Made by a program: the position numbers and the translations under genes. A DNA stretch of 64,000 nucleotides from contig NZ_BMIK01000002.1 of assembly GCF_014642075.1 (NCBI RefSeq), positions 434,001 to 498,000 of the forward strand, given 5' to 3'. This document shows, piece after piece, positions 1 through 64,000 of this stretch (positions are counted from its first letter, which is position 1; each line of letters opens with the position of its first letter). A model generated the notes under the pieces. It was given only the letters and a program-made list of their open reading frames with translations. It did not search any database and was not told the origin of the DNA. The stretch is from Parapedobacter defluvii (GTDB taxonomy: Bacteria > Bacteroidota > Bacteroidia > Sphingobacteriales > Sphingobacteriaceae).

Positions 1-576
1 GCCAACATTATCACGAAAGCTGAATTCGTTGGGCCGGTAATGTCACTCTGTATCCAAAAGCGGGGGATAATCATCAATCAATCCTACCTTACCGCAGACC
101 GGGTGGAGCTGGTGTTTGAAATGCCAATGGGCGAAATCGTTTTTGATTTTTATGACAAGTTGAAGACGATCTCCAAAGGGTATGCTTCGTTTGACTACCA
201 CCAGATTGGTTATCGGCAATCCGATCTGGTCAAGTTGGATATCCGTCTGAACGGCGAACCCGTGGATGCACTTTCTTCGCTTATCCATCGGAGCAATTCG
301 TATGATTTCGGAAAGAAAATATGTGAGAAGCTAAAAGAGCTGTTGCCGCGGCAGCAGTTTGAAATCGCGATACAGGCATCCATCGGTGCCAAGATCATTG
401 CCCGGGAGAATATCCGTGCATTGCGCAAAGACGTAACCGCAAAATGTTACGGAGGTGACATTTCCCGGAAACGTAAGTTGCTGGAAAAGCAAAAGAAAGG
501 GAAAAAACGGATGCGGCAGGTGGGCAACGTGGAGATTCCACAATCCGCCTTCATGGCCGTGTTGAAGTTGGATTAG
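1..576 (+). CDS. lepA: Elongation factor 4 (LepA), C-terminal part
   Basis: This is the C-terminal 191 residues of LepA, the ribosome-associated GTPase that back-translocates stalled ribosomes. The reading frame is open to the first base of the window, so the gene begins upstream; the ATG at 40 is internal. The visible part holds the end of the EF-G domain V-like region and the LepA-specific C-terminal domain, recognised by the motifs [15 protein letters not shown], the basic KKGKKRM stretch and the ending [17 protein letters not shown], which is diagnostic of the family. The G domain is not in view. folD follows on the same strand after a 7-bp-unit repeat hairpin, so co-transcription is uncertain. 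Identification is firm. Confidence 0.96.
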
Positions 577-581
577 TTGGT

Positions 582-655
582 AGACATTAGATATGAGATA
601 TCAGATATGAGACCATGGACGCCTCAAATCTCAAATCTCAAATCTCAAATCTCAA
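582..655. repeat. Heptamer repeat hairpin between lepA and folD
   Basis: Three 7-bp units of the type AGATATG (589-609, followed by AGA) face four perfect units TCAAATC (624-651), separated by about 11 bases. The left arm is an imperfect reverse complement of the right arm (AGATTTG would be exact), so the transcript can fold into a stem of about 24 pairs with several mismatches. It lies directly before the folD start codon. It may act as a weak terminator or merely be an expanded simple repeat; three other loci in the window have the same 7-bp period. Confidence 0.8.
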
Positions 656-659
656 AAAA

Positions 660-1541
660 ATGAACTTATTAGACGGTAAACTCGTATCATCGGAAATCAA
701 GGAAGATATTAAGCAGGAAGCAGCTGCTTTTTTGGCAGAAACGGGGAGAAAACCTCACCTGGTGGCTATTTTGGTTGGTAATGATGGTGCGAGTGAGACC
801 TATGTGGCCAGTAAAATGCGCAACTGCGAACTTGTCGGGTTCGAATCAACCAATATTCACTTCGATGCCAGTATTTCGGAAGATGAACTTTTAACCAAAG
901 TGAAGGAACTCAATGCGGATGATAGCGTGGACGGATTAATCGTGCAGCTTCCTTTGCCAAAACACATCGACCCCGAACGAGTTACCGAAGCGATTGATTA
1001 CCGGAAGGATGTCGACGGATTCCACCCGGTCAATCTCGGGCGTATGCAGCGCAACTTACCTTGTTTTATTCCGGCTACCCCCTATGGTGTCTTACTGATG
1101 CTCGCGCATTATGGCATTGATACCTCGGGAATGCACGCAGTTGTGGTAGGACGGAGTAACATTGTGGGAAGCCCGATGAGTATTCTGTTAGCCCGGAATA
1201 GCAATCCAGGAAACTGTACCGTGACGCTTACCCATAGCCGTACCCGCAATATCAAAGAAGAGGTATTAAGGGCTGACATCGTCGTGGCGGCCATTGGAAA
1301 GAAGCATTTTATTACCGCTGATATGGTTAGGGAAGGAGCCATTGTGATCGATGTGGGAATTAACCGCGAAGTGAGTGAGGCAACCAAATCCGGATACAAA
1401 CTGTACGGCGATGTCGATTTTGAAAATGTCGCACCTAAATCGTCGTGGATAACGCCGGTCCCGGGAGGTGTGGGCTTAATGACGATCGTCGGATTGCTGA
1501 AAAATACGTTGGAAGCTGCAAAAGGGACCATTTACCCATAG
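660..1541 (+). CDS. folD: Bifunctional methylenetetrahydrofolate dehydrogenase/cyclohydrolase
   Basis: FolD interconverts 5,10-methylene-THF, methenyl-THF and 10-formyl-THF in the cytoplasm, supplying one-carbon units for purines and formyl-methionine. The protein of 293 residues has the normal family length. Visible landmarks are the catalytic YVASK motif (Tyr48, Lys52), the VDGFHPVNLG segment and the NADP-binding signature GRSNIVGSP near residue 158, ending with TPVPGGVGLMT. The start is set at 660 (protein MNLLDGKLV); the longer frame from the ATG at 615 only translates the heptamer repeat into low-complexity sequence. Downstream is an unrelated lipoprotein gene after about 100 bases. Confidence 0.96.
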   Translation: MNLLDGKLVSSEIKEDIKQEAAAFLAETGRKPHLVAILVGNDGASETYVASKMRNCELVGFESTNIHFDASISEDELLTKVKELNADDSVDGLIVQLPLPKHIDPERVTEAIDYRKDVDGFHPVNLGRMQRNLPCFIPATPYGVLLMLAHYGIDTSGMHAVVVGRSNIVGSPMSILLARNSNPGNCTVTLTHSRTRNIKEEVLRADIVVAAIGKKHFITADMVREGAIVIDVGINREVSEATKSGYKLYGDVDFENVAPKSSWITPVPGGVGLMTIVGLLKNTLEAAKGTIYP

Positions 1542-1643
1542 CCAAAAGCTGAACTCCGGTAATGGATAGCCGATTTCCGCCGGTACTCAAACATTTTGGT
1601 ATAACAATTGTTTCTTCAACATTCAATAAAAGGAATAGATAAA

Positions 1644-2045
1644 ATGAATAAAATAGCATTAATAAGCCTATTTGCCGGAGCATTGTTCTTTGCTGCCTGT
1701 AACAATGGTACGTCCGGTAACGACACACATAACCCTGATCACGCGGACCATGACCACAGTCATGAAGGGCATGATCATACTGTCGGAGAAAAAGTGGACG
1801 CAGCTTTGGATACAATAGAAAAGGTGGGGGATACCATCGGTGAAAAGGCTGAAAAGGTTGGTGAAGATGCCAAATCAACGTTTGAAGATGCCAAAGAAGG
1901 AGTCAAAGCCGGCGTAAAAAACGCGAAGGAAGAAGTGAAGGAAGCTTCCAAAGCCGCCGCTACCGACGTAAAAAATGCCGCGAAGAAGGTAGGTAACGAA
2001 ATCGACGAAGCCGCCAAAGAGGTCAAAAAAGACCTGAAAAAGTAG
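1644..2045 (+). CDS. His-rich, coiled-coil lipoprotein of unknown function
   Basis: A 133-residue predicted lipoprotein. Residues 1-19 form a signal peptide ending in a lipobox (FFAAC, Cys at about 19). Next comes a His/Asp-rich stretch (HNPDHADHDHSHEGHDH) that could bind divalent metal, then a long Lys/Glu/Ala-rich amphipathic helix with repeats of the type EKVGDTIGEKAEKVGEDAK and VKNAKEEVKEASK, resembling LEA/YtxH-like stress proteins. No enzymatic domain is visible. The ATG at 1644 is preferred because it gives a clean signal peptide; the frame upstream to 1608 does not. The role is unknown; envelope metal binding or stress protection is only inferred from composition. Confidence 0.75.
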   Translation: MNKIALISLFAGALFFAACNNGTSGNDTHNPDHADHDHSHEGHDHTVGEKVDAALDTIEKVGDTIGEKAEKVGEDAKSTFEDAKEGVKAGVKNAKEEVKEASKAAATDVKNAAKKVGNEIDEAAKEVKKDLKK

Positions 2046-2088
2046 AAACATCCATTGGTGATTTCGGCATTATTATTTGTCCCCCCCA

Positions 2089-2167
2089 ATTGATTAGGAT
2101 GTGCAAAAGCAACCTAGTGACGCGCACCGCAGGGAGCGTTACAGTTGCGTTGCATATCCTAATCAAT
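2089..2167 (+). ncRNA. Long structured hairpin, possible leader or small RNA
   Basis: A 79-nt imperfect palindrome. The outer stem pairs 2089-2106 with 2150-2167 (18 pairs), a middle stem pairs 2109-2113 with 2144-2148, and an inner stem pairs 2117-2123 with 2136-2142, closing a 12-nt loop at 2124-2135. The two non-Watson-Crick positions are both G-U if the plus strand is transcribed but would be C-A mismatches on the minus strand, which favours a plus-strand RNA. No T-tract follows, so it is not a classic terminator. It lies 58 bases before the response regulator start. Function unknown. Confidence 0.55.
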
Positions 2168-2225
2168 CATCCTCCCACCTTTTTACAGATTTTCAACCTA
2201 TCTTTATCCGGTAAATAATCCGGAA

Positions 2226-2900
2226 ATGAAGATACTCATCATTGAAGACGAACAGGGCCTGCGGGATAACATCACCCAATTTTTGCAAAAAGAACAATAT
2301 ATTGTAGAGGCGGCAGCCGATTTTCGTTCGGCTATGGAAAAAATTGCACTCTATGATTACGATTGTATTTTGTTGGATGTGGGGCTGCCCGACGGGAACG
2401 GACTGAATCTGCTCCGGACCTTGAAATCCAAACAAAAGCGTGACAACGTTATTATTATTTCAGCCAAAGATTCATTAGATGACAAGTTGGAAGGACTGGA
2501 TCTTGGTGCAGACGATTACCTCACCAAACCCTTTCACCTGGCCGAACTCAATGCACGCATCAAAGCTGTATTACGTCGCAAGGCGTTGGACGGGCGCAAC
2601 GTTGTTAAGTTGAATAACATGGAACTGGATTTTAACGGGCGTACGCTTAGCGTTGATGGAGTGGAAATCCATCTCAACCGGAAGGAGTTTGATATATTGG
2701 CGTTTTTTGTGGTCAACAAAAACAGATTGATTTATAAATCTGCGCTGGCAGAGCATGTTTGGGGGGACCATATGGATAACGCCGACAATTTTGATTTTAT
2801 CTATTCCCAAATAAAAAACCTCCGCAGGAAATTAAAAGATCACGGTGCCAACCTCGAAATCCAGGCTATCTACGGTGTAGGTTATAAACTGACCGTATAG
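2226..2900 (+). CDS. OmpR/PhoB-family response regulator
   Basis: A cytoplasmic transcription factor of 224 residues. The N-terminal receiver domain (about 1-115) carries the acidic pair at Glu7/Asp8, the phospho-acceptor Asp51 (LLLDVGLPDG), Ser79 and the conserved Lys101 (TKPF). The C-terminal winged-helix domain (about 128-224) ends with the family signature YGVGYKL. It sits directly before the histidine kinase gene: its TAG at 2898-2900 is followed at once by the kinase ATG, so the two are co-translated. The upstream hairpin at 2089-2167 may lie in its leader. The regulated genes are not evident from the sequence. Confidence 0.95.
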   Translation: MKILIIEDEQGLRDNITQFLQKEQYIVEAAADFRSAMEKIALYDYDCILLDVGLPDGNGLNLLRTLKSKQKRDNVIIISAKDSLDDKLEGLDLGADDYLTKPFHLAELNARIKAVLRRKALDGRNVVKLNNMELDFNGRTLSVDGVEIHLNRKEFDILAFFVVNKNRLIYKSALAEHVWGDHMDNADNFDFIYSQIKNLRRKLKDHGANLEIQAIYGVGYKLTV

Positions 2901-4181
2901 ATGAAGCTCCTCAACCATACGCTGTTATACCTGTCTGCTTCCCTGGTGCTTATTCTGAGTATCTGGGCCGTAGTCTTTTATTTTAGCATGATGGAGGAGG
3001 TGTATGACAGCATCGATGATGGGCTCGAAAACTATAAAATGCTCATCATCAAGAAAGCTAACCGGGATTCTACGTTACTTCAGAAAAGCCGCTTCGATGA
3101 GAGCAACTATGCCATACGGCCCATAGACAGGGAGTTTGCCTTACAGGCCACCGAAGAGTTCAAAGATACGTCCATATATATGGAATACGAGGAAGATTAT
3201 GAGATTGTACGTATGCTCACCACGTATTTCTCCACCCCACAGGCCGAGTATTACGAACTGAAGATCATCACTTCGATGGTGGAAGGGGACGACCTCGTCG
3301 CGGACTTGCTGCACGCGCTGCTGTGGCTGTATGTCGCGGTAATTGCCAGTGCATTCATCATTAACAATTGGGTGTTGCGTAAAATATGGAGCCCCTTTTA
3401 CCAGTTGCAAAGCGAATTACGGGGATTCCGCTTGGGCGAAGATAAGATCTTTCAGCCCCCGCAAACCCGTGTGCGCGAATTTCAGGATATGAACCATACG
3501 GTGGCCGAATTGCTTCGGGCCAATATCGCCGTATTCCAGCAGCAAAAGCAGTTTATCGAAAATGCCTCTCACGAATTACAAACCCCGTTAGCCATTGCAA
3601 TCAATAAATTGGAATTGTTGCTTGAGCAATCTCCGGAAAAAAACGGTCAGGCACAATTGCTCGCTAATGCGATTCACTACCTGGAGCGGATGACCAGGCT
3701 CAATAAATCGCTGCTCCTGCTTTCAAAAATCGAAAACCGGCAATTCTCAAAAGAAGAATTGGTTAATTTCAACGAGCGGTTACGGGGGCAGGTGGATGAT
3801 TTCGAAGAACTTCTCCTCTATCGGAATATCCATTTGAAGATGATCGAAAACGCCGTCCTCACACGGCGCTTTAATGGAGATCTGGCCGATGTATTAATTA
3901 CCAATCTGCTGAAAAACGCCATTGTCCACAATCACGAGGGGGGGCGGGTGATCATTACGGTTGGAAATGACGGATTTGAAATTGCGAATACCGGCAAGCA
4001 GCAGCCCCTGGATTCCGAGAAGATGTTCACCCGCTTCTATCGGTCGGCCGATCAATCGTCATCTACCGGGCTGGGGTTAGCGGTGGTAAAAGCAATTGCG
4101 CAATTGTATCAGGCAGAAGTAGGGTACCGCTACGAAGACGGACTGCATCGTCTATACTTCCGCTTAACTCATCTGATGTAA
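2901..4181 (+). CDS. Sensor histidine kinase
   Basis: Inner-membrane sensor kinase of 426 residues, partner of the response regulator immediately upstream. Transmembrane segments are visible at about 9-30 and 134-157, enclosing a periplasmic sensor of about 100 residues rich in Glu/Tyr with no recognised fold. The dimerisation/phosphorylation domain has the H-box SHELQTPL with His224. The ATPase domain has the N-box LLKNAIVHN and a G-box STGLGLAVV near the C-terminus. Its stop overlaps the end of the convergent gene by 13 bases. The signal it senses cannot be read from the sequence. Confidence 0.94.
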   Translation: MKLLNHTLLYLSASLVLILSIWAVVFYFSMMEEVYDSIDDGLENYKMLIIKKANRDSTLLQKSRFDESNYAIRPIDREFALQATEEFKDTSIYMEYEEDYEIVRMLTTYFSTPQAEYYELKIITSMVEGDDLVADLLHALLWLYVAVIASAFIINNWVLRKIWSPFYQLQSELRGFRLGEDKIFQPPQTRVREFQDMNHTVAELLRANIAVFQQQKQFIENASHELQTPLAIAINKLELLLEQSPEKNGQAQLLANAIHYLERMTRLNKSLLLLSKIENRQFSKEELVNFNERLRGQVDDFEELLLYRNIHLKMIENAVLTRRFNGDLADVLITNLLKNAIVHNHEGGRVIITVGNDGFEIANTGKQQPLDSEKMFTRFYRSADQSSSTGLGLAVVKAIAQLYQAEVGYRYEDGLHRLYFRLTHLM

Positions 4182-4441
4182 TCTTCATCGGTCGGATCCA
4201 ACGGCTTATTGATATCGAGTGACGGGTCGACCGTTTGTTGCTCCTCGTTACTCCGCCTCCTCCTGGGGCGCCCTAATAAAAAACCTACAATGGCGCCGAT
4301 GAAAAACATGGTGGCCAAAACACCCAATTTGGGGACTGTCCGGTTGCCAAATATCCAAAAATTCACCTCATCCATGTTTTTCATGAGTATGACCGTGACC
4401 AATACCGTTATTACGATGATGAAAATGGTTTTTGCACGCAT
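4169..4441 (-). CDS. Small LapA-like (DUF1049-type) membrane protein
   Basis: A 90-residue inner-membrane protein with two hydrophobic segments, about residues 3-20 and 35-56, separated by a short loop (VNFWIFGNRTVP) as in the DUF1049/LapA group. A basic patch (RPRRRR) follows the second segment, then an acidic cytoplasmic tail ending in DPTDEDYIR. The start at 4441 (MRAKTIF) is chosen because the longer frame adds a poorly plausible N-terminus. Its last 13 bases overlap the convergent histidine kinase gene. LapA-type proteins are tied to lipopolysaccharide assembly in Proteobacteria; whether that holds here is not known. Confidence 0.7.
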   Translation of the reverse strand: MRAKTIFIIVITVLVTVILMKNMDEVNFWIFGNRTVPKLGVLATMFFIGAIVGFLLGRPRRRRSNEEQQTVDPSLDINKPLDPTDEDYIR

Positions 4442-4540
4442 GGTTTTTCGTTTGAATGTTGAAACGAAAGTACTAAAAATCTTTTTGGATATCAGTCTAC
4501 TACACAAATTAACATTTTTTAACTTTTTTTTTTGAATTTT

Positions 4541-4570
4541 TTGTCGTTGAGAGATTATGTTGTATTTTTG
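4541..4570 (+). promoter_or_regulatory. Bacteroidota-type promoter for the SusC locus
   Basis: A -33 element TTG (in a run TTTTTTG, 4541-4543) is followed after 19 bases by TATTTTTG at 4563-4570, which matches the -7 consensus TAnnTTTG. Transcription would begin at about 4577, leaving a leader of roughly 360 nt before the SusC start at 4941. Confidence 0.65.
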
Positions 4571-4940
4571 GCGCAGCGATAACTAACACACACATAGAAA
4601 ACAGCACACGTAGACACAAACTATTGGGTAATTTTTACAAGACACTTTTTTTAGCATCTGCTTGATTGACTCAACCCCGTTGTTGTTCTGTCAATTTAAT
4701 TACCTGTAGAGATTTCGATATTGACATTGTGGCTACCTATTTCAGGAGAGTAAAGTGATGTTTCGGAAAATGACCATAGAAAATAGGCGGTACCGGCTTG
4801 TCATTAAACCAGGAGAATAATTCACGGAAAATTTTTTGCTTATTACCGTGCCCCGGCCCCCTTGGCGAGCGGGCGGGAGCGTTAAATGATTTCAACAACT
4901 TTTATTATACGACTATTTTTTAACCAAATTCACAAAACAC
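4571..4940 (+). other. Long 5' leader of the first SusC locus
   Basis: About 370 bases without a convincing long gene. It holds a possible 20-codon open reading frame (4758-4820), a small hairpin (CACGG at 4823-4827 with CCGTG at 4846-4850), then a GC-rich patch at 4851-4882 before the AT-rich start region. No known riboswitch consensus was recognised. A leader this long suggests post-transcriptional control of the SusC gene, but that is inference. Confidence 0.4.
4758..4820 (+). CDS. Possible upstream open reading frame (20 codons)
   Basis: An ATG at 4758 opens 20 codons ending in TAA at 4818-4820, preceded by AGGAGA at 4744-4749 at a suitable 8-base distance, which is unusual in this window. 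The product is basic (several Arg/Lys, ending IKPGE), has no signal peptide and no recognised family. It may be a leader peptide that tunes SusC expression, or chance. Confidence 0.25.
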   Translation: MFRKMTIENRRYRLVIKPGE

Positions 4941-7900
4941 ATGAAACAAAGATTACTATGTTTCTTTATGTTGGGGATGCTGCTGATTGGATCAGCACAT
5001 GCCCAAGACAGGAGAATCAGTGGTAGAGTGACAGATGTAAGTACCGGTGAGCCGATAGCGGGGGTATCCGTTTTGGCTGACGGTTCGGCTGCTGTTACAG
5101 CCACGGATGATAATGGACAATATTCCTTTGTTATTCCGCAAAATTCTCAATCATTAACATTCCGTTATTTAGGCTATGTTAGTCAAACAACTCCGCTGAA
5201 TGCTTCTAATGTTGTCGATGTAACGTTATCTCCAAATACGTCGGAATTGGAAGAGGTTGTGGTAACTGCATTGGGGATTGCCCGGCCCAAGAATGAATTG
5301 AGCTATGCTGCTACATCAATAAACAATGAAACATTGACTCAGGTAAATGCCGTAAATGCCATTAATGGATTGCAAGGTAAAGTGTCCGGATTAAATGTAA
5401 CGACAATAAGCAGTGGCGTATTTGAGGACGTAAATATTAACCTACGCGGTATACGCTCGCTGACAGGAAATAACGATCCTTTATTGGTTTTGGACGGTGT
5501 TCCGACCCCGATTAGTTACTTTTCCTCACTTAACCCGAATGATATCGAGAACGTCTCTGTTTTAAAGGGTTCCTCTTCGGCAGGTATATATGGTCCCGAT
5601 GCCCGTAACGGAGTTATTGTGGTAACTACCAAGAGAGGATCTGATACACCGGTAATCACCGTTAGCCATGCCACACAATTTCAGAATATTTCCTTTTTTC
5701 CTAAACTCCAGAAAGAGTTTGGTTCAGGCGGGTATGGATCCTACATACCTTATGAAAACTGGTCATGGGGGCCTGCGTACGACGGTTCTACCAAAGAAAT
5801 TGGTCACGAATTGCCGGATGGGAGCGTTCAGACAGTAGTTTATAGCGCTACTGATGAGCGGCAGGACTTCTTTGATACGGGAGTTACCATGCAAAACGAT
5901 GTTTCACTGTCCTCCAAGGGCTTTTTCTTAAGCTTGCAGGACGCAAACATTAAAGGCATTGTACCCGGCGATAAAAATAGACGTACCAGCGTTCGTCTGA
6001 ATGCGACCCGTGAATACGGAAAATTTGACGCTGGAATGAACGTCAACTACAGCCAGATGAATTATAAGGTGTTTCACGATGAAGGTATGGGGGATTATTT
6101 TACCGCGCAGAATGTTGGTGGTAACGATGGGATAATGGCGCAAATATTTAATACCCCGGCTCATATCCCGTTGTCAAAATATAAGAATTTTGAAACCGAT
6201 CCTTTTGCTGACTACAACGGATACTATAATGACTATGGTTTAAATCCGTACTTTGCAATTGATAACTGGCGGCGTGAAGGAAAGCGACAAGATGTGTTGG
6301 CTAACCTGAGACTTGGTTACAAACCAACTGACTGGCTTAGCTTTACCTATATGGCCGGTTTAACCAGTCAGACGAGGATTGATAGAAACTATTCGAAAGG
6401 CGAGGTTCCTAATGAATATGGGCTTGGCAGATCTTTCACATTAATTCCGGGTACGGTAGAGGAGCAGCCCTATGCGTATACTAGGTTGTCGTCGGAGCTA
6501 TTTGGTCAATTGGATAAGCAGTTGGATGGGGACTTTAGACTTAAGGCTATTTTGGGAACGTATGTGAGACAGACGGAATTCCGGAATACAGAAGTAGGTG
6601 CCGGAAATCTAGTCGTTCCTGAACTCTATAATATAGGTAATCGCACCGGAAGTCTTTCCGGTGCTTCAACCTACAGCCAGTCAAGATTATTTTCCGTTTA
6701 CGGTAGTGCCGCCTTAAGCTATAAAGGCTGGGCTAACGTCGAGTTCACGGGCCGGAATGATCAAACCTCACTTTTAGCTATGGGGAACAACTCCTATTTT
6801 TATCCAGGAGTTAGTGGATCCGTGTTACTATCGGATGCGATACCGGGCTTTAAAAGCAATGCGTTTTCATATTTAAAGCTTAGAGGGGCATGGAATAAAA
6901 CGGGTAATGCCGAAATTAGTCCGTATTCGTTGGCGGCTATTTATACACAGCCAGCTTATACAGGTTTTCCATTTGGGTCGTTACCCGGATTTACAGCTGG
7001 AAATACCACATACGATGCGAATTTAAATCCTGAGTTCGTAAATAGCACTGAAGCTGGTATTGAATCTGGATTTTTAAATGGCCGTATCACCTTGGAAGCT
7101 ACTTATTTCTACCAAAAGAACACCGATCAGATCATCAGTGTGAGAACGTCGGATGCAACCGGGTACAATTTCGCCAATTTGAATGCCGCTTCGTTTATTA
7201 ATAAAGGTATAGAGATGGATCTTGGTTTATCCCCGTTGATCAAGTTCCAGGACGGAGGTGTTCATTTCCGTGCAAATGCAACCTATAATAACAGTGAAGT
7301 GATCGGCGTCTACCCCGGATTAGATGAAGTATCCATCGGTGGTTATGTCGCGTCGGGCAACGTAGCGGTAATAGGCAAGCCTGCTTTTGTTATTAGAGCG
7401 ACGGACTATCTGAGAGATGACGAAGGCCGCATTATTGTTGATCGTGTTTCTGGCTATCCCTCTGTTGATCCGAACAGTAAAGATTTTGGCCGAACACTTC
7501 CTTTGTGGATTGTCGGTCTAAATCCGTCGGTACAATGGAAAGGTTTCAACTTATCTGCGTTATTTGAATACAAAGGGGGACATTATGCATCGTTCTTTGC
7601 GATGGGGAGTGATATGTCCTGGACGGGTGTAGGTGAAGCAACTGCTTTGAACCACAGGGAGCGATTTGTGCTTCCTAATTCTTCGTATGAAGATCCTGCC
7701 AACCCCGGCACATACCTGCCGAACACAGATATTACGGTAGCAAATGTAAATGACTTTTTTACAGGTGTGTATCGCGATGCTGCATCTAACTTCATTACCA
7801 GTGCAGCCGCTTGGCGCATGCGTGAATTATCGTTGTCTTATGATTTTCCCGAGCACATTCTAGCGAGGCTTGGAGTCGTAAAAGGTTTGTCCGTAGCGTT

Positions 7901-8063
7901 GACAGGAAGGAACCTGTTTATATGGGTGCCTAAAGAAAATAAGTTCAGTGACCCTGATTTCAACAGTGTGAATGAGGACTATCCCAATACCTTCGGGATT
8001 GTCAATTCAGTGTCCTATCCTCCGGTCAGGAACTTTGGATTTAATGTAAACTTGAGATTCTAA
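4941..8063 (+). CDS. SusC/RagA-family TonB-dependent outer-membrane transporter
   Basis: A 1040-residue outer-membrane transporter that imports substrates delivered by its SusD-type lid with TonB energy. Order: signal peptide (1-21, ending AHAQ), carboxypeptidase-D-like domain (about 25-95, ISGRVTDVSTGEPIAGVSV), TonB-box-like LEEVVVTALG, plug domain (about 115-235, with LRGIRSLTGNNDPLLVLDGVP and the NGVIVVTTKRG end) and a 22-strand barrel ending in FNVNLRF. There is no N-terminal STN domain, so it is not wired to a FecR-type anti-sigma factor. It is followed after 18 bases by its SusD partner. Substrate is unknown. Confidence 0.95.
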   Translation: MKQRLLCFFMLGMLLIGSAHAQDRRISGRVTDVSTGEPIAGVSVLADGSAAVTATDDNGQYSFVIPQNSQSLTFRYLGYVSQTTPLNASNVVDVTLSPNTSELEEVVVTALGIARPKNELSYAATSINNETLTQVNAVNAINGLQGKVSGLNVTTISSGVFEDVNINLRGIRSLTGNNDPLLVLDGVPTPISYFSSLNPNDIENVSVLKGSSSAGIYGPDARNGVIVVTTKRGSDTPVITVSHATQFQNISFFPKLQKEFGSGGYGSYIPYENWSWGPAYDGSTKEIGHELPDGSVQTVVYSATDERQDFFDTGVTMQNDVSLSSKGFFLSLQDANIKGIVPGDKNRRTSVRLNATREYGKFDAGMNVNYSQMNYKVFHDEGMGDYFTAQNVGGNDGIMAQIFNTPAHIPLSKYKNFETDPFADYNGYYNDYGLNPYFAIDNWRREGKRQDVLANLRLGYKPTDWLSFTYMAGLTSQTRIDRNYSKGEVPNEYGLGRSFTLIPGTVEEQPYAYTRLSSELFGQLDKQLDGDFRLKAILGTYVRQTEFRNTEVGAGNLVVPELYNIGNRTGSLSGASTYSQSRLFSVYGSAALSYKGWANVEFTGRNDQTSLLAMGNNSYFYPGVSGSVLLSDAIPGFKSNAFSYLKLRGAWNKTGNAEISPYSLAAIYTQPAYTGFPFGSLPGFTAGNTTYDANLNPEFVNSTEAGIESGFLNGRITLEATYFYQKNTDQIISVRTSDATGYNFANLNAASFINKGIEMDLGLSPLIKFQDGGVHFRANATYNNSEVIGVYPGLDEVSIGGYVASGNVAVIGKPAFVIRATDYLRDDEGRIIVDRVSGYPSVDPNSKDFGRTLPLWIVGLNPSVQWKGFNLSALFEYKGGHYASFFAMGSDMSWTGVGEATALNHRERFVLPNSSYEDPANPGTYLPNTDITVANVNDFFTGVYRDAASNFITSAAAWRMRELSLSYDFPEHILARLGVVKGLSVALTGRNLFIWVPKENKFSDPDFNSVNEDYPNTFGIVNSVSYPPVRNFGFNVNLRF

Positions 8064-8081
8064 GACAAAAAAAACAGAACG

Positions 8082-9629
8082 ATGAAAAATTTAAAATATA
8101 GCTTTTTATTCCTGCTGGTTTTTTTGGCTGCAGGATGTAGTGATAGTTTTTTTGATATTAATGACAACCCCAACTCGCCCACGGACGAGGCCATGCAGCC
8201 TAATTTGTTGTTACCGTCGGTATTAAATGCAACTGCCACTAAGATGGCAACATCATATGATTACGCTGCGCACTGGATGGGGTATTGGGCAAGATCCGGG
8301 TCTTACGGACCAAGTAATCCGTTAGAAAATTATGACCTTACAACCACCTATGAACAGGATGAATGGGTAAATGGAAATACTACGGTCACTTATCCAACAG
8401 TTTCTTGGTATAACATCCTTATGGATGCGAATGTAATGGAACGTAAAGCTATTGAAACGGAGCAAACCTTTTATGTGGCTATTGCAAAAGTTATTCGCTC
8501 GATTGGTTATATGTATCTGGTTGATCAGTACAACAACGTGCCTTATACACAAGCCCTCAATTTAAGTGAATTTATTTCACCGGCTTACGATAATGGACAG
8601 GATATTTATAACGATTTGCTTCTTCAACTGGATGAAGCAGCTTCCCTATTTGCGTCTGCGGATGTATTGGTTAATCCAGGTATCGAAGATGCAGATATTA
8701 TGTTTGGTGGTGACGCCTTAATGTGGAGGAAATTAGTGAATACGCAACGCTTAAAATTGTTGATCCGCCAATCCGAAATATTTGGGACGACTGCACCTTC
8801 TGAACAGTTAAGTAAAATCCAGGCAGATGGAAGCGGTTTCCTGATGAGTGGGGAAACAGCTGAGGTAAATCCTGGTTACGCGGTTGATGAATACAAGCAA
8901 AATCCATTTTATAACACGTATTTGAGAGATCATACTGGGACGCTTATCGATAACTTTAATCGGGCTAATAATTATCTGCTAGGGTTGTTTATGAATAACA
9001 ATGATATTCGGTATCAATATGTATTCAACGAGGCCCGTGACCCACTTAGCGAAGACGATCTTTATTTTGGTTATGATTTTGGGTTCGTTGACCTCGATCC
9101 GGACAATCCTAAAGCCGTTAATTCTTCAGAAGTTGCTGGCCCGGGCTTGGCTAAAAGTGCTACTCAACCGCAATGGCTGTTCACATCTGTGGAAAGTTTG
9201 TTTCTGCAGGCGGAGGCTACGCAACGGGGATGGCTGAATGGAGATGCCCATCAAGCATATATTGATGCAGTCACCGAATCCTTTATTTGGCTAGGTGTGG
9301 AAAATGCAGCAGATGAGGCTGAAGATTACTTGGCTCAATCTAGGAGTATTGTGAGTTGGAGCGCCGCCGGCAGCGATCAGGATAAAATCAATCTGATCGC
9401 AACGCAGAAATATCTTGCTTTACCGGGTATCAACAATTTCGAAGCTTGGGTTGATTACCGGCGGCTAGGCGTTCCTAATGTACCCTTGTCACTTTCACCA
9501 AGCCGGAATGGACGGCATATCCCATTGCGGTTACTTTATCCGCAGAATGAATATGATTATAATGGGGCGAATGTAGAGGCTCAGGGAACAATTGATGCCC
9601 AAACATCTACTGTTTTTTGGGATAAATAG
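8082..9629 (+). CDS. SusD/RagB-family outer-membrane lipoprotein
   Basis: The 515-residue surface lipoprotein expected to cap the preceding SusC. The signal peptide ends in the lipobox FLAAGC (Cys about 19), followed by FFDINDNPNSPTDE, an N-terminus typical of the SusD_2 branch. The rest is the helical TPR-like fold of the family, with the C-terminal region FEAWVDYRRLGVPNVPLS and the mixed ending characteristic of nutrient-binding SusD-like proteins. It is 18 bases after SusC and 17 before the DUF1735-type gene, so one operon is likely. Carbohydrate versus peptide substrate cannot be settled. Confidence 0.92.
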   Translation: MKNLKYSFLFLLVFLAAGCSDSFFDINDNPNSPTDEAMQPNLLLPSVLNATATKMATSYDYAAHWMGYWARSGSYGPSNPLENYDLTTTYEQDEWVNGNTTVTYPTVSWYNILMDANVMERKAIETEQTFYVAIAKVIRSIGYMYLVDQYNNVPYTQALNLSEFISPAYDNGQDIYNDLLLQLDEAASLFASADVLVNPGIEDADIMFGGDALMWRKLVNTQRLKLLIRQSEIFGTTAPSEQLSKIQADGSGFLMSGETAEVNPGYAVDEYKQNPFYNTYLRDHTGTLIDNFNRANNYLLGLFMNNNDIRYQYVFNEARDPLSEDDLYFGYDFGFVDLDPDNPKAVNSSEVAGPGLAKSATQPQWLFTSVESLFLQAEATQRGWLNGDAHQAYIDAVTESFIWLGVENAADEAEDYLAQSRSIVSWSAAGSDQDKINLIATQKYLALPGINNFEAWVDYRRLGVPNVPLSLSPSRNGRHIPLRLLYPQNEYDYNGANVEAQGTIDAQTSTVFWDK

Positions 9630-9646
9630 TGACAATCCATAAAAAT

Positions 9647-10519
9647 ATGAATATGAAAATATTATATAAAATACTTCCAATGGCCGTAATGGCTTTGGGA
9701 CTCTCATCGTGTTTGAAAGATCAGAATATCGAGGACCTTAAATATGGTGTCAATGATGAGGCGTTTGAAAGCAATAGAATCATCGAACTACCATCTGCAA
9801 GTGGTACGCACGTAATTGCGGCGTCGTTTGTTCCGGAAGATAAGGATACTGTTTTTCGTACCCTGACAGTAGCGTTGGCATCCAAAGAGCCCGCAAGTGA
9901 AGACATCACGGTAAATCTGACATTGGACAATAGCGAAGAAATCATCGCTAATTGGAATGAAGCCAATGACGGTGAATTCGTTGGCTTTCCTTCGGATCAA
10001 TTTTCGATAGAAGGAGGGTTGTCCGTTACCATTCCCAGAGGTAGCCGTTCTGTAACTACGCCGATAAATATCGCTTTTAACCCGACTGTGTTACTAGAAG
10101 GTCAATACGCGCTTGGTTTCCGGATTGCTAGTGTTGATCAAGAAGGATATTTGATCAGCGGTAATTTTAAGGATATGTTGATCCAATTTGTTGCACAAAG
10201 TGCTTTTGAGGCCAACTATTCCTTTATCTCCGTGATTACAGGTGGCGTAAGTGCTACAACGAATGAGGATGTTCACATGCCAACTATCAATGCAAATACG
10301 GTGAGTAAAGATGGCATCGGTGGCTACTTCACAGGTTACACGGAATACACATTCAACGAAGACGGAACAATCACAGTCGGTGCATACGGGGACGCCACCA
10401 AAACTTCTAGTTATGGGGCGCAGGTGGTGGAAAGCAGCTATGATGATAATGGCTTTCATGTGAAGTTTACGATTCTTGGCGGTGGTTATACGTTTGACGA
10501 GACCGCTGTTAGGAATTAA
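9647..10519 (+). CDS. DUF1735-type surface lipoprotein
   Basis: A 290-residue lipoprotein. Signal peptide with lipobox LGLSSC (Cys about 24), then one Ig-like beta domain (about 40-185) with alternating strands such as VNLTLDNSEEIIANWNE, which resembles the DUF1735 domain found in accessory proteins of Sus loci, and a C-terminal beta domain (about 190-290) rich in Gly/Thr/Tyr. The ATG at 9647 is used; an alternative is 9653. It is the third gene of the operon and probably helps bind the ligand on the cell surface. No catalytic residues are visible. A strong terminator follows at 10576. Confidence 0.7.
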   Translation: MNMKILYKILPMAVMALGLSSCLKDQNIEDLKYGVNDEAFESNRIIELPSASGTHVIAASFVPEDKDTVFRTLTVALASKEPASEDITVNLTLDNSEEIIANWNEANDGEFVGFPSDQFSIEGGLSVTIPRGSRSVTTPINIAFNPTVLLEGQYALGFRIASVDQEGYLISGNFKDMLIQFVAQSAFEANYSFISVITGGVSATTNEDVHMPTINANTVSKDGIGGYFTGYTEYTFNEDGTITVGAYGDATKTSSYGAQVVESSYDDNGFHVKFTILGGGYTFDETAVRN

Positions 10520-10575
10520 GCGACTATAAAGATGGCCTTTTTTTAAGAGACTATCGTCTGAGATTGTTATTAATG

Positions 10576-10606
10576 AAATCCCCGGCCAATTTTGCCGGGG
10601 ATTTTT
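10576..10606 (+). terminator. Rho-independent terminator after the first SusC operon
   Basis: An 11-bp perfect stem (10576-10586 with 10594-10604, core ATCCCCGGC/GCCGGGGAT) followed by five Ts. The A-run on the other side means it may also serve the convergent metalloprotease gene. Confidence 0.9.
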
Positions 10607-10644
10607 AAACTAGTATAAAAGGACCCAATTTCGCTTGACAATGA

Positions 10645-12126
10645 TTAAGGGGCGAATCCTGTATAAAATGTATAATCTTTCGAAAAAGAAGAACCACAGG
10701 AAGTTGTTGCAGTACATCTTAATTTGATATACCTGTTAACACCTTTTGAGTAAACTGTAACTTTATTCCCCTGTGCTGACCAACCTATGATAGGAGCTCC
10801 TGTTGATCCTGATACTTTAGACCATGAATATGTGGTGGGTACACCGTTAAGGTTTTTTATCTTTAGTACTCCTGTATATTTATAATTGCCTATTCCGGCC
10901 AATACGGTGAACCTATCCCCCGAAGGAGAATCTTGAAGGTCGATCATTTCCTCTATTCCCAATACTATAGAAGTACCAGCAAGCACATATTTGGTTACTG
11001 AAGAACTACCGCAGGTAGTTGTGATTTCTGCAATGACGGCCCCTCCACTCCCTGATGTATTGACCACAGTTACAGGATTTGCAGTATTTGAGCCGGATAT
11101 ATTCAAACCACCATTAGTAGTCCATGTAACAGTTGCGCCAGAAGGAAGATTACTGACACTATAGGTCCCGTTTGTACAAATGACGTCGGGACCTGTAATT
11201 CGACTCATCGCGTTTTGTAGGGTCGAATTGTTATCAATAGCTGTATGCATTCGAGCGATTTGTAGCGGAGTGAAACTTTGTAAACAACTTGGTGATACAT
11301 AAGACATTGTGTTATCTGTTAAAGGCGAATAATGTTGACCATTTGCATCGGTACCAGTGCCAACGTAAACACAACCTTGCCATTGATAGGGATCTGCCGG
11401 TGTATCTGTCACATAATCACCGCAGGTAGACGAGTTGCTTCCATTGACCAATTCAGGGCATTGGGCTGGCCCACCCACCCCATCGTCAGCAGTCCCTCTA
11501 TGGGTATGAAAAAGTCCCAAGCAATGACCAAATTCATGGGCGACCACCGGAGTCAACACGTATGACCCAGCAAGTACTAGAGCATTTGAAGGAATATCGA
11601 CTGCTCTACCAAATGACAATGCTTCTGTAGGCAATAAATAAATATTAATAGCGTCGCTTTGTCTGTTGGTGGTCACAATATTATTAAAGTTTGTAGAGGG
11701 GGAACCGGAGTAGAATGTACTATTATTAATAAAAGATCGGCCTTTTTCAGCTACACATATACTTGCTTGCTCCATTCCCATTTGCAGGTTGGACAGAACC
11801 TGATCCACCTGTGAAGTGGTTAACCCACCCGTTCCGTCACTTTTGCGAACAATGTGGAAATGGACCAGAAAAATTTTATCTGTTATGGCGCTAAGTTTAT
11901 AAGTTTTAATACCTAAGCGTTGGGTTAGAAAGTCCTCGGAGGCAATTGTCCCACAATTCAACCCAACCGAATCCTGCAATATAAGTTCATTATGTTGCTG
12001 CAATTCATTAATAGCTGATGACATATTTTCGTTGATTTCTGCTTTATGGCATGCGTCAAGGAGTAGTAAAGCAAAAATATATATCAAATAAGTGCTTATA
12101 CGTCGGAGTTCAAAGAAAGAGTTCAT
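10645..12126 (-). CDS. Secreted M43-type (pappalysin-like) zinc metalloprotease
   Basis: A 493-residue exported protease. The N-terminus has a hydrophobic segment with a lipobox-like LLLLDAC (Cys26), so it may be lipid-anchored. The catalytic motif HEFGHCLGLFH places zinc ligands at His197, His201 and His207 with catalytic Glu198, and the Met-turn is seen in DNTMSYVSP; this is the metzincin M43 pattern. The C-terminal half (from about 310) consists of Ig/PKD-like beta modules rich in Thr/Ser/Gly. The start at 12126 (MNSFFELRR) gives the best signal peptide. It faces the SusC operon and could supply peptides to it, but this is only positional inference. Confidence 0.88.
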   Translation of the reverse strand: MNSFFELRRISTYLIYIFALLLLDACHKAEINENMSSAINELQQHNELILQDSVGLNCGTIASEDFLTQRLGIKTYKLSAITDKIFLVHFHIVRKSDGTGGLTTSQVDQVLSNLQMGMEQASICVAEKGRSFINNSTFYSGSPSTNFNNIVTTNRQSDAINIYLLPTEALSFGRAVDIPSNALVLAGSYVLTPVVAHEFGHCLGLFHTHRGTADDGVGGPAQCPELVNGSNSSTCGDYVTDTPADPYQWQGCVYVGTGTDANGQHYSPLTDNTMSYVSPSCLQSFTPLQIARMHTAIDNNSTLQNAMSRITGPDVICTNGTYSVSNLPSGATVTWTTNGGLNISGSNTANPVTVVNTSGSGGAVIAEITTTCGSSSVTKYVLAGTSIVLGIEEMIDLQDSPSGDRFTVLAGIGNYKYTGVLKIKNLNGVPTTYSWSKVSGSTGAPIIGWSAQGNKVTVYSKGVNRYIKLRCTATTSCGSSFSKDYTFYTGFAP

Positions 12127-12653
12127 TTTAAAATTTAATAAGGTAGACATTAGTTATTATTAAAATAACCGTTGATATTTGTTTGAATATTCAATGATGA
12201 TTAGTTGATTAACCATATCTTATATTCTTGGAATACATTAATATTTTTAAATGGGATGACATAGGATGACGTCTGAGTCCAGCATATAGTCTATGCAAAT
12301 GTTTTAAACTACGTAAAACGTCGTTCAAATAAATGAAATTGACTAATATACTAATATTTGGTAGTTGTTATTTTATTTTAAAAAGGCAGCTTAATTTTAT
12401 AGTCTATCTTATGACTTGTTGTCCATCTTGTCAACCTTAGCTTAACTTGAGGAAGTCTGATTCAATTGGCTTAGTAAATGTACACAATGATATATTAATA
12501 TCCAAATATTTTCGGATGAAATCTTTTTAGTTGATCGAAGGTCGACGGACTATAACAAAATGGTGAGAGTCTTGTTGATAGTATTGTTACTTCACGGAGT
12601 TCAGATTCTGCTGAAGATTGTCAAATATCTCTATGTGGATATGTAATCTTCCC
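12127..12653. other. AT-rich intergenic region
   Basis: About 530 bases, strongly AT-rich, between the metalloprotease and the transposase remnant. No known gene, tRNA or repeat was recognised. It should contain the metalloprotease promoter, but no clean TTTG/TAnnTTTG pair was seen on the minus strand. It includes one short hydrophobic open reading frame (12560-12646). Confidence 0.4.
12560..12646 (+). CDS. Possible 28-residue hydrophobic peptide
   Basis: A 28-codon frame starting with ATG (12560) and ending in TAA (12644-12646). The product begins MVRVLLIVLLLHG and is almost one transmembrane helix with Arg near the start, Lys in the middle and Tyr/Asp at the end, like many type I toxins. 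No Shine-Dalgarno site or antisense RNA promoter was identified, and AT-rich DNA readily yields such frames, so this is weak. Confidence 0.2.
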   Translation: MVRVLLIVLLLHGVQILLKIVKYLYVDM

Positions 12654-13022
12654 TTAGCTAGCTACATTCAAAACTAAAGAATTCCAATCAGAATTGCTAT
12701 TGCTATCCTGTTGGAATGTGGGAAACTCGGAGAGTTTCCCATATTTCAACAGGAACTCTGTCGGCGTCAACTGCCCCAGCGATGAATGTGGTCTTTCGTT
12801 ATTATACATCCACGCCCATGCTTCTGCGAATTTTCTTATCTCCGGGAGGCTGTCAAACATGTAGCTGTCCAGCACGTCCTGCCTGAAAGTTCTGTTAAAA
12901 CGTTCTATCAAACTGTTCTGTGTAGGCTTTCCAGGTTGGATAAACTCCCATTGGATGCCGTTTTTCTCGCACCAGCCACGCATGGCCTCGGCGACAAATT
13001 CCGGTCCGTTGTCCGAGCACTG
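12654..13022 (-). pseudogene. IS3-family transposase remnant (3' end of orfB)
   Basis: The frame encodes the last part of an IS3-family DDE integrase: SDNGPEF (second catalytic Asp), QPGKPTQN, the catalytic Glu in LIERFNRTFR, and NNERPHSSLG. Everything before the second Asp is missing; homology begins abruptly at about 13020, where sequence upstream becomes unrelated. The open frame continues to 13064 only by chance. No terminal inverted repeats were recognised. It is an inactive scar beside the toxin-antitoxin genes and marks this as an accessory region. Confidence 0.85.
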
Positions 13023-13127
13023 CTTCCATAATGCAAAAATACCAATTATCATTTTATCATTCACCCTGTATTCGCTTCCTTATTTCCCCTTTATCTTCCT
13101 TACATTCCCGTCCGTTGCCGATAAAGG

Positions 13128-13520
13128 TTACCAATTTTCAGTACTTATATCTTCTACTTGCCTAAAATGAGCGTCTCGTGTTATTAGCGTCAAATTATGT
13201 TGCCTTGCTATTGCTGCAATCCAGATGTCATTTTCAGGTATTGGTTTGCCTTTACTCAACAAAGCCGCTTTAATCATTGCATAAGCATTGGCTGTATTGG
13301 CATCAGTGCCTATGAGTTCGCATTTCTTTAGAAAGCCGTTGATTTGTGCCACATGTTTGGCGAAATTGGATGAGCGATAAGCTCCAAGTAACAACTCGCC
13401 CAAAACGACAGTTGATATTTTGACAAGTGGCAAAACCCCAAGTTGTTTGATGACATTGGGATTACCTTTAAACAACTCGATGACGATGTTTGTATCAAGG
13501 ATGATGTTACTTCCAGTCAT
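13128..13520 (-). CDS. vapC: VapC-type PIN-domain toxin
   Basis: A 130-residue PIN-domain ribonuclease, the toxin of a type II module. The four acidic active-site residues are visible: Asp9 (IILDTNIVIE), Glu42 (VLGELLLG), Asp98 (PENDIWIAA) and Asp116 (ITRDAHF). VapC toxins cleave tRNA or rRNA and are restrained by the cognate antitoxin. Its start overlaps the end of the upstream antitoxin gene by 14 bases, the usual coupled arrangement. The module lies between an IS3 remnant and a second toxin-antitoxin module. Confidence 0.93.
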   Translation of the reverse strand: MTGSNIILDTNIVIELFKGNPNVIKQLGVLPLVKISTVVLGELLLGAYRSSNFAKHVAQINGFLKKCELIGTDANTANAYAMIKAALLSKGKPIPENDIWIAAIARQHNLTLITRDAHFRQVEDISTENW

Positions 13521-13746
13521 CAGGATGTATGGTTTCGCACCCCTCTTCGATTGCCCGTTCTATCTCTTCGGCTTCTTCTTTCGACCATATCCCCGAGAAC
13601 TCGGCGAAAGCAGATTTTTTCGTAGGCTTCGCTTTACTTTTAATCTTTGCTTTATTTAAAAAATCTTCGAGGGCTAACAATGTGTCGTCGCTTTTTATTT
13701 TCAATACTTCTTCTATCAAGTGCAGCTTCCTCGCTTCTGAGTACAT
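13507..13746 (-). CDS. Antitoxin partner of VapC
   Basis: A 79-residue, charged helical protein directly upstream of and overlapping vapC, in the place of a VapB antitoxin. Residues 1-30 form two helices of the type found in short antitoxins (LIEEVLKIKSDDTLLALEDFLNKA), then a basic linker and an acidic C-terminal helix (KEEAEEIERAIEEGCE) that probably wraps the toxin. It has no obvious AbrB or ribbon-helix-helix motif. GCCTCC upstream on the plus strand reads as GGAGGC, a good ribosome-binding site for this start. Assignment rests on position and size. Confidence 0.75.
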   Translation of the reverse strand: MYSEARKLHLIEEVLKIKSDDTLLALEDFLNKAKIKSKAKPTKKSAFAEFSGIWSKEEAEEIERAIEEGCETIHPDDWK

Positions 13747-13830
13747 GTGTGCCTCCTTTCAGTTTTAATGCAAAATTACTGAATTTACTTAACTCTTTCC
13801 GCTCCCTGTCATAGAATGTTCGTTTCCATC
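13739..13830. repeat. Partial duplication, copy A (relic of an XRE gene 3' end)
   Basis: This stretch resembles 14338-14425. Read on the minus strand, 13792-13830 still encodes a C-terminus DGNEHSMTGSGKS plus stop, closely matching the DGNVRSMTGSGKG plus stop of the XRE gene at 14381, and the following bases up to the antitoxin start are also similar. It is a relic of a second copy of that gene end. Confidence 0.75.
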
Positions 13831-13853
13831 CGTTGTCGCAATATCAGTGGTGG

Positions 13854-14111
13854 TTAGTAATGCCCTTTTGCGGAAACAACCACAATCCGCTCACTTTCCA
13901 CCTTATATACCAAGCGGTGTTCCTGTGTTATCCGACGACTCCAATAGCCTTTATGGCTATGCTTTAGGGGCTCGGGTTTCCCAACCCCTTCAAACGGTGT
14001 CCGCGCAGTGATAGTAATTAGCTCATGGATTTTCAATAGGGTCTTGGGGTTGTTCTTGGCCCACCAACCCAAATGACCCCATGCCAAAGGCTGAATATTG
14101 ATATCCAGCAT
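13854..14111 (-). CDS. yoeB: YoeB-family mRNA interferase toxin
   Basis: An 85-residue Txe/YoeB toxin that cleaves mRNA on the ribosome. All expected active-site residues are present in family context: Glu47 in GKPEPLKH, Arg66 in RRITQEHRLVY, and the C-terminal His84-Tyr85. It is full length, so it is probably functional. The start codon overlaps the end of the upstream antitoxin gene by one base, giving translational coupling. It sits between the XRE gene with its antitoxin and the relic duplication at 13792-13830. Confidence 0.94.
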   Translation of the reverse strand: MLDINIQPLAWGHLGWWAKNNPKTLLKIHELITITARTPFEGVGKPEPLKHSHKGYWSRRITQEHRLVYKVESERIVVVSAKGHY

Positions 14112-14347
14112 TACCCGATAACCATTTTTTCAAGTTGTACTTTCAAGTCTTCCGGACTTATCGTTGTGCCTTCTACCTTGCCGGACTCGTATTGCTTAAT
14201 AGCCCTTAATATCTCAGGGTTACTGATTGCCTTACTTTCTTTTTCAGGCTTGGTTTTAATTTTAATAGGAACACCGGCAATCTCGGCCATTTGCCGAAAA
14301 AGCGAGGTTAGCTTTTCATCCGCATGTTCGATAATGATGGTATTCAT
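14111..14347 (-). CDS. Antitoxin partner of YoeB
   Basis: A 78-residue protein translated just before yoeB. It starts with a beta-strand (MNTIIIEH), then a helix (EKLTSLFRQMAEIAG), a basic linker and a C-terminal helical region (PEILRAIKQYESGK, ISPEDLKVQLEKMV). This resembles the small DUF2683-like antitoxins of Bacteroidota rather than the classical YefM/Phd fold. The antitoxin of the third module (26992) has similar layout, so the two may be distant relatives. Assignment is by position, size and coupling with a clear toxin. Confidence 0.75.
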   Translation of the reverse strand: MNTIIIEHADEKLTSLFRQMAEIAGVPIKIKTKPEKESKAISNPEILRAIKQYESGKVEGTTISPEDLKVQLEKMVIG

Positions 14348-14425
14348 ATCAGCTCCTTTTGTTTACTGTTCGAAAATTCCTTAACCCTTTCCACTTCCGG
14401 TCATAGAACGCACGTTTCCATCTGC
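14338..14425. repeat. Partial duplication, copy B
   Basis: Counterpart of copy A at 13739-13830. It spans the antitoxin start, its ribosome-binding region and the last codons of the XRE gene. The best-conserved block is about 14389-14418 (CTTTCC, GTCATAGAA and CGTTTCCATC all shared). Confidence 0.75.
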
Positions 14426-14890
14426 AACGGGTTCTTCGCTTGCAGCCGTTTTCTTTTTCGTACGCAAAGGTGCTTTTGCTGGCTGAGCGGGCTTTGCATG
14501 TTGCGCTTCTCCACCTTTCAGTGCCTCTAACTCGGCTTTCAATTTCGAAAGCTCGTCTTTTAATGCTTCTTTTTCTTCGTATTCCTTCAACAACTCCTCC
14601 TTGAAATACTTGATGACCTCTTTGATGGGATGGTTGTGCTGGTTGGTTGCACAAAAGAAGAATTGAAAATCACTATTTTTATTGAACTTCTTAATAGCCT
14701 CAACGGTGGTCCCCATTGCCTTAGCTACCCGTTCCATGATTTCTTCCGAAGGTAATTCTTTCTGTTCCATTTTTGATACGTTTTGTTGGGCCATGCCAAT
14801 CAATTTGCCTAAAGTCTCCTGCTTCATGCCTTTCAGCACGCGCATATCACGTATATTCTGACCAAGATGAACTTTTCGTGCTTGTGCCAT
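14381..14890 (-). CDS. XRE-family helix-turn-helix regulator with coiled-coil tail
   Basis: A 169-residue DNA-binding protein. Residues about 8-65 form an XRE/Cro-type HTH (LGQNIRDMRVLKGMKQETLGKLIG, QQNVSKMEQ). Residues about 85-130 are a Glu/Lys-rich coiled coil (KEELLKEYEEKEALKDELSKL) suited to dimerisation, followed by a Pro/Ala/Lys-rich disordered tail. It lies upstream of the YoeB module and may regulate it. An 8-bp inverted repeat at 14934-14963 lies 44 bases before the start and is a likely autoregulatory operator. The ATG at 14893 is an equally possible start. Confidence 0.85.
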   Translation of the reverse strand: MAQARKVHLGQNIRDMRVLKGMKQETLGKLIGMAQQNVSKMEQKELPSEEIMERVAKAMGTTVEAIKKFNKNSDFQFFFCATNQHNHPIKEVIKYFKEELLKEYEEKEALKDELSKLKAELEALKGGEAQHAKPAQPAKAPLRTKKKTAASEEPVADGNVRSMTGSGKG

Positions 14891-14914
14891 CATAAAGGTG
14901 TATTGCTGATACCA

Positions 14915-14963
14915 CAAATATACAAAATGTTTTTGGGTGTACGGAATATGTATTTTACACCCA
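14915..14963 (-). promoter_or_regulatory. Promoter -7 box and inverted-repeat operator of the XRE gene
   Basis: On the minus strand TATATTTG (plus 14915-14922) fits the TAnnTTTG -7 consensus. Just upstream, a perfect inverted repeat TGGGTGTA (14934-14941) / TACACCCA (14956-14963) has 22 bp between centres, two helical turns, and covers the -33 region. No good -33 TTTG is seen, so regulation by a bound dimer is plausible. Confidence 0.6.
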
Positions 14964-15159
14964 TCAGAAAATTTGCCGGGAAATCTGAACGCCTATATTT
15001 GCGTTCTTAATAACCGAAAACAAGATGATAACCGAAAATTCGACATAATTTGATATTTTTGAAGGCCGTAAATAAGGCTTTACGAAGAAGCATCTGTGTC
15101 CTCACCAGCAAATTAGGAATATACAGTTGCCTCGGGTGGAGCCCCATACCTTTGTATTG

Positions 15160-15257
15160 TATTCTATGAATATATAAGAGAAAGGTGTGGGCAGCTCACC
15201 CGCTCATTCCGAACTTGCTGGTGAGGGGGCGGGTAGAGAACCACACCTTTTTCTTTT
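15160..15257 (+). ncRNA. Candidate small structured RNA
   Basis: TTG (15127-15129) and TACCTTTG (15147-15154), 17 bases apart, form a usable promoter. About 30 bases later a perfect 10-bp stem AAAGGTGTGG (15181-15190) / CCACACCTTT (15241-15250) closes an RNA ending in a T-rich tract to 15257. Inside, CTCACC (15195-15200) can pair with GGTGAG (15220-15225), or alternatively ACCCGC (15198-15203) with GCGGGT (15229-15234). Upstream CCTCACCAGCAA (15100-15111) is a 12-bp complement of 15215-15226. No known RNA family was recognised. Confidence 0.5.
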
Positions 15258-15320
15258 GATAAAAGTCAAATTCTCTCTCCGCTGCGAATCCAAAACGTGT
15301 AACCAACAAAATGAAAAGGA

Positions 15321-15440
15321 ATGCAGCATATCTACCTAACCGAAAATCAATTCCGTGAATCGGTCTTTTCCGATCAGCGCGAACTACTATCTATCCTGAG
15401 CAGTCAACGTTATAGAAATATTATTCGTCGCCCCGTTTGA
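15321..15440 (+). CDS. Possible 39-residue peptide
   Basis: A short frame beginning MQHIYLTENQFRE and ending RRPV, with normal-looking helical composition. It has no recognised family or ribosome-binding site and may be a remnant of a longer gene in this accessory region. Confidence 0.2.
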   Translation: MQHIYLTENQFRESVFSDQRELLSILSSQRYRNIIRRPV

Positions 15441-15852
15441 TTTTGGTAAAAGTATCAAATTAACCAACGTTTTCTTTCACTTAAATCCAACAATAAACTT
15501 AGTGACAGCGATCTCGTTAATGCCACTGAGAAATTGACCAAAACACGAACAAATGAAGCAAAAATTACGCTTAGGGGATAGCTACGTCTATAAAATCAGG
15601 TTGCTGCTGTTTATCAATCAGCTGACAACAAACAAACTAAGCTATAAACAGAAACAATTACAACCCGATGGGAGCCCCGGGATCGTACGTCACGATTCTG
15701 TCTCTCGTTATCGCCGATTAATAGATAAGTTTTACTTCGGTGTTACCCGGGTACCTTACACTTATTCTACACCATACAAAAAGTGGCGAATACGTGGTAA
15801 ATATGTGGCTAATATGTGGAGCAAAGATGGGGCAAGAATATCTACACGGAGG

Positions 15853-16629
15853 ATGGCGGCTGCTCTAAGTCCGTGGCAGCTTAGTCCGTTTGTGTGCATT
15901 TGTCGAAAAAATATTGAAAAGTCATGTGTTTGGACCCATGCGAAGGTTCCAGCCCGTAGCGGGCTGGGCCTCGCTTTGGGGATTACCTGTTTAATGCTGG
16001 GCATCCTCAGCGTTCCATCTGTTGCCCAAACCAACAATGGACTCGTTTTGGAAAAAGATGCGGACCTGGTGAGGTTTCCCAAGATAAAACATAACCCCGA
16101 CCTCAGTAAGGTGGGCGGTCTGGTGCCGGGGGATACGATACCCGATTACCTGTGGGACCTGCCGTTATGGGTGGTCAACCATCCCGAAGGGAAGGATACG
16201 ATCACGCTCCGGGAATATGAACACAGCAAGCTGCTGGTGCTCGATCTCTGGACCACATGGTGCGCCCCCTGCATCAAATCGGTGGAAAAATGGATCGATA
16301 TCCAGCGGCATTATCCCGGGGAAATCGATGTGGTCACCATACACATGGATTTTGATTACAAGGCACTTCCCTTTGTGCAGCACCGTGGATGGAAATATCC
16401 GGTAGTAATCGGGGAGGGAAGGGTGCTGGTAAGCAGGCATTTCTTCACCCAGCAGACACCGGGCGGAGTGGTACTTATCAAGGATGGTAAGGTCTTCTCC
16501 ATACCGTCCTGGCGCTCATACGACGCCGGGATTATCGGAGATATTTTGGCGGGTAACATCAAAAACTTTCCTTCGGTAACCGATGTGACGCATTATGGAA
16601 ATCTAATCAAACAGGATACAATCAATTAA
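15853..16629 (+). CDS. TlpA-like thiol oxidoreductase
   Basis: An exported thioredoxin-fold protein of about 258 residues. A hydrophobic export segment (GLGLALGITCLMLGILSVPSVAQ) is followed by a thioredoxin-like domain with the active site WCAPC (Cys137 and Cys140 from this start), a VTIHMDFD strand and a cis-Pro-type TPGG loop. It probably acts in the periplasm on disulfides. It is 18 bases before the second SusC gene. The start is uncertain: 15814 (ATG), 15853 (ATG) and 15892 (GTG) are all in frame, and an 8-bp hairpin at 15949-15967 lies just before the hydrophobic segment. Context links it to the MauE-type genes at 21.8-25.4 kb. Confidence 0.85.
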   Translation: MAAALSPWQLSPFVCICRKNIEKSCVWTHAKVPARSGLGLALGITCLMLGILSVPSVAQTNNGLVLEKDADLVRFPKIKHNPDLSKVGGLVPGDTIPDYLWDLPLWVVNHPEGKDTITLREYEHSKLLVLDLWTTWCAPCIKSVEKWIDIQRHYPGEIDVVTIHMDFDYKALPFVQHRGWKYPVVIGEGRVLVSRHFFTQQTPGGVVLIKDGKVFSIPSWRSYDAGIIGDILAGNIKNFPSVTDVTHYGNLIKQDTIN

Positions 16630-16647
16630 CCAACCCTAAACTGAATC

Positions 16648-19600
16648 ATGAAACGTAAGATCGCATTAGCTGCTTTTTATGTGCTTGCATGGATATGGCC
16701 ATGCATCGCACAACAGGAAATCAACGGATTTGTCTATTCATCCAGTAATCAGATGCCGTTGCACGGTGCCAGCGTGCAACTGAAGAAAGCCGGTCAGATC
16801 CGGCACAGCGGGCCGGATGGAGGGTTCAAGCTTGAACTGACGGGCAATGATACGCTGCTGGTATCATTCGTGGGATACATTCCCCGATACATTCCGGTGA
16901 CCGTTGAGCCACAACAGCTACTGGAAATATACCTGGAGCCCGAAGCAGAGACATTGGAAGAGGTGGTAATCAATACGGGATATTACCAAGTGCCCCGGGA
17001 ACGGGCCACGGGTTCCTTTGTGCATGTGGATAACCAGACGCTCAACCGCGTTGTCGGGGGCAGTATCCTCCAACGGTTGGAGGGAATCGCACCGGGCGTG
17101 CAGTTCACCAATGCGGGCGGCACTTCGGCCTCAGACATACGGGTGCGTGGATTGGCAACGATACAATCCGATGAAACACCGCTGATCGTGTTGGACGGTT
17201 TCCCCTACGAAGGTGACATCAATACCATCAACCCCAATGACATTGAAAGCGTTACCGTACTGAAAGATGCCGCTGCGGCCAGCATCTGGGGTGCCCGTGC
17301 GGGCAATGGGGTCATCGTGATCACTACCAAGCAGGGACGGTACGGCCAAAAGGCACAGATATCCTTCAACAACAATGTAACCATCGGGGAAAAGCCGGAC
17401 CTGTTCTACAACCAAAACCGGCTGCCCAGCGACATCGTGATGCAGATAGAGAAGGAGAAGTACGAACGAGGTGGCTACTATAACGAGGCCGCTACCCAGG
17501 CACCGTTCCCGGAGTATGTGGAACTGTTGATCAGGCGTGACCAAGGACTGATCTCCGGAGAGAAGTTTACCCAACAGGAAACCATACTCCGCAATACCGA
17601 GGTACGCGACGAAGCACTCCGCTATCTCTACCGACCCTCGCAATACAGGCAGCATGCCTTGAATGTAAGGGGCGGCGGTGAAACCATGCGTTACGCCTTC
17701 GGTCTGGGATATGACAGAAACCGGAGTACGATAGTGGGCAATGGCAACGATCGGCTGAACATCAACATGCAGAATACATTCAAGCCATTGGAGGGTTTAG
17801 AGTTAAGCGGCAGTATATGGTATACCAGCCAGGGTACCGAAACAAATGGCCTTACGCTCGATGACCTGGGCAGCGGCGCCACGAATTTCGGCCTTTCGCC
17901 CTATATCCGGCTAAGGGATGAAATGGGAAACAGTCTACCCGTCGTGAAGGACTATCGCATGCCCTATAAGGAAAGCATGGCCGCGGAAGGCTTACTGGAT
18001 TGGCAATTCCGGCCGCTGGATGAAATCACCATGGCCGACAACCGCACGAAAGGCACTGAAATGAGGCTCAATGGCGGTGTGCGGTACGCATTCCTCCGGC
18101 ATTTTAACCTGTCTGCCGACTACCAGTTTGTTCGGGGCGAAAGCCAGACCATCCAGCATTATACGCCGGACAGCTACTACGTGCGTAATCTGGTAAACCG
18201 CTATACCCAGGAGGACGGCACGCAGGTGATCCCTCATAACCACATCCTGTACGGCCAGCGTCCAGCCGGGCAACATGCCCACTCGGCAAGGGGGCAGTTG
18301 AACTATAGCCGTGATTTCGGCAGTGACCATGCGGTGGCACTGCTGGCGGGTGCCGAAATGCGCAGTGGCGTCCGCGAAACGGAACCGGGTTACCGGCTGT
18401 ATAACTACGACCCGGAATACCGCACGGGCAACACCAATTTTGACTACGTAACCCGCTACCCGACAAGACCGCGGCTAACGGGTACCATTCCCGAGCAGCC
18501 GAGTGGAAGGGACGGCTATATGGACCGGTTCCTGTCTTACTATGGCAACGGAAGCTATACATACAGGAAGCGGTATATACTCTCCGCCTCGTTGCGGTGG
18601 GATGGCAGTAATCTCTTTGGGGTGAAGACCAACCAGCGGGGAACTCCCCTGTGGTCGGTGGGCGGGAGCTGGGAAGCCAGCGGGGAGCGTTTCTATCCCA
18701 TCGCGGACTGGCTGCCTTACCTTCGCCTCCGCGGGACGTATGGCAGCGCAGGGAATGTCAACAAATCGGTAAGTGCATATCCGGTTATCCGCTATGCGAT
18801 GGATACCGGACGTGACCTTCAATATGCCGATCTGCAAAGCGCGGGGAATCCCTCACTGCGATGGGAACAGGTAAACACGCTGAACATGGGCATGGATTGG
18901 CGGACGATGGGCAACCGTATAACCGGCAGTATTGAATACTATACAAAATGGGCACAGGATCTTATAGGTGCCGATTACCTGCCGCCGAGCACGGGTATCA
19001 TAACGGGAGGGACCGCCGTAGCAACCAACCTGATAAACTATGCCGACTTACAGACAAAGGGCGTTGATGTACAGATAAACAGCCTGAACCTGAATGGCGG
19101 CATTACCTGGAAAAGCCTGTTGATGGTAAGCTGGGTGCGGAACCGCGTGACGCACTTCAATACCGGGGAAGTCGCGACTATAGGGAACTATTTCACCAGC
19201 CCGCCGCCTGTGGTCGGCCGGTCCAGGGATGCCCTGTACGCGCTGCCGTGGGCGGGCCTGGACCACGAAACTGGCATGCCGTTGGTATGGTATGACGGGG
19301 CGCTTGGTGCCGAATACAGCGACTACTACCGCAACTACGATCCGGCAGACCTGCGTATTGAAGGTGTGAGGGTACCGTCTTTCTACGGGTCGCTCAGGAA
19401 TGATGTTTCCTGGAAGGGCATCGCGCTGAGTGTGCTGGTCACTTGGAAAACCAACTACGTATTTCGCAGGGAGTCAATTTATCCCGGTGTGGAATATGAC
19501 GGGGGATATCACATGGACTACTTCCGGCGGTGGCAGAAGCCCGGCGACGAACGGATCACCGATGTGCCCGCGTGGGCCGAAAGCTCGGAAACCTACAGGA

Positions 19601-19854
19601 CACAGGTATACCGGCATTCCGAAGCCCTTGTCGATAGGGGAGATCACGTACGTATACAGGATGTGAATCTCAGCTATGCATTTCCACGTGATCTGCTGGG
19701 ACGGCTGCCTATTGCCGGTATTCGGCTATACGGCTATGTGCGTAACGTGGGTATCTTATGGAAGTCGACCCAAACGGGCATTGACCCGGACTATGTAACG
19801 GCCGAATACCCTGCCCCCCGGACATTTGCATTTGGTGTACAAGTAGATTTTTAA
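16648..19854 (+). CDS. SusC/RagA-family TonB-dependent transporter (second locus)
   Basis: A 1068-residue outer-membrane transporter. Signal peptide about 1-21 (ending CIAQ), carboxypeptidase-D-like domain (about 24-95), TonB-box-like LEEVVINTGYY, plug domain (about 110-235, LVLDGFPYEGDINTINPNDIESVTVLKDAAAAS is the usual plug signature region) and a large barrel ending FAFGVQVDF. No STN domain. The GC content is clearly higher than in the first SusC gene, hinting at a different history. It lies between the TlpA-like gene (18 bases) and its SusD partner (8 bases), so the three form an operon. Confidence 0.95.
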   Translation: MKRKIALAAFYVLAWIWPCIAQQEINGFVYSSSNQMPLHGASVQLKKAGQIRHSGPDGGFKLELTGNDTLLVSFVGYIPRYIPVTVEPQQLLEIYLEPEAETLEEVVINTGYYQVPRERATGSFVHVDNQTLNRVVGGSILQRLEGIAPGVQFTNAGGTSASDIRVRGLATIQSDETPLIVLDGFPYEGDINTINPNDIESVTVLKDAAAASIWGARAGNGVIVITTKQGRYGQKAQISFNNNVTIGEKPDLFYNQNRLPSDIVMQIEKEKYERGGYYNEAATQAPFPEYVELLIRRDQGLISGEKFTQQETILRNTEVRDEALRYLYRPSQYRQHALNVRGGGETMRYAFGLGYDRNRSTIVGNGNDRLNINMQNTFKPLEGLELSGSIWYTSQGTETNGLTLDDLGSGATNFGLSPYIRLRDEMGNSLPVVKDYRMPYKESMAAEGLLDWQFRPLDEITMADNRTKGTEMRLNGGVRYAFLRHFNLSADYQFVRGESQTIQHYTPDSYYVRNLVNRYTQEDGTQVIPHNHILYGQRPAGQHAHSARGQLNYSRDFGSDHAVALLAGAEMRSGVRETEPGYRLYNYDPEYRTGNTNFDYVTRYPTRPRLTGTIPEQPSGRDGYMDRFLSYYGNGSYTYRKRYILSASLRWDGSNLFGVKTNQRGTPLWSVGGSWEASGERFYPIADWLPYLRLRGTYGSAGNVNKSVSAYPVIRYAMDTGRDLQYADLQSAGNPSLRWEQVNTLNMGMDWRTMGNRITGSIEYYTKWAQDLIGADYLPPSTGIITGGTAVATNLINYADLQTKGVDVQINSLNLNGGITWKSLLMVSWVRNRVTHFNTGEVATIGNYFTSPPPVVGRSRDALYALPWAGLDHETGMPLVWYDGALGAEYSDYYRNYDPADLRIEGVRVPSFYGSLRNDVSWKGIALSVLVTWKTNYVFRRESIYPGVEYDGGYHMDYFRRWQKPGDERITDVPAWAESSETYRTQVYRHSEALVDRGDHVRIQDVNLSYAFPRDLLGRLPIAGIRLYGYVRNVGILWKSTQTGIDPDYVTAEYPAPRTFAFGVQVDF

Positions 19855-19862
19855 GGATAAAG

Positions 19863-21236
19863 ATGAACATGATGAAAAAAGAAACAGTTTTGTCTCTCGC
19901 CGCATTGCTCGTTTGCACGGCTTGCGGCAGGAATTTTCTGGATATCAAGCCCGATGTCAGGCTCACCGTACCGAACACCGTGCAGGACTACGATGCGTTA
20001 CTCAACCATATACGGATGAATACCGCGGCAAGTGTCGAGCTTGGAATCATCGGAAGCGACGAGTATTATATCCCCGATGGGACCCTGACCACACTCTCCG
20101 GAGCGGACGAGCGTAACGCATATATATGGGCAACGGAAATCTTCGAAGGCGACGAGTCGGCGGATTGGAACCGTGCCTACGAGCGGATTTTATACGCCAA
20201 TATGGCGTTGGAAGTTGAAAAAATTACACCGGCGGACAAGGAAATCGCCCTGTGGAAAAACGTAAAGGGTTCGGCGCTGTTTTTCCGTGCATTGAATTAT
20301 TACCAGCTCGCCCAGCTCTTCTGCCAAATCTACGATGCGGCGACGGCCGCTTCGGTACCCGGCATCCCGCTCCGGCTTGAATACGATGTGACGCAACGGG
20401 TAGGACGTGGTACGCTGGCACAGACATACCGCCGGATACTGGATGACGCAACAGCGGCCGTGGAGCTCCTACCCGAAATGGCAGTTGATAAAAAGCGACC
20501 AAACAAAGCTGCTGGACATGCGTTGCTCAGCAGGATTTACCTTCAAATGGCAGACTATGGACTCGCTGAAAAGCATGCGAGCCTGAGTCTGCAATTACAG
20601 GACGATCTGATCGATTTAAATACCCTTGATCCGACACTAAATTATCCATTTCCTGAGGATGTCAACCAAAATATTGAAGTATTGTTCGACAATGGTGGCG
20701 GGGCCGCGACAATTGTAGGACTTGCCAGATTTAACGCGGATACCACGTTACTGGCCTTATATAGTGATCGCGATCTGCGTAGGGATGTCTACTACTTTGC
20801 ACATACTAACGGGGCAACGATATTCGGTGGGGGGTACGTGAGGAGTACCCGGACATGGATTGGATTGGCTACTGATGAAATGTGGATTACACGTGCGGAA
20901 TGCAGGGCAAGGCTCGGTGATGTTCAGGGGGCACTTGAAGACCTAAACCACCTGTTGCGGTACCGGTTCCGCGATGGGATGTTTGATCCGATAAAGGAAA
21001 GTAATGCTGAAGAAGTATTGCGGATCGTCTTACAGGAACGCCGTAAGGAGCTGGTTATGCGGGGTACGCGATGGGAGGATTTACGCCGGTTGAGCAATGA
21101 TCCGCGCTTCGCTGGAACCTTGGTACGGATGATTGATGGACAGCGATATGAATTGCCCGCGGGAGATCCGAGGTGGGTCTGGCCGATACCGGATAATGAA
21201 GTGGAACTGAATAAGCTTGAGCAAAATATCAGGTAA
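19863..21236 (+). CDS. SusD/RagB-family lipoprotein (second locus)
   Basis: A 457-residue surface lipoprotein partner of the preceding SusC. The signal peptide ends in VCTAC (Cys about 20), followed by GRNFLDIKPD, the typical SusD N-terminus. The helical core includes LFFRALNYYQLAQLFCQIYD, and the C-terminal part holds ERRKELVMRGTRWEDLRRLSNDPR, the family signature. Starts at 19863, 19869 or 19872 are all possible. The last 700 bases are less GC-rich than the first part, which may reflect recombination. A perfect 15-bp hairpin terminator follows. Confidence 0.93.
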   Translation: MNMMKKETVLSLAALLVCTACGRNFLDIKPDVRLTVPNTVQDYDALLNHIRMNTAASVELGIIGSDEYYIPDGTLTTLSGADERNAYIWATEIFEGDESADWNRAYERILYANMALEVEKITPADKEIALWKNVKGSALFFRALNYYQLAQLFCQIYDAATAASVPGIPLRLEYDVTQRVGRGTLAQTYRRILDDATAAVELLPEMAVDKKRPNKAAGHALLSRIYLQMADYGLAEKHASLSLQLQDDLIDLNTLDPTLNYPFPEDVNQNIEVLFDNGGGAATIVGLARFNADTTLLALYSDRDLRRDVYYFAHTNGATIFGGGYVRSTRTWIGLATDEMWITRAECRARLGDVQGALEDLNHLLRYRFRDGMFDPIKESNAEEVLRIVLQERRKELVMRGTRWEDLRRLSNDPRFAGTLVRMIDGQRYELPAGDPRWVWPIPDNEVELNKLEQNIR

Positions 21237-21245
21237 GTGATCAAT

Positions 21246-21279
21246 TTACCGAGGCGGCAGATTCCTGCCGCCTCGGTAA
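21246..21279. terminator. Bidirectional hairpin between convergent operons
   Basis: A perfect 15-bp stem (21246-21260 with 21265-21279, core ACCGAGGCGGCAG/CTGCCGCCTCGGT) with a 4-base loop. There is no long T-tract, but it lies exactly between the SusD stop and the stop of the convergent peptide gene. Confidence 0.8.
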
Positions 21280-21289
21280 TCTCCCATCA

Positions 21290-21652
21290 TCATTCTTCCG
21301 GATGATCGGCGGTAAGAAGCGTACCAAAAGTATCCCTTGCTTCGGCAATCGTTTCAGGTTTATCCTGCGGATCATCGAGCGTAAGCTGGACGGAACACAT
21401 GATGGTTTCGTTTTCCGTCGCACACTGGTCTTCGCTCGAACCGATAAAAGGAGCATCTGTTTCGTTACCGATCAGTAGCTCTTCCTCGTTCTCCGGACTG
21501 CCTCCGGGAGCGACGGTTACCGAATACCAGGCCGTATCGAGTTTTTTCTCGGTAAACTTAAAGGCCGAAAACCCGATCATCATGCCCGTCAGGGCCAGCA
21601 TAAAAAAGTAACGTTTCGTTATATCTATTGCTTTGTTTACAATCTTATTCAT
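21290..21652 (-). CDS. Small exported two-cysteine peptide (DUF6520-like)
   Basis: A 120-residue exported protein. A basic N-terminus and hydrophobic segment (about 16-31, FFMLALTGMMIGFSAF) form a signal peptide, followed by an acidic mature part with two cysteines, Cys77 and Cys86 (QCATENETIMCSVQL). It resembles the small DUF6520 proteins of Bacteroidota, though I cannot confirm membership. Neighbouring MauE-type and thioredoxin-like proteins suggest that its cysteine pair is a redox substrate. The start at 21652 is used; an upstream ATG at 21694 lacks a plausible N-terminus. An 11-bp direct repeat with 21-bp period lies about 90-120 bases upstream. Confidence 0.65.
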   Translation of the reverse strand: MNKIVNKAIDITKRYFFMLALTGMMIGFSAFKFTEKKLDTAWYSVTVAPGGSPENEEELLIGNETDAPFIGSSEDQCATENETIMCSVQLTLDDPQDKPETIAEARDTFGTLLTADHPEE

Positions 21653-21742
21653 ACAATGGACTTTTCTTTCGCATTTGGAAAAAAAGCACCCCAAAAAAAG
21701 GTTTGATTTGACTTATGGCTCTTCAAAGCCGTTACACTTATT

Positions 21743-21774
21743 ATTCCGGTCACTGACGTGGAGATTCCGGTCAC
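21743..21774 (-). promoter_or_regulatory. 11-bp direct repeat with 21-bp period (LytTR-like operator)
   Basis: ATTCCGGTCAC occurs at 21743-21753 and again at 21764-21774. Two direct repeats spaced by two helical turns, upstream of a promoter, are the geometry recognised by LytTR regulators; such a regulator is encoded at 25625. The position fits control of the two-cysteine peptide gene. Confidence 0.5.
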
Positions 21775-21822
21775 GTGCCTTTACATTTACCCTCGGTAGT
21801 TTCGCACAGACAGGGTGAGTTT

Positions 21823-22410
21823 TTACAAGGCCCTGCGCCTGAATAGTGCAAACTTGCGGGGAAAACGTTTAGGAAAAGTAAACACACATCGTTTAACAAT
21901 AAAGTGTCCGGAAATATCGCGGGTTTCGGCCGGCTGCCGGAATATCTGCACGGACTTCCGGTATTTCCGCCGGCAGCCGCTGGCTTGGCGCGTGGGCCAC
22001 GTAAGCCACACACCAAGTACCGCCAGCAGGAAGAAAACGGCATTGAACCACAGATGATCGTTCCATGAGAGCCCGCTGATCACCGATCCGCATCCGCACG
22101 GGCGCTTTTCGTACCAACCCAGCACACCGAAAAGAATGAATAGTGTAAAAACCAGCATCAGGATGGCCGATAGCCACATGCCCTGCTGGGTGCGTCTTCG
22201 GCTTCGGGGCCAGGCAAGCAGTATTGCGGCACCCAATTCTAACAATGGTAGCAACCAGAACAGGATGTCAGCACTCCACTGCGGAATCGGCTGACGCCGC
22301 AGGGTGCTGTAGAACCCGGAAAGATCCCACAGCTTCTCTACGGCTACCGGAACCCACAAGGCAAGCAACGCTAACTTGATAATACCTACTATGATGGATT
22401 TCTTTTCCAT
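21823..22410 (-). CDS. MauE/DoxX-type redox membrane protein
   Basis: A 195-residue inner-membrane protein with four hydrophobic segments (about 7-24, 47-66, 77-98 and 115-138). Between segments 3 and 4 is the motif RPCGCGSVI with Cys105 and Cys107, the signature of MauE-like proteins, which are thought to pass electrons to or from disulfides. The last 45 residues are unusually basic (CRRKYRKSVQIF to FRRRAL) and may be cytoplasmic or partly spurious. Its start overlaps the end of the upstream 157-residue gene by 22 bases, so the two are co-translated. Confidence 0.8.
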   Translation of the reverse strand: MEKKSIIVGIIKLALLALWVPVAVEKLWDLSGFYSTLRRQPIPQWSADILFWLLPLLELGAAILLAWPRSRRRTQQGMWLSAILMLVFTLFILFGVLGWYEKRPCGCGSVISGLSWNDHLWFNAVFFLLAVLGVWLTWPTRQASGCRRKYRKSVQIFRQPAETRDISGHFIVKRCVFTFPKRFPRKFALFRRRAL

Positions 22411-22862
22411 AACCCTTGTTTTTTCTTAATTGTATACATCCGTTCGGAAACTAATCGTTGGATATCGGTCAATCTGCTGATTTGCTGTTTCTGCGATTCG
22501 GTGGCGGTGTAAAACCAGAACAGACTGTCCAGCCATTCCATTAGTTTCGGATCGGCCACTACCGGGCATTGCTCGAAGCCTACAGCCTTGATGCCGAAAC
22601 GCCATTCGACGCATCCACCTGTAACCGACAGGTAGGCCACCCGCTTATCTCTTGGGTCGTTGTGGTACAGCCGGATGATGAACGGCGAAGCATAGGTATC
22701 GGCATAGACCATATTACCGAAGCCCTGCAGCCAGTCCATCTTGACCTGATGGGTCCGTTCGCGGAAGAGCCGATGCCAAAATGCTTGGATCATCGCCGGA
22801 GTAGTGGCTGGGGTAGGCGAGGTTGCCCAGGTTTTCATCGGTATGTGTTGTAATGTTTTCAT
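22389..22862 (-). CDS. Conserved-looking protein of unknown function (157 aa)
   Basis: A 157-residue protein without signal peptide or membrane segment. It contains aromatic-rich patches (MIQAFWHRLFRER, WLDSLFWFYTA) and a central beta-rich part (FIIRLYHNDPRDKRVAYLSVTGGCVEWRFG). The start is supported by GGAGG 10-14 bases upstream. It overlaps the next MauE-type gene by 22 bases. I do not recognise a family; the tight coupling suggests a role with the membrane redox protein. Confidence 0.65.
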   Translation of the reverse strand: MKTLQHIPMKTWATSPTPATTPAMIQAFWHRLFRERTHQVKMDWLQGFGNMVYADTYASPFIIRLYHNDPRDKRVAYLSVTGGCVEWRFGIKAVGFEQCPVVADPKLMEWLDSLFWFYTATESQKQQISRLTDIQRLVSERMYTIKKKQGLWKRNPS

Positions 22863-22966
22863 CTTTTGACCTCCATTGTTTTATTGTCATCGATACAAAA
22901 GAAGATAGGAATCTACTGATATGAATGGGGGACGTAGGTTGCCATATGGTATCGTGTGACGTGTTT

Positions 22967-23105
22967 TTCCGGGGAATTTTCATTCCCCAATATCTTTTGC
23001 GCGCGCTTTCGCTGCTTGCCGGAATCATGCATATCAGGTAGGTTGGCCGCATCCGGCACGCTGGACAATGTGGGGGGCGGATGGGGAAAATCCATTCCCC
23101 GGGAA
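22967..23105. repeat. Pair of inverted GGGGAA/TTCCCC palindromes
   Basis: Two small palindromes, 22967-22990 (GGGGAAT/ATTCCCC) and 23081-23105 (GGGGAA/TTCCCC), are imperfect inverted copies of each other about 90 bases apart, filling the only sizeable gap in this gene cluster. They could form alternative or nested hairpins and may end or attenuate transcription of the upstream unit. Confidence 0.55.
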
Positions 23106-23122
23106 ATGTGAAAAAAAGTAGG

Positions 23123-24205
23123 TTAGCGGTTTTCGGTCTTGTTGAGCTTAAAGTCTTTTTCGAGCAGCTCCAGTTCCTTGATCAGTTGCCTGCGGTAACG
23201 TAGGGCTGGGCCGTATAATGCGGATTTATCAAACTTGGTGAGTGTATGGGCGGATACAGGCTGGCCTGTTTTGCTCAGGTGGGCATTGGTGAAGTCCCTG
23301 GCCGCCTCCTGTTGCGTATCATAGTCAAATTCACCGGCCTTGTGCCGGTAATGGAAGCGGACGGCAATATCGCCTGCGAGTGCATTGGTGCGTAGGGGGT
23401 GGCTATTGGACCCCGTGTCGGAAAGCGATTCCCACAGATGGGCGACCGTAGTTTCCATTAATACTTTGAGCGATGGCCGGTTGGGGTCGAAGGCAAGGGG
23501 AAGGGTGTGATAAAGTTCGACAGTCTCCTGGCACCGACGTAGCACCTCGTCTGCCCGCCCCTCTGCCCAGGCCCGTTCCATTTCGTCGCTGAGGTGCTCC
23601 TTCCACCGGTTGAAGAATCCCATGTAATTGAAATTGTAATTAACCATCGCCTCCATGAAGCGCTTCGGCCAGTCCTTGGTACGTTGGTCTTCGGCGAGCT
23701 GACGCAGCATGCCGATGAATTCGGGTAGGTAGGTGCGGTGATGGTAAACGGGCATCGGTGCTTTCCCTTCTGTAAAAAGAGCGGTCAGGGCATGGCCTAT
23801 TTCCGCGAGGAGCGTTGGTGGTACTTCTTTCTGTTTGAGCTTTTCGATGGTGGGGCGTAGCTCCCTGTGGCTTTCGTGTTGTAATACCTTCACGTGAAAG
23901 TCCGGTAAGGGTTCGCGGGGTGGGATGAGATCGGCAAAAAGCCGTTCATGGCTGGTCAACAGCTTCCATACGGATAGCACGACGATGCTGTCGGCCATCG
24001 CCAACGCCCATTTGTACAAGGCTACGAGGCCGCGGTGGTAACGCAGGAAATCGATGGCGGCGAGCTCTGCACTGGTGTATTCCCTGAATGTACGGGGTAC
24101 ATCTACCTGCAGTTGCAGGCAGATGCCGCTGATGTGGCTGGCGTCATGGCTGCCATCCGCACATTGATCGAGGGCTTGTTGCAACAGTTGTAGAAGTACC
24201 AGCAT
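23123..24205 (-). CDS. Protein of unknown function (360 aa)
   Basis: A 360-residue, mostly helical, cytoplasmic-looking protein with no signal peptide. Residues about 65-85 are mildly hydrophobic (YKWALAMADSIVVLSVWKLL). Many charged helices follow (HLSDEMERAWAEGRADEVLRR). The C-terminal part has RFHYRHKAGEFDYDTQQEAARDF. I do not recognise a domain. It lies 11 bases downstream of the MauE-thioredoxin fusion gene in the same operon, so it probably belongs to the same process. Confidence 0.65.
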   Translation of the reverse strand: MLVLLQLLQQALDQCADGSHDASHISGICLQLQVDVPRTFREYTSAELAAIDFLRYHRGLVALYKWALAMADSIVVLSVWKLLTSHERLFADLIPPREPLPDFHVKVLQHESHRELRPTIEKLKQKEVPPTLLAEIGHALTALFTEGKAPMPVYHHRTYLPEFIGMLRQLAEDQRTKDWPKRFMEAMVNYNFNYMGFFNRWKEHLSDEMERAWAEGRADEVLRRCQETVELYHTLPLAFDPNRPSLKVLMETTVAHLWESLSDTGSNSHPLRTNALAGDIAVRFHYRHKAGEFDYDTQQEAARDFTNAHLSKTGQPVSAHTLTKFDKSALYGPALRYRRQLIKELELLEKDFKLNKTENR

Positions 24206-24216
24206 AGGTAATCGGT

Positions 24217-25137
24217 TTAGGGTTCTTCGTTGTTTGGCTGCACTGGCCGGATGCGGAACCCGTTGGCCAAGTGCCCAGTATGGATATACTTCACGGTATC
24301 GCCTTCGATGACGACCAGTGTGGGTACATGGGATACGGCCGTAACCATCTGCTGGTCGGTAAGCAAACCGAGGGTATCGAAATACCGGCCGTAACCGGGC
24401 CGGAACAGGCTATCCGATACTGCTGCCTGCGACCGGGCGGTGAGGGCTACCACGGCGTCCACCAATCCGGCTTCCCGCCACGATGCCGCATTGGCGGCCA
24501 TGTCTTTGCATAAGGGGCAGTCGGGCCGGTAGAGGTAAAGGGCGTACGTGCTGTCGGCGGAGAGGGGCAGTGCGGCAAAAGGCGTACGGCTTCGTGGAAG
24601 TCCGAGCCAGTGCGGGTTATCAACCCGGTTCCGGCGTAAGGGCCCGTCGAAGCTCATCCCGGCGAGCAGGAAGGCTGCTGCGCCGAATAGGAGGACGATG
24701 GCGCCCCGGATGCGGTTGACCGGCGCTGCTTCCCGGTGGGCTGGATACGCGCTGGCCATCCAGAAGCCGCCCATAAGGAGCAGTGTATTGCGGATATATA
24801 CCCCCCAAGGGGGCAACTGCAGATTTTTTACCGAACCGAAGCAGGCGCAGTCGGTGATGCCCTTGGTTACGAGGCCATAGCTGTATACAAGCGTAAAAGC
24901 CAGGGTGAGCCAGGCAAGCGTACCGGCAATTTCGCGGGGCTGGTAGCCAAGCAATAAGCAGAGTCCCAGCATGGCTTCAACAGGAGGGATAACCACAGCC
25001 ATGACAGCCAGATTGCCCGGCACATACCGGTGCACCAACGCCACGAAGGCCTGGGTATCCAGCACCTTGGCAAAGCCGGAGGTAAGGAAAACCAGTGCAA
25101 TGCCGATACGGACGATAGGGAGTGCTTTGGTTTTCAT
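24217..25137 (-). CDS. MauE-type membrane protein fused to a thioredoxin-like domain
   Basis: A 306-residue fusion. The N-terminal half has four transmembrane segments (about 7-24, 43-64, 70-91, 112-131) and the MauE cysteine motif DCACFGS (Cys97, Cys99), with a fifth hydrophobic segment at about 145-162. The C-terminal part (about 165-306) is an extracytoplasmic thioredoxin-like domain with the active site CPLC (Cys207, Cys210) and a late cis-Pro-like HVPTLVV. Electrons could pass between the membrane cysteine pair and the CXXC within one polypeptide, much as in DsbD-type systems; this is inference. Its start overlaps the end of the 98-residue gene upstream (ATGA). Confidence 0.85.
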   Translation of the reverse strand: MKTKALPIVRIGIALVFLTSGFAKVLDTQAFVALVHRYVPGNLAVMAVVIPPVEAMLGLCLLLGYQPREIAGTLAWLTLAFTLVYSYGLVTKGITDCACFGSVKNLQLPPWGVYIRNTLLLMGGFWMASAYPAHREAAPVNRIRGAIVLLFGAAAFLLAGMSFDGPLRRNRVDNPHWLGLPRSRTPFAALPLSADSTYALYLYRPDCPLCKDMAANAASWREAGLVDAVVALTARSQAAVSDSLFRPGYGRYFDTLGLLTDQQMVTAVSHVPTLVVIEGDTVKYIHTGHLANGFRIRPVQPNNEEP

Positions 25138-25430
25138 GGGCTTACCCTGCGTAGTGAGTCAATCGATTCGAGCAACATCCGCTCCTGTACGTCGCAGGGG
25201 TTGCGGCTTTCGTGATAAGCGTGTAACTGGGCCACCCGCTTCCGTAGCTGGATTTCATCCAGCAATTGCAGGTGCGCTTTCTCCTCGGGCTCAAAGCAGG
25301 GCGACGGGGTGGCGATTAATACCAATGCAAAGGCCAGCGACACAGCGGGGAGGGCTAGCGGATGGATGGCGATGCGGCGGCATCCGTGCAGGTACCAGTG
25401 GTACAGCTCATTGAAGTGCGTGGTTTTCAT
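25134..25430 (-). CDS. Small membrane-anchored protein of unknown function
   Basis: A 98-residue protein with one transmembrane helix (about 24-42, HPLALPAVSLAFALVLIAT) followed by an extracytoplasmic or cytoplasmic helical tail. Two cysteines (Cys45, in SPCFEPEE, and Cys79, in NPCDVQE) are present. It is the first gene of the minus-strand redox cluster, overlapping the MauE-thioredoxin gene by four bases. Function unknown. Confidence 0.6.
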   Translation of the reverse strand: MKTTHFNELYHWYLHGCRRIAIHPLALPAVSLAFALVLIATPSPCFEPEEKAHLQLLDEIQLRKRVAQLHAYHESRNPCDVQERMLLESIDSLRRVSP

Positions 25431-25490
25431 TTTAGTGGGTTTTAGGCAAACTTACGCAAGCGGTATGGTATTGACACCCAGAGAGCGTGT

Positions 25491-25551
25491 CTATCCGTCG
25501 ATGGGCGCTATCCATCTGCCAATGTGTGCTGTCCATCCATCGATGGACAGC
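25491..25551 (+). promoter_or_regulatory. Direct repeats and palindrome before the LytTR gene
   Basis: The 9-mer CTRTCCRTC occurs at 25491-25499, 25508-25516 and 25529-25537; the last two have a 21-bp period. The third overlaps a perfect palindrome GCTGTCCATC (25528-25537) / GATGGACAGC (25542-25551). The array lies between the divergent redox cluster and the LytTR gene, so it could control both. Confidence 0.55.
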
Positions 25552-25624
25552 ATTACAATTGTGAAACGTACGGTTATTTGGTACCTTAGCATGGAACTAA
25601 TCGGTGTTTGAACCGACCGGGCCA

Positions 25625-26506
25625 ATGAAGATGATTGATCGTATCAAATCGCTCCGCTACTGGCTGATTCCGATCCTTTCGGTTTTGGTAGGGGAAGTGA
25701 TGGTCATTTCGTTACTGACCATGTGGTCTGTTGGGCCTTGGTACCGGATGTATCCTCATCCTGAATTCCGATTACTGATTTGGGCATTCATGTCCGCGGC
25801 GTTCGGTATGGCGTTTGCCGTATTCGTGGTTACGCTCGCGTTAAACAGTTGGCCGTGGTTGATGCGGTGTATGTTGCGGCGTTACCTCGCACAGGCTGTG
25901 GTGGGGATTTTTGGCCTGGGGTTGCTGGGGTATGCATACAGCAACCTGTTTTGGCGCGCGCTGGGCGAAAGCTTGTTGTTGCTTGAGAATGGCAGGGGCA
26001 TTCCGTGGTGGGCGGCGATTTACCTGATTGCGCTGAACTTCGCTTTTGTGTTTATGCCCATGTCGGTCGGATTCATGCAGTCCGGGGTGTCCCCGCGCGA
26101 CGGGTATCTTAAGCATCTCTTGGGTACGGACGAAACGGGTCGGGTGCAAGAAGTTTCGCTGGAGTGGGAGGTAGCTTACATGAATTCCTTCGATGACCGG
26201 CAGCGGGTGTTTCGCCGTGACCCGGAATTGCCTCCGCTGGCATTGGATACTTCGCTGAAAAAGCTGGCGCCAAAAATCGACCCGGATAACTATTGCTGGA
26301 TAAACCGCAACTATATCGTCCATTGGCGAGCCATCCGAGCGCTCAGGCCCGACAAGAAAAGGCGGCTGGAGGTTTGGCTCGATCCGCCGAATTACAGTGA
26401 ACTGCATCCGGATAAAGAATCCTGTACGTATGTCCGCAAAGAGCGGGTAGATGAAGTGATGGGTTGGTATCAGGCGTGTTTGGTAAGGGAGACCAGTGGT
26501 TCTTAA
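25625..26506 (+). CDS. Membrane-bound LytTR-family transcriptional regulator
   Basis: A 293-residue regulator with four transmembrane segments in the first 150 residues (about 10-32, 44-66, 78-100, 120-142) and a C-terminal LytTR DNA-binding domain (about 190-290). The LytTR signature is seen in LALDTSLKKLAPKIDPDNYCWINRNYIVHWRAI and the final TYVRKERVDEVMGWY. No receiver domain is present, so it probably senses a membrane signal directly, as in other membrane-LytTR proteins. It is divergent from the redox cluster. The GTG at 25604 is an alternative start. The repeats at 25491-25551 are candidate autoregulatory sites. Confidence 0.85.
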   Translation: MKMIDRIKSLRYWLIPILSVLVGEVMVISLLTMWSVGPWYRMYPHPEFRLLIWAFMSAAFGMAFAVFVVTLALNSWPWLMRCMLRRYLAQAVVGIFGLGLLGYAYSNLFWRALGESLLLLENGRGIPWWAAIYLIALNFAFVFMPMSVGFMQSGVSPRDGYLKHLLGTDETGRVQEVSLEWEVAYMNSFDDRQRVFRRDPELPPLALDTSLKKLAPKIDPDNYCWINRNYIVHWRAIRALRPDKKRRLEVWLDPPNYSELHPDKESCTYVRKERVDEVMGWYQACLVRETSGS

Positions 26507-26554
26507 ACATGTTTTTGGAAAGCAATTACCCTGCTTCCAAACCGCTACCTAACT

Positions 26555-26652
26555 GCTGCGGGTGGCTTGGCGGTGTGCGAGCCGTGAGCTGGCGGTATGC
26601 TGGCGGTTTTCGGCACCCTTACCGCAAGGTGACCGCAGTGAAACCGCCAGCT
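26555..26652. repeat. GC-rich palindromic element
   Basis: Several TGGCGGT-like units (26568-26612) are followed by their complement; AGCTGGCGGT (26588-26597) is a perfect match for ACCGCCAGCT (26643-26652), and GGCGGTTTT pairs with AAACCGCC. It lies in the 200-bp gap between the LytTR gene and a convergent toxin gene and may act as a terminator or be a REP-like element. Confidence 0.55.
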
Positions 26653-26707
26653 GACTCCTCTATGATGCGGCGCCTTCCGGCGGAGGGTGTCCACTCCTTT
26701 ATCCGCC

Positions 26708-26995
26708 TTAAAACATCGGTTCCTGCCGATTGTCCCAAAAGAAAAGGACCTTAATACGATCCTGTCTGACTTCGTAAAATACAGAGGATATTTTGTCAAT
26801 TAAGGCCCGTCTGATAGTAGGATCAAATTTGCTTGCTTGATACAAATATGGATTCTGGCTAATTAGCTCTAATGTTTTGATAGTGTTTTTTTCAAAGCGC
26901 CTTTCATATTTCTCTCCAAACCTTTCATTGATCTGCGCACAAATTGCATCGAAGGATTCGACTGCACGTTCGGATAGGTCGATAGGTAAGCTCAC
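26708..26995 (-). CDS. RelE/ParE-family toxin
   Basis: A 95-residue protein of the RelE/ParE fold: an N-terminal strand (SLPIDLSERAVESFDAI), a helical hairpin (NERFGEKYERRFEKNTIKTLELI) and C-terminal strands (ISSVFYEVRQDRIKVLFFWDNRQEP). The absence of the RelE Arg/Tyr catalytic set at the expected places makes a ParE-like gyrase-type toxin as likely as an mRNA interferase. Its start overlaps the antitoxin stop by four bases. It is the third toxin-antitoxin module in the window. Confidence 0.85.
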   Translation of the reverse strand: MSLPIDLSERAVESFDAICAQINERFGEKYERRFEKNTIKTLELISQNPYLYQASKFDPTIRRALIDKISSVFYEVRQDRIKVLFFWDNRQEPMF

Positions 26996-27201
26996 CGTTT
27001 ATTGGCAATTTTTTCCTTGAATGCCTCAAAGGTAATCGTTCGTCCAGCGTCAATATCCGCCTGTCCTCTTTTTATACTTTCGATGACATGCTGAGGTAAC
27101 GTCTCGTCACTTTGGTGTTCAAAGGGTACTTTAAGAGCTTCAAGGAATGCCCTGAGAGCTTTCTCCTGTGACTTATTGGGGTGTACGATATATGTATCCA
27201 T
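26992..27201 (-). CDS. Antitoxin partner of the RelE/ParE toxin
   Basis: A 69-residue (73 from the alternative start at 27213) charged protein with an N-terminal strand (MDTYIVHP), a helix (EKALRAFLEALKVPFE) and a C-terminal helical part (ESIKRGQADIDAGRTITFEAFKEKI). The layout resembles DUF2683-like antitoxins and the YoeB partner at 14111. It is translationally coupled (ATGA) to the toxin. Assignment rests mainly on context. Confidence 0.75.
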   Translation of the reverse strand: MDTYIVHPNKSQEKALRAFLEALKVPFEHQSDETLPQHVIESIKRGQADIDAGRTITFEAFKEKIANKR

Positions 27202-27326
27202 TTGTATGTCCATTGATAACGGTCAGGCTAAGATACCAAAAAATACCGCTTTTTCAATAGGCGGAAGCTTACTTAGCCCCTGTCACGCTTTCAACGCCAA
27301 CAGGGGCTCCGTAAAATCCAAATTTC

Positions 27327-27358
27327 CAAACGGTTTCCGTAAATTGCGCAACCGTTTG
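27327..27358. promoter_or_regulatory. Inverted repeat between antitoxin and sigma genes
   Basis: A perfect 9-bp inverted repeat, CAAACGGTT (27327-27335) and AACCGTTTG (27350-27358), 14 bases apart, lies about 125 bases upstream of the antitoxin start and 125 upstream of the sigma factor gene. Downstream, TATCTTTG (27387-27394) is a good -7 box for the sigma gene but its -33 box is poor. An operator for either gene is possible. Confidence 0.5.
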
Positions 27359-27481
27359 TTTTTACCCCGGATTTGCTACTTTCTACTATCTTTGCTAATA
27401 TTGACGGATTAAGCAATATAAAACCTTTTTACATTCTCAGGGCGGGTACATACGTATAGTTTAGGAGCTTTTTATTTTAGT

Positions 27482-28066
27482 ATGAGCGACTTACATCAAA
27501 TGACGGATATAGAGCTGCTGCACCTGTTGGGTCAGGGTGATGCAGGCGCTTTCCGGGTTGTCTTCCTGAAATACAACAGGCAACTGTATGCCGCCGCCTA
27601 TAATAAACTGCGTGATCGGGAAGAGGCCAAGGATGCGGTGCAGGATGTATTTGCCAAGCTATGGTCGAAAGCATCGGGTATCTCCCTGCGAAACGCCGAC
27701 CTGTCGTCATACCTTCACTCAGCGGTACGGCATCGGATACTTGACATGCTGTCCAAGAAAAAATTGGCAGGCAACTACCTGGAAAACCTGCAGGACTATC
27801 TGGAAAGAAGCGAAGAGCACACCGACTGCCTTGTGCGCGAGCGGCAGATGAAGGAGATCATCGAAAAAGAGATTGCCGTGTTGCCTCCACGTATGCGCGA
27901 GGCTTTCGTACTGAGCAGGCACGGCCACCTCTCCCATAAAGAAATAGCCCAACAGATGAATATAACCGACCAAACGGTAACCGACCAAGTGAAGAAAGCA
28001 CTGAAGATCCTGAAGGAAAGGCTGAGCTACTATTTGCTGATAGTTATCCTCTTGAATATTTTTTGA
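27482..28066 (+). CDS. FecI-like ECF sigma factor
   Basis: A 194-residue extracytoplasmic-function sigma factor. Region 2 (about 20-90) includes FLKYNRQLYAAAYNKLRDREEAKDAVQDVFAKLW, and region 4 (about 128-180) includes LPPRMREAFVLSRHGHLSHKEIAQQMNITDQTVTDQVKKAL with its helix-turn-helix. The C-terminus ends in a hydrophobic tail (YYLLIVILLNIF) often seen in the Bacteroidota members. It heads the polysaccharide-utilisation-like locus and is presumed to direct RNA polymerase to the SusC promoter when the FecR-type protein releases it. Confidence 0.95.
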   Translation: MSDLHQMTDIELLHLLGQGDAGAFRVVFLKYNRQLYAAAYNKLRDREEAKDAVQDVFAKLWSKASGISLRNADLSSYLHSAVRHRILDMLSKKKLAGNYLENLQDYLERSEEHTDCLVRERQMKEIIEKEIAVLPPRMREAFVLSRHGHLSHKEIAQQMNITDQTVTDQVKKALKILKERLSYYLLIVILLNIF

Positions 28067-28138
28067 TTTTTTTCTTTTTTCCATCCCCCTTCTCTCTTTC
28101 TCGTCCGTCATACTCTATAGAAACGAAAGGACGCGATC

Positions 28139-29272
28139 GTGAGAAAAAAAGAAGCAGAACGATTATTGGAAAAATATCGGCAGGGGTTATGTTCCGATGA
28201 GGAAAAATTACTCCTGATCGATTGGTATAGGCAATGGAACGAACCGGGGCAGGAAGCCAATCTGCCTGCGGAAGAATTATCCCGCGTAGAACAGGAAATG
28301 TGGACACATTTGACGCACGTAACACAACCCCGCAAAGTCGGATTTCACTGGCTGAAACCTGCCATGAAAATCGCCGTAGCCGCCTTGGTCACGATCGCTC
28401 TATCCTTTTCGATTTACCAGTATTTGTACCGCACCGAATCACCGGATGTCCACGAGTTGCTTGCCCACGATGTGGAACCGGGGCAAAACAAGGCCTTGCT
28501 GGCCTTGGCCGATGGAAACGCCATCGAACTGCGGGAAGACGAAAACGGCATCGTAATGGCAGGCGGTGGCGCGGTCAATTATGCCGATGGAAGCCCCTTG
28601 CTGGAAGACAACCTGCAACAACCGGGTGAGCCAAGAGACTATGTGCTAACCACTCCGAGAGGAGGGCAGTACAAAGTGGTACTGCCGGATGGGAGCAAGG
28701 TATGGCTCAACGCAGCTTCTTCCTTGCGCTACCCAGCGCGTTTTACCGGTAAGGAACGTAACGTGTATTTGGAAGGAGAGGCCTATTTTGAGGTGGCAGC
28801 GCATGTCGGAGCGCCTTTTATTGTGCATTCCGACAAGCAGTCGGTGAGGGTATTGGGGACGCATTTTAATGTAAATGCCTATGCCGACGAACAGGCGGTG
28901 AAGACTACACTGGTGGAGGGTATGGTTCAAATCGAAAACCGGACATCCAATACCGTCAATCAGCTGCGTCCCGGCGAGCAATCCGTGGTGGTGGAAGGGA
29001 ATACGCATGTACATGCGGTAGAGACAGACGAGTTCATCGCCTGGAAGGAAGGATATTTCCTATTCAATGATACCGACCTGAAAAGCGTGATGCGCCAATT
29101 GGCGCGATGGTACGATGTACAGGTTGCTGATATAGACCGCCTTCCGGATAACCGATACAACGGTAAGCTGCCAAGAAACGTCAAATTATCCAGTGTCTTG
29201 CGGGTGCTGGAACTAACCAGCGAACTGAAATTTGAAATACAAGAAGGAAGGAGGATACGGATGGTGAAGTAA
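28139..29272 (+). CDS. FecR-like anti-sigma factor
   Basis: A 377-residue inner-membrane signalling protein, started by GTG at 28139. The cytoplasmic N-terminus (1-75) should hold the sigma factor, a single transmembrane helix spans about 76-96, and the periplasmic part has the FecR domain (about 165-265, TTPRGGQYKVVLPDGSKVWLNAASSLRYP) and a C-terminal DUF4974-type domain (about 300-377) that should contact the STN domain of the SusC transporter. It follows the sigma gene after 72 bases. The pairing with an STN-bearing SusC downstream completes a trans-envelope signalling chain. Confidence 0.95.
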   Translation: MRKKEAERLLEKYRQGLCSDEEKLLLIDWYRQWNEPGQEANLPAEELSRVEQEMWTHLTHVTQPRKVGFHWLKPAMKIAVAALVTIALSFSIYQYLYRTESPDVHELLAHDVEPGQNKALLALADGNAIELREDENGIVMAGGGAVNYADGSPLLEDNLQQPGEPRDYVLTTPRGGQYKVVLPDGSKVWLNAASSLRYPARFTGKERNVYLEGEAYFEVAAHVGAPFIVHSDKQSVRVLGTHFNVNAYADEQAVKTTLVEGMVQIENRTSNTVNQLRPGEQSVVVEGNTHVHAVETDEFIAWKEGYFLFNDTDLKSVMRQLARWYDVQVADIDRLPDNRYNGKLPRNVKLSSVLRVLELTSELKFEIQEGRRIRMVK

Positions 29273-29287
29273 TACGTGAAGGGCGTG

Positions 29288-29317
29288 AAATCGGCCATGC
29301 GCCAACATGACCGATTT
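29288..29317 (+). terminator. Hairpin between fecR-like and susC-like genes
   Basis: A 12-pair stem (29288-29299 with 29306-29317, core AAATCGGCCATG, one G-U pair) with a 6-base loop and no strong T-tract. It may attenuate read-through from the signalling genes into the transporter gene. Confidence 0.5.
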
Positions 29318-29381
29318 GATTGATAGGCCCAAATAACGATCGCTATTTAATCAAATTTATTTTAACCTAACAAACAAAGGT

Positions 29382-32300
29382 ATGAAGATTAAACCCAAAA
29401 CAAGAATGATGGGCGGATTACGTACCAAGGTAACCGTACCCATTATTCCTTGTCAGATAAAATTTGTTGTAGTTATGAAATGGACAGGAGTGCTTTTGAT
29501 GGCCCTGTTCTGCCAGCTGGCAATGGCCGCCTATTCACAACGCATCACGGTGCGGTTTGAGGGGGCATCGTTGAAAACAGTGATATCTTATATCAGCGAA
29601 GAGAGTGGTTATACCTTTCTCTATGACCAGCGGTATTTAGGGCAGGCCAATCCGGTGAGCCTTAATATGCAGGACAAGCCTGTGCTGGAAGTGGTTAAAC
29701 AGGCGTTTGCCCAGCAACCCTTTGTTTACCAGGTAGTAGACCAGGTGATCACCATTCGTCCCAAACCGGCGGGCGAGACCGGAAATGACCAGCCTGCGTT
29801 GCCCCACCCGGTGCAAGATACAGACGTGAAAGGCAAGGTGACGGATTCATTGGGCATACCGCTTGCGGGAGTGTCCGTGCGCGTCAAAGGAACCGATAAA
29901 GGTACTACCACGGACAATGACGGTAATTTTGTTTTGCAGAACGTAGCAGACGGGGCCGTCTTGACGATCTCGTTTATCGGCAGCTCCCCGCAGGAAATCC
30001 CGGTTTCCAGAAGTGAAATGCATGTGGTTCTGCAGAACGTGGCAAGCTCGCTCAACGAAGTGGTGGTGATCGGTTATGGCACCCAACGGAAAATTGACTT
30101 AACAGGGGCCGTGTCGTCCGTGAAAGCCGATGACATCGTGATGTCCCAGGGGCCTGAAATAGGCAACATGCTGAAAGGCAAGGTGGCGGGGCTGACCATA
30201 CAGCAGAATAGCGCCCAACCCGGAGGCGGTATTGATATTTTGATCCGCGGAGCGGGCTCGGTAAATGCAAGCAATGCGCCCCTGTTTGTCGTGGATGGAT
30301 TTCCCATCTCTGATCTGCAGCAACCCGCAGCCGGAAATCGGTACGATGGAGGCACGCAAAGTATCCTCAATTCGTTCAATCCCAACGATATCGAATCGAT
30401 AGAAGTGCTGAAAGACGCGAGTGCTACCTCTATCTATGGTGCCCGGGCGGCCAATGGCGTTGTATTGATAACGACCAAACGGGGCAAGGAAGGAAAAGCA
30501 AGGGTGGATTATTCCGGTAATTTTTCCTTTCAGACGTATGACAACTCTTTCGATGTGCTGCCCCTGAACGAATGGATGGCGGTGAGTAACGAGTCGTCCT
30601 TTGATCAATGGATGTGGGATAACCAGGTTTATCCCTATGGCGAGCGGACGCTGGAGGAGGCGCAGGCGCAGCCCGTAAATGACATCCCTTATCGCAGGCC
30701 TTTCACGCAACATGCCATTGACAACGTGGGCAGGGGAACCGACTGGTTTGATCTGGTCATGAGAAACGGTTCCACACAGCAACACAACCTGTCCATGTCC
30801 GGCGGGAACAGCAATACGAAATACCTGATATCAGGAAATTACTACGATCAGAACGGTGTCGTAAAAAATGTCGGCTTCAAGCGGTATTCTGTACGGGCAA
30901 ACATCGATCAGGATATAAGCAAATATGTTAAAGTGGGACTCAATTTCACGGGCAGCAGGATAGGCAATGACAATACCCAGTTGGGGGGCGAAGAATATGA
31001 AAACTCCGGAATCATACGAATGGCGCTCCAGATGGGCCCCCAGATTCAGGAGAAAGATGAAAATGGCAACTATCTGCTGAACCCCAAGGCCCCATTACAG
31101 CCCAACCCCGCTTCAATGCTGACAATTTCCGACGAAGGAAGGGTAGAGCGGATGCTGCTGAACACATTTGCAGACATTACACCGATCAAAGATTTGACGA
31201 TACGGTTGAAAGCGGGATTGGATAGGGGCGTTACGAAAAGGAACACGTATTTGCCAAAGACGACCATACACGGTGCATTGGAAAATGGAAGGGCATCGAT
31301 CAGTAATTTTGATCGCGACGATTACCTGTTGGAAGGGACGATCAATTATACGAAAACACTGGAAGATGGTCACAAATTTGATGTTTTGGGGGGTGTGTCC
31401 AGGCAAAAATTCTACGAGCGAAGTGAGAGCAGCGCAGCTTCGGGATTTATTACGGATGCATTTCTATGGAACAACCTGAATGCCGGCAGCACCCAGCTTC
31501 CCTCAACCTCTTACAGTTCGGAGAATATGATCGCTTCTTATTTTGGCCGGTTAAACTATAACTACAAGAGCAAATACCTGGTTACCCTCACGTTGCGTAC
31601 AGATGGAGCCAGCGTATTTGCAAGGAACAACAAGTGGGCGACATTTCCGTCTGCGGCAGTGGCCTGGAATGTAGCGGAAGAACCGTTCTTTGAGCATATA
31701 AAAGGTACGTTTACGCAATTGAAGGTCAGGCTGAGTTATGGGCAAACCGGGAATGCCGCCATTGGGGGCAATGCATTTGCAGCTTATTCGGCTTATCCCG
31801 GTTGGTTGTCAAGCGACGATACACGGATGATGGCAGTGTCTTTGTCCAGGCTGGAAAATCCGGACCTGAAATGGGAAACAACAACGGGACTTAACCTGGG
31901 GTTGGACTACGCATTGTTCAACGGCAAAATAGAGGGTTCGGTCGAACTGTTCAATAACCAGATTTCTGATCTGCTGCAAATAAAACCGCTCAATTCTTAC
32001 CAAGAGGTAAATGAAGTTTGGGCAAACGTAGGGAAAACAAGGAGCAGGGGCGTAGAGGTCAGCGTAACGACGCGGAATATCCAACGAAAGGATTTCCAGT
32101 GGCGCACCATTGCCAATTTTTCGATGTATAGAGATACCTGGTTGGAAAGGGCGCCGGATTGGAAGCCAAGTGTATTTGAAAATGCTAACGACCCATTGAG
32201 GCCCATGCACTACCGGATTGCCGATGGAATATTACAGATCGGCGAGGACATTCCGGTTTCCCAGCCTTTGCTGCGGCCCGGACAGATAAAAATTAAGGAC

Positions 32301-32903
32301 ATTGACGGATTTGCGAGAGACGAGTCAGGTAACCCCGTCGTGGATGAGAACGGCGTGTTTTTGAGAACAGGGCAACCGGATGGCATGATAGACGAGGCGG
32401 ACAATGTACTGCTGGGAACCTCCGATCCCGGGTACATGATTGGCCTGACCAACATCATCTCCTACAAGAATTTTAGCTTGAATTTTGATTTCAACGGGCT
32501 GTTGGGCAGAAGGATGGCAGATCCCAATTATGTGAATTATGGCTATAGTGCGTGGGGAACCGCCGTACAGGGCTATAATTCATTGAGAACCGTCAAAGAC
32601 AGGTGGACGCCCACGAATCCGTCGACCACCAACCCGAGTACGTTTGCCAACTACTCTACCTACGGTTATGGCGATTTCTTTTTGCAGGATGCCTGGTTCA
32701 TCCGGCTGCAGAATGTGTCATTGGGATATAAGCTACCCAAGGAGTGGATAAACGGGGTATTCTCTTCGGTTCAGATAAACGTAGCCGCGAATAATATTTT
32801 CGTGATCAGTCCGTACACCGGAATTGATCCCGAAACGGATAGTTATACGGCGGCCTATCCGAACATCCGGACATTTACCGCGGGATTGAATTTGGTATTT
32901 TAA
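29382..32903 (+). CDS. SusC-family transporter with STN signalling domain
   Basis: A 1173-residue TonB-dependent transporter. After a long N-terminus, a hydrophobic signal segment (about 32-53, ending AAYSQ) leads into an STN domain (about 55-120, ITVRFEGASLKTVISYISEESGYTFLYD), a carboxypeptidase-D-like domain (about 147-222), the TonB box LNEVVVIGYG, a plug (about 235-365) and a barrel ending FTAGLNLVF. The STN domain is the contact for the FecR-like protein, so ligand uptake should switch on the locus. A shorter start at 29476 is possible. The SusD partner follows after 23 bases. Confidence 0.96.
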   Translation: MKIKPKTRMMGGLRTKVTVPIIPCQIKFVVVMKWTGVLLMALFCQLAMAAYSQRITVRFEGASLKTVISYISEESGYTFLYDQRYLGQANPVSLNMQDKPVLEVVKQAFAQQPFVYQVVDQVITIRPKPAGETGNDQPALPHPVQDTDVKGKVTDSLGIPLAGVSVRVKGTDKGTTTDNDGNFVLQNVADGAVLTISFIGSSPQEIPVSRSEMHVVLQNVASSLNEVVVIGYGTQRKIDLTGAVSSVKADDIVMSQGPEIGNMLKGKVAGLTIQQNSAQPGGGIDILIRGAGSVNASNAPLFVVDGFPISDLQQPAAGNRYDGGTQSILNSFNPNDIESIEVLKDASATSIYGARAANGVVLITTKRGKEGKARVDYSGNFSFQTYDNSFDVLPLNEWMAVSNESSFDQWMWDNQVYPYGERTLEEAQAQPVNDIPYRRPFTQHAIDNVGRGTDWFDLVMRNGSTQQHNLSMSGGNSNTKYLISGNYYDQNGVVKNVGFKRYSVRANIDQDISKYVKVGLNFTGSRIGNDNTQLGGEEYENSGIIRMALQMGPQIQEKDENGNYLLNPKAPLQPNPASMLTISDEGRVERMLLNTFADITPIKDLTIRLKAGLDRGVTKRNTYLPKTTIHGALENGRASISNFDRDDYLLEGTINYTKTLEDGHKFDVLGGVSRQKFYERSESSAASGFITDAFLWNNLNAGSTQLPSTSYSSENMIASYFGRLNYNYKSKYLVTLTLRTDGASVFARNNKWATFPSAAVAWNVAEEPFFEHIKGTFTQLKVRLSYGQTGNAAIGGNAFAAYSAYPGWLSSDDTRMMAVSLSRLENPDLKWETTTGLNLGLDYALFNGKIEGSVELFNNQISDLLQIKPLNSYQEVNEVWANVGKTRSRGVEVSVTTRNIQRKDFQWRTIANFSMYRDTWLERAPDWKPSVFENANDPLRPMHYRIADGILQIGEDIPVSQPLLRPGQIKIKDIDGFARDESGNPVVDENGVFLRTGQPDGMIDEADNVLLGTSDPGYMIGLTNIISYKNFSLNFDFNGLLGRRMADPNYVNYGYSAWGTAVQGYNSLRTVKDRWTPTNPSTTNPSTFANYSTYGYGDFFLQDAWFIRLQNVSLGYKLPKEWINGVFSSVQINVAANNIFVISPYTGIDPETDSYTAAYPNIRTFTAGLNLVF

Positions 32904-32926
32904 GTGCTTTTTTAAAGATATTAGAC

Positions 32927-34393
32927 ATGAAAAAAGTTAAGTTATTGATCGTGTCCGTTGTGTTGTCACTGGGCAGTTGTACCAAGGACTTGGTTTCTAT
33001 CGATTACGGGGAGATCAACCCGGCTATATTTCCCAAAACCGAAGCCGATATTGAAGCGATGGTAAATTCGGTTTACTATCCGTTGAGAGGTTCGTGGTGG
33101 GACGGGATATTTTCCACTTCGGAACGTGGGGTAATGATGATCAGTGATTGTACCACGGAAATATTGACCGGCTGGTACGACGAAAAGGAACGGGCAACGC
33201 AGCATAGCTATACGCCCGATGATGCAGGTATCACCTACTTTTATGATTGGTTCTACAACAAGATAAGCCGGATGACCATGACGATAAGCCTGATCGAAGA
33301 GTCGACGGTAAATGACGAGCTAAAAAGGGCGGCTATCGCGGAAGTCCGCTGTGCAAGGGGGTTGCTGGCCTATACGCTGTTCGACCTTTATGGCCCATTG
33401 GTTATCGCTCCGCTGGAGGTCTTGAAAAATCCGTTGACAGAGGCGCCGCTGGCCAGGATGCCGTACGAGGAGATGGTTAATTTCATCGAGGCAGACCTCG
33501 TTGCAGCCGCCGAAGATTTACCCCATCCGGCAGATGCTAGGTATGGCCGGTTTAACAAGGCATTGGCCAAGATGCTGTTGATCCGGTTAAATCTGCATGA
33601 GAAAAGATGGGACAAGGTCGTTGAACTGGCAGATGATATCATTAACTACAATTACTATCGGTTGGATGACGATTACGTGGGAATGTGGGATCTGGACGGC
33701 GCAAGCAACAGCGGCGAGGTGATTTGGGCGATCCCTTGCGACTATGAGGGCACCAGCGAAAATCAATGGCAGCTGATGGTGTTGCCGGGTGTATATGCAC
33801 CCAAAGGTGGCTGGGGAACGATACAAAGCACTTGGTGGTTTTACGATACCTTTCAACCTACGGACAAACGGAGAACCATGCTGATTTCCGAATTTACGGA
33901 TGTGGAAGGCCGCACCTATAACCGGGCAAATCCGGGTTCTTTTCTCAATTATGGGCCTTTGCCATTGAAAATTCAGGAAGATGCCGCAAGAACGACAAGT
34001 TTTACCACGGTAGACATCATCATGTACCGGTATGCCGACGTACTGCTTTCCAAAGCGGAGGCATTGGCCAACGGATCGGGCTCGCCTTCGCAGGAGGCGA
34101 TCAATCTGATCAACCAGGTAAGGGAGCGGGCAGGCATCGGAGATGTGCAATTGGTAAATTATCCAAGCCTCAGTGCGTTTAATGATATGCTGCTGACCGA
34201 AAGAAGCCATGAATTCTGGTGCGAAAACGGGCAGTACAGGGCGGACTTAATCAGGCATGATAAATTCGTTTCCCGTTGTCTGGAAGTCAGGAAATCGACC
34301 TATACGGCACCTTATAAGCAGCTCTTCCCGTTTTCAAGGACGGCAATCAGCGAAGGCAAGGGGCAATTCATCCAAAATCCGGGGTACAATTAA
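32927..34393 (+). CDS. SusD/RagB-family lipoprotein (third locus)
   Basis: A 488-residue surface lipoprotein with lipobox LSLGSC (Cys about 19). The helical core includes RCARGLLAYTLFDLYGPLVIAP, and the C-terminal half shows DIIMYRYADVLLSKAEALANGSGSPSQEAINLINQVRERAGI and LLTERSHEFWCENGQYRADLIRHDKF, the family's typical end region. It should form the binding lid of the STN-type SusC and hand over the glycan. It is followed closely by the PKD lipoprotein. Confidence 0.95.
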   Translation: MKKVKLLIVSVVLSLGSCTKDLVSIDYGEINPAIFPKTEADIEAMVNSVYYPLRGSWWDGIFSTSERGVMMISDCTTEILTGWYDEKERATQHSYTPDDAGITYFYDWFYNKISRMTMTISLIEESTVNDELKRAAIAEVRCARGLLAYTLFDLYGPLVIAPLEVLKNPLTEAPLARMPYEEMVNFIEADLVAAAEDLPHPADARYGRFNKALAKMLLIRLNLHEKRWDKVVELADDIINYNYYRLDDDYVGMWDLDGASNSGEVIWAIPCDYEGTSENQWQLMVLPGVYAPKGGWGTIQSTWWFYDTFQPTDKRRTMLISEFTDVEGRTYNRANPGSFLNYGPLPLKIQEDAARTTSFTTVDIIMYRYADVLLSKAEALANGSGSPSQEAINLINQVRERAGIGDVQLVNYPSLSAFNDMLLTERSHEFWCENGQYRADLIRHDKFVSRCLEVRKSTYTAPYKQLFPFSRTAISEGKGQFIQNPGYN

Positions 34394-34426
34394 TAGAAAG
34401 CAATGTACAGCATAAAGAAATTAGGT

Positions 34427-35296
34427 ATGAAAAGGAAGAATATCATACTGCTTGCGGGCATGGCCCTCGCCACGTTACTGATTATTTCCTGTAAAAAGGA
34501 AGATGGCGAAGGAGGCACCAAAGCGGTGTTCAGTTATGTAGCTGACGGTTTTATCGTGAATTTCACGAATTTCTCCACCGGTGCCACGGAATATGAATGG
34601 GATTTCGGAGACGAGAGCGGGACGGCTTCCACGGCACGGGCGCCCCAGCACGTTTACACTGCAAAAGGCGATTTTTTGGTCACATTGACGGCCAAAAATG
34701 GAGACCTTGTCAGTACGTTTACCGATACGGTAACCATCGTTGGTCCGAATATTAAAATAGACGGGGACTTCACCGATTGGGAATATGTAGGGTATTCGCA
34801 TGTCAATGAAGGAACCTCAGGAGGGACTATATTGGCCGTGAAGACATTTTCTACGGCAACAGACCTGAATTTCCTGGTCGAAGGTACCCATGATATGACC
34901 TTGGCCAGGCTACAGATTTACATTGATACAGATAATAATCCGGAAACAGGGTATGCGAGCTGGCAGTATCCTGCCGGTGCAGGGGCTGATTTTAAGATAG
35001 AAGGCAGCATTACCGATGGATGGGGAGGCTTGCAGCAACATTCGGGAAATCCCGCGGATGACTGGGGTGGCTTTTCGGGGGACATCGCGTCTTTTCCGGA
35101 GGTAATTGTGTATTCAGAAATGAAGACCGAACAGGATAAGAACCGGATTGAATTTTCAGTCAAAAGGTCGCTTCTGGGGACGCTAGCCAACCACGTGAAT
35201 TATGCTATTGTCGAGAATTCGATTACGTACTCGCAAATAGGTGCGCTCCCCGCCAATCAATATCCGGAAGCCAAATACGCTGTTTTTTCATTTTAG
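34427..35296 (+). CDS. PKD-domain surface lipoprotein
   Basis: A 289-residue lipoprotein with signal peptide and lipobox LLIISC (Cys about 22). Residues about 32-105 form a PKD domain (YEWDFGDESGTASTARAPQHVYTAKGDFLVTLTA). The C-terminal part (about 110-289) is a beta-sandwich-like domain with IDGDFTDWEYVGY, as in carbohydrate-binding modules related to CBM9-like folds, and the acidic IYIDTDNNPETGY loop. It probably is the SusE/F-like glycan-binding protein of the locus. The ATG at 34403 is a less likely start. Confidence 0.8.
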   Translation: MKRKNIILLAGMALATLLIISCKKEDGEGGTKAVFSYVADGFIVNFTNFSTGATEYEWDFGDESGTASTARAPQHVYTAKGDFLVTLTAKNGDLVSTFTDTVTIVGPNIKIDGDFTDWEYVGYSHVNEGTSGGTILAVKTFSTATDLNFLVEGTHDMTLARLQIYIDTDNNPETGYASWQYPAGAGADFKIEGSITDGWGGLQQHSGNPADDWGGFSGDIASFPEVIVYSEMKTEQDKNRIEFSVKRSLLGTLANHVNYAIVENSITYSQIGALPANQYPEAKYAVFSF

Positions 35297-35306
35297 TACA
35301 CACCGA

Positions 35307-36431
35307 ATGAACAGTATTCCATCAAGTGATACGCCATTAAAGCAACGGCTCCTATCACTGGACGTAATGCGGGGCCTTATTATGATCCTGCTTGCTGCAG
35401 AAAGCTGTATGCTGTATGCGGCATTGGACGATGTTACCGCTGGTGATTCTTTTGTTGGCGCTATCGTTAAGCAATTTTTTCACCACCCCTGGCATGGGCT
35501 GCGTTTCTGGGACCTGGTACAGCCGTCATTTATGTTGATGGCAGGTTCGGCACTGTACATCTCCTGGCATGGAAAATCCAAAAAGGGGATAAGTTGGGAA
35601 AGCAACTTCAAACATATCCTGGTACGTTGTTTCAGGTTGTTCTTATTCGGTGTAGGCTTGCATTGCGTTTATGCAGGTAAGCTCGTTTGGGAATTATGGA
35701 ACGTGCTCACCCAACTTTCGGTAACTACGCTGATCGCTTACCTGATCATCCGCAGATCCGGCTTATGGCAATTGGTTTTTTCTGTGGGCCTGCTGCTGCT
35801 TACAGAAATGGCCTATCGCTTGGTACAGGTGCCCAATTTCGACCAGCCGTTTACGGAACACCATAATTTCGGAGCCTTTATGGATAGGATTTTGATGGGT
35901 AAGACCAATTCCGATGGTTGGGTAGCCATCAACTTTATACCAACTGCGGCACATACGATCTGGGGAGTGGTAGCAGGTAAGCTGCTGATTTCTCCGGCTA
36001 CCAACGGCGAGAAAATACAACGTCTCCTTGTGGGCGGGGCAATCGCGCTGGTAGCCGGATACGCATTGGACATAGGTGGTATTACGCCAATTATAAAGCG
36101 GATAAGTACCAGTTCGTTTGTTTTGGTGTCTGGCGGATGGGTATTGCTCCTGATGGCTTTGCTGTTTTGGATAAACGATGTGAAGAAGTATTTCAGGTAT
36201 GCGTGGATATTCACCGTGGTCGGTATGAACGCCATTTTTATCTACCTGTTTTTCGAAACAGTGGGCATGCAATGGGTCAACGGTGCGGTGGCGATTTTTG
36301 TGGTGGGTTTTTTAAGGTTTACGAATCTATCTGATGAGGTGATGACCCTCATGTCGGCTTCGGTAACGTTGGCTGCCGAATGGTATTTATGCTATTGGCT
36401 TTATCAAAAGAAACTGTTTTTTAAACTATGA
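35307..36431 (+). CDS. DUF5009/HGSNAT-like membrane acyltransferase
   Basis: A 374-residue inner-membrane protein with about ten transmembrane helices. The N-terminal motif RLLSLDVMRGLIMILLAAES is the hallmark of the heparan-alpha-glucosaminide N-acetyltransferase-like/DUF5009 group, which move acetyl groups from the cytoplasm onto sugars on the other side. The start at 35307 (MNSIPSSD) avoids overlap with the PKD gene. In this locus it may acetylate amino sugars released from the imported glycan, but the acceptor is not known. Confidence 0.85.
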   Translation: MNSIPSSDTPLKQRLLSLDVMRGLIMILLAAESCMLYAALDDVTAGDSFVGAIVKQFFHHPWHGLRFWDLVQPSFMLMAGSALYISWHGKSKKGISWESNFKHILVRCFRLFLFGVGLHCVYAGKLVWELWNVLTQLSVTTLIAYLIIRRSGLWQLVFSVGLLLLTEMAYRLVQVPNFDQPFTEHHNFGAFMDRILMGKTNSDGWVAINFIPTAAHTIWGVVAGKLLISPATNGEKIQRLLVGGAIALVAGYALDIGGITPIIKRISTSSFVLVSGGWVLLLMALLFWINDVKKYFRYAWIFTVVGMNAIFIYLFFETVGMQWVNGAVAIFVVGFLRFTNLSDEVMTLMSASVTLAAEWYLCYWLYQKKLFFKL

Positions 36432-36450
36432 CTATTTTAATCTATCATTT

Positions 36451-37998
36451 ATGAGATTATTAAAAAAAATTCCGTGCGGTATATTGATGCTGGTTCCCGT
36501 GTTGTTGAGTTGCAAGAACAAAGGCGAACCCGCACCACCACCCGAGCAGGAACCGAAAGCTACGGTCACGTATACCGAAAGCACTGAGGATTTCCCGAAT
36601 CCCGAAAGGGGGTTTTATCGGTATACAGAAACGACAACGAGCAACTTCACGGCGCTGGACGCAAATACCCTGAAGGGGTACCGGCAATTGCAGAGCATTT
36701 CCAATGCCAATTACCGTGTTTATAGCACGTTGGTATTCAGGTATTATGTGCTAGACGATGTCAAAAACACCGCAATATCCCAAACTACGCTGGCCAAAAT
36801 AAACGAAGATATGGAGGCTGCGAGAGCAGCAGGGGTCAAGCTGATCCCGAGGTTTGTCTATACGATTACGCAAAACGCAGGGGACTGCCCCGAAGGTGCC
36901 ATATGTCCGCCGTATGGTGATGCGTCAAAAGCGATTGTATTGCAGCACATTGCCAGCCTGAAACCTGTACTGTATGATCATGCGGATGTGATTGCGTGTG
37001 TGCAGCTGGGGTTCATAGGGATATGGGGAGAGCAGTATTATACCGATTTCTTTGGGGATGCATCATCCAACGGCGGACAGGGGAAACTGACCGATGAAAA
37101 CTGGTTGGACAGGGCAGAGGTGATTGAGGCCTTGTTGGATGCGGTTCCAAAGACCCGGATGATACAGGTAAGGTATCCGCAACAGAAACAGCGTTACGTT
37201 TATGGCGTGGATGCCCCGGTGACCGCTGCACCCATGACAGAAGCGGAGGCGTATACGGAAGATGAAAAGGCGCGGATAGGCTTCCACAACGATTGTTTCC
37301 TATCCGGACCAAATGACGTGGGTACGTATGAAGATTACGGAAACAGTTCAACCAACAGAAGCGCCAGCGCCGATGTGGTAGATATACTGAAGGAATACAA
37401 TAGAAATGACAGCAAATACGTGGTGGTAGGCGGGGAGACCTGCAGACCTTTTACGCCCGATAACAATTGTGAGCCCGCGGGCAGGGCACAGGCTGCTTTT
37501 GCCGAAATGCACTACAGTTATATCAACGCGCACTATAATAATCAGGTCAATAACGTTTGGCAGACGGGCGGATGCATGGACAACATCAAGAAAAACCTGG
37601 GTTACCGGTTTGTTTTGCAGGATGCGACATTTCCTGACGAAGTGACGGCGGGCAGTAACCTTGCGTTCACCCTGAACCTGACCAATAAAGGCTATGCCTC
37701 GCCATTCAATGCCCGTCCTGTACAGCTCCTGCTGCGCAGGGCCGGAACGCAGGAAGTCACCGTTTTACCCATTGAAACGGATGTACGAAAATGGTACACA
37801 GGTGATATCAAGATAACGTCTTCGGTTGCCATTCCCACGGGGCTGGCAAAGGGCGAATATGAATTGCTGCTCAATCTGCCCGATGCGTACGAACGTATTG
37901 CCACACGGCCGGAATACAGCATCCGGCTGGCCAATAATGAGGTTTGGGAAGAAACAACTGGCTACAACCGGTTGAATCATCAGATTCGCGTGAATTAA
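36451..37998 (+). CDS. DUF4874/DUF4832 lipoprotein, probable glycan-active protein
   Basis: A 515-residue lipoprotein (lipobox VLLSC, Cys about 21). After a Pro-rich linker, residues about 38-220 match the DUF4874 pattern (NPERGFYRYTE, LVFRYYVLDDVK, GVKLIPRFVYT, IACVQLGFIGIWGEQYYTDF), and the rest to about 500 resembles DUF4832, ending in an Ig-like beta domain. The first part looks like a TIM barrel with acidic residues at strand ends (GEQYY, GGETC), which suggests an uncharacterised glycoside hydrolase, but no established catalytic pair can be named. It is between the acyltransferase and GH31 genes. Confidence 0.8.
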   Translation: MRLLKKIPCGILMLVPVLLSCKNKGEPAPPPEQEPKATVTYTESTEDFPNPERGFYRYTETTTSNFTALDANTLKGYRQLQSISNANYRVYSTLVFRYYVLDDVKNTAISQTTLAKINEDMEAARAAGVKLIPRFVYTITQNAGDCPEGAICPPYGDASKAIVLQHIASLKPVLYDHADVIACVQLGFIGIWGEQYYTDFFGDASSNGGQGKLTDENWLDRAEVIEALLDAVPKTRMIQVRYPQQKQRYVYGVDAPVTAAPMTEAEAYTEDEKARIGFHNDCFLSGPNDVGTYEDYGNSSTNRSASADVVDILKEYNRNDSKYVVVGGETCRPFTPDNNCEPAGRAQAAFAEMHYSYINAHYNNQVNNVWQTGGCMDNIKKNLGYRFVLQDATFPDEVTAGSNLAFTLNLTNKGYASPFNARPVQLLLRRAGTQEVTVLPIETDVRKWYTGDIKITSSVAIPTGLAKGEYELLLNLPDAYERIATRPEYSIRLANNEVWEETTGYNRLNHQIRVN

Positions 37999-38001
37999 TG
38001 A

Positions 38002-39627
38002 ATGGAATTAATGAATAGGATGAGCACACTAGTCATCAAATCGACGTTGGCTACCCTGCTGTTGCTGGGAATCTCGCTCGATTTGGCCGCACAGCAGGTA
38101 ACCATTCCGGTGAGTAAGGGTGAAAAATGGTTTGGAGGGGTGGTTAACGAAGCACACCTGATGCCTTTCAAGGAAGGGTATGATTTCGATTTGTACGCAA
38201 ATACGGGAACCAACCAAGCCTCACCCTTGCTTGTCTCTACCAGGGGAAAGTTTGTCTGGAGCGAAGAGCCCTTCCGGTTCACGGTGGGCAATGATCAATT
38301 GATTATTTCAACCGGCGGTGCATCCGTCGTGATCGATTCGTCCGGAACGAATCTTCGGGAAGCCTACTTAAATGCAAGCAAACGATTCTTCGCTCCGAAA
38401 GGCGAATTGCCAGATACCCTGCTGTTCACCAGCCCGCAATACAACACCTGGATAGAATTGGTTTATAACCAAAACCAAAAGGACATCATTGCCTACGCAA
38501 AGGCGATTGTTTCCCATGGTTTTTCTCCGGGAGTACTCATGATAGATGATAATTGGGCGGATTATTATGGGCGATTTGATTTCCGGAAAGACAGGTTCGG
38601 CGATGCTGCCGGTATGGTAGATACCTTGCATCGCATGGGGTTCAAGGTGATGCTGTGGGTGAGCCCTTTCATTTCTCCCGATACCGAGGTTTTTAGGGAG
38701 TTGAAAGAGAAAAAGTTTCTTTTATATGATGGGTCGAGCAAAAAGCCATGGGTAGAAGCCGATAGACCCGCTATCGTAAGTTGGTGGAACGGTTACAGTG
38801 CGGTGATGGATTTCACCAATCCCGAAGCTCGGAATTGGTTTCACAACCAATTGGAATACATGCGAAAAACTTACCATTTGGATGGGTTCAAGTTTGACGC
38901 GGGAGATGCTGAGTTTTATGCTACGGATGCCATTTCCTTTCGCGAAGCCTCGCCAAATGAACACAGTCGGCTCTGGGGCGAATTGGGTAAATACTACCCG
39001 TTGAATGAGTACCGGGCGATGTGGAAAATGGGCGGAGAGCCGCTTGTGCAGCGGCTGCGTGACAAACAGCATAGTTGGGACGATCTTCGAAAGCTCATTC
39101 CGCATATCACTACGGCAGGGCTGTTGGGCTATCAGTTTACATGCCCCGATATGATCGGTGGCGGAGAATATGGATCCTTTATAGGAAGGGATAAGCTTGA
39201 CGAACGCTTGGTTGTACGATCGGCAGCGTGTTCTGCGTTGATGCCTATGATGCAATTTTCCGCTGCTCCGTGGCGGGTATTGAGTGAATCTAATCTTGCG
39301 GCGGTCAAAAAATTGACGGCACTGCGGGCCAGGTATGTTCCGTATATCATGGAGTTTGCGAGGCTATCTGCAATAACCGGTGAACCGATTGTCAGGAGCA
39401 TGGTGTACGAATTTCCGGATCAGAACTTTGAAGAAGTACAGGATCAGTTTATGCTGGGAAAAAAATACATGGTTGCACCGGTGGTGACGGTTGACAACAC
39501 GAGGAAAATTAAGCTTCCAAGCGGTGTTTGGAAAAGTGACGAAGGTGAAATTTTCGAAGGTCCAAAAGTGATCGTCGCACACGATGTTCCATTAGACAGG
39601 CTGCCTGTATTTGAGTTGATGGAGTGA
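38002..39627 (+). CDS. GH31-family glycoside hydrolase
   Basis: A 541-residue exported alpha-glycosidase-like enzyme. Signal peptide about 1-31 (ending DLAAQQ). The catalytic barrel shows DDNWADYYGRFDF, the nucleophile motif GFKFDAGD (Asp299) and a likely acid/base Asp383 in CPDMIGGGEYG; the C-terminal beta domain includes VRSMVYEFPD and MLGKKYMVAPV. It is shorter than classic GH31 alpha-glucosidases and more like the branch acting on small or unusual alpha-linked sugars. Start codons at 38002, 38011 and 38020 are all possible owing to a 13-bp tandem duplication at 37992-38017. It ends the locus before a strong terminator. Confidence 0.92.
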   Translation: MELMNRMSTLVIKSTLATLLLLGISLDLAAQQVTIPVSKGEKWFGGVVNEAHLMPFKEGYDFDLYANTGTNQASPLLVSTRGKFVWSEEPFRFTVGNDQLIISTGGASVVIDSSGTNLREAYLNASKRFFAPKGELPDTLLFTSPQYNTWIELVYNQNQKDIIAYAKAIVSHGFSPGVLMIDDNWADYYGRFDFRKDRFGDAAGMVDTLHRMGFKVMLWVSPFISPDTEVFRELKEKKFLLYDGSSKKPWVEADRPAIVSWWNGYSAVMDFTNPEARNWFHNQLEYMRKTYHLDGFKFDAGDAEFYATDAISFREASPNEHSRLWGELGKYYPLNEYRAMWKMGGEPLVQRLRDKQHSWDDLRKLIPHITTAGLLGYQFTCPDMIGGGEYGSFIGRDKLDERLVVRSAACSALMPMMQFSAAPWRVLSESNLAAVKKLTALRARYVPYIMEFARLSAITGEPIVRSMVYEFPDQNFEEVQDQFMLGKKYMVAPVVTVDNTRKIKLPSGVWKSDEGEIFEGPKVIVAHDVPLDRLPVFELME

Positions 39628-39660
39628 GGACAACTCCGGCACGTCGGGACGGAACAAAAA

Positions 39661-39687
39661 AAACAGGTAGGGGACACCTACCTGTTT
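39661..39687. terminator. Bidirectional terminator between GH31 gene and rplI
   Basis: An 11-bp perfect stem (39661-39671 with 39677-39687, AAACAGGTAGG/CCTACCTGTTT) with a 5-base loop, flanked by As on the left and Ts on the right, so it can stop transcription from both convergent units. Confidence 0.92.
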
Positions 39688-39710
39688 TATGCTATTTGAT
39701 CGCTGCTAGT

Positions 39711-40154
39711 TTACTCAGCCACTACCACAAAAGGTACCTGTACCTTCACCTCTTTGTGCAGGTTCAGATTGGCTACGTATTCGCCCAGCACTTTTGGCTC
39801 GGTTTCGAACGTAATGCGGCGACGATCCACTTCAAAACCTTGCTTCCGCAGTGCTTCCGCGATTTGTATGCTGTTTACAGATCCGAAAATCTTGCCGGTT
39901 TCGCCGGCCTTTGCACCGATGGTCAGTTTAAGACCTTCCAGCTTGGCCGCCAGTTCAGTCGCGTCCTTCTTGATTTTGTCTTGCTTGAATTGAGCCTGAC
40001 GGATGTTTTCAGCCAATACCTTCTTTGCCGATTCGGTAGCGAGTATGGCAAAACCTTGCGGGATGAGGTAGTTACGGCCGTAACCGGGTTTTACACTGAC
40101 AACGTCGTCCTTTTCACCCAGCTTCTTGATATCTTGCTTTAAAATTACTTCCAT
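39711..40154 (-). CDS. rplI: Ribosomal protein bL9
   Basis: A 147-residue large-subunit protein. The N-terminal RNA-binding domain starts MEVILKQDIKKLGEKDDVVSVKPGYGRNYLIPQGFA, the exact family signature, then a long central helix (about 45-80) and the C-terminal domain ending VQVPFVVVAE. A good AAGGAGG site precedes the start. It is the third gene of the rpsF-rpsR-rplI operon, 14 bases after rpsR. Confidence 0.98.
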   Translation of the reverse strand: MEVILKQDIKKLGEKDDVVSVKPGYGRNYLIPQGFAILATESAKKVLAENIRQAQFKQDKIKKDATELAAKLEGLKLTIGAKAGETGKIFGSVNSIQIAEALRKQGFEVDRRRITFETEPKVLGEYVANLNLHKEVKVQVPFVVVAE

Positions 40155-40168
40155 GTCGTTTCCCCTCC

Positions 40169-40432
40169 TTATTTAAGTGAATCAGCTACATAAGGCAATA
40201 AGCCGATGTGACGGGCACGCTTCACCGCTTGGGCTACTTTGCGCTGGAATTTCAACGACGTACCTGTAAGGCGGCGTGGCAATACCTTGCCCTGGTCATT
40301 GACGAACTTCAACAGGAAGTTGGCGTCTTTGTAATCAATGTATTTGATGCCATTTTTCTTGAAACGGCAGTATTTCTTACGATTGTCCTCCACCTTGGGA
40401 GCAGTTACGTATTGGATTTGATCGTTTGCCAT
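40169..40432 (-). CDS. rpsR: Ribosomal protein bS18
   Basis: An 87-residue small-subunit protein that pairs with bS6 on the platform. Recognised by KYCRFKKNGIKYIDYKD, LLKFVNDQGKVLPRRLTGTSLKFQRKVAQAVKRARHIGLLPYV. Its first base overlaps the stop codon of rpsF, giving translational coupling. In many bacteria the bS6-bS18 complex represses this operon through its mRNA leader; no such structure was examined in detail here. Confidence 0.98.
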   Translation of the reverse strand: MANDQIQYVTAPKVEDNRKKYCRFKKNGIKYIDYKDANFLLKFVNDQGKVLPRRLTGTSLKFQRKVAQAVKRARHIGLLPYVADSLK

Positions 40433-40803
40433 TAGTTTGCTACCTCCTCTGATTTGGGTGTTTCAGTTTTCTTGTTGAAAGCACCACTGCGCTTCTTTTC
40501 GTTGTAAGCTAGGGCGTGTTTATCCAATTTGATCGTCAGGAAACGCATTACCCGCTCATCACGCTTGTATTCGACTTCCAGTTTACTGATCAGTTCACCG
40601 GGAGCCTTGAATTCGATGAGGTGATAGAATCCGGTTGTCTTTTTGTCAATCGGATACGCAAGTTTTTTCAAACCCCAATTGTCTTCATGGACAATTTCGG
40701 CTCCGCCTTCGGTAAGGATGCTCCGGAATTTGGCAATCGCCTCTTTCGAAACTTCCTCAGAAAGCAACGGGGTAAGAATAATAACGGTTTCGTACTGTTG
40801 CAT
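40432..40803 (-). CDS. rpsF: Ribosomal protein bS6
   Basis: A 123-residue small-subunit protein. The start at 40803 (MQQYETVIILTPLLS) matches the family; the longer frame to 40839 does not. The ferredoxin-like core carries NWGLKKLAYPIDKKTTGFYHLIEF and YKRDERVMRFLTIKLD, followed by a basic, low-complexity tail of about 25 residues. It opens the operon and is transcribed from a promoter interlocked with that of rplU. Confidence 0.97.
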   Translation of the reverse strand: MQQYETVIILTPLLSEEVSKEAIAKFRSILTEGGAEIVHEDNWGLKKLAYPIDKKTTGFYHLIEFKAPGELISKLEVEYKRDERVMRFLTIKLDKHALAYNEKKRSGAFNKKTETPKSEEVAN

Positions 40804-40857
40804 ACTTTCGTTTAAAAAATTAAAATTTTGATAAATCACTCCGTTTCAAACGGGCTG

Positions 40858-40905
40858 CAAATTTATACATAAACTTTGGATAATCAAAATAAAGCGTTAC
40901 CTTTG
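40858..40905. promoter_or_regulatory. Interlocked divergent promoters of rpsF and rplU
   Basis: Plus strand: TTTG (40875-40878), 19 bases, TACCTTTG (40898-40905), serving rplU. Minus strand: TTTG (CAAA at 40885-40888), 19 bases, TAAATTTG (CAAATTTA at 40858-40865), serving rpsF. Both are perfect consensus with identical spacing, and each -33 box lies in the other's spacer, so polymerase cannot occupy both at once. Confidence 0.85.
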
Positions 40906-40947
40906 CGCTTCGAATTTTAAAGGATTATTTAATTAACTCATTAACTA

Positions 40948-41259
40948 ATGTACGCAATAGTAAATATAGCCGGACAGCAATTCAAAGTTGCAAAAGACCA
41001 GCAGCTCTTTGTACACCGTTTACAAGGGGATGAAGGCGCTAGTATTGAATTTGACAATGTACTGTTAGCAGAAGATGGTGGTAAATTCACCATAGGCGCA
41101 CCCACGGTAAAGGGAGCGAAGGTTTCGGCTAAGATTTTGTCACATTTGAAGGGCGATAAAGTGATCGTTTTTAAGAAAAAACGCCGCAAAGGCTACAAAA
41201 AGAAAAACGGACACCGTCAGCAATTCACCAAAATTGAAATTACCGGAATCACGTTATAA
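40948..41259 (+). CDS. rplU: Ribosomal protein bL21
   Basis: A 103-residue large-subunit protein of standard length, starting [14 protein letters not shown] and ending with the RNA-binding [25 protein letters not shown]. It is co-transcribed with rpmA 48 bases downstream. It has no C-terminal extension; the helix-hairpin-helix-like extension is instead attached to bL27. Confidence 0.98.
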
Positions 41260-41307
41260 TTTGATTGTTTAATTAGGCTTTTTGCCTTACATAAATAGAT
41301 ATAGAAC

Positions 41308-41961
41308 ATGGCACATAAAAAGGGTGCGGGTAGTTCAAAGAACGGCCGTGAGTCGCATAGCAAGCGTTTGGGAGTGAAAATATTCGGTGGTCAACATGCG
41401 GTTGCCGGAAATATCATTGTTCGCCAAAGGGGTACCAAACATCATCCCGACGTGAATGTGGGCATCGGTAAAGACCATACATTATTTGCATTGATCGATG
41501 GGAAAGTGGTGTTCCGCAAAAAAGCAAACAACAGATCTTTTGTATCGGTAATACCAGTTGAAGATGCTCCCGTTGCAGAACAACCCAAGGCAAAGGTTGC
41601 TGAGAAGAAATCAAAACCGGCAGAAACCAAAGCAGCTGCAGCCGTAGCGGAAGAACCGAAAGCTGAAAAGAAGGAAAAGGCGCAAGCGCCTCAGACAGCG
41701 AAGGCCGACGACTTAACCATCGTAGAAGGCATCGGTCCGAAGATTGCTGAAGTATTGGCAAATGCAGGAATCAGCAGCTACGCAGATTTAGCGGCTAAAT
41801 CCGCTGAAGACATTAAAGCACTGTTGGTAGATGCTGGTGACCAATTCAATACCGCCGTAACCGACACATGGCCTGCACAGGCGAAACTGGCTGCCGAAGG
41901 CAAATTTGACGAGTTGAAGAAATGGCAGGATGAACTCGATGGCGGCAAAGCTGCTGAGTAA
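41308..41961 (+). CDS. rpmA: Ribosomal protein bL27 with C-terminal HhH-like extension
   Basis: A 217-residue protein, more than twice the usual 85-90 residues. Residues 1-88 are canonical bL27 ([40 protein letters not shown]). A Lys/Ala/Glu/Pro-rich linker (about 89-130) leads to a helix-hairpin-helix-like domain (about 131-175, [36 protein letters not shown]) and a short helical end. The frame is continuous with no internal start evidence, so it is a true fusion. The extra domain may bind RNA or DNA at the ribosome surface; role unknown. Confidence 0.95.
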
Positions 41962-41990
41962 CCCAACCCGCTTAATTCATAATTAAATTG

Positions 41991-42030
41991 GAAAGCCATT
42001 GGTATCACTGCCAATGGCTTTTCTCTTTTT
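41991..42030. terminator. Terminator after rpmA
   Basis: A 12-bp stem (41991-42002 with 42011-42022, GAAAGCCATTGG/CCAATGGCTTTT, one G-T pair at its base) with an 8-base loop and a T-rich tract to 42030. Confidence 0.9.
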
Positions 42031-42045
42031 GAATGCACAAATAGA

Positions 42046-42094
42046 CACCCATCACCGACCACCCATCACCCATCACCGACCACCCATCACCGAC
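42046..42094. repeat. Heptamer tandem repeat before the ABC exporter stop
   Basis: Seven consecutive 7-bp units of two kinds, CACCCAT and CACCGAC, in the order 1-2-1-1-2-1-2. It lies between the rpmA terminator and the end of the minus-strand ABC gene. Confidence 0.9.
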
Positions 42095-42096
42095 CC

Positions 42097-43878
42097 CTAC
42101 ACCTCCTCTTCCAGCAATTGTTTCTCGTGGAGTTCGAAATAACTCCCCCGTAAAGCAAGAAGCGCTTCGTGGCTACCCTGCTCGATGATTGCGCCATCGT
42201 CCAGCACCAGGATGTGATCGGCATTTTTGATCGTGGAAACGCGGTGGGCAATGAATATGGTGCTTTTTCCCTGCATAACAACGCTAAGGTTGCGAAGAAT
42301 TTCTTCCTCGGTCTTGGTGTCCACCGCCGAAAGGCAATCATCGAAAATGAGAATGGGTGGTTTCTTGATGAGTGCACGGGCGATGGATACACGCTGCTTT
42401 TGTCCGCCGGAAAGCGTGATGCCCCGCTCGCCTATGGTCGTTTCGAATCCGTGTTCAAACCCGATAATGTTGTCATAAACGGCTGCCCGTTTGGCGGCTT
42501 CTTCAACTTCCGTTTGATGGGTTTCGTCCAACCCGAAGGCGATGTTGTTGGCAATTGTGTCGGAGAAAAGAAACACATCCTGCGGCACGAAGCCAATCTG
42601 GCTTCGGAAAGCCTGCAGGGGAAGCCGCCGGATGTCCTGCCCATCGATGCGGATGGTGCCCGAATGCACATCGTACATGCGCATCAGCAAATTGGCCAGG
42701 GTGGATTTCCCTGAACCGGTTTTGCCCACAATGGCAAGCACCTCGCCGGGCTTTACTTCAAACGAAACATTCCGTACGGCTTGGATTCCCGTGTCAGGAT
42801 AGGTGAAGCTCACGTTTTCGAACTGAATGTGCCCCGTTGCCTGGAAATGCCCTTGTGCACCGGTCTGGATTTCAGGTTGTGTGCGCAGGAATTCGTTGAT
42901 ACGCTTTTGCGACGCTGCCGCCCGCTGAATCAGCGAAGTTACCCATGCCAGTGCCATGGCCGGGAAAGTCAGTTGATTGACGTAGATGATGAATTCGGCA
43001 ATGTTACCCGAGGTGATGGTTCCCTTGGCTACTTCCAGTCCTCCGACATACACGGTGATGACAGTGCTCAGCCCGATCAACAGTAAAATGAGCGGGAAGA
43101 AAATGGCTTCGGTCTTAACCAGTGCCAACGAGGCGTCCCGGTAATGGTTGCTTTCATCCGCGAAACGATCCCTTTTGTCTGCTTCACGGTTATAGGTTTT
43201 GACCACCCGTATCCCCGAAAAAGTCTCCTGGACAAAAGACGACAGCGTGGAAAGCTGCCGCTGTATCCGTTCACTGCGGCGGTTGATGATCTTGTTGACA
43301 AACAACAGAATTGCCGATAATATGGGAATGGGCATCAATGCATAAAGTGCCAGGGTGGGATTAACACTGATCATGGCTGCAATCACCATCACCGAAAGGA
43401 CAACCGTGTTGATGGAATACATGACGGCCGGGCCCAGGTAGGATCGCACGCGGTTTACATCTTCCGTCACGCGGTTCATCAGGTCACCCGTGTTATTCCG
43501 CCGGTAGAATGCCATATCCAACTGCTGGTAATGGCTATAAATTTCGTTTTTAAGGTCGTATTCAATGTGCCGGGACGTGAGGATGATGGTTTGGCGCATT
43601 AAAAAAAGAAACAAGCCCCGGATAAGGGATAGCAACAGCACCAGCGCGCCAAACAGCAGCAGGCTGTATCCGAAGACTTCATATACCATTTGCTGCCGTT
43701 CAAATCCCTGAAACAGCCGGTACATGCTGATGTTTTCCTTGACCAGATCAAAGGCAATCCGGATAACTTGCGCCGGCAACACACCGAAGTAGTTGGACAG
43801 GACGACGAATACCACACCGGGTATCATCCGCCAGCGGTATTTATAGAAATATTTATTGAGATGTGCGAGATGTGACAT
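42097..43878 (-). CDS. ABC exporter (MdlB/MsbA-like half transporter)
   Basis: A 593-residue membrane ATPase with six transmembrane helices in the first 320 residues and a nucleotide-binding domain after about 345. Walker A is GKTGSGKST, the signature LSGGQKQRVSIARAL, and Walker B ILIFDDCLSAVDT. The residue after the Walker B Asp is Asp instead of the catalytic Glu, a feature of heterodimer-type ABC exporters such as MdlA or LmrC; a partner gene is not adjacent. Substrate may be a lipid or drug. It is divergent from the amino acid dehydrogenase gene. Confidence 0.9.
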   Translation of the reverse strand: MSHLAHLNKYFYKYRWRMIPGVVFVVLSNYFGVLPAQVIRIAFDLVKENISMYRLFQGFERQQMVYEVFGYSLLLFGALVLLLSLIRGLFLFLMRQTIILTSRHIEYDLKNEIYSHYQQLDMAFYRRNNTGDLMNRVTEDVNRVRSYLGPAVMYSINTVVLSVMVIAAMISVNPTLALYALMPIPILSAILLFVNKIINRRSERIQRQLSTLSSFVQETFSGIRVVKTYNREADKRDRFADESNHYRDASLALVKTEAIFFPLILLLIGLSTVITVYVGGLEVAKGTITSGNIAEFIIYVNQLTFPAMALAWVTSLIQRAAASQKRINEFLRTQPEIQTGAQGHFQATGHIQFENVSFTYPDTGIQAVRNVSFEVKPGEVLAIVGKTGSGKSTLANLLMRMYDVHSGTIRIDGQDIRRLPLQAFRSQIGFVPQDVFLFSDTIANNIAFGLDETHQTEVEEAAKRAAVYDNIIGFEHGFETTIGERGITLSGGQKQRVSIARALIKKPPILIFDDCLSAVDTKTEEEILRNLSVVMQGKSTIFIAHRVSTIKNADHILVLDDGAIIEQGSHEALLALRGSYFELHEKQLLEEEV

Positions 43879-43991
43879 GCGTTATTGCACGCAAAAATAC
43901 GAAATGTTTGTCCCCGTTGGTTACATGCATTGATATTTTTGCTAAGTTTGCCCCGTATTGCAGAACACATAGCTAGAGTTTATCGTTTCGT

Positions 43992-45068
43992 ATGTCCGCA
44001 CCAATCAAAGACAATTCATCCTTTAAACTGATGGCACAATTCGGTCATCAGAAGCTCATTTTCTGTAATGACAGTACCGTGGGTTTACAGGCGATTATCG
44101 CCATCCACGATACCACATTGGGCCCGGCAATCGGAGGCGTACGTATGTTGCCTTATCAGCATACGGATGAAGCCATAGACGATGTGTTGCGGCTTTCGAG
44201 GGGCATGACGTATAAAGCAGCTGTGGCAGGTGTGAACTTGGGGGGTGGAAATGCCGCCATCATCGGCGACCATCGCACGCAAAAGACAGAAGTGCTGCTA
44301 CGCAGGTTCGGGCAGTTTGTTGATGAACTGGGCGGCACATTTGTCGCCTCGCTTGATATCGGTACAACACCGAAAGATATGGAATATCTCCACATGGAAA
44401 CACGCCATGTCGCAGGCTTGCCGAAATCACTGGGCGGTAGTGGAGATTCGGCTCCTTTTACAGCCAAAGGAGTTTATTACGGCATAAAGGCTTCGTTAAA
44501 AGAACTTTATGGCAACGATAGCCTGGCAGGCCGTACGGTGGCCGTGCAGGGGGCTGGCAATGTCGGCGAACAGCTGATTGCTTTGCTGCGCGAAGAGAAC
44601 GCCAAGGTGTATGTGAGCGATATTGTGGAAGAACGTATGATCGAGGTTGCCAATAAATACAAGGCGGTGGCAGTTTCCAACAACAATATCTATGAGTTGG
44701 ATGTTGATGTTTATGCACCCTGTGCACTGGGTGGAACGGTCAATAAGGATACGATTGCCAAGATGAGGTGCCGCATCATTGCGGGTTCTGCAAATAACCA
44801 GTTGCGTGATGAGCAGGAAGACGGGCAGTTGCTGGTCGATAAGAAAATTTTATATGCACCCGATTACCTGATTAATGCGGGTGGGTTGATCAGTTGTTAT
44901 TCGGAAATTGCCGGCTACAGCGTTGCACGCACGGCCGCATTGACCGAGAATATATACGAGGTTACACGTTCGGTATTGCGCAAATCCATTACCGAAAATG
45001 TGGCATCTTTCCAGGCGGCCAATCAGATCGCGGAAACGCGGATAGCCGATATGCGGAAAATTAAGTAG
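43992..45068 (+). CDS. Leucine dehydrogenase-like Glu/Leu/Phe/Val dehydrogenase
   Basis: A 358-residue member of the amino acid dehydrogenase family that oxidatively deaminates branched-chain amino acids with NAD. The substrate-binding Lys75 is present (GMTYKAAVAGVNLGGG), the dinucleotide motif VAVQGAGNVGEQ follows, and HMETRHVAGLPKSLGGSGD is typical. However, the lysine that normally follows GGG is Asn87 (GGGN, codon AAT at 44250-44252), and the usual AEDVGTT region reads SLDIGTT. Activity may be altered. TAAGTTTG at about 43943 is a likely -7 box. nusB follows after 52 bases. Confidence 0.88.
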   Translation: MSAPIKDNSSFKLMAQFGHQKLIFCNDSTVGLQAIIAIHDTTLGPAIGGVRMLPYQHTDEAIDDVLRLSRGMTYKAAVAGVNLGGGNAAIIGDHRTQKTEVLLRRFGQFVDELGGTFVASLDIGTTPKDMEYLHMETRHVAGLPKSLGGSGDSAPFTAKGVYYGIKASLKELYGNDSLAGRTVAVQGAGNVGEQLIALLREENAKVYVSDIVEERMIEVANKYKAVAVSNNNIYELDVDVYAPCALGGTVNKDTIAKMRCRIIAGSANNQLRDEQEDGQLLVDKKILYAPDYLINAGGLISCYSEIAGYSVARTAALTENIYEVTRSVLRKSITENVASFQAANQIAETRIADMRKIK

Positions 45069-45120
45069 TGAACACACAATATTTAATTGGTATAACATCC
45101 AATCGTTCTTTTAAATAACT

Positions 45121-46068
45121 ATGTTAAACAGAAGACACTTACGGGTCAAAGTATTACAGACGCTTTACGCGTATCAATTATCCGAAGACAAGCAGGTCGG
45201 AAAATTTGAAAAAGCACTGCTTAAAAGCGTCGACCAGGTGTACGAAATGTATATCTGGGCGTTAAACCTCTTGGACGAAGTGTCTGATTACGTACGTATC
45301 GACGCAGACGAGCGCGCAAATAAATACCTGCCGTCGGCGGCCGATCTTGCCCCCAATACCCGGTTGCTCAATAATACATTCATTGAATTGCTACGGCATA
45401 ATGAACAGTATCAATCCGATGTAAAGAAATATAAGGTGTCCTGGGGCTTTGATCCGGAAATCGTACGTACGGTTTTCCTGCAATTGAAAGATAAGGAAGA
45501 GTACCTGGCGTATTTAAACCAGGACGATCGTTCGCTGACGAGCGAAAAGGAGATCATAAAGTTTATTTTCAAAAAGATCATCCTCAAAACGCCGGGCATT
45601 GAGCAGGTTTTTGAAGAGCGGTTCATCAATTGGCCGGTAGATAAAGAAGTGCTGCAGGCTATGATCGCCAAAACCTTCAAAAATTTTGCGAGCGAGAACC
45701 CCAACCAGAATCAACTGGCAGACCTGACACCCAACTGGACAGAAGACCGGCAGTTTATTATCGACCTGTTGGTGAACTCCATCCGGTATGCAGATGATTA
45801 TCAGCAACTGATCAGCACGAAGACAAAGAACTGGGAATCGGACCGGATCGCACTGCTGGATAATTTGCTGATGCGGATGGCCATCTGCGAGCTGCTCAAC
45901 TTTCCGACGATACCGGTGAAGGTAACGATTAATGAGTACATCGAGATCTCAAAGGTATTCAGTACTGCTAAAAGCAATACGTTTATCAATGGGATTTTGG
46001 ACAAAATTCTGGGTGAGTTGCAGGCAGTGGGCCGGATACGTAAGCATGGAAGGGGTCTCCTACAATAG
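45121..46068 (+). CDS. nusB: Transcription antitermination factor NusB (long form)
   Basis: A 315-residue NusB, about twice the length of the E. coli protein, as is usual in Bacteroidota. The N-terminus MLNRRHLRVKVLQTLYAYQLSED is typical, a lineage-specific helical insertion occupies the middle (about 80-190), and the conserved C-terminal NusB part (about 200-300) contains RIALLDNLLMRMAICELLNFPTIPVKVTINEYIEISKVFS and TFINGILDKI. It acts in rRNA antitermination with NusE. It heads a run of five closely spaced genes to 49511. Confidence 0.96.
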   Translation: MLNRRHLRVKVLQTLYAYQLSEDKQVGKFEKALLKSVDQVYEMYIWALNLLDEVSDYVRIDADERANKYLPSAADLAPNTRLLNNTFIELLRHNEQYQSDVKKYKVSWGFDPEIVRTVFLQLKDKEEYLAYLNQDDRSLTSEKEIIKFIFKKIILKTPGIEQVFEERFINWPVDKEVLQAMIAKTFKNFASENPNQNQLADLTPNWTEDRQFIIDLLVNSIRYADDYQQLISTKTKNWESDRIALLDNLLMRMAICELLNFPTIPVKVTINEYIEISKVFSTAKSNTFINGILDKILGELQAVGRIRKHGRGLLQ

Positions 46069-46099
46069 AACACATTTATTAACATCAATAAGAAGCGTT

Positions 46100-46564
46100 A
46101 TGAAGTGGATATTTTTAATTTTTGCGGGACTGGTGGTCACAGTATCCTGCAATAATGGAAACAAGCAGGAACAAAAGGCAGCCGAAATTCCATTGGAACA
46201 GCAGGGTAAACAGCCTGTGGGGCAAACCATTATACCCGGGGTGGATTCTATCGGCGCCGCGCTGGAGGTGGAAAATGATTCGTATGACTTCGGGGAAGTC
46301 AAAGAAGGGGAAAAAGTTGAACACGAATTTACGTTTACCAATACAGGCAGCGAGCCGTTGATCATCTCCAAAGTGCAGGCTTCCTGTGGGTGTACCACAC
46401 CCGAGTATTCAAAGAATCCGATTGCGCCCGGTGCAGAGGGAAAGGTGAAAGTGGTGTTTAACAGTGCCGGACAACTAGGAAAACAACACAAGGTTATTAC
46501 CGTCACTTCTAACGCTACCACTCCGAACACCGTTTTACACCTCCGGGGTGAAGTGGTTAAATAA
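46100..46564 (+). CDS. DUF1573 lipoprotein
   Basis: A 154-residue lipoprotein (lipobox VTVSC, Cys about 17). Residues about 55-150 form a DUF1573 Ig-like domain (YDFGEVKEGEKVEHEFTFTNTGSEPLIISKVQASCGCTTPEY), with the paired CGC cysteines typical of the family. The start at 46100 is chosen for its signal peptide; the frame open from 45932 overlaps nusB. It lies between nusB and yajC; function is unknown but envelope-located. Confidence 0.88.
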   Translation: MKWIFLIFAGLVVTVSCNNGNKQEQKAAEIPLEQQGKQPVGQTIIPGVDSIGAALEVENDSYDFGEVKEGEKVEHEFTFTNTGSEPLIISKVQASCGCTTPEYSKNPIAPGAEGKVKVVFNSAGQLGKQHKVITVTSNATTPNTVLHLRGEVVK

Positions 46565-46566
46565 TA

Positions 46567-46608
46567 ATTGACAGTTGATAATTGACAGTTGATAATTGAC
46601 AGTTGATA
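46567..46608. repeat. Tandem repeat of 14-bp (2 x 7) units before yajC
   Basis: Three exact copies of ATTGACAGTTGATA (46567-46580, 46581-46594, 46595-46608), each two related heptamers, followed by AT-rich near-repeats (TTAACAATTAA) to about 46650. It fills the gap between the DUF1573 gene and yajC. Confidence 0.92.
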
Positions 46609-46652
46609 ATTATAGTGAGAGATTAACAATTAAAAATTAACAATTAATAATA

Positions 46653-46982
46653 ATGATTACATCAACAATTTTTTTGCAGGCCGGCGGATCCGGCGCAGCG
46701 GGTGGTATTATGGGTTTTCTGCCCATGATTCTGATCATCGTGGTCTTTTATTTCTTCATGATCAGACCCCAGATGAAAAAGGCCAAGGACCACAAGAAGT
46801 ATATCGAGGAACTTAAAGTGAACGATCGGGTTGTGACAACGGCGGGTATACACGGCCGCATCGTGGAGATATCCGAAACAACCTTTTTGGTAGATGTCGG
46901 AGGCGGCGTGAAAATCCGTTTCGATAAATCTGCCATCGCATTGGATGCTTCCAAAGCATTGAATGCAGCGCCGAAGGCGTAA
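46653..46982 (+). CDS. yajC: Sec translocase accessory subunit YajC
   Basis: A 109-residue membrane protein with one transmembrane helix (about 18-38, MGFLPMILIIVVFYFFMIRPQMKKAK) and a cytoplasmic domain with LKVNDRVVTTAGIHGRIVEI, both diagnostic of YajC, which joins SecDF in the translocase. secDF is not in this window. The N-terminal extension before the helix is Gly-rich. Confidence 0.95.
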   Translation: MITSTIFLQAGGSGAAGGIMGFLPMILIIVVFYFFMIRPQMKKAKDHKKYIEELKVNDRVVTTAGIHGRIVEISETTFLVDVGGGVKIRFDKSAIALDASKALNAAPKA

Positions 46983-47014
46983 TGTAAACCTCTTTTTTGC
47001 TAAGTTTGCGGAGT

Positions 47015-47962
47015 ATGCCGGTACTGAATTTAAATAAGACCCAACGCCGTAAGCTTAGCATTTTTGTAAAGTGCATCGTTTTCTCTTTCTTGGCGTGGGC
47101 ACTTTTTGCGGTATCCAACAAATACATTTACACCGTAAAATCCGCGGTGCAGTACGTCAATATCCCGGATAACCGGGCGTTCCATCCCTTGCAATCAGAT
47201 ACCGTAAACGTTCAACTGGAAGCTACCGGCTGGCAGTTGCTGTTTTCAACACTGCGCTCAGTACAGCCTACCATTCAGGTTGATCTGAGCGGATTGCAAA
47301 GCCGGAATTGGGTCGTGCTCACCAATCAATTGGGATTTATCAACCGCCAGTTTCCGGAAACCCAGCGCGTCATGTCTGTATCTCCGGATACCTTGTATTT
47401 TGATTTTTCAAAACAGACCGAACGCAAGGTACCGGTAAAGGCAGTATATAACCTGCAGTTTAGCAAGCAATATGATGTAATCGACAAGGTGAATGTCTCG
47501 CCCGAATACGTGACCATTACCGGACCACTGGAAGACGTTGTCCAGATCGAACACTGGGAAACGGATACCATCCGGTATGCGGACGTCAACAGTGATGTTC
47601 ACACCGTCATTAATCTGAAACAGAATCAGCGTGCCAATATCAATGTGTATCCCACCGCTGTGGAGGTTGATATTCCCGTCGGAGAAGTCACGGAGAAGAT
47701 CCTTGAAATTCCGCTGAAAGCCGAAAATGCAAAGCAGTTCAGCTCCGTGAAATTACTGCCGGCCAAGGTCAGGCTTACCGTCATCGTATCGCTGCGCGAT
47801 TTTGTGAAGGTTACACCCGGTGCGTTTGAAGCGGTGGTGAATATGGAAGATTGGGTGGAGAACGATGTTCGGAACTTACCCGTCATCATCACCCAAAAGC
47901 CCGACTTCTGTAAATTGGTAAAGATAGAGCCGCAGAATGTTGATTTTTTCGTGAGGAAGTGA
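47015..47962 (+). CDS. YbbR-like domain protein
   Basis: A 315-residue protein with one N-terminal transmembrane helix (about 17-35) and an extracytoplasmic part of repeated YbbR-like beta domains (for example VNVSPEYVTITGPLEDVVQIEHWET and PAKVRLTVIVSL). In many bacteria YbbR proteins partner with diadenylate cyclase; in Bacteroidota the gene often sits by coaE, as here. The start at 47015 lies just after TAAGTTTG (47001-47008), a -7-like sequence in which the gene may also have its own weak promoter. Confidence 0.82.
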   Translation: MPVLNLNKTQRRKLSIFVKCIVFSFLAWALFAVSNKYIYTVKSAVQYVNIPDNRAFHPLQSDTVNVQLEATGWQLLFSTLRSVQPTIQVDLSGLQSRNWVVLTNQLGFINRQFPETQRVMSVSPDTLYFDFSKQTERKVPVKAVYNLQFSKQYDVIDKVNVSPEYVTITGPLEDVVQIEHWETDTIRYADVNSDVHTVINLKQNQRANINVYPTAVEVDIPVGEVTEKILEIPLKAENAKQFSSVKLLPAKVRLTVIVSLRDFVKVTPGAFEAVVNMEDWVENDVRNLPVIITQKPDFCKLVKIEPQNVDFFVRK

Positions 47963-47964
47963 AG

Positions 47965-48561
47965 ATGCAATTAAAAATAGGTGTAACGGGCGGAATCGGC
48001 AGTGGTAAGTCTGTCGTATGCAGGATATTCAATGTTTTGGGGATACCGGTTTTTGATGCAGATGCCGAAGCAAAAAGGCTGATGACTATCGATGCATCGT
48101 TAAGGAATGCCATCCGGGCCGAGTTTGGAACGGAGGCTTATCACGAGGATGGAACCTTAAACCGGCCGTACCTGGCTGATCAGGTATTCAATGACGAACA
48201 GCGGTTGAAGATATTGAATGGGTTGGTGCATCCCGTAGTGATCCGGAAAGGGGAGCAGTGGGCACAGCAACAAAAAGCACCCTATACGATTAAAGAGGCT
48301 GCTCTTTTGTTCGAAAGCGGGTCGTTCAAACTGAACCATTATACGATTTTGGTGTCAGCCCCCGTCGGCATCCGTATTGAGCGGGTGATGCAGCGTGACG
48401 GCGTCACAGCTGAGCAGGTAAAAGCCCGGATGGAACGGCAATGGCCGGACGAACGGAAACGGCAATTAGCAGATTTTGTCATCGTGAACGACGGTATACA
48501 GGCGTTGATTCCGCAGGTGCTGGCGCTCGACAAACAATTCCGCTCAGGCCAACTACAATGA
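47965..48561 (+). CDS. coaE: Dephospho-CoA kinase
   Basis: A 198-residue cytoplasmic kinase catalysing the last step of coenzyme A synthesis. P-loop GGIGSGKS at residues 9-16, the acidic DADAEAKRL segment, HPVV and the lid with RMERQWPDERK are all typical. It starts two bases after the ybbR-like stop and its own stop overlaps the next start (ATGA), so this group is translationally coupled. Confidence 0.96.
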   Translation: MQLKIGVTGGIGSGKSVVCRIFNVLGIPVFDADAEAKRLMTIDASLRNAIRAEFGTEAYHEDGTLNRPYLADQVFNDEQRLKILNGLVHPVVIRKGEQWAQQQKAPYTIKEAALLFESGSFKLNHYTILVSAPVGIRIERVMQRDGVTAEQVKARMERQWPDERKRQLADFVIVNDGIQALIPQVLALDKQFRSGQLQ

Positions 48562-49511
48562 AAAGCATACGAGCAGATTTCCTGGTTCAACGCCCCGAGG
48601 GATACTATTGCAGGTATGGTGATTTTTTTGTCGATCCGTCCCTGCCGGTACATCGGGCGGTGGTATCCCATGCGCATGCTGACCATGCGAGTCCGGGGCA
48701 CAGAGAGATATATTGTACGCCGCCTACCGCCGCTTTCATGCGGTACCGGTACAGCCGGCAGCCCACGGATAGCTTTCTCGAGTGCGCTTACCGGCAGGTG
48801 TTTACGATCGGAGGGGTTACCCTGTACTTTATTGCTGCGGGGCATATGCTGGGCTCGGCGCAGGTTGTGATGGAGTATGAGGGGATACGCTACCTGTTTA
48901 CAGGAGATTATAAGCTGCAGGATGACGATACCTGCGAATCATTGGAAGTTGTGCAAGCGGACGTGCTGATTACCGAAAGTACGTTTGCAGATCCGCAGGT
49001 TACACATCCCGACCCCATCGCAGAGATCCGTAAAATAAATGATCAGCCCCATAACATCCTCTTAGGAGTTTATGCCCTGGGGAAAGCACAACGGATCACT
49101 TCCCTGCTCAACCGGCATTGTCCCGATAGGCGGGTGTTGGTGCACCATGGAATTCTGCCATTACACAAGCTATATGCTTCCATGGGAATCACGCACCTGA
49201 AATACGAGCCCTACAACCGTCGGGAGATGAAAAATGCCACAACAGATCCGATATACCTTGTTCCTCCGATGACGTTTAACAGTTACTACCGGGCCACCAA
49301 TGTGATCCGGGTGTTTGCTTCCGGATGGAAGCATCTCCAGCGTTTAAACGACATGGACCTTTATATTTCGGATCACGTGGACTGGAACGATATCCTGGAT
49401 TATGTCGTACAGGTGAATCCCCGGGAGATCTGGACCGTGCATGGTAACGGTAAGCATTTAGCAGCGCATTTTGCCGGTCACATATCCGTCAGCGCACTCT
49501 GCAGCATTTAA
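48558..49511 (+). CDS. Metallo-beta-lactamase-fold exonuclease (DNA-ligase-associated type)
   Basis: A 317-residue MBL-fold hydrolase. The metal motif SHAHADH gives His38, His40, Asp42 and His43; further ligands are in AAGHMLGSA and GDYK. The C-terminal region with HHGILPLHKLYASMGI and WTVHGNGKHLAAHF fits the putative DNA-ligase-associated exonuclease/beta-CASP-like family. Its ligase and helicase partners are not next to it within this window. It is coupled to coaE by ATGA. Confidence 0.85.
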   Translation: MKSIRADFLVQRPEGYYCRYGDFFVDPSLPVHRAVVSHAHADHASPGHREIYCTPPTAAFMRYRYSRQPTDSFLECAYRQVFTIGGVTLYFIAAGHMLGSAQVVMEYEGIRYLFTGDYKLQDDDTCESLEVVQADVLITESTFADPQVTHPDPIAEIRKINDQPHNILLGVYALGKAQRITSLLNRHCPDRRVLVHHGILPLHKLYASMGITHLKYEPYNRREMKNATTDPIYLVPPMTFNSYYRATNVIRVFASGWKHLQRLNDMDLYISDHVDWNDILDYVVQVNPREIWTVHGNGKHLAAHFAGHISVSALCSI

Positions 49512-49517
49512 TTCCTT

Positions 49518-52010
49518 TTACGGTAAATTTCCCATTTGCGGATCGGTAAAGCCAATTTTTCCACACTCAACCTTGCCTGCGTAGCCCCATGAGACATCGG
49601 GTTTGTTGTCTACAGACACGGTCAGATCGTACCAGGAGTGGCTGTTCGCAAGTCGCTGTACAATCGTCTCTGCATCACCGGCCCTCAATTTCTGGGTATA
49701 GGTAGGGCGTCCGTAGGCATTGTCTTTGATATGTATGGTTAACGGATCGCTACCGTTGTTTTTTAGCATCAGGGAGAGATTTCCCGTAGGCTGGCCCCTG
49801 TCGGTTTCGTAGCGTAATTGAACGGATAAATCCGGAGCGAAACGGCCTTTGAAGCGTCGGTAAAAACCATTCGGGCCATTTACCCGGATGTCGTAGCCGT
49901 CGCTTCCGATTTCAAAATCGTCCGAAAGCTGGTCGCCGGCAATCAGGGCGTAGGATCGGATGTGACTGCGTTCGTATACCGTGAAAGGAGCCCCTGCACT
50001 TTTTTTGCCGAAAAAGGTATCTCCCGCGGTCAGTTTCAATGTCAAACCATCTTCGCCGGATATCAGGTCAGCATACAGTTCATAGGGCAGGGGGGACGCC
50101 GTTTTTATACCGGGTTCCTGCCTGGGCATATCGGGCAAATTCCAGGGATGTGTGCTGGCCTTTGCCCTGTCGTCCGGCCCGAGGTTGCGGAATCCATTCG
50201 GCGTGTCCCTGAATTGTGCCTGATGGATAGCCTCTAGGTAAGGGTCCCGTTGAATAAAGGGTAAGTTCGCGTGTCGGTTAAGCTTATCGGCCGGAAGGAA
50301 TGCCGCTGTCAAATCCCCGCAGATTGCACGCCGCCAGGCGCTGATGTTGTCTTCCCGGATAGCTGTTTTGAACTTTTGATTAACGAACGTTTCCAGAAAT
50401 TGCAACGTGGAGGTATGGTCGAATACCTGGGAGCAGACATTCCCTCCGGTGGTCCACGGCGATGCGATAATCAGCGGTACCCGGTAGCCTAAGCCAATGG
50501 CTGCTCCCCGGGCATCTTTTTTACTTTTTCCTTCAGCAAGTTCCTGTTCAAGTGAGGTATATTCAATGCGTGGGTCAATGCCTGCTGAACATTTTCCACT
50601 GTTTCTTTTATCCGGATCCGGCGGAACAAACGGTGGGATGTGGTCAAAGTAACCGTCGTTCTCGTCATAGGTCATGATAAAAATGGTTTTTCGCCAAACG
50701 TCCGGATTTTGGGTGAGTATATCCATGATTTCCGAGATGTACCACGACCCATACCACGGTGCGGAGGGGTGATCCGAATATTTTTCTGCGGGTACCATCC
50801 ACGATACCGTGGGCAGGGTGCCTGCTTCTACATCGTTCCGGAAGGCGTGCAGTATATCGCCTTTGGGTACGGTCAGCTCCTGGGGATGGCCCGCCTCATC
50901 GGTATATTTCAGTATGGCTAGGTGGTGGAAATCCGGATCTGCCCGGTTGGTCGAAAAGGCCCTGCGGAATAGACTTTTTTCAGTGTCGTCCAGTTTATCG
51001 AAATTTTCAGTGGCCCATCGTTTCACTTCCTGCTGTGCGGTAGCCAGGACTTCTTCTTTTTTCTCCAGCGCCTTTTTAGCCTTGGTATAGGAAGCACTGC
51101 CGCGTTCCAGCTTGCTCATCTCGTCCCGAAGCGCATTAATCTCGCCGGGAAGTTCCTGCAACTGGCGCTGCAGGGCAGGTACATACCGGGCTGTAAAACG
51201 CACGTGGTACCGCTCGAAGAGCTCCAGTGGATTGCAGCCGAAATTGGCTAGCCACGACCGCTCTTCACCCACAAACCCTCCGCCGCAGGTCACGTCGTTT
51301 TGGTATACTTTCCAGCTAATGCCCGCCTCTTCAAGGCGTTCTGGGAATGTCTTCCAGCGGCCTTCCCCCAAAGGAAGGTCATTCCGTATCCAGACCTTGC
51401 TGGTGTGCGTAGGCGCCTCCCTTACGGTGCCGGTCCAAAAGAATAGGCGGTTGGGCCAGGTGCTGGTCATGCCCGAGCAGAAGTTTTGATCGCATACCGT
51501 GAATGCATCTGCCAGCGCATAATTAAATGGAATATCCTGTCGGTTGTAGAAGCCCATCGTGAGCGGGATGTTGTCGTCGGCCCGTCCCCTTTTTTTGGCC
51601 TCAATCCAGTTGTCGTGCCATCCCTGGTTATACGCATCTACCTGGCTGGGTCTGGAATGTGGCACCGCACCCATCCAGGTGGCCTTTGTTTCTTTCAGGT
51701 TCAAACGGAAAGGCGCATACGTATGACCCTGGCGGTCCGATTGAAACCACACAGGGTCGCCATTGGGCAACGAAACATAACGGGGGTCGTTAAATCCGCG
51801 TACGCCTTTCAGGGTACCTAAGCTGTGATCAAACGACCGGTTCTCCTGCATCAGGATGACGATGTGTTCGGCATCCAAAAATGTACTGCCCGGGGTTGGC
51901 CGGATGGCCAACGCCCGTTGGATGGCCGGCGGAATGCTGTTCGCCATGCCGGTAGCACCTGCGAGGAGGGTCAGTTTCTTTAAAAATGCTCTCCGGTTTT
52001 CCATCATCAA
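49518..52010 (-). CDS. Phosphocholine-specific phospholipase C
   Basis: An 830-residue exported phosphoesterase. The N-terminus has a twin-arginine signal (ENRRAFLKKLTLLAG). The catalytic domain (about 40-500) begins with EHIVILMQENRSFDHSLGTLKGVRGF, the non-specific PLC/acid phosphatase signature, and contains FIMTYDENDGYFDHIPPF. Two C-terminal beta domains (about 630-830) match the usual DUF756-type repeats. It would split phosphatidylcholine or similar lipids outside the cytoplasm. Only three bases separate it from glpF, so it is the last gene of the glycerol operon. Starts at 52010 or 52004. Confidence 0.92.
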   Translation of the reverse strand: MMMENRRAFLKKLTLLAGATGMANSIPPAIQRALAIRPTPGSTFLDAEHIVILMQENRSFDHSLGTLKGVRGFNDPRYVSLPNGDPVWFQSDRQGHTYAPFRLNLKETKATWMGAVPHSRPSQVDAYNQGWHDNWIEAKKRGRADDNIPLTMGFYNRQDIPFNYALADAFTVCDQNFCSGMTSTWPNRLFFWTGTVREAPTHTSKVWIRNDLPLGEGRWKTFPERLEEAGISWKVYQNDVTCGGGFVGEERSWLANFGCNPLELFERYHVRFTARYVPALQRQLQELPGEINALRDEMSKLERGSASYTKAKKALEKKEEVLATAQQEVKRWATENFDKLDDTEKSLFRRAFSTNRADPDFHHLAILKYTDEAGHPQELTVPKGDILHAFRNDVEAGTLPTVSWMVPAEKYSDHPSAPWYGSWYISEIMDILTQNPDVWRKTIFIMTYDENDGYFDHIPPFVPPDPDKRNSGKCSAGIDPRIEYTSLEQELAEGKSKKDARGAAIGLGYRVPLIIASPWTTGGNVCSQVFDHTSTLQFLETFVNQKFKTAIREDNISAWRRAICGDLTAAFLPADKLNRHANLPFIQRDPYLEAIHQAQFRDTPNGFRNLGPDDRAKASTHPWNLPDMPRQEPGIKTASPLPYELYADLISGEDGLTLKLTAGDTFFGKKSAGAPFTVYERSHIRSYALIAGDQLSDDFEIGSDGYDIRVNGPNGFYRRFKGRFAPDLSVQLRYETDRGQPTGNLSLMLKNNGSDPLTIHIKDNAYGRPTYTQKLRAGDAETIVQRLANSHSWYDLTVSVDNKPDVSWGYAGKVECGKIGFTDPQMGNLP

Positions 52011-52013
52011 TTG

Positions 52014-52748
52014 CTATAAACCCAACCACAGAAATGCGAATGCTGCGAGGGTGGCACCCAGTAAGGGTCCAACGACAGGAACCCACGCATAGGCCACATC
52101 AAACGGGGCCTTATCTTTGATCGGTAGCAGTGCATGGACAGTCCGCGGCCCCAGGTCACGTGCCGGATTGATTGCATAACCGGTCGTACCGCCCAGTGCC
52201 AATCCGATCACCCATACTAAAAAAGCCACGGGAATGGCGCCCACGGAACCCAAGCCAATGGGGGTAACTTGCTCGGTACTCAGTTCCGCATCCGTGAAAT
52301 AAAAGATCGTAAACAGCAGGACAAATGTGCCTACCACTTCGCTGATCAGATTCATCGGCAGATTCCGGATGGCGGGAGCGGTGCAGAAGACCGCTTGTTT
52401 GGCACCGGCATCCGCCGTTGCCTTAAAATGGTCTTTGTAGACCAGCCATACCAGGAAAGCACCGCCCATGGCACCGATAAACTGGGCCAGGACATAGGAT
52501 GCTGCTTCGCCCGGCCCTACGTTACCCGCAATCCACATGGCCAGCGTGACTGCCGGGTTGAGGTGGGCACCGCTGTAGGGGCCGGCAATAACCACACCGA
52601 CAAATACACCCAGGGCCCACGCCGTGGTGATGACGATCCAACCGCCGTTGTGCCCTTTGGTACCATTGAGTACCACATTGGCCACTACGCCGCCACCCAG
52701 CAAAATGAGAAATCCAGTTCCGATAATTTCTGCAATAAATGGTGTCAT
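52014..52748 (-). CDS. glpF: Glycerol uptake facilitator (aquaglyceroporin)
   Basis: A 244-residue channel of the MIP family with six transmembrane helices and two NPA half-helices, HLNPAVTLAM and YAINPARDLGPR. The Asp after the second NPAR is characteristic of glycerol-conducting members rather than water-only aquaporins. It admits glycerol for GlpK encoded just upstream in the operon. Confidence 0.96.
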   Translation of the reverse strand: MTPFIAEIIGTGFLILLGGGVVANVVLNGTKGHNGGWIVITTAWALGVFVGVVIAGPYSGAHLNPAVTLAMWIAGNVGPGEAASYVLAQFIGAMGGAFLVWLVYKDHFKATADAGAKQAVFCTAPAIRNLPMNLISEVVGTFVLLFTIFYFTDAELSTEQVTPIGLGSVGAIPVAFLVWVIGLALGGTTGYAINPARDLGPRTVHALLPIKDKAPFDVAYAWVPVVGPLLGATLAAFAFLWLGL

Positions 52749-52768
52749 AATTAATGGTTAATTATTAA

Positions 52769-52831
52769 TTGACAGTTAACAGTTAACAGTTGATAGTTAT
52801 CAATTATCAATTATCAACTATCAATTATCAA
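52769..52831. repeat. Nine consecutive heptamers between glpK and glpF
   Basis: Nine unbroken 7-bp units: TTGACAG, two of TTAACAG, TTGATAG, three of TTATCAA, CTATCAA and TTATCAA. The first half is broadly complementary to the second (TTGATAG against CTATCAA), so a hairpin can form between two genes of the operon. Confidence 0.95.
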
Positions 52832-54319
52832 TTATTTAAAGTGTTTCGCTGTTTCCACTGCGCGGTGCCAGCGTTCCAGGGTGGCATCTGCATCGAACCC
52901 TCCGTCCGGTTCAAATGTTTTATCAATTTGCCACTGGCTTTGAATGTCGTCGGTGCTGTTCCATAGTCCCACGGCGAGTCCTGCCAGGTAAGCCGCCCCG
53001 ATGGCCGTGGTCTCTGTAATTTGAGGCCTGACAACAGCGGCTTGCAGAATGTCGGCCTGAAACTGGAGCAGCAGGTTATTGGCGGTAGCACCGCCATCTA
53101 CACGGAGTTCCTTGATTTCCGTAGCCGCATCGGCCTCCATGGCACGCAGGATGTCTACCGTTTGGAACGCAATGCCTTCAAGTGCTGCCCGCGCAATATG
53201 CGCAGCTTTGCTGCCCCGGGTCAATCCCACGATGGTCCCGCGGGCATACGGGTCCCAGTGGGGGGCGCCTAGCCCGGCAAATGCCGGAACGAGGTAAACG
53301 CCATCCGTATCCGGCACGGTTGCGGCTAGCGCTTCAACATCGGCCGAGTTGCGTATAATGCCCAGGCCATCCCGCAGCCACTGTACAATGGCGCCACCGA
53401 TGAATATGCTGCCTTCCAGTGCGTAACTGACTTTGTCGCCCAGTTTCCAGGCTAGGGTGGTCACCAGATTGTTGCGTGAAAGAACAGGTTTATCCCCGAT
53501 GTTCATCAGCATGAAGCAACCGGTACCGTAGGTATTCTTTACCATGCCCGTTTTTGTGCACAACTGGCCAAAGAGCGCTGCCTGCTGGTCGCCGGCAATG
53601 CCGGCAATCGGGATGCGGGCAGCCAGAATATTTGCAGCGGTCTCGCCATAAATTTCGGATGAGCTGCAGACTTCGGGCAGCATGCTTTTCGGTACGCCAA
53701 ACAGCTGCAATAATTCATCATCCCATTCCAGCGTATGGATGTTATAAAGCATGGTCCGCGACGCGTTGGATACGTCGGTGATGTGTTTTTGACCTCCGGT
53801 AAGATTCCAGACCAGCCAGCTGTCAACCGTTCCAAACGCGAGTTCGCCTTTTTCTGCCTTTTCGCGGGCACCTGTTACGTTATTAAGAATCCAATTGATT
53901 TTGCTTGCTGAAAAATAGGCATCGATCAACAGACCGGTCTTTTCCCGGATGGTATCGCTATGACCTTCCTCTTTGAGGCGGTCGCAGTAGGGGGCGGTAC
54001 GCCGATCTTGCCAGACGATGGCAGGACAAATGGGCCGGCCGCTGGCTTTTTCCCACACAATGGCTGTTTCCCGTTGATTGGTGATGCCGATGGCAGCAAT
54101 GGATGAAGCTTTCAATCCCGCCTTGGCAACGACCTCTGTGGCTACGGAAAGCTGGCTGGACCATATTTCCCGGGCGTCATGTTCCACCCAGCCCGATTGT
54201 GGGTAATACTGCGTGAATTCTTTTTGGGCAATTGCCACGATGTGGCCTTGCTTGTCGAAAATGATGGCGCGGGAACTGGTGGTTCCCTGGTCTAACGATA
54301 AGATGTAGGGGTTCATCAT
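52832..54319 (-). CDS. glpK: Glycerol kinase
   Basis: A 495-residue FGGY-family kinase that phosphorylates glycerol to glycerol 3-phosphate. Landmarks: [15 protein letters not shown] at the N-terminus, [36 protein letters not shown] and the C-terminal FGGY signature region with [20 protein letters not shown]. Full length. It lies between glpD and glpF; heptamer repeats follow its stop directly. Confidence 0.98.
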
Positions 54320-54347
54320 ATTGGTTTTTGCAAAATTGCTGATTCGT

Positions 54348-55955
54348 TTAATTTGTTCTTTCGTTAACTATCGCTGTTTCACCGTTCGGAAGGTATCTGC
54401 TGGCAAGGGAACGGAAATGTTCAATTTGCTGCCTTACCCAGCTTTCGTCCTTTTGTAATTCCCGGGCCATGAGGGTGGCTACCTGCGGCGCCATTTCCGT
54501 CGAGGCAGCTGCATCCAGAAATAAGATGCGGAACCTTCTCGCCAGCACATCCTCTACGGTACGGGCCATTTCGTGCCTAACGGCCCAGACAACTTCCGCA
54601 GCGGTGTGATCGAAACGGATATGTAGTTTTTCGCTCAGCGCCGGATCTTCGTACGCCAATGCCTGGATGGCTTCCGCATCGCTGCCGTAAACGGCCCAGT
54701 GCCCTGGGGTGCCATGGGCGCTGTGCCCATGTATTTTGATGTCTCGGGTGCGGCACTGCTTTGTTTCCAATGCTGCGGTTTCAGCTGCCTTATCAACGGT
54801 ATCTTCTGCCATTTTACGGTAGGTGGTCCATTTCCCGCCGGTGATGGTAATCAATCCTGAAGAGCTGATAATCAATTTATGATCGCGGGATATTTCCTTG
54901 GTCGATCCGTTTTCTTTGTTGGGTGCAGCAAGCGGCCGCAGCCCCGCAAAGATGCTGAGGATGTCTTTTTTCCGGGGTGGATTTGTCAGGTAAGCGGCGG
55001 CTGTTTTCAGAATGAAATCAATCTCGGTCTCCAGGGGGCGTGGCTCCAGGCTGTGTGATTCGATGGGGGTGTCCGTGGTGCCGAGCAGCAGGTGGTTGTG
55101 CCAGGGAACGCCAAAGAGTACCCGGCCATCACTCGTTTCCGGAATCATCAGGGCATCACGGCCGCCCAGAAAAGCGCGGTCTACCACCACGTGGGTTCCC
55201 TGGCTGGGCCTGACCAGCGGCCGGTGTTGATCGATATCCAGTTGCAGTATCTCGTCTACGAAAACTCCGGTGGCATTGATAACGGTTTTAGCCTGCAATT
55301 GGAACTCCTTGCCTGTTTCTTGATCGGTGAACCGTACACCATTCACTTTCCCGCTGCCGTCCTTGCATAGGGCCGTGACTTTACAGTAATTTAGTACCGA
55401 AGCCCCGTGCTGGGTTGCCGTTTGAGCCAGGTTGATGGCAAGCCGTGCATCGTCAAACTGACCGTCAAAATAACGTATGCCGCCTTTTAGATGTTCCGTC
55501 CGGATACCCGGGAGACTGGCATGGGTTTCCTTTTGGGATACAAATGTGGATTTACCAATGCGATACCGCCCAGCCAGCCAGTCGTAAATTTTCAGGCCAA
55601 TCAGGTATTTCCATTTGGAAAAGACCGAGTAGCAGGGGATGATGAACGGTTGGGCATGGGCCAGGTGCGATGCATTCCGGAAAATAATCCCCCGTTCACG
55701 CAATGCATCGTATACCAGTTTGATATCACCCATCGCCAGGTAACGTACCCCACCGTGTACCAGCTTGGTACTTCGGCTCGATGTGCCTTTGGCAAAATCA
55801 TGCTGCTCCAATAAAATGGTTTTATACCCTCTTGTCGCGGCATCCACGGCAACACCGAGGCCCGTTGCACCGCCGCCGATAACCACGAGATCCCATTGGA
55901 CCTTAGTACTGGCGTGCTGAAGCGATGCGTTTCGATCTAATAGAGGAGTTTGCAT
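54348..55955 (-). CDS. glpD: Glycerol-3-phosphate dehydrogenase (FAD)
   Basis: A 535-residue membrane-associated flavoprotein that oxidises glycerol 3-phosphate to dihydroxyacetone phosphate and passes electrons to quinone. The FAD motif is [21 protein letters not shown]; other family patterns are [42 protein letters not shown] and [20 protein letters not shown]. It heads the operon, with CAAACCTA (plus 56001-56008, TAGGTTTG on the minus strand) as probable -7 box, and glpK follows after 28 bases. Confidence 0.97.
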
Positions 55956-56000
55956 GAGGCAATAAAATAATCGTGTGTGAAATGTAATAATTGCGATTAC

Positions 56001-56080
56001 AAACCTAAAAATAATAAATATAAAATAAACCGAAATTTAAAAAAATAATAACGAAACTAAACGAAACATGTGTATCTTCG
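56001..56080. promoter_or_regulatory. glpD/glpR intergenic promoters and operator candidates
   Basis: The minus strand has TAGGTTTG (plus 56001-56008) as glpD -7 box with a TTTA-type -33 18 bases further up. The plus strand has AACGAAAC at 56050-56057 and 56060-56067, two direct repeats in 10-bp phase, just before a weak -7 box TATCTTCG (56073-56080) for the regulator. Such repeats fit a DeoR/GlpR-type operator. Confidence 0.5.
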
Positions 56081-56098
56081 TGCACAAGCGGCTGAATC

Positions 56099-56893
56099 AT
56101 GAATAATGTAGAGCGACATCAGTTCATAATCAATCATTTACAGCAGAAAGGATCCGTTAATGTATGGGAGCTTTGTAAACTGCTGGAAGTATCGTCTGTC
56201 ACCATACGAAAGGATCTAAAGTTATTGGAAGGTCGGCAATTGCTCTTTCGTACACACGGAGGAGCTACGCTGAATAATCCGTATACGATAGACCGGACGG
56301 TTTTCGAGAAGGAGAAAATACAGGCCGCTGAGAAAACCGCGATTGCGCGGGAAGCGGCTTCGCTGATTATGGCCAATGATTCCATCATTATTGCCTCGGG
56401 CACAACCGTACAGGCGATGGCCAGAGAAATCCAGCCCGTGGGCAACCTTACGGTAGTGACGTCGGCGTTAAACGTGTCGGTTCAGTTGATTAAGCATCCC
56501 AATGTGGAGATTCTACAGTTGGGGGGAATTCTGCGCAAAAGTTCCACTTCTGTGGCAGGGTTGTATGCCGAAGGGATATTAAGCGATTTCTTTTGCAGCA
56601 AGCTTTTTCTGGGCGTAGACGGTATCGACCTGGAATTTGGGCTCACGACTACGAATGCACAGGAAGCGCACCTCAACCGGAAAATGATGGAGGTGTCGCA
56701 AAAGGTGATTGTGCTGGCAGACTCCACAAAATTCGGCAAGCGCGGGTTTGGCCGGATATGCGGGATTGACGAGGTAGATCACATCATCACGGATAATGGT
56801 GTGTCACCGCACACGGTCGCCGCATTGGAAAAACGGGGGGTAAAAGTTACGGTCGTTTCGTATACAGCCGGCCAAGGTTATACTGCAACGTAA
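56099..56893 (+). CDS. glpR: DeoR/GlpR-family transcriptional regulator
   Basis: A 264-residue regulator. The N-terminal DeoR winged helix (about 5-60, RHQFIINHLQQKGSVNVWELCKLLEVSSVTIRKDLKLLE) precedes a DeoR-C sugar-phosphate-sensing domain (about 75-235, IIASGTTVQAMAREI, LGGILRKSSTSVAGLYAE, ADSTKFGKRGF). It is divergent from glpD and presumably represses the glp operon until glycerol 3-phosphate accumulates; this is from family and context. Its last 47 bases overlap the convergent barrel gene. Confidence 0.9.
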   Translation: MNNVERHQFIINHLQQKGSVNVWELCKLLEVSSVTIRKDLKLLEGRQLLFRTHGGATLNNPYTIDRTVFEKEKIQAAEKTAIAREAASLIMANDSIIIASGTTVQAMAREIQPVGNLTVVTSALNVSVQLIKHPNVEILQLGGILRKSSTSVAGLYAEGILSDFFCSKLFLGVDGIDLEFGLTTTNAQEAHLNRKMMEVSQKVIVLADSTKFGKRGFGRICGIDEVDHIITDNGVSPHTVAALEKRGVKVTVVSYTAGQGYTAT

Positions 56894-57866
56894 ATTGTTG
56901 CTGATTGTCTAGGGCACCCGGCGTGAAATGGAAACTCAGCGTAAACTTGCTTTCCAGTCCTTTATATTGCAGGGGTTTCCATCCCAGCTCCAGGCGGTTA
57001 TAAAAATTCGCGGTATAAAACCGGTCGCCATAGGCAATATCCAGTCCTTCCCCTGCATATAACGTATTCGAAATAAATATTTTACGGTATTCCGCATATA
57101 GGTCTCCTATAAATCCTTTGGGCAGCCGCCAATTGTATAGGCCGCGTAGCCGGTCGTAGGCTACGACTCCACCGCCGCTTATATCCAATGAATCAAGGAA
57201 GACGAAAGGAGAGAGGTCCACACCAAGCTTCAGCGCCGTAGCCCCATTGTCGCGTACCGGCATTTCATTTACATCTGTATTGTTTTTACGGCCTGCGTCG
57301 TGCCACAACGTAATGTGATGGGCAAAATAACCGATACCGAAGTTCACCCGGCCTGAAATGCCGACCATAAACTGCTCCCGCTCAATCTCGGTTTGCCGGC
57401 TCGTCCAGTCAATCCACACCTGTTGATGGAAACGATTGCCCGCATATCGCCATAACATCCCCTCCACATTTGGCCGGTAGTAGCTTAATGTGTCGTTTAA
57501 CAGTGCCCGTGGATAATCGTTAAGCAAATCCTTACGGGGAAACATACCGATGTAAAAATCGTGCCCCGCTTGCTTGTAATTATAGTAGATTGTCGGCGTT
57601 AGCTGTTCGGCCGTGGTACCCTTAGATCCGAATTCATGCAGGAAATTGGCTCCCGCATGCAGAAAGTGGATGCTATCTAAGGATAAGCTGACTTCAGGAG
57701 CAATACGGATTCCAAGAATGGATTGCGAATACCTGCCGGATTTGGCGTATTCACGGTTGTCGGCAAATCCGTGAAAATAGACATTCCAACCGAAATCCTG
57801 TGCGTACCCCCGGGCAGCGGTCAGCAAGATGAAAAAAACTAGAATAAAACGGCGGAGGGTACACAT
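56847..57866 (-). CDS. Predicted outer-membrane beta-barrel protein
   Basis: A 339-residue protein with a signal peptide (about 1-22, FILVFFILLTAARGYAQ) and a regular pattern of amphipathic strands ending in turns (YRKIFISNTLYAGEGLDIAYGDRFYTANFYNRLELGW, KFTLSFHFTPG), as in outer-membrane barrels. I do not recognise a family. It starts two bases after the glycosyltransferase stop... reading order on the minus strand is GtrA, GT39, barrel, so they may be one unit. Its 3' end overlaps glpR by 47 bases. Confidence 0.75.
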   Translation of the reverse strand: MCTLRRFILVFFILLTAARGYAQDFGWNVYFHGFADNREYAKSGRYSQSILGIRIAPEVSLSLDSIHFLHAGANFLHEFGSKGTTAEQLTPTIYYNYKQAGHDFYIGMFPRKDLLNDYPRALLNDTLSYYRPNVEGMLWRYAGNRFHQQVWIDWTSRQTEIEREQFMVGISGRVNFGIGYFAHHITLWHDAGRKNNTDVNEMPVRDNGATALKLGVDLSPFVFLDSLDISGGGVVAYDRLRGLYNWRLPKGFIGDLYAEYRKIFISNTLYAGEGLDIAYGDRFYTANFYNRLELGWKPLQYKGLESKFTLSFHFTPGALDNQQQFTLQYNLGRLYTKRP

Positions 57867-57868
57867 AA

Positions 57869-59575
57869 TTAATTGGCTAAAATGGTTAAGGGTATTTTTT
57901 TGCTGTTCCTTGATCCGGTGAATGGAGTCGTCCGGATGGAAAAAACCAACCGGTAATCATCCGGGATTTCCGGCATGCGCAGGGTGGTCGAGATAGCCGC
58001 CGTTCCGCCGGGAGGAATACGCAGGTGGCGGTAGTCCCCGGGAATTTCCCTGAAATCTCCCAAATCGTAAATCTGCTGGGTAAAACCATATTCGATGAAA
58101 CATTTCCACTTTCCTGCGTTCGAAAACGAGATGGTGTCTTGATAAGGGTTGTGAAGTTCCAGGTCTACGCGTTGCAGGGTGCCTGCGCCGACACGCTTTT
58201 CCATTCCCTTTACGCTGATGGCTACTTTCTGATACGTCCGTACCGAATCAATAGGGGTTAGGTATAGCCGCCCCCGGTTGGTTTCGATCGAATCCTGTTG
58301 AAGGGTCTCGTTGTGCCGCTTGAACGACGCAAAATAAGCCGGTTGGTTGCGCAGGCTGTCTTCGATGGGCCAGTAGTCGTACTGGGTTTTCCGATAGGTG
58401 CGTGCATTATAGGAAAAACCCTTTAGCGTTTGGTTGACGAAATTATAATTCGAAATATCCTGAAATCCGTTATCCATAATCAGCCTTTCGTCACCGATCG
58501 CCCCGTGGATCTGTTTTGCAAAGGTTTCTTTTCCCCAGAACTGTTTCAACCCTTTTATCTTGGACAGTCCCGGTACCGGAAAAATCAGGATCACCCGGGT
58601 CAGGACAATGAGGGCGATGTTAGCATAAAATAATCGTTTGAGCCAAAGAGGTAGCCTGGGCAGCTGCGCAAGGTATAAATAGGCCAGTATAAAGAACGGG
58701 ATAAAGGCCAGCAACGTCCAGTGTGCTTCGATACGGCTTTTGAAAGAACTCAGGAAGAAAAACAGCAGAAATCCGAAACAGTTGAACTTCAATACCCGTA
58801 AAAAAACATCCGGTGTTTTTTGCCGGTATACGTAATAATATAAGAAAATACCGGTCAGCGGGCCGACAATAAGCAGCTGGCTGAGCAGGAAATCGGTGGT
58901 GAACGAAAACCGGTATGCCAGTGTTGTACGGTCAAACAGATGGTATTCGATGGATGGGTAGCCGTTGCTGACCTGCCAAATGATGTGGGGCAAAAAAAGA
59001 AGAACGGCTAAACCGGCTATAAGCCAGAAGCTGGGGCGCTTCAGCAGTTTCCAATAAGCCAATACCGTAAACGCAAATACGAGGATGGCGTGATATTTAC
59101 TGTACAGCATACCCGCTGCAATCAAACCCAGAATCACGGCGTAGTCCATCCGGTCGTTATCCAGGTATTTACGCAGGTAAAAGAAAAAGAGTACGGTAAA
59201 AAAGAAAAGGGGTGTATCCGGTGTGGTGATGAAACTGTATACGTGCAGGATCAGCATGCTGCTGTATAGCAGGATAAACAGGGATAGATTGTTGGCATAT
59301 GCTTTCGCGATTTTCCATAAAATGAAGATGGCCGCGACATTGGACAACACGCTGAATAACCTGACTCCCAGGGTACCGGGCATCAGCAGCGAACCCATCT
59401 TGATGAATAAGGCGACCATCGGCGGATGGTCGTAATACCCCCAATCCAAAAACCGGCTGAATACCCAATAATAGGTTTCATCGTAATGAAGTTCTGAAAA
59501 AGCAGACTGGATGAGGTTGACAATCAGCCAAATCAATAAGAAGTAGGAAAGGGTGCGTGTAGATCTAATCGGCAT
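57869..59575 (-). CDS. GT39-like membrane glycosyltransferase
   Basis: A 568-residue polytopic protein with about 11 transmembrane helices in the first 340 residues and a C-terminal extracytoplasmic beta domain. The first loop has the acidic motif HYDETYYW (Asp32, Glu33) and YYDHPPMVALFIKMG, as in the PMT/ArnT/GT39 superfamily that transfers sugars from polyprenyl phosphate. It is 18 bases downstream of the GtrA gene, and the two probably act on the same lipid-linked sugar. The acceptor is unknown. Confidence 0.88.
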   Translation of the reverse strand: MPIRSTRTLSYFLLIWLIVNLIQSAFSELHYDETYYWVFSRFLDWGYYDHPPMVALFIKMGSLLMPGTLGVRLFSVLSNVAAIFILWKIAKAYANNLSLFILLYSSMLILHVYSFITTPDTPLFFFTVLFFFYLRKYLDNDRMDYAVILGLIAAGMLYSKYHAILVFAFTVLAYWKLLKRPSFWLIAGLAVLLFLPHIIWQVSNGYPSIEYHLFDRTTLAYRFSFTTDFLLSQLLIVGPLTGIFLYYYVYRQKTPDVFLRVLKFNCFGFLLFFFLSSFKSRIEAHWTLLAFIPFFILAYLYLAQLPRLPLWLKRLFYANIALIVLTRVILIFPVPGLSKIKGLKQFWGKETFAKQIHGAIGDERLIMDNGFQDISNYNFVNQTLKGFSYNARTYRKTQYDYWPIEDSLRNQPAYFASFKRHNETLQQDSIETNRGRLYLTPIDSVRTYQKVAISVKGMEKRVGAGTLQRVDLELHNPYQDTISFSNAGKWKCFIEYGFTQQIYDLGDFREIPGDYRHLRIPPGGTAAISTTLRMPEIPDDYRLVFSIRTTPFTGSRNSKKIPLTILAN

Positions 59576-59593
59576 AAAAACGTGTATGCTACA

Positions 59594-59989
59594 TTAAGCG
59601 GTAAACGTGTATAAATAATTCCCTAAAAAATTCCATATGGAAACAATGGCAATCGCAATCAGCTTAGACAGATAGAAATTAAACTTCATTTTTCCATGCA
59701 GGAGAAATAAGACCAGGTTATTGATCAGCAGTCCGACCAGGGCGAACCCAAGAAATTTGGAAAATTCAAAAAGCATACCCTGTTGTCCGTCTGTATGGAA
59801 CGTCCAATATTTATTCAATAAGTAATTGCTTACCGTTGCTGTACAGAAACCCAACGAATTGGCCAGGTACTTATGAAAACGGAACTTTTCCTTGGACAGC
59901 CAGGTGACTCCGAAATCGACCACCACGCCGGAAAGACCAACAAGGCCAAACCGTAGAAATTTGGTGAAGAATTCCGGATCAATTACCAT
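59594..59989 (-). CDS. GtrA-family membrane protein
   Basis: A 131-residue inner-membrane protein with four transmembrane helices, containing the family patterns FLRFGLVGLSGVVVDFGVTWL and SNYLLNKYWTF near the ends of helices 1 and 2. GtrA-type proteins are thought to flip polyprenyl-linked sugars. It is directly upstream of the GT39 gene in the same operon. Confidence 0.92.
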   Translation of the reverse strand: MVIDPEFFTKFLRFGLVGLSGVVVDFGVTWLSKEKFRFHKYLANSLGFCTATVSNYLLNKYWTFHTDGQQGMLFEFSKFLGFALVGLLINNLVLFLLHGKMKFNFYLSKLIAIAIVSIWNFLGNYLYTFTA

Positions 59990-60074
59990 AGGTGAATTTT
60001 AGCTGGGTTCAAACTTAGATAAACTTGCATATAAAAGCAAGTTTATTCGCGGCACGCAGTCTTCATCGATGCAT

Positions 60075-60109
60075 AAAAAAACGATGCTGAAGTATACATT
60101 CCAGCATCG
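60075..60109 (-). terminator. Rho-independent terminator after sucB
   Basis: On the minus strand an 8-bp stem (60102-60109 with 60082-60089, CGATGCTG/CAGCATCG, extendable) with a 12-base loop is followed by seven Ts (plus 60075-60081 As). Confidence 0.9.
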
Positions 60110-60134
60110 CTTGTATTCCGGGCCCTGATGGGTT

Positions 60135-61382
60135 CTAAACTTCCAATAGCAACCGTGCGGGGTCTTCCAGCAGCTGCTTCACCCGTACGAGAAAGCTTAC
60201 CGACTCGCGCCCATCAATGACGCGGTGGTCGTAAGACAGCGCAATGTACATCATGGGGCGGATCACAACCTGCCCGTTTTCGGCAACCGGACGCTCAATA
60301 ATGTTGTGCATACCCAGGATGGCCGATTGGGGTGCGTTGATGATTGGCGTAGACATCATGGAACCGAAAACACCGCCGTTGGTGATGGTAAACGTCCCGC
60401 CCGTCATTTCCTCGATGGTCAGCTTATTGTCGCGGGCTTTGGTAGCCAGTTCAACCACCGCTTTTTCAATGGCATGGAGCGGCATTGAATCGGCATTCCG
60501 GATAACCGGAACGACCAATCCTTTGGGTGCAGATACCGCTATGGATACATCGGCAAAATCACTGTATACGATTTCATCGCCCTCGATGCGTGCATTAACG
60601 GCTGGCCATTCTTTCAGGGCTGTACATACCGCTTTGGTGAAGAACGACATAAAGCCAAGACCCACACCGTGTTTCTCCTTGAATATTTCCTTATATTTTG
60701 CCCGCAGATCCATGATGGGCTTCATGTTCACCTCGTTGAAGGTGGTAAGCATTGCGGTTTCATTTTTGACGGAAACCAACCGTTTGGAAATGGTCTTGCG
60801 CAGCGATGACATTTTTTCCCGGCGTTCGTTGCGCGCTCCGCTGGCGGCCTTGGGCGTTTCGGCAGCCGGTTTCGCGGCTTCAGCGGGTTTTGCTGCAGGT
60901 ACCTCGGCTTTCTCCGCATCTTCCTTGGTAATGCGTCCGTCCTTGCCCGTACCTTTTAGGGTAGCGGGGTCAATATCTTTTTCCCGGAGAATCTTAGCGG
61001 CAGCGGGAGAAGCCGTTCCCGTTGCATAGGTTGTACCGTTTCCGGAAGTTTCTTTTACGTCGGGTTTGGCGTCAGATTTCGGGGTTTCCGTAGTTTCCTG
61101 CGGTGCTTCTTTCTTGCTTCCCTGCTCTCCGTTTCCTGCCGGGGCACTTCCTTCCTCAATGGTGGCTACCAGTGCACCGATTTCGAGGGTATCACCTTCC
61201 TGGGCAATGATCCGCAGGATACCGGCTTTTTCGGCTGGCAATTCGAAGGTTGCTTTGTCCGATTCAAGTTCGGCAATGTTTTCGTCCATTTCCACGTAGT
61301 CACCATCCTGTTTCAGCCACTGGGATAAGGTCACTTCTGAAATGGACTCACCTACGGTCGGTACTTTTATTTCAACGCTCAT
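60135..61382 (-). CDS. sucB: 2-oxoglutarate dehydrogenase E2 (dihydrolipoyl succinyltransferase)
   Basis: A 415-residue E2 component that transfers succinyl groups to CoA in the TCA cycle. Domains in order: lipoyl domain (1-76, lipoylated Lys43 in ESDKATFE), an Ala/Pro/Lys-rich linker, the E3-binding domain (about 122-158, [36 protein letters not shown]) and the catalytic domain (about 190-415) ending with [16 protein letters not shown], where the conserved His and Asp are catalytic. It follows sucA after 24 bases, and a strong terminator lies downstream. Confidence 0.97.
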
Positions 61383-61406
61383 ATATGATTGTATTTAGCT
61401 ACGCTG

Positions 61407-64000
61407 TCAATCCGCTTTAGCGGCAACTTTTACATTGGATTTTACATTTTCCCTAACCTCTGCGCCGGCTTTGTCTTCGAACGCCCTGCCCACTACGGCC
61501 AGCTGCTGAGAAATATGTTGTTTCGCATATCCTGTAGCGGTGCTGCTGCTTTCCTTCCGGGATACGACATCCAGCACAATATTCCGGTTTCTGAACTTAC
61601 GGCAGATGTAGGGCCAGGCACCCATGTTCTCCGGTTCTTCCTGTACCCACAGGAACTCCGTAGCATTTTTGTATTTATACCGAACCGCACGCAGTTTGTC
61701 CATCGGGGTGGGGTATAGCTGTTCCACCCGCACAATAGCCACATCTTTGCGGTTATCCGCCTGCTGTTTTTCCAGCAGATCGTAGTAAATCTTGCCGGAA
61801 CAGAACAGCACACGCTTCACGTCGGCCGACTTCACATAGCTGTCGTCAATGACTTCCTGGAATTGTGACCGGGTACCAAATTCTGAAAGCGGACTGACCA
61901 CCTTCGGGTGCCGGAGCAGGCTTTTCGGTGTGAACACGATCAACGGTTTACGGAAATCGCGTTTGAGTTGCCGGCGTAACACGTGGAAGAAGTTGGCAGG
62001 GGTCGTGCAATTGACAATCTGCATGTTGTTTTCCGCACACAATTCTAAAAAGCGCTCAATACGCGCCGATGAGTGCTCGGGGCCCTGTCCTTCCAGCCCA
62101 TGTGGCAGCAGCATGACCAAGGCATTGGAGCGTCTCCATTTGGTCTCCGCACTGGAAATATATTGGTCCACAATAATCTGCGCACCGTTATAAAAATCAC
62201 CAAATTGGGCTTCCCAAATGGTTAGCGACTGCGGGTTTGCCAGCGCATAGCCATATTCGAATCCCAGTACCCCGTATTCGGAAAGGTGGGAATTGTAGAT
62301 ATTGAACCGCTCACCTCCGCTGATTTGCTGCAGGGGGATGTACTCCTCTTCGGAATCTTCCAGCGTGAGAACCGCGTGCCGGTGGGAGAAGGTACCCCGT
62401 TCCACATCCTGTCCGCTGATCCGCACCCGCATGCCCTCATTCAACAGCGTCGCGTAGGCCATCAGCTCGCCCATAGCCCAGTCGAACGTTTTGGTTTCGA
62501 CCATTTTGGCGCGCTCGTCAAACAGGCGTGAAATTTTACGGAAGAATTTCTTGTCTTTGGGTAGTGTTGTGATTTCCTTGGCGAGCGTTAAAAATGTTTT
62601 CTCTGCAACACCTGTTTTGGCAGGCACGAAAATGTCTTCGTATTTCGCCTTGCGAAGGCCTTTCCATGCGCCGGAATACATGGGATTGTCCTGTGTCAGG
62701 TTTTCTTCTTCTTTCGAATCGTCCAGCCGCTCCTGCAGGAGCTTCCGGAAGTCCTTTTCCATCTCCTTCGCCAGGTTTGCATCTACACTGCCTTGCTCCA
62801 GCAGTTTCTGATTGTAGATTTCACGCGGATTGGGATGCTTCTCGATGGCTTTATACAGCAACGGTTGCGTAAACTTCGGTTCATCTGCTTCGTTATGGCC
62901 ATATCTGCGATAGCACAGCAGGTCGATGAATACGTCCGTATGGTATTTCTGCCGGTATTCCACCGCCAGATTGATTGCATAAACCAGTGCTTCCACATCG
63001 TCTCCATTCACGTGGAATACAGGCGATAAGGTTACTTTAGCGATATCGGTGCAGTAGGTAGACGACCGTCCGTCTTTGAAGTTGGTCGTAAAGCCCACCT
63101 GATTATTTACGACAATATGGATGGTACCGCCGGTACGGAACCCTTCCAGTTTAGACATCTGAATAACTTCGTAAACAATACCCTGCGCAGCAACTGCTGC
63201 ATCGCCATGTATGAGTATGGGAGCAATTTTGGTGGCATCACCACCGTATTTCATGTCAATTTTCGACCGGACGATCCCTTCGACCACCGGATCAACCGTC
63301 TCCAGGTGGGAGGGGTTGGGCACGAGGCTCAAATGTACGCTTTCCCCATTGTTGGTCGTGATATCCGTGGAATAGCCCAGGTGATACTTAACGTCGCCCC
63401 CGAAGTCCTGTTCGGCATCTTCGGCATAGGTTTTTCCCTCAAACTCGGAGAAAACACTTTCGTAGGATTTACCTAGTATATTGGTCAGTACATTCAGGCG
63501 GCCCCGGTGGGCCATACCCAGTACAAATTCCTGGATGCCTAATTCGGTTCCTTTTTCGATGACCGAATCCAGCGCCGGGATGAGGCTCTCCGCTCCTTCG
63601 AGCGAGAAGCGCTTTTGACCCAGAAATTTGGTGCCCAGGAAGTTTTCAAATACCACCGCCTCATTCAGCTTCCGCAGGATCCGCTTTTTTGTCTCCAGCG
63701 GAAAGTTCGGTGTATTGCGTTCGCCTTCCATGCGGTCCTGCAACCACTTGATTTTTTCGGGGCTGCGGATATATTTGAATTCGGCACCGATGGAGCGACA
63801 GTATGTATCTTCAATCAGCTGACGTATATCGCGCAAGGTGGCAGGTCCCAGTCCGACTTCAACACCGGCATTGAACACGGTGTCCATATCAGCCTCACTC
63901 AGGCCGAAAGTCTCCAATTCTTTGCCGGGGTAATATTTCCTGCGCTGGCGTACCGGATTGGTCTCCGTGAACAGATGCCCGCGATCGCGGTAGCCGTTGA
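61407..64000 (-). CDS. sucA: 2-oxoglutarate dehydrogenase E1, partial
   Basis: The C-terminal 863 or so residues of the ThDP-dependent E1 component, which decarboxylates 2-oxoglutarate. The gene enters from beyond the window; the frame is open to the last full codon, and the first residues visible (YRDRGHLFTETNPVRQRRKYY) are typical of the region about 60 residues into the family. The TTG at 63917 is internal. Other landmarks: AHRGRLNVLTNILGKSYESVFSEFEG, HGDAAVAAQGIVYE, and the C-terminal VWVQEEPENMGAWPYI-type segment (FLWVQEEPENMGAW). It is upstream of sucB in one operon. Confidence 0.97.
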   Translation of the reverse strand, partial: NGYRDRGHLFTETNPVRQRRKYYPGKELETFGLSEADMDTVFNAGVEVGLGPATLRDIRQLIEDTYCRSIGAEFKYIRSPEKIKWLQDRMEGERNTPNFPLETKKRILRKLNEAVVFENFLGTKFLGQKRFSLEGAESLIPALDSVIEKGTELGIQEFVLGMAHRGRLNVLTNILGKSYESVFSEFEGKTYAEDAEQDFGGDVKYHLGYSTDITTNNGESVHLSLVPNPSHLETVDPVVEGIVRSKIDMKYGGDATKIAPILIHGDAAVAAQGIVYEVIQMSKLEGFRTGGTIHIVVNNQVGFTTNFKDGRSSTYCTDIAKVTLSPVFHVNGDDVEALVYAINLAVEYRQKYHTDVFIDLLCYRRYGHNEADEPKFTQPLLYKAIEKHPNPREIYNQKLLEQGSVDANLAKEMEKDFRKLLQERLDDSKEEENLTQDNPMYSGAWKGLRKAKYEDIFVPAKTGVAEKTFLTLAKEITTLPKDKKFFRKISRLFDERAKMVETKTFDWAMGELMAYATLLNEGMRVRISGQDVERGTFSHRHAVLTLEDSEEEYIPLQQISGGERFNIYNSHLSEYGVLGFEYGYALANPQSLTIWEAQFGDFYNGAQIIVDQYISSAETKWRRSNALVMLLPHGLEGQGPEHSSARIERFLELCAENNMQIVNCTTPANFFHVLRRQLKRDFRKPLIVFTPKSLLRHPKVVSPLSEFGTRSQFQEVIDDSYVKSADVKRVLFCSGKIYYDLLEKQQADNRKDVAIVRVEQLYPTPMDKLRAVRYKYKNATEFLWVQEEPENMGAWPYICRKFRNRNIVLDVVSRKESSSTATGYAKQHISQQLAVVGRAFEDKAGAEVRENVKSNVKVAAKAD

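Follow-up and report, generated by a model that had tools for sequence, protein, structure and literature searches.

A two-cysteine peptide encoded tail to tail with a SusC/SusD operon in Parapedobacter defluvii: a candidate self-made ligand of its transporter

SusC/SusD complexes are known as nutrient importers. Why, then, does a gene for a small two-cysteine peptide face the operon of such a transporter tail to tail, with a MauE-type membrane protein encoded directly upstream of it? The question arises from a 64,000-nucleotide stretch of the Parapedobacter defluvii genome (the window), in which a first-pass annotation had taken the peptide, the SusC/SusD pair and several adjoining genes for one thiol-redox or secreted-peptide system. 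The genes named there are open frames at or very near the positions given (Table 1), and SusC and SusD, separated by 8 bp, share one operon, as expected of a SusCD transporter. The TlpA-like protein has a long variable N-terminal extension, with a hydrophobic segment from about residue 137, followed by the thioredoxin-like domain. Both MauE-type proteins exceeded the curated cut-off of PF07291 (27 bits), the single-domain protein with 91.3 bits and the fusion with 69.7 bits, while the thioredoxin part of the fusion taken alone reached only E 0.23. The small membrane protein described as having two cysteines has three in its translation, two of which do follow the hydrophobic stretch. The host genome carries five such loci with an intact peptide, one of them the window block, and a sixth with a truncated peptide. 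We favor the view that this is an exchangeable ligand-receptor cassette of a genome-encoded peptide and a matched SusC, with a confidence just short of even.

Table 1. Features of the locus in window coordinates
Feature	Position	Strand	Remarks
XRE (Cro/C1)-type helix-turn-helix gene	14381..14917	-	divergent from TlpA-SusC-SusD operon
Constant leader end	15553..15575	+	start codon of the operon's first gene and next 20 bases; peptide MKQKLRL
TlpA-like CXXC protein	15553..16629	+	AhpC-TSA E 1.5e-5, just below curated cut-off; WCAPC
SusC/RagA-type TonB-linked outer-membrane protein	16648..19854	+	TIGR04056 E 2.9e-154; proposed specific partner of peptide
SusD-type lipoprotein	19863..21236	+	SusD-like_3 E 9.7e-32
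Two-cysteine peptide, 120 aa	21290..21652	-	tail to tail with SusD; stop codons 53 bp apart
Peptide, mature part	21293..21550	-	Trp42, Cys77, Cys86, acidic middle; goes with SusC
Peptide, signal part	21551..21652	-	goes with MauE, outside the apparently swapped cassette; edge approximate
Element upstream of peptide	21653..21703	-	T-run, T-run, A-run; possible hairpin directly before start codon
MauE-family membrane protein with CGC	21823..22410	-	Pfam MauE E 7.9e-26; directly upstream of peptide
157-aa accessory protein	22389..22862	-	no family match
360-aa all-helical accessory protein	23123..24205	-	no family match; mean pLDDT 88.3
MauE domain fused to CPLC thioredoxin-like stretch	24217..25137	-	MauE E 3.9e-19; rare extra
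98-aa protein, one hydrophobic stretch, three Cys	25134..25430	-	
Membrane-bound LytTR-type regulator	25628..26506	+	LytTR E 3.1e-4, just below cut-off; divergent from MauE operon

A peptide profile built from Parapedobacter loci already known to lie beside SusCD, and biased toward peptides with both cysteines, was searched against 399 genomes of the family, the matches there using the peptide alone. At least 67 genomes matched; the genome counts for the peptide and for the DUF6520 family discussed below are lower bounds because the best 10 to 11 candidates per genome were scored. From about 106 places 80 loci were fetched, and their genes were called with a simple purpose-made caller; the remainder were mainly Parapedobacter loci and one G026 locus, in the set already, and a few of the weakest matches were omitted (e.g. 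in G090, G099, G230, G359, G377 and G380). In all 80 loci a convergent SusD or TlpA gene lay no more than six genes from the peptide, in 72 as the adjoining gene, and MauE was the gene directly upstream of the peptide in 45. An arrangement that recurs in every fetched locus, found by the peptide profile alone, exceeds chance; it has a core of peptide, SusD, SusC and TlpA genes, to which MauE is often added next to the peptide. Cys77 and Cys86 (codons at 21424-21422 and 21397-21395) are present as claimed and were invariant in 55 of 55 aligned peptides; both were found in all 99 loci of a larger set that joins the 80 fetched loci with 19 selected for a peptide beside SusD. The link between peptide and SusCD proposed at the outset is thereby borne out. 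Co-occurrence in other genomes and conservation of the peptide cysteines had been put forward as the test of the idea, and since both were found the core passed it.

The remaining residues of the peptide vary, with only Trp42 and Pro69 nearly invariant among the 55 aligned sequences. Structure prediction yielded a helix (3-32), three strands (39-47, 59-65, 86-92) and a second helix (102-109) at a mean pLDDT of 76.6. The model had no fold relative in the PDB (best match E 1.6), and an NCBIfam search with the 55 peptides gave no family. DUF6520 (PF20130) matched 14 of the 55 relatives weakly, with a best E of 3.7e-4; the window peptide itself was without a match to it at E <= 1 and thus falls outside the Pfam family. 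The sequence upstream of the peptide contains an element common to 18 loci, which were chosen by eye; folding of the RNA before the peptide start over all loci gave no general signal (mean z -0.63 against mononucleotide shuffles). Within a cassette type the pooled pN/pS was 0.15 for the mature peptide, 0.17 for SusD, 0.20 for SusC and 0.31 for MauE, from ten pairs that share loci among them and with a SusC value for L167/L168 that includes leader read into the ORF. The ratios indicate strong purifying selection on the peptide within a type. We considered whether the peptide may be a secreted carrier, metallophore- or hemophore-like, which is taken back by its SusC. Siderophore systems, where such matching of ligand and receptor is established, provide a precedent. 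Yet a carrier with two cysteines as its sole invariant residues, without a fold match and without any metal- or haem-related gene recognised in the window block, appears quite improbable.

Three outer genes of the block were rare. The MauE-thioredoxin fusion occurred in 5 of 251 family genomes including its own, and a single one of the four further genomes has it beside a peptide; the 98-aa protein was restricted to its own genome among nine of the genus, and the 360-aa protein was present in 4 of 60 genomes, again including its own. The notion of the whole block as one system is therefore not supported. Among 74 family loci, 6 had a relative of the 360-aa protein upstream of the peptide, and relatives of the 157-aa protein were present in the peptide loci L021, L023, L059 and L123. 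Both proteins, listed as unknown before, were indeed without a Pfam or NCBIfam match at E <= 0.1. The model of the 360-aa protein had no PDB match at E <= 0.001 (best E 0.85), and a resemblance to RteC seen by eye was dropped for want of Pfam support. LytTR-like proteins were found upstream of the peptide in 11 (x319) and 8 (x321) of the 74 family loci. In alignment A6, which covers the position of the XRE-type gene, HTH_3 matched at least 27 and HTH_26 matched 21 of the 71 genes. AraC-type genes upstream of some peptides were recognised by eye, one being confirmed by Pfam, and a met-zincin protease is the first gene in some Parapedobacter loci.

Mantel tests were done on the 82 loci with all four core genes, dereplicated to 69. 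Divergence of the mature peptide correlated with that of SusC (r 0.53), less with SusD (0.31) and TlpA (0.17), and the value for SusC was preserved in between-genome pairs only (0.526). With SusD held constant the partial correlation of peptide and SusC was 0.457 (P 0.001), while that of peptide and SusD with SusC held constant was -0.016. The signal part behaved differently: it correlated with MauE (r 0.372, P 0.001) and neither with SusC (-0.048), SusD (-0.013) and TlpA (0.001) nor with its own mature part (0.036). The peptide gene, as judged from these sequence comparisons, is a mosaic in which the signal part follows MauE and the mature part follows SusC. The link was weaker within the largest SusC clade (41 loci; SusC 0.35, SusD 0.18). 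Agreement of nearest neighbours was modest: among 69 loci it held for SusC and peptide in 26, SusC and SusD in 30, TlpA and peptide in 20 and SusD and peptide in 19. When r was followed along SusC in a sliding window, no single binding region stood out: values were 0.09-0.19 within the N-terminal accessory domain and mainly 0.2-0.47 in the rest of the protein.

These data bear on two alternatives. Linked genes have a common history, and the peptide might merely travel with the SusCD locus without a functional link to it. Then, however, SusD as the nearest gene should not lose its entire contribution once SusC is held constant, nor should the signal part of the same gene be uncorrelated with SusC; in the light of both results co-inheritance alone is unlikely, in our estimate very much so. 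The second alternative is a thiol-redox relay, a locus that chiefly moves electrons via paired cysteines with the peptide as one substrate among several. The block does unite the CXXC of TlpA, the CGC of MauE, the MauE-CPLC fusion and small cysteine proteins, and a role of MauE in disulfide formation in methylamine dehydrogenase is speculated upon in PMC7794033. But of all parts the redox proteins show the poorest matching and are the most easily replaced (mature peptide and MauE, r 0.10, P 0.07, 42 loci; the fusion is rare), whereas SusC is matched, and we see little chance for this explanation.

Direct traces of exchange were seen in pairs of loci. L061 and L062 are 97% identical over 8.2 kb, in a block that begins 201 bp upstream of the peptide ORF and ends 90 bp inside the operon's first gene. 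All seven between-genome pairs examined had a block end inside this first gene; the start was not uniform, four breaking near the peptide and three taking MauE along. L111 and L144 are 97.6% identical over a stretch that spans MauE and continues into the peptide gene for its first 94 bases. The leader-end pattern was present in the whole genome in five exact copies and two with 2 mismatches (reversed control 0), and the bases flanking four of the copies were mutually unlike. Among pairs with unrelated SusC the leader end was shared by 33 of 45 from the same genome vs 147 of 1608 between genomes (permutation P 0.0005). In register and in Parapedobacter alone the test was not significant (11/28 vs 47/142, P 0.31), partly because called ORF starts differ. 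The corresponding test of the peptide end was weaker (16/45 vs 252/1608, P 0.02), and it missed significance in the largest genus (4/16 vs 215/1439, P 0.11; in register P 0.035); in the category of different genomes of the same genus the minor genera are all counted together. When the operon starts of the family were scanned with a loose regular expression for the leader, no more than 29 of 80 contained it, hence the leader is not universal, and plain short N-termini are common. Taken together, because the mature peptide tracks SusC, the signal part tracks MauE and the leader is shared, a cassette of peptide, SusD, SusC and TlpA seems to be exchanged between flanking ends that stay constant. 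The first-pass annotation had suggested from base composition that the whole block was transferred jointly. The block is GC-richer than its neighbors (53.2% vs 43.1% in the left and 49.3% in the right flank, the largest gap being to the AT-rich left flank; six other stretches of the genome had 45.6-50.6%). Joint transfer is nevertheless rejected, because the modules exchange separately.

A unit that is multi-copy, divergent and exchanged between species could also be a bacteriocin-like weapon against kin, with SusCD as entry route or immunity determinant and the cassettes as weapon types. Bacteroidetocins, peptide toxins of the same phylum acting at an outer-membrane protein, set a precedent (PMC8546649). 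On the other hand, neither an immunity-type gene nor a dedicated exporter was recognised among the gene matches in the window block. PADLOC defence models, scanned against nine window proteins other than SusC and SusD, had no match at E <= 0.01 to eight of them; the ninth, the XRE protein, matched only general helix-turn-helix models (E 3.7e-8). Moreover, with the receptor always encoded alongside, the producer would be struck first. We regard a weapon as improbable.

The model that we favor starts from the comparative result that mature peptide, SusD, SusC and TlpA behave as one module between two constant 5' ends. One end comprises MauE with the upstream and signal sequence of the peptide; to the other belong the divergent XRE-type gene and, from the TlpA operon, the promoter side and the start of the leader. 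Because the peptide and the SusCD operon converge, a single exchange between the 5' ends would replace ligand and receptor together, which would explain the tail-to-tail layout. The peptide would enter the periplasm via its signal sequence, receive its single disulfide from MauE and, once folded, meet its own SusC(D); TlpA may reduce or isomerise it upon arrival in the periplasm. Oxidation or reduction of the peptide by a MauE/thioredoxin chain, and its export or sensing, had been proposed from the outset and are likewise inferred here. Most likely, to judge from the sequence comparisons, the peptide is the cognate ligand of its SusC. It may act in self-recognition or like a pheromone, with several private peptide/SusC channels per genome, and the adjoining regulators (XRE, CRP-like, LytTR) may couple it to expression. 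The furthest-reaching version, an outer-membrane pherotype system of Gram-negatives with self-made disulfide peptides, matched TonB-linked SusC receptors, cassettes swapped tail to tail and private channels, is conceivable although we consider it doubtful.

Several points count against a ligand. MauE adjoins the peptide in little more than half of the fetched loci and no exporter was recognised in the block, and co-divergence is equally expected from a SusC-specific periplasmic accessory. The peptide could accordingly be an assembly, gating or plug-like subunit of its SusC that stays in the cell and folds upon oxidation by MauE. Such a subunit needs no exporter to account for joint exchange and for co-divergence specific to SusC, it could be anchored by the predicted N-terminal helix if this stays uncleaved, and the strong purifying selection within a type would suit it. 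Taken alone, however, it leaves the convergent split, the constant ends and the neighboring regulators unexplained, as well as the higher median difference between types of the peptide (0.80) compared with SusC (0.63). We consider it rather unlikely. If SusC has indeed co-diversified with the adjacent peptide, some members of this very large transporter family would recognise products made by the cell itself. The data also supply a testable model for the joint movement of matched partners: the genes converge and exchange takes place at both 5' ends, on the peptide side within the gene itself, where the signal part gives way to the mature part.

What is new here is the arrangement, together with the partnership that we propose; the proteins belong to known families, with the exception of the peptide and some accessories. 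No paper on the arrangement was found in the open-access literature searched, and the suggested pairing of a self-made ligand and its own receptor would be undescribed. Polysaccharide utilisation loci likewise combine SusC, SusD and regulators nearby, but no carbohydrate enzyme was recognised among the block genes with Pfam and NCBIfam. Maturation of methylamine dehydrogenase by mauE/mauD shares the pairing of a MauE membrane protein with a thioredoxin-like protein; here no methylamine dehydrogenase gene was recognised in the block, and the substrate would be the peptide. DUF6520 is a small signal-bearing cysteine protein; in each of the 11 loci checked a MauE gene precedes it on its strand, an observed feature and not a Pfam criterion, which the window locus has as well. 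Unlike the window locus, these 11 loci are without SusC, SusD or TlpA within about 3.2 kb, and their model does not match the window peptide; still, the locus would place relatives of the DUF6520/MauE pair, which is uncharacterised, in a functional context for the first time. RagAB of Porphyromonas gingivalis is a SusCD-type peptide importer with a bound peptide, which RagA touches via at least 26 and RagB via at least 8 residues (PMC11817032); contacts dominated by RagA agree with a signal that is stronger for SusC in the present loci. SusC of the window matched RagA with E 3.5e-50, its closest solved chains being 8ypu/8ypt and not RagAB. RagAB imports peptides of digested proteins, whereas here the transporter is linked to a genome-encoded peptide; TlpA belongs to the transporter operon, and the peptide gene often has MauE as a neighbor. 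In the agr and ComQXP pherotype loci of Gram-positive bacteria a variable block of self-made peptide and receptor lies between constant ends. No member of the AgrB/AgrC or ComQ/ComP families was found among the window proteins with Pfam and NCBIfam, and no part is homologous. The likeness is one of organization: peptide and receptor covary between constant flanks and matched pairs are exchanged, as seen here with weaker results in some subsets, while the receptor proposed here is a TonB-linked transporter of the outer membrane, and instead of the known peptide modifications there would be a disulfide.

The gene arrangement claimed in the first-pass annotation, with a TlpA-SusC-SusD operon facing a minus-strand row of thiol-redox genes and a secreted-type peptide (Cys77/Cys86), was borne out with small corrections. 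The small cysteine protein of the row was present, but contained three cysteines instead of two. The 157-aa and 360-aa proteins were without any known family. The block was indeed richer in GC than its neighbours (53.2% vs. 43.1% on the left and 49.3% on the right). Judged by eye from the translations, it is bordered on both sides by several small toxin-antitoxin-like gene pairs and a transposase-like end, as a variable region would be. The 360-aa protein and its relatives, which some loci carry upstream of the peptide, form an all-helical family predicted with a mean pLDDT of 88.3; Pfam, NCBIfam and PDB gave no match. An element of two T-runs and an A-run precedes the peptide start in the window and in 17 other loci, across genera; in loci L128 and L146 two-sided changes seem, by eye, to preserve complementarity.

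Features of the window and of two related loci (window positions unless a locus is named)
Feature	Position	Strand	Remark
Transposase-like end and toxin-antitoxin-like pairs	12654-13064, 13128-14347, 26708-27213		
XRE-type gene	14381-14917		divergent from TlpA side
TlpA-SusC-SusD operon	15553-21236	plus	
Long TlpA N-terminal frame	15553-15960		also L101, L154, L099, L166 and others
Two-cysteine peptide, 120 aa	21290-21652	minus	tail to tail with SusD, 53 bp between
T-run, T-run, A-run element	21653-21703		
MauE (CGC), 157-aa, 360-aa, MauE-CPLC fusion, 98-aa Cys protein		minus	upstream of peptide, same direction
360-aa protein	23123-24205		
Membrane-bound LytTR gene			divergent from MauE/accessory row
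Convergent ORF at operon end	L033:10073-10300		
MauE-peptide open frame	L021:16277-17107		

A search profile built from the peptide alone found five loci in the P. defluvii genome (contigs C2, C11, C1, C3 and C28), each adjoining TlpA-SusC-SusD. At a sixth TlpA/SusD/SusC locus (L033, contig C23) the ORF convergent at the operon end has the peptide cysteine pair, while the signal part is missing. At L031 (contig C10) part of a MauE gene and an orphan leader start lacking TlpA may be the relic of a seventh locus. The first profile matched 6 of 9 genomes of the genus, and peptide profile matches occurred in 67 of 399 Sphingobacteriaceae genomes. From about 106 places in the family 80 loci were fetched, in every one of which an opposite-strand SusD or TlpA lay no more than six genes past the peptide; the gene directly following was a convergent SusD (68), a convergent TlpA (4), a second peptide (5) or another gene (3). 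MauE was directly upstream in 45 of the 80. Where it did not adjoin the peptide, the upstream neighbour was often a CRP-like (seven, by profile) or AraC-type regulator (by eye). In a phylum sample the profile matched 8 of 395 genomes including that of P. defluvii. Of four places outside the family, three had the peptide together with MauE and a convergent SusD or TlpA. The remaining one, matched at E 9.8e-4, had none of these and is probably a chance match. Tandem peptides ahead of a single SusD were seen at near-identical loci of five genomes (L134, L138, L140, L141 and L142). At L021 a single open frame spans MauE and the two-cysteine peptide, possibly a fusion or a case of an internal peptide start.

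Divergence was compared across 69 dereplicated loci (42 for MauE). The mature part of the peptide diverged with SusC (r 0.53) and to a lesser degree with SusD (0.31), TlpA (0.17) and MauE (0.10, P 0.07). The correlation with SusC was 0.457 (P 0.001) with SusD held constant, and with SusC held constant nothing remained for SusD (-0.016) or TlpA (-0.026). On the DNA SusD sits between peptide and SusC, yet the peptide follows SusC. Restriction to between-genome pairs left the value unchanged (0.526). Within the largest SusC clade (41 loci) the correlation dropped to 0.35 for SusC and 0.18 for SusD, and nearest-neighbour agreement was modest (SusC-peptide 26/69, TlpA-peptide 20/69). The signal part correlated with MauE (r 0.372, P 0.001), but neither with SusC (-0.048) nor with its own mature part (0.036). 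Because the signal part follows MauE and the mature part follows SusC, the peptide gene is, judged by these correlations, a mosaic with its joint between the two. Pooled over ten overlapping pairs within a cassette type (mature peptide-SusD-SusC-TlpA), pN/pS was 0.15 for the mature peptide, 0.17 for SusD, 0.20 for SusC, 0.31 for MauE and 0.40 for the signal part; within one type the mature peptide is under strong purifying selection.

The cassette appears to have been exchanged between species: locus L061 of P. soli and L062 of P. indicus share an 8.2-kb block of 97% identity, which begins 201 bp ahead of the peptide ORF and extends 90 bp into the gene that opens the SusCD operon; no similarity was reported beyond its edges. 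The block ended inside this first gene in all seven between-genome pairs examined, while the edge at the peptide side was near the peptide in four and included MauE in three. L111 and L144, two loci of one genome, show the reverse, i.e. shared ends with differing SusD and peptide: identity was 97.6% from MauE through base 94 of the peptide gene and 88.7% across the TlpA leader and upstream DNA, but at the protein level only 32% for SusD, 50% for the peptide and 81% for SusC. All pairs of loci from one genome whose SusC proteins were less than 70% identical were compared with pairs from different genomes within one genus group. The leader end, i.e. the start of the first operon gene, matched in 33/45 vs. 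147/1608 pairs (in register 21/45 vs. 110/1608; both P 0.0005) and the peptide end in 16/45 vs. 252/1608 (P 0.02; in register 10/45 vs. 100/1608, P 0.004). For the leader in register the effect was strong in the largest genus (9/16 vs. 62/1439) and not significant in Parapedobacter alone (11/28 vs. 47/142), where called ORF starts differ. A met-zincin protease (DUF4953/DUF5117/DUF5118) that opens with the same leader type is the first operon gene in all three loci scanned (L032, L057 and L058) and, by length and position, probably in L061 and L062. The TlpA gene often has a long, unconserved, nevertheless open N-terminal frame ahead of its hydrophobic segment (above 60 aa in 36 of 87 ORFs, maximum 490).

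The spaced cysteine pair was present in 99/99 peptides. Trp42, Cys77 and Cys86 were invariant among 18 Parapedobacter-centred peptides; among 55 peptides neither cysteine varied, and Trp42 and Pro69 hardly did. In an AlphaFold2 model (mean pLDDT 76.6, pTM 0.56) the N-terminus forms a long helix and there is a small sheet; comparison with PDB gave no match at E <= 0.001. Arg and Lys were enriched in the last eight residues (0.165 vs. 0.036 upstream), and a short aromatic/Ala-basic C-terminal motif occurred in 40/69 peptides vs. 5.2 expected from shuffles (maximum 12). The DUF6520 model (PF20130) weakly matched 14 of 55 peptides (best E 3.7e-4), but not that of the window. Thus the peptide would at best be a remote DUF6520 relative. 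Eleven of eleven true DUF6520 loci had MauE upstream on the same strand and were without SusC, SusD and TlpA in the roughly 3.2 kb examined. Hence the peptide-MauE pair looks like a more general module, with SusCD/TlpA as the partner of the peptide's branch.

Pairs of peptide and SusC that are matched and can be exchanged between constant 5' ends form the pattern expected of a ligand and its receptor; the convergent layout would let a single exchange replace both together. From family knowledge, MauE would form disulfides and TlpA would act as reductase or isomerase; the excerpted text of PMC7794033 terms the disulfide role of MauE in methylamine dehydrogenase speculated. The main rival explanation is a SusC-specific periplasmic accessory protein, which would equally be tied to SusC; no exporter gene was recognised. 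The regulators around the peptide differ between types, which hints at possible signalling. The earlier proposal of a peptide processed by the MauE/thioredoxin chain and exported or sensed with SusCD is partly supported, namely in the peptide-SusCD partnership.

What is new here is this partnership, together with the cassette between constant ends. No open-access full text combined TlpA, SusC, SusD and MauE or joined 'peptide pheromone', Bacteroidetes and 'TonB-dependent receptor', and NVEAL was not found there. Among the ten open-access papers listed for DUF6520 or Bacteroidota none contained DUF6520, a search that could miss DUF6520 papers without the word Bacteroidota. By title and abstract start, the open-access papers listed, with subscription journals and preprints outside the scope, held nothing on the peptide-SusCD arrangement. 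According to the excerpted text of PMC11817032, a peptide bound to RagAB contacts mainly the SusC member, with at least 26 residues of RagA vs. at least 8 of RagB. This bias toward RagA fits the preference for SusC over SusD seen in the peptide loci.
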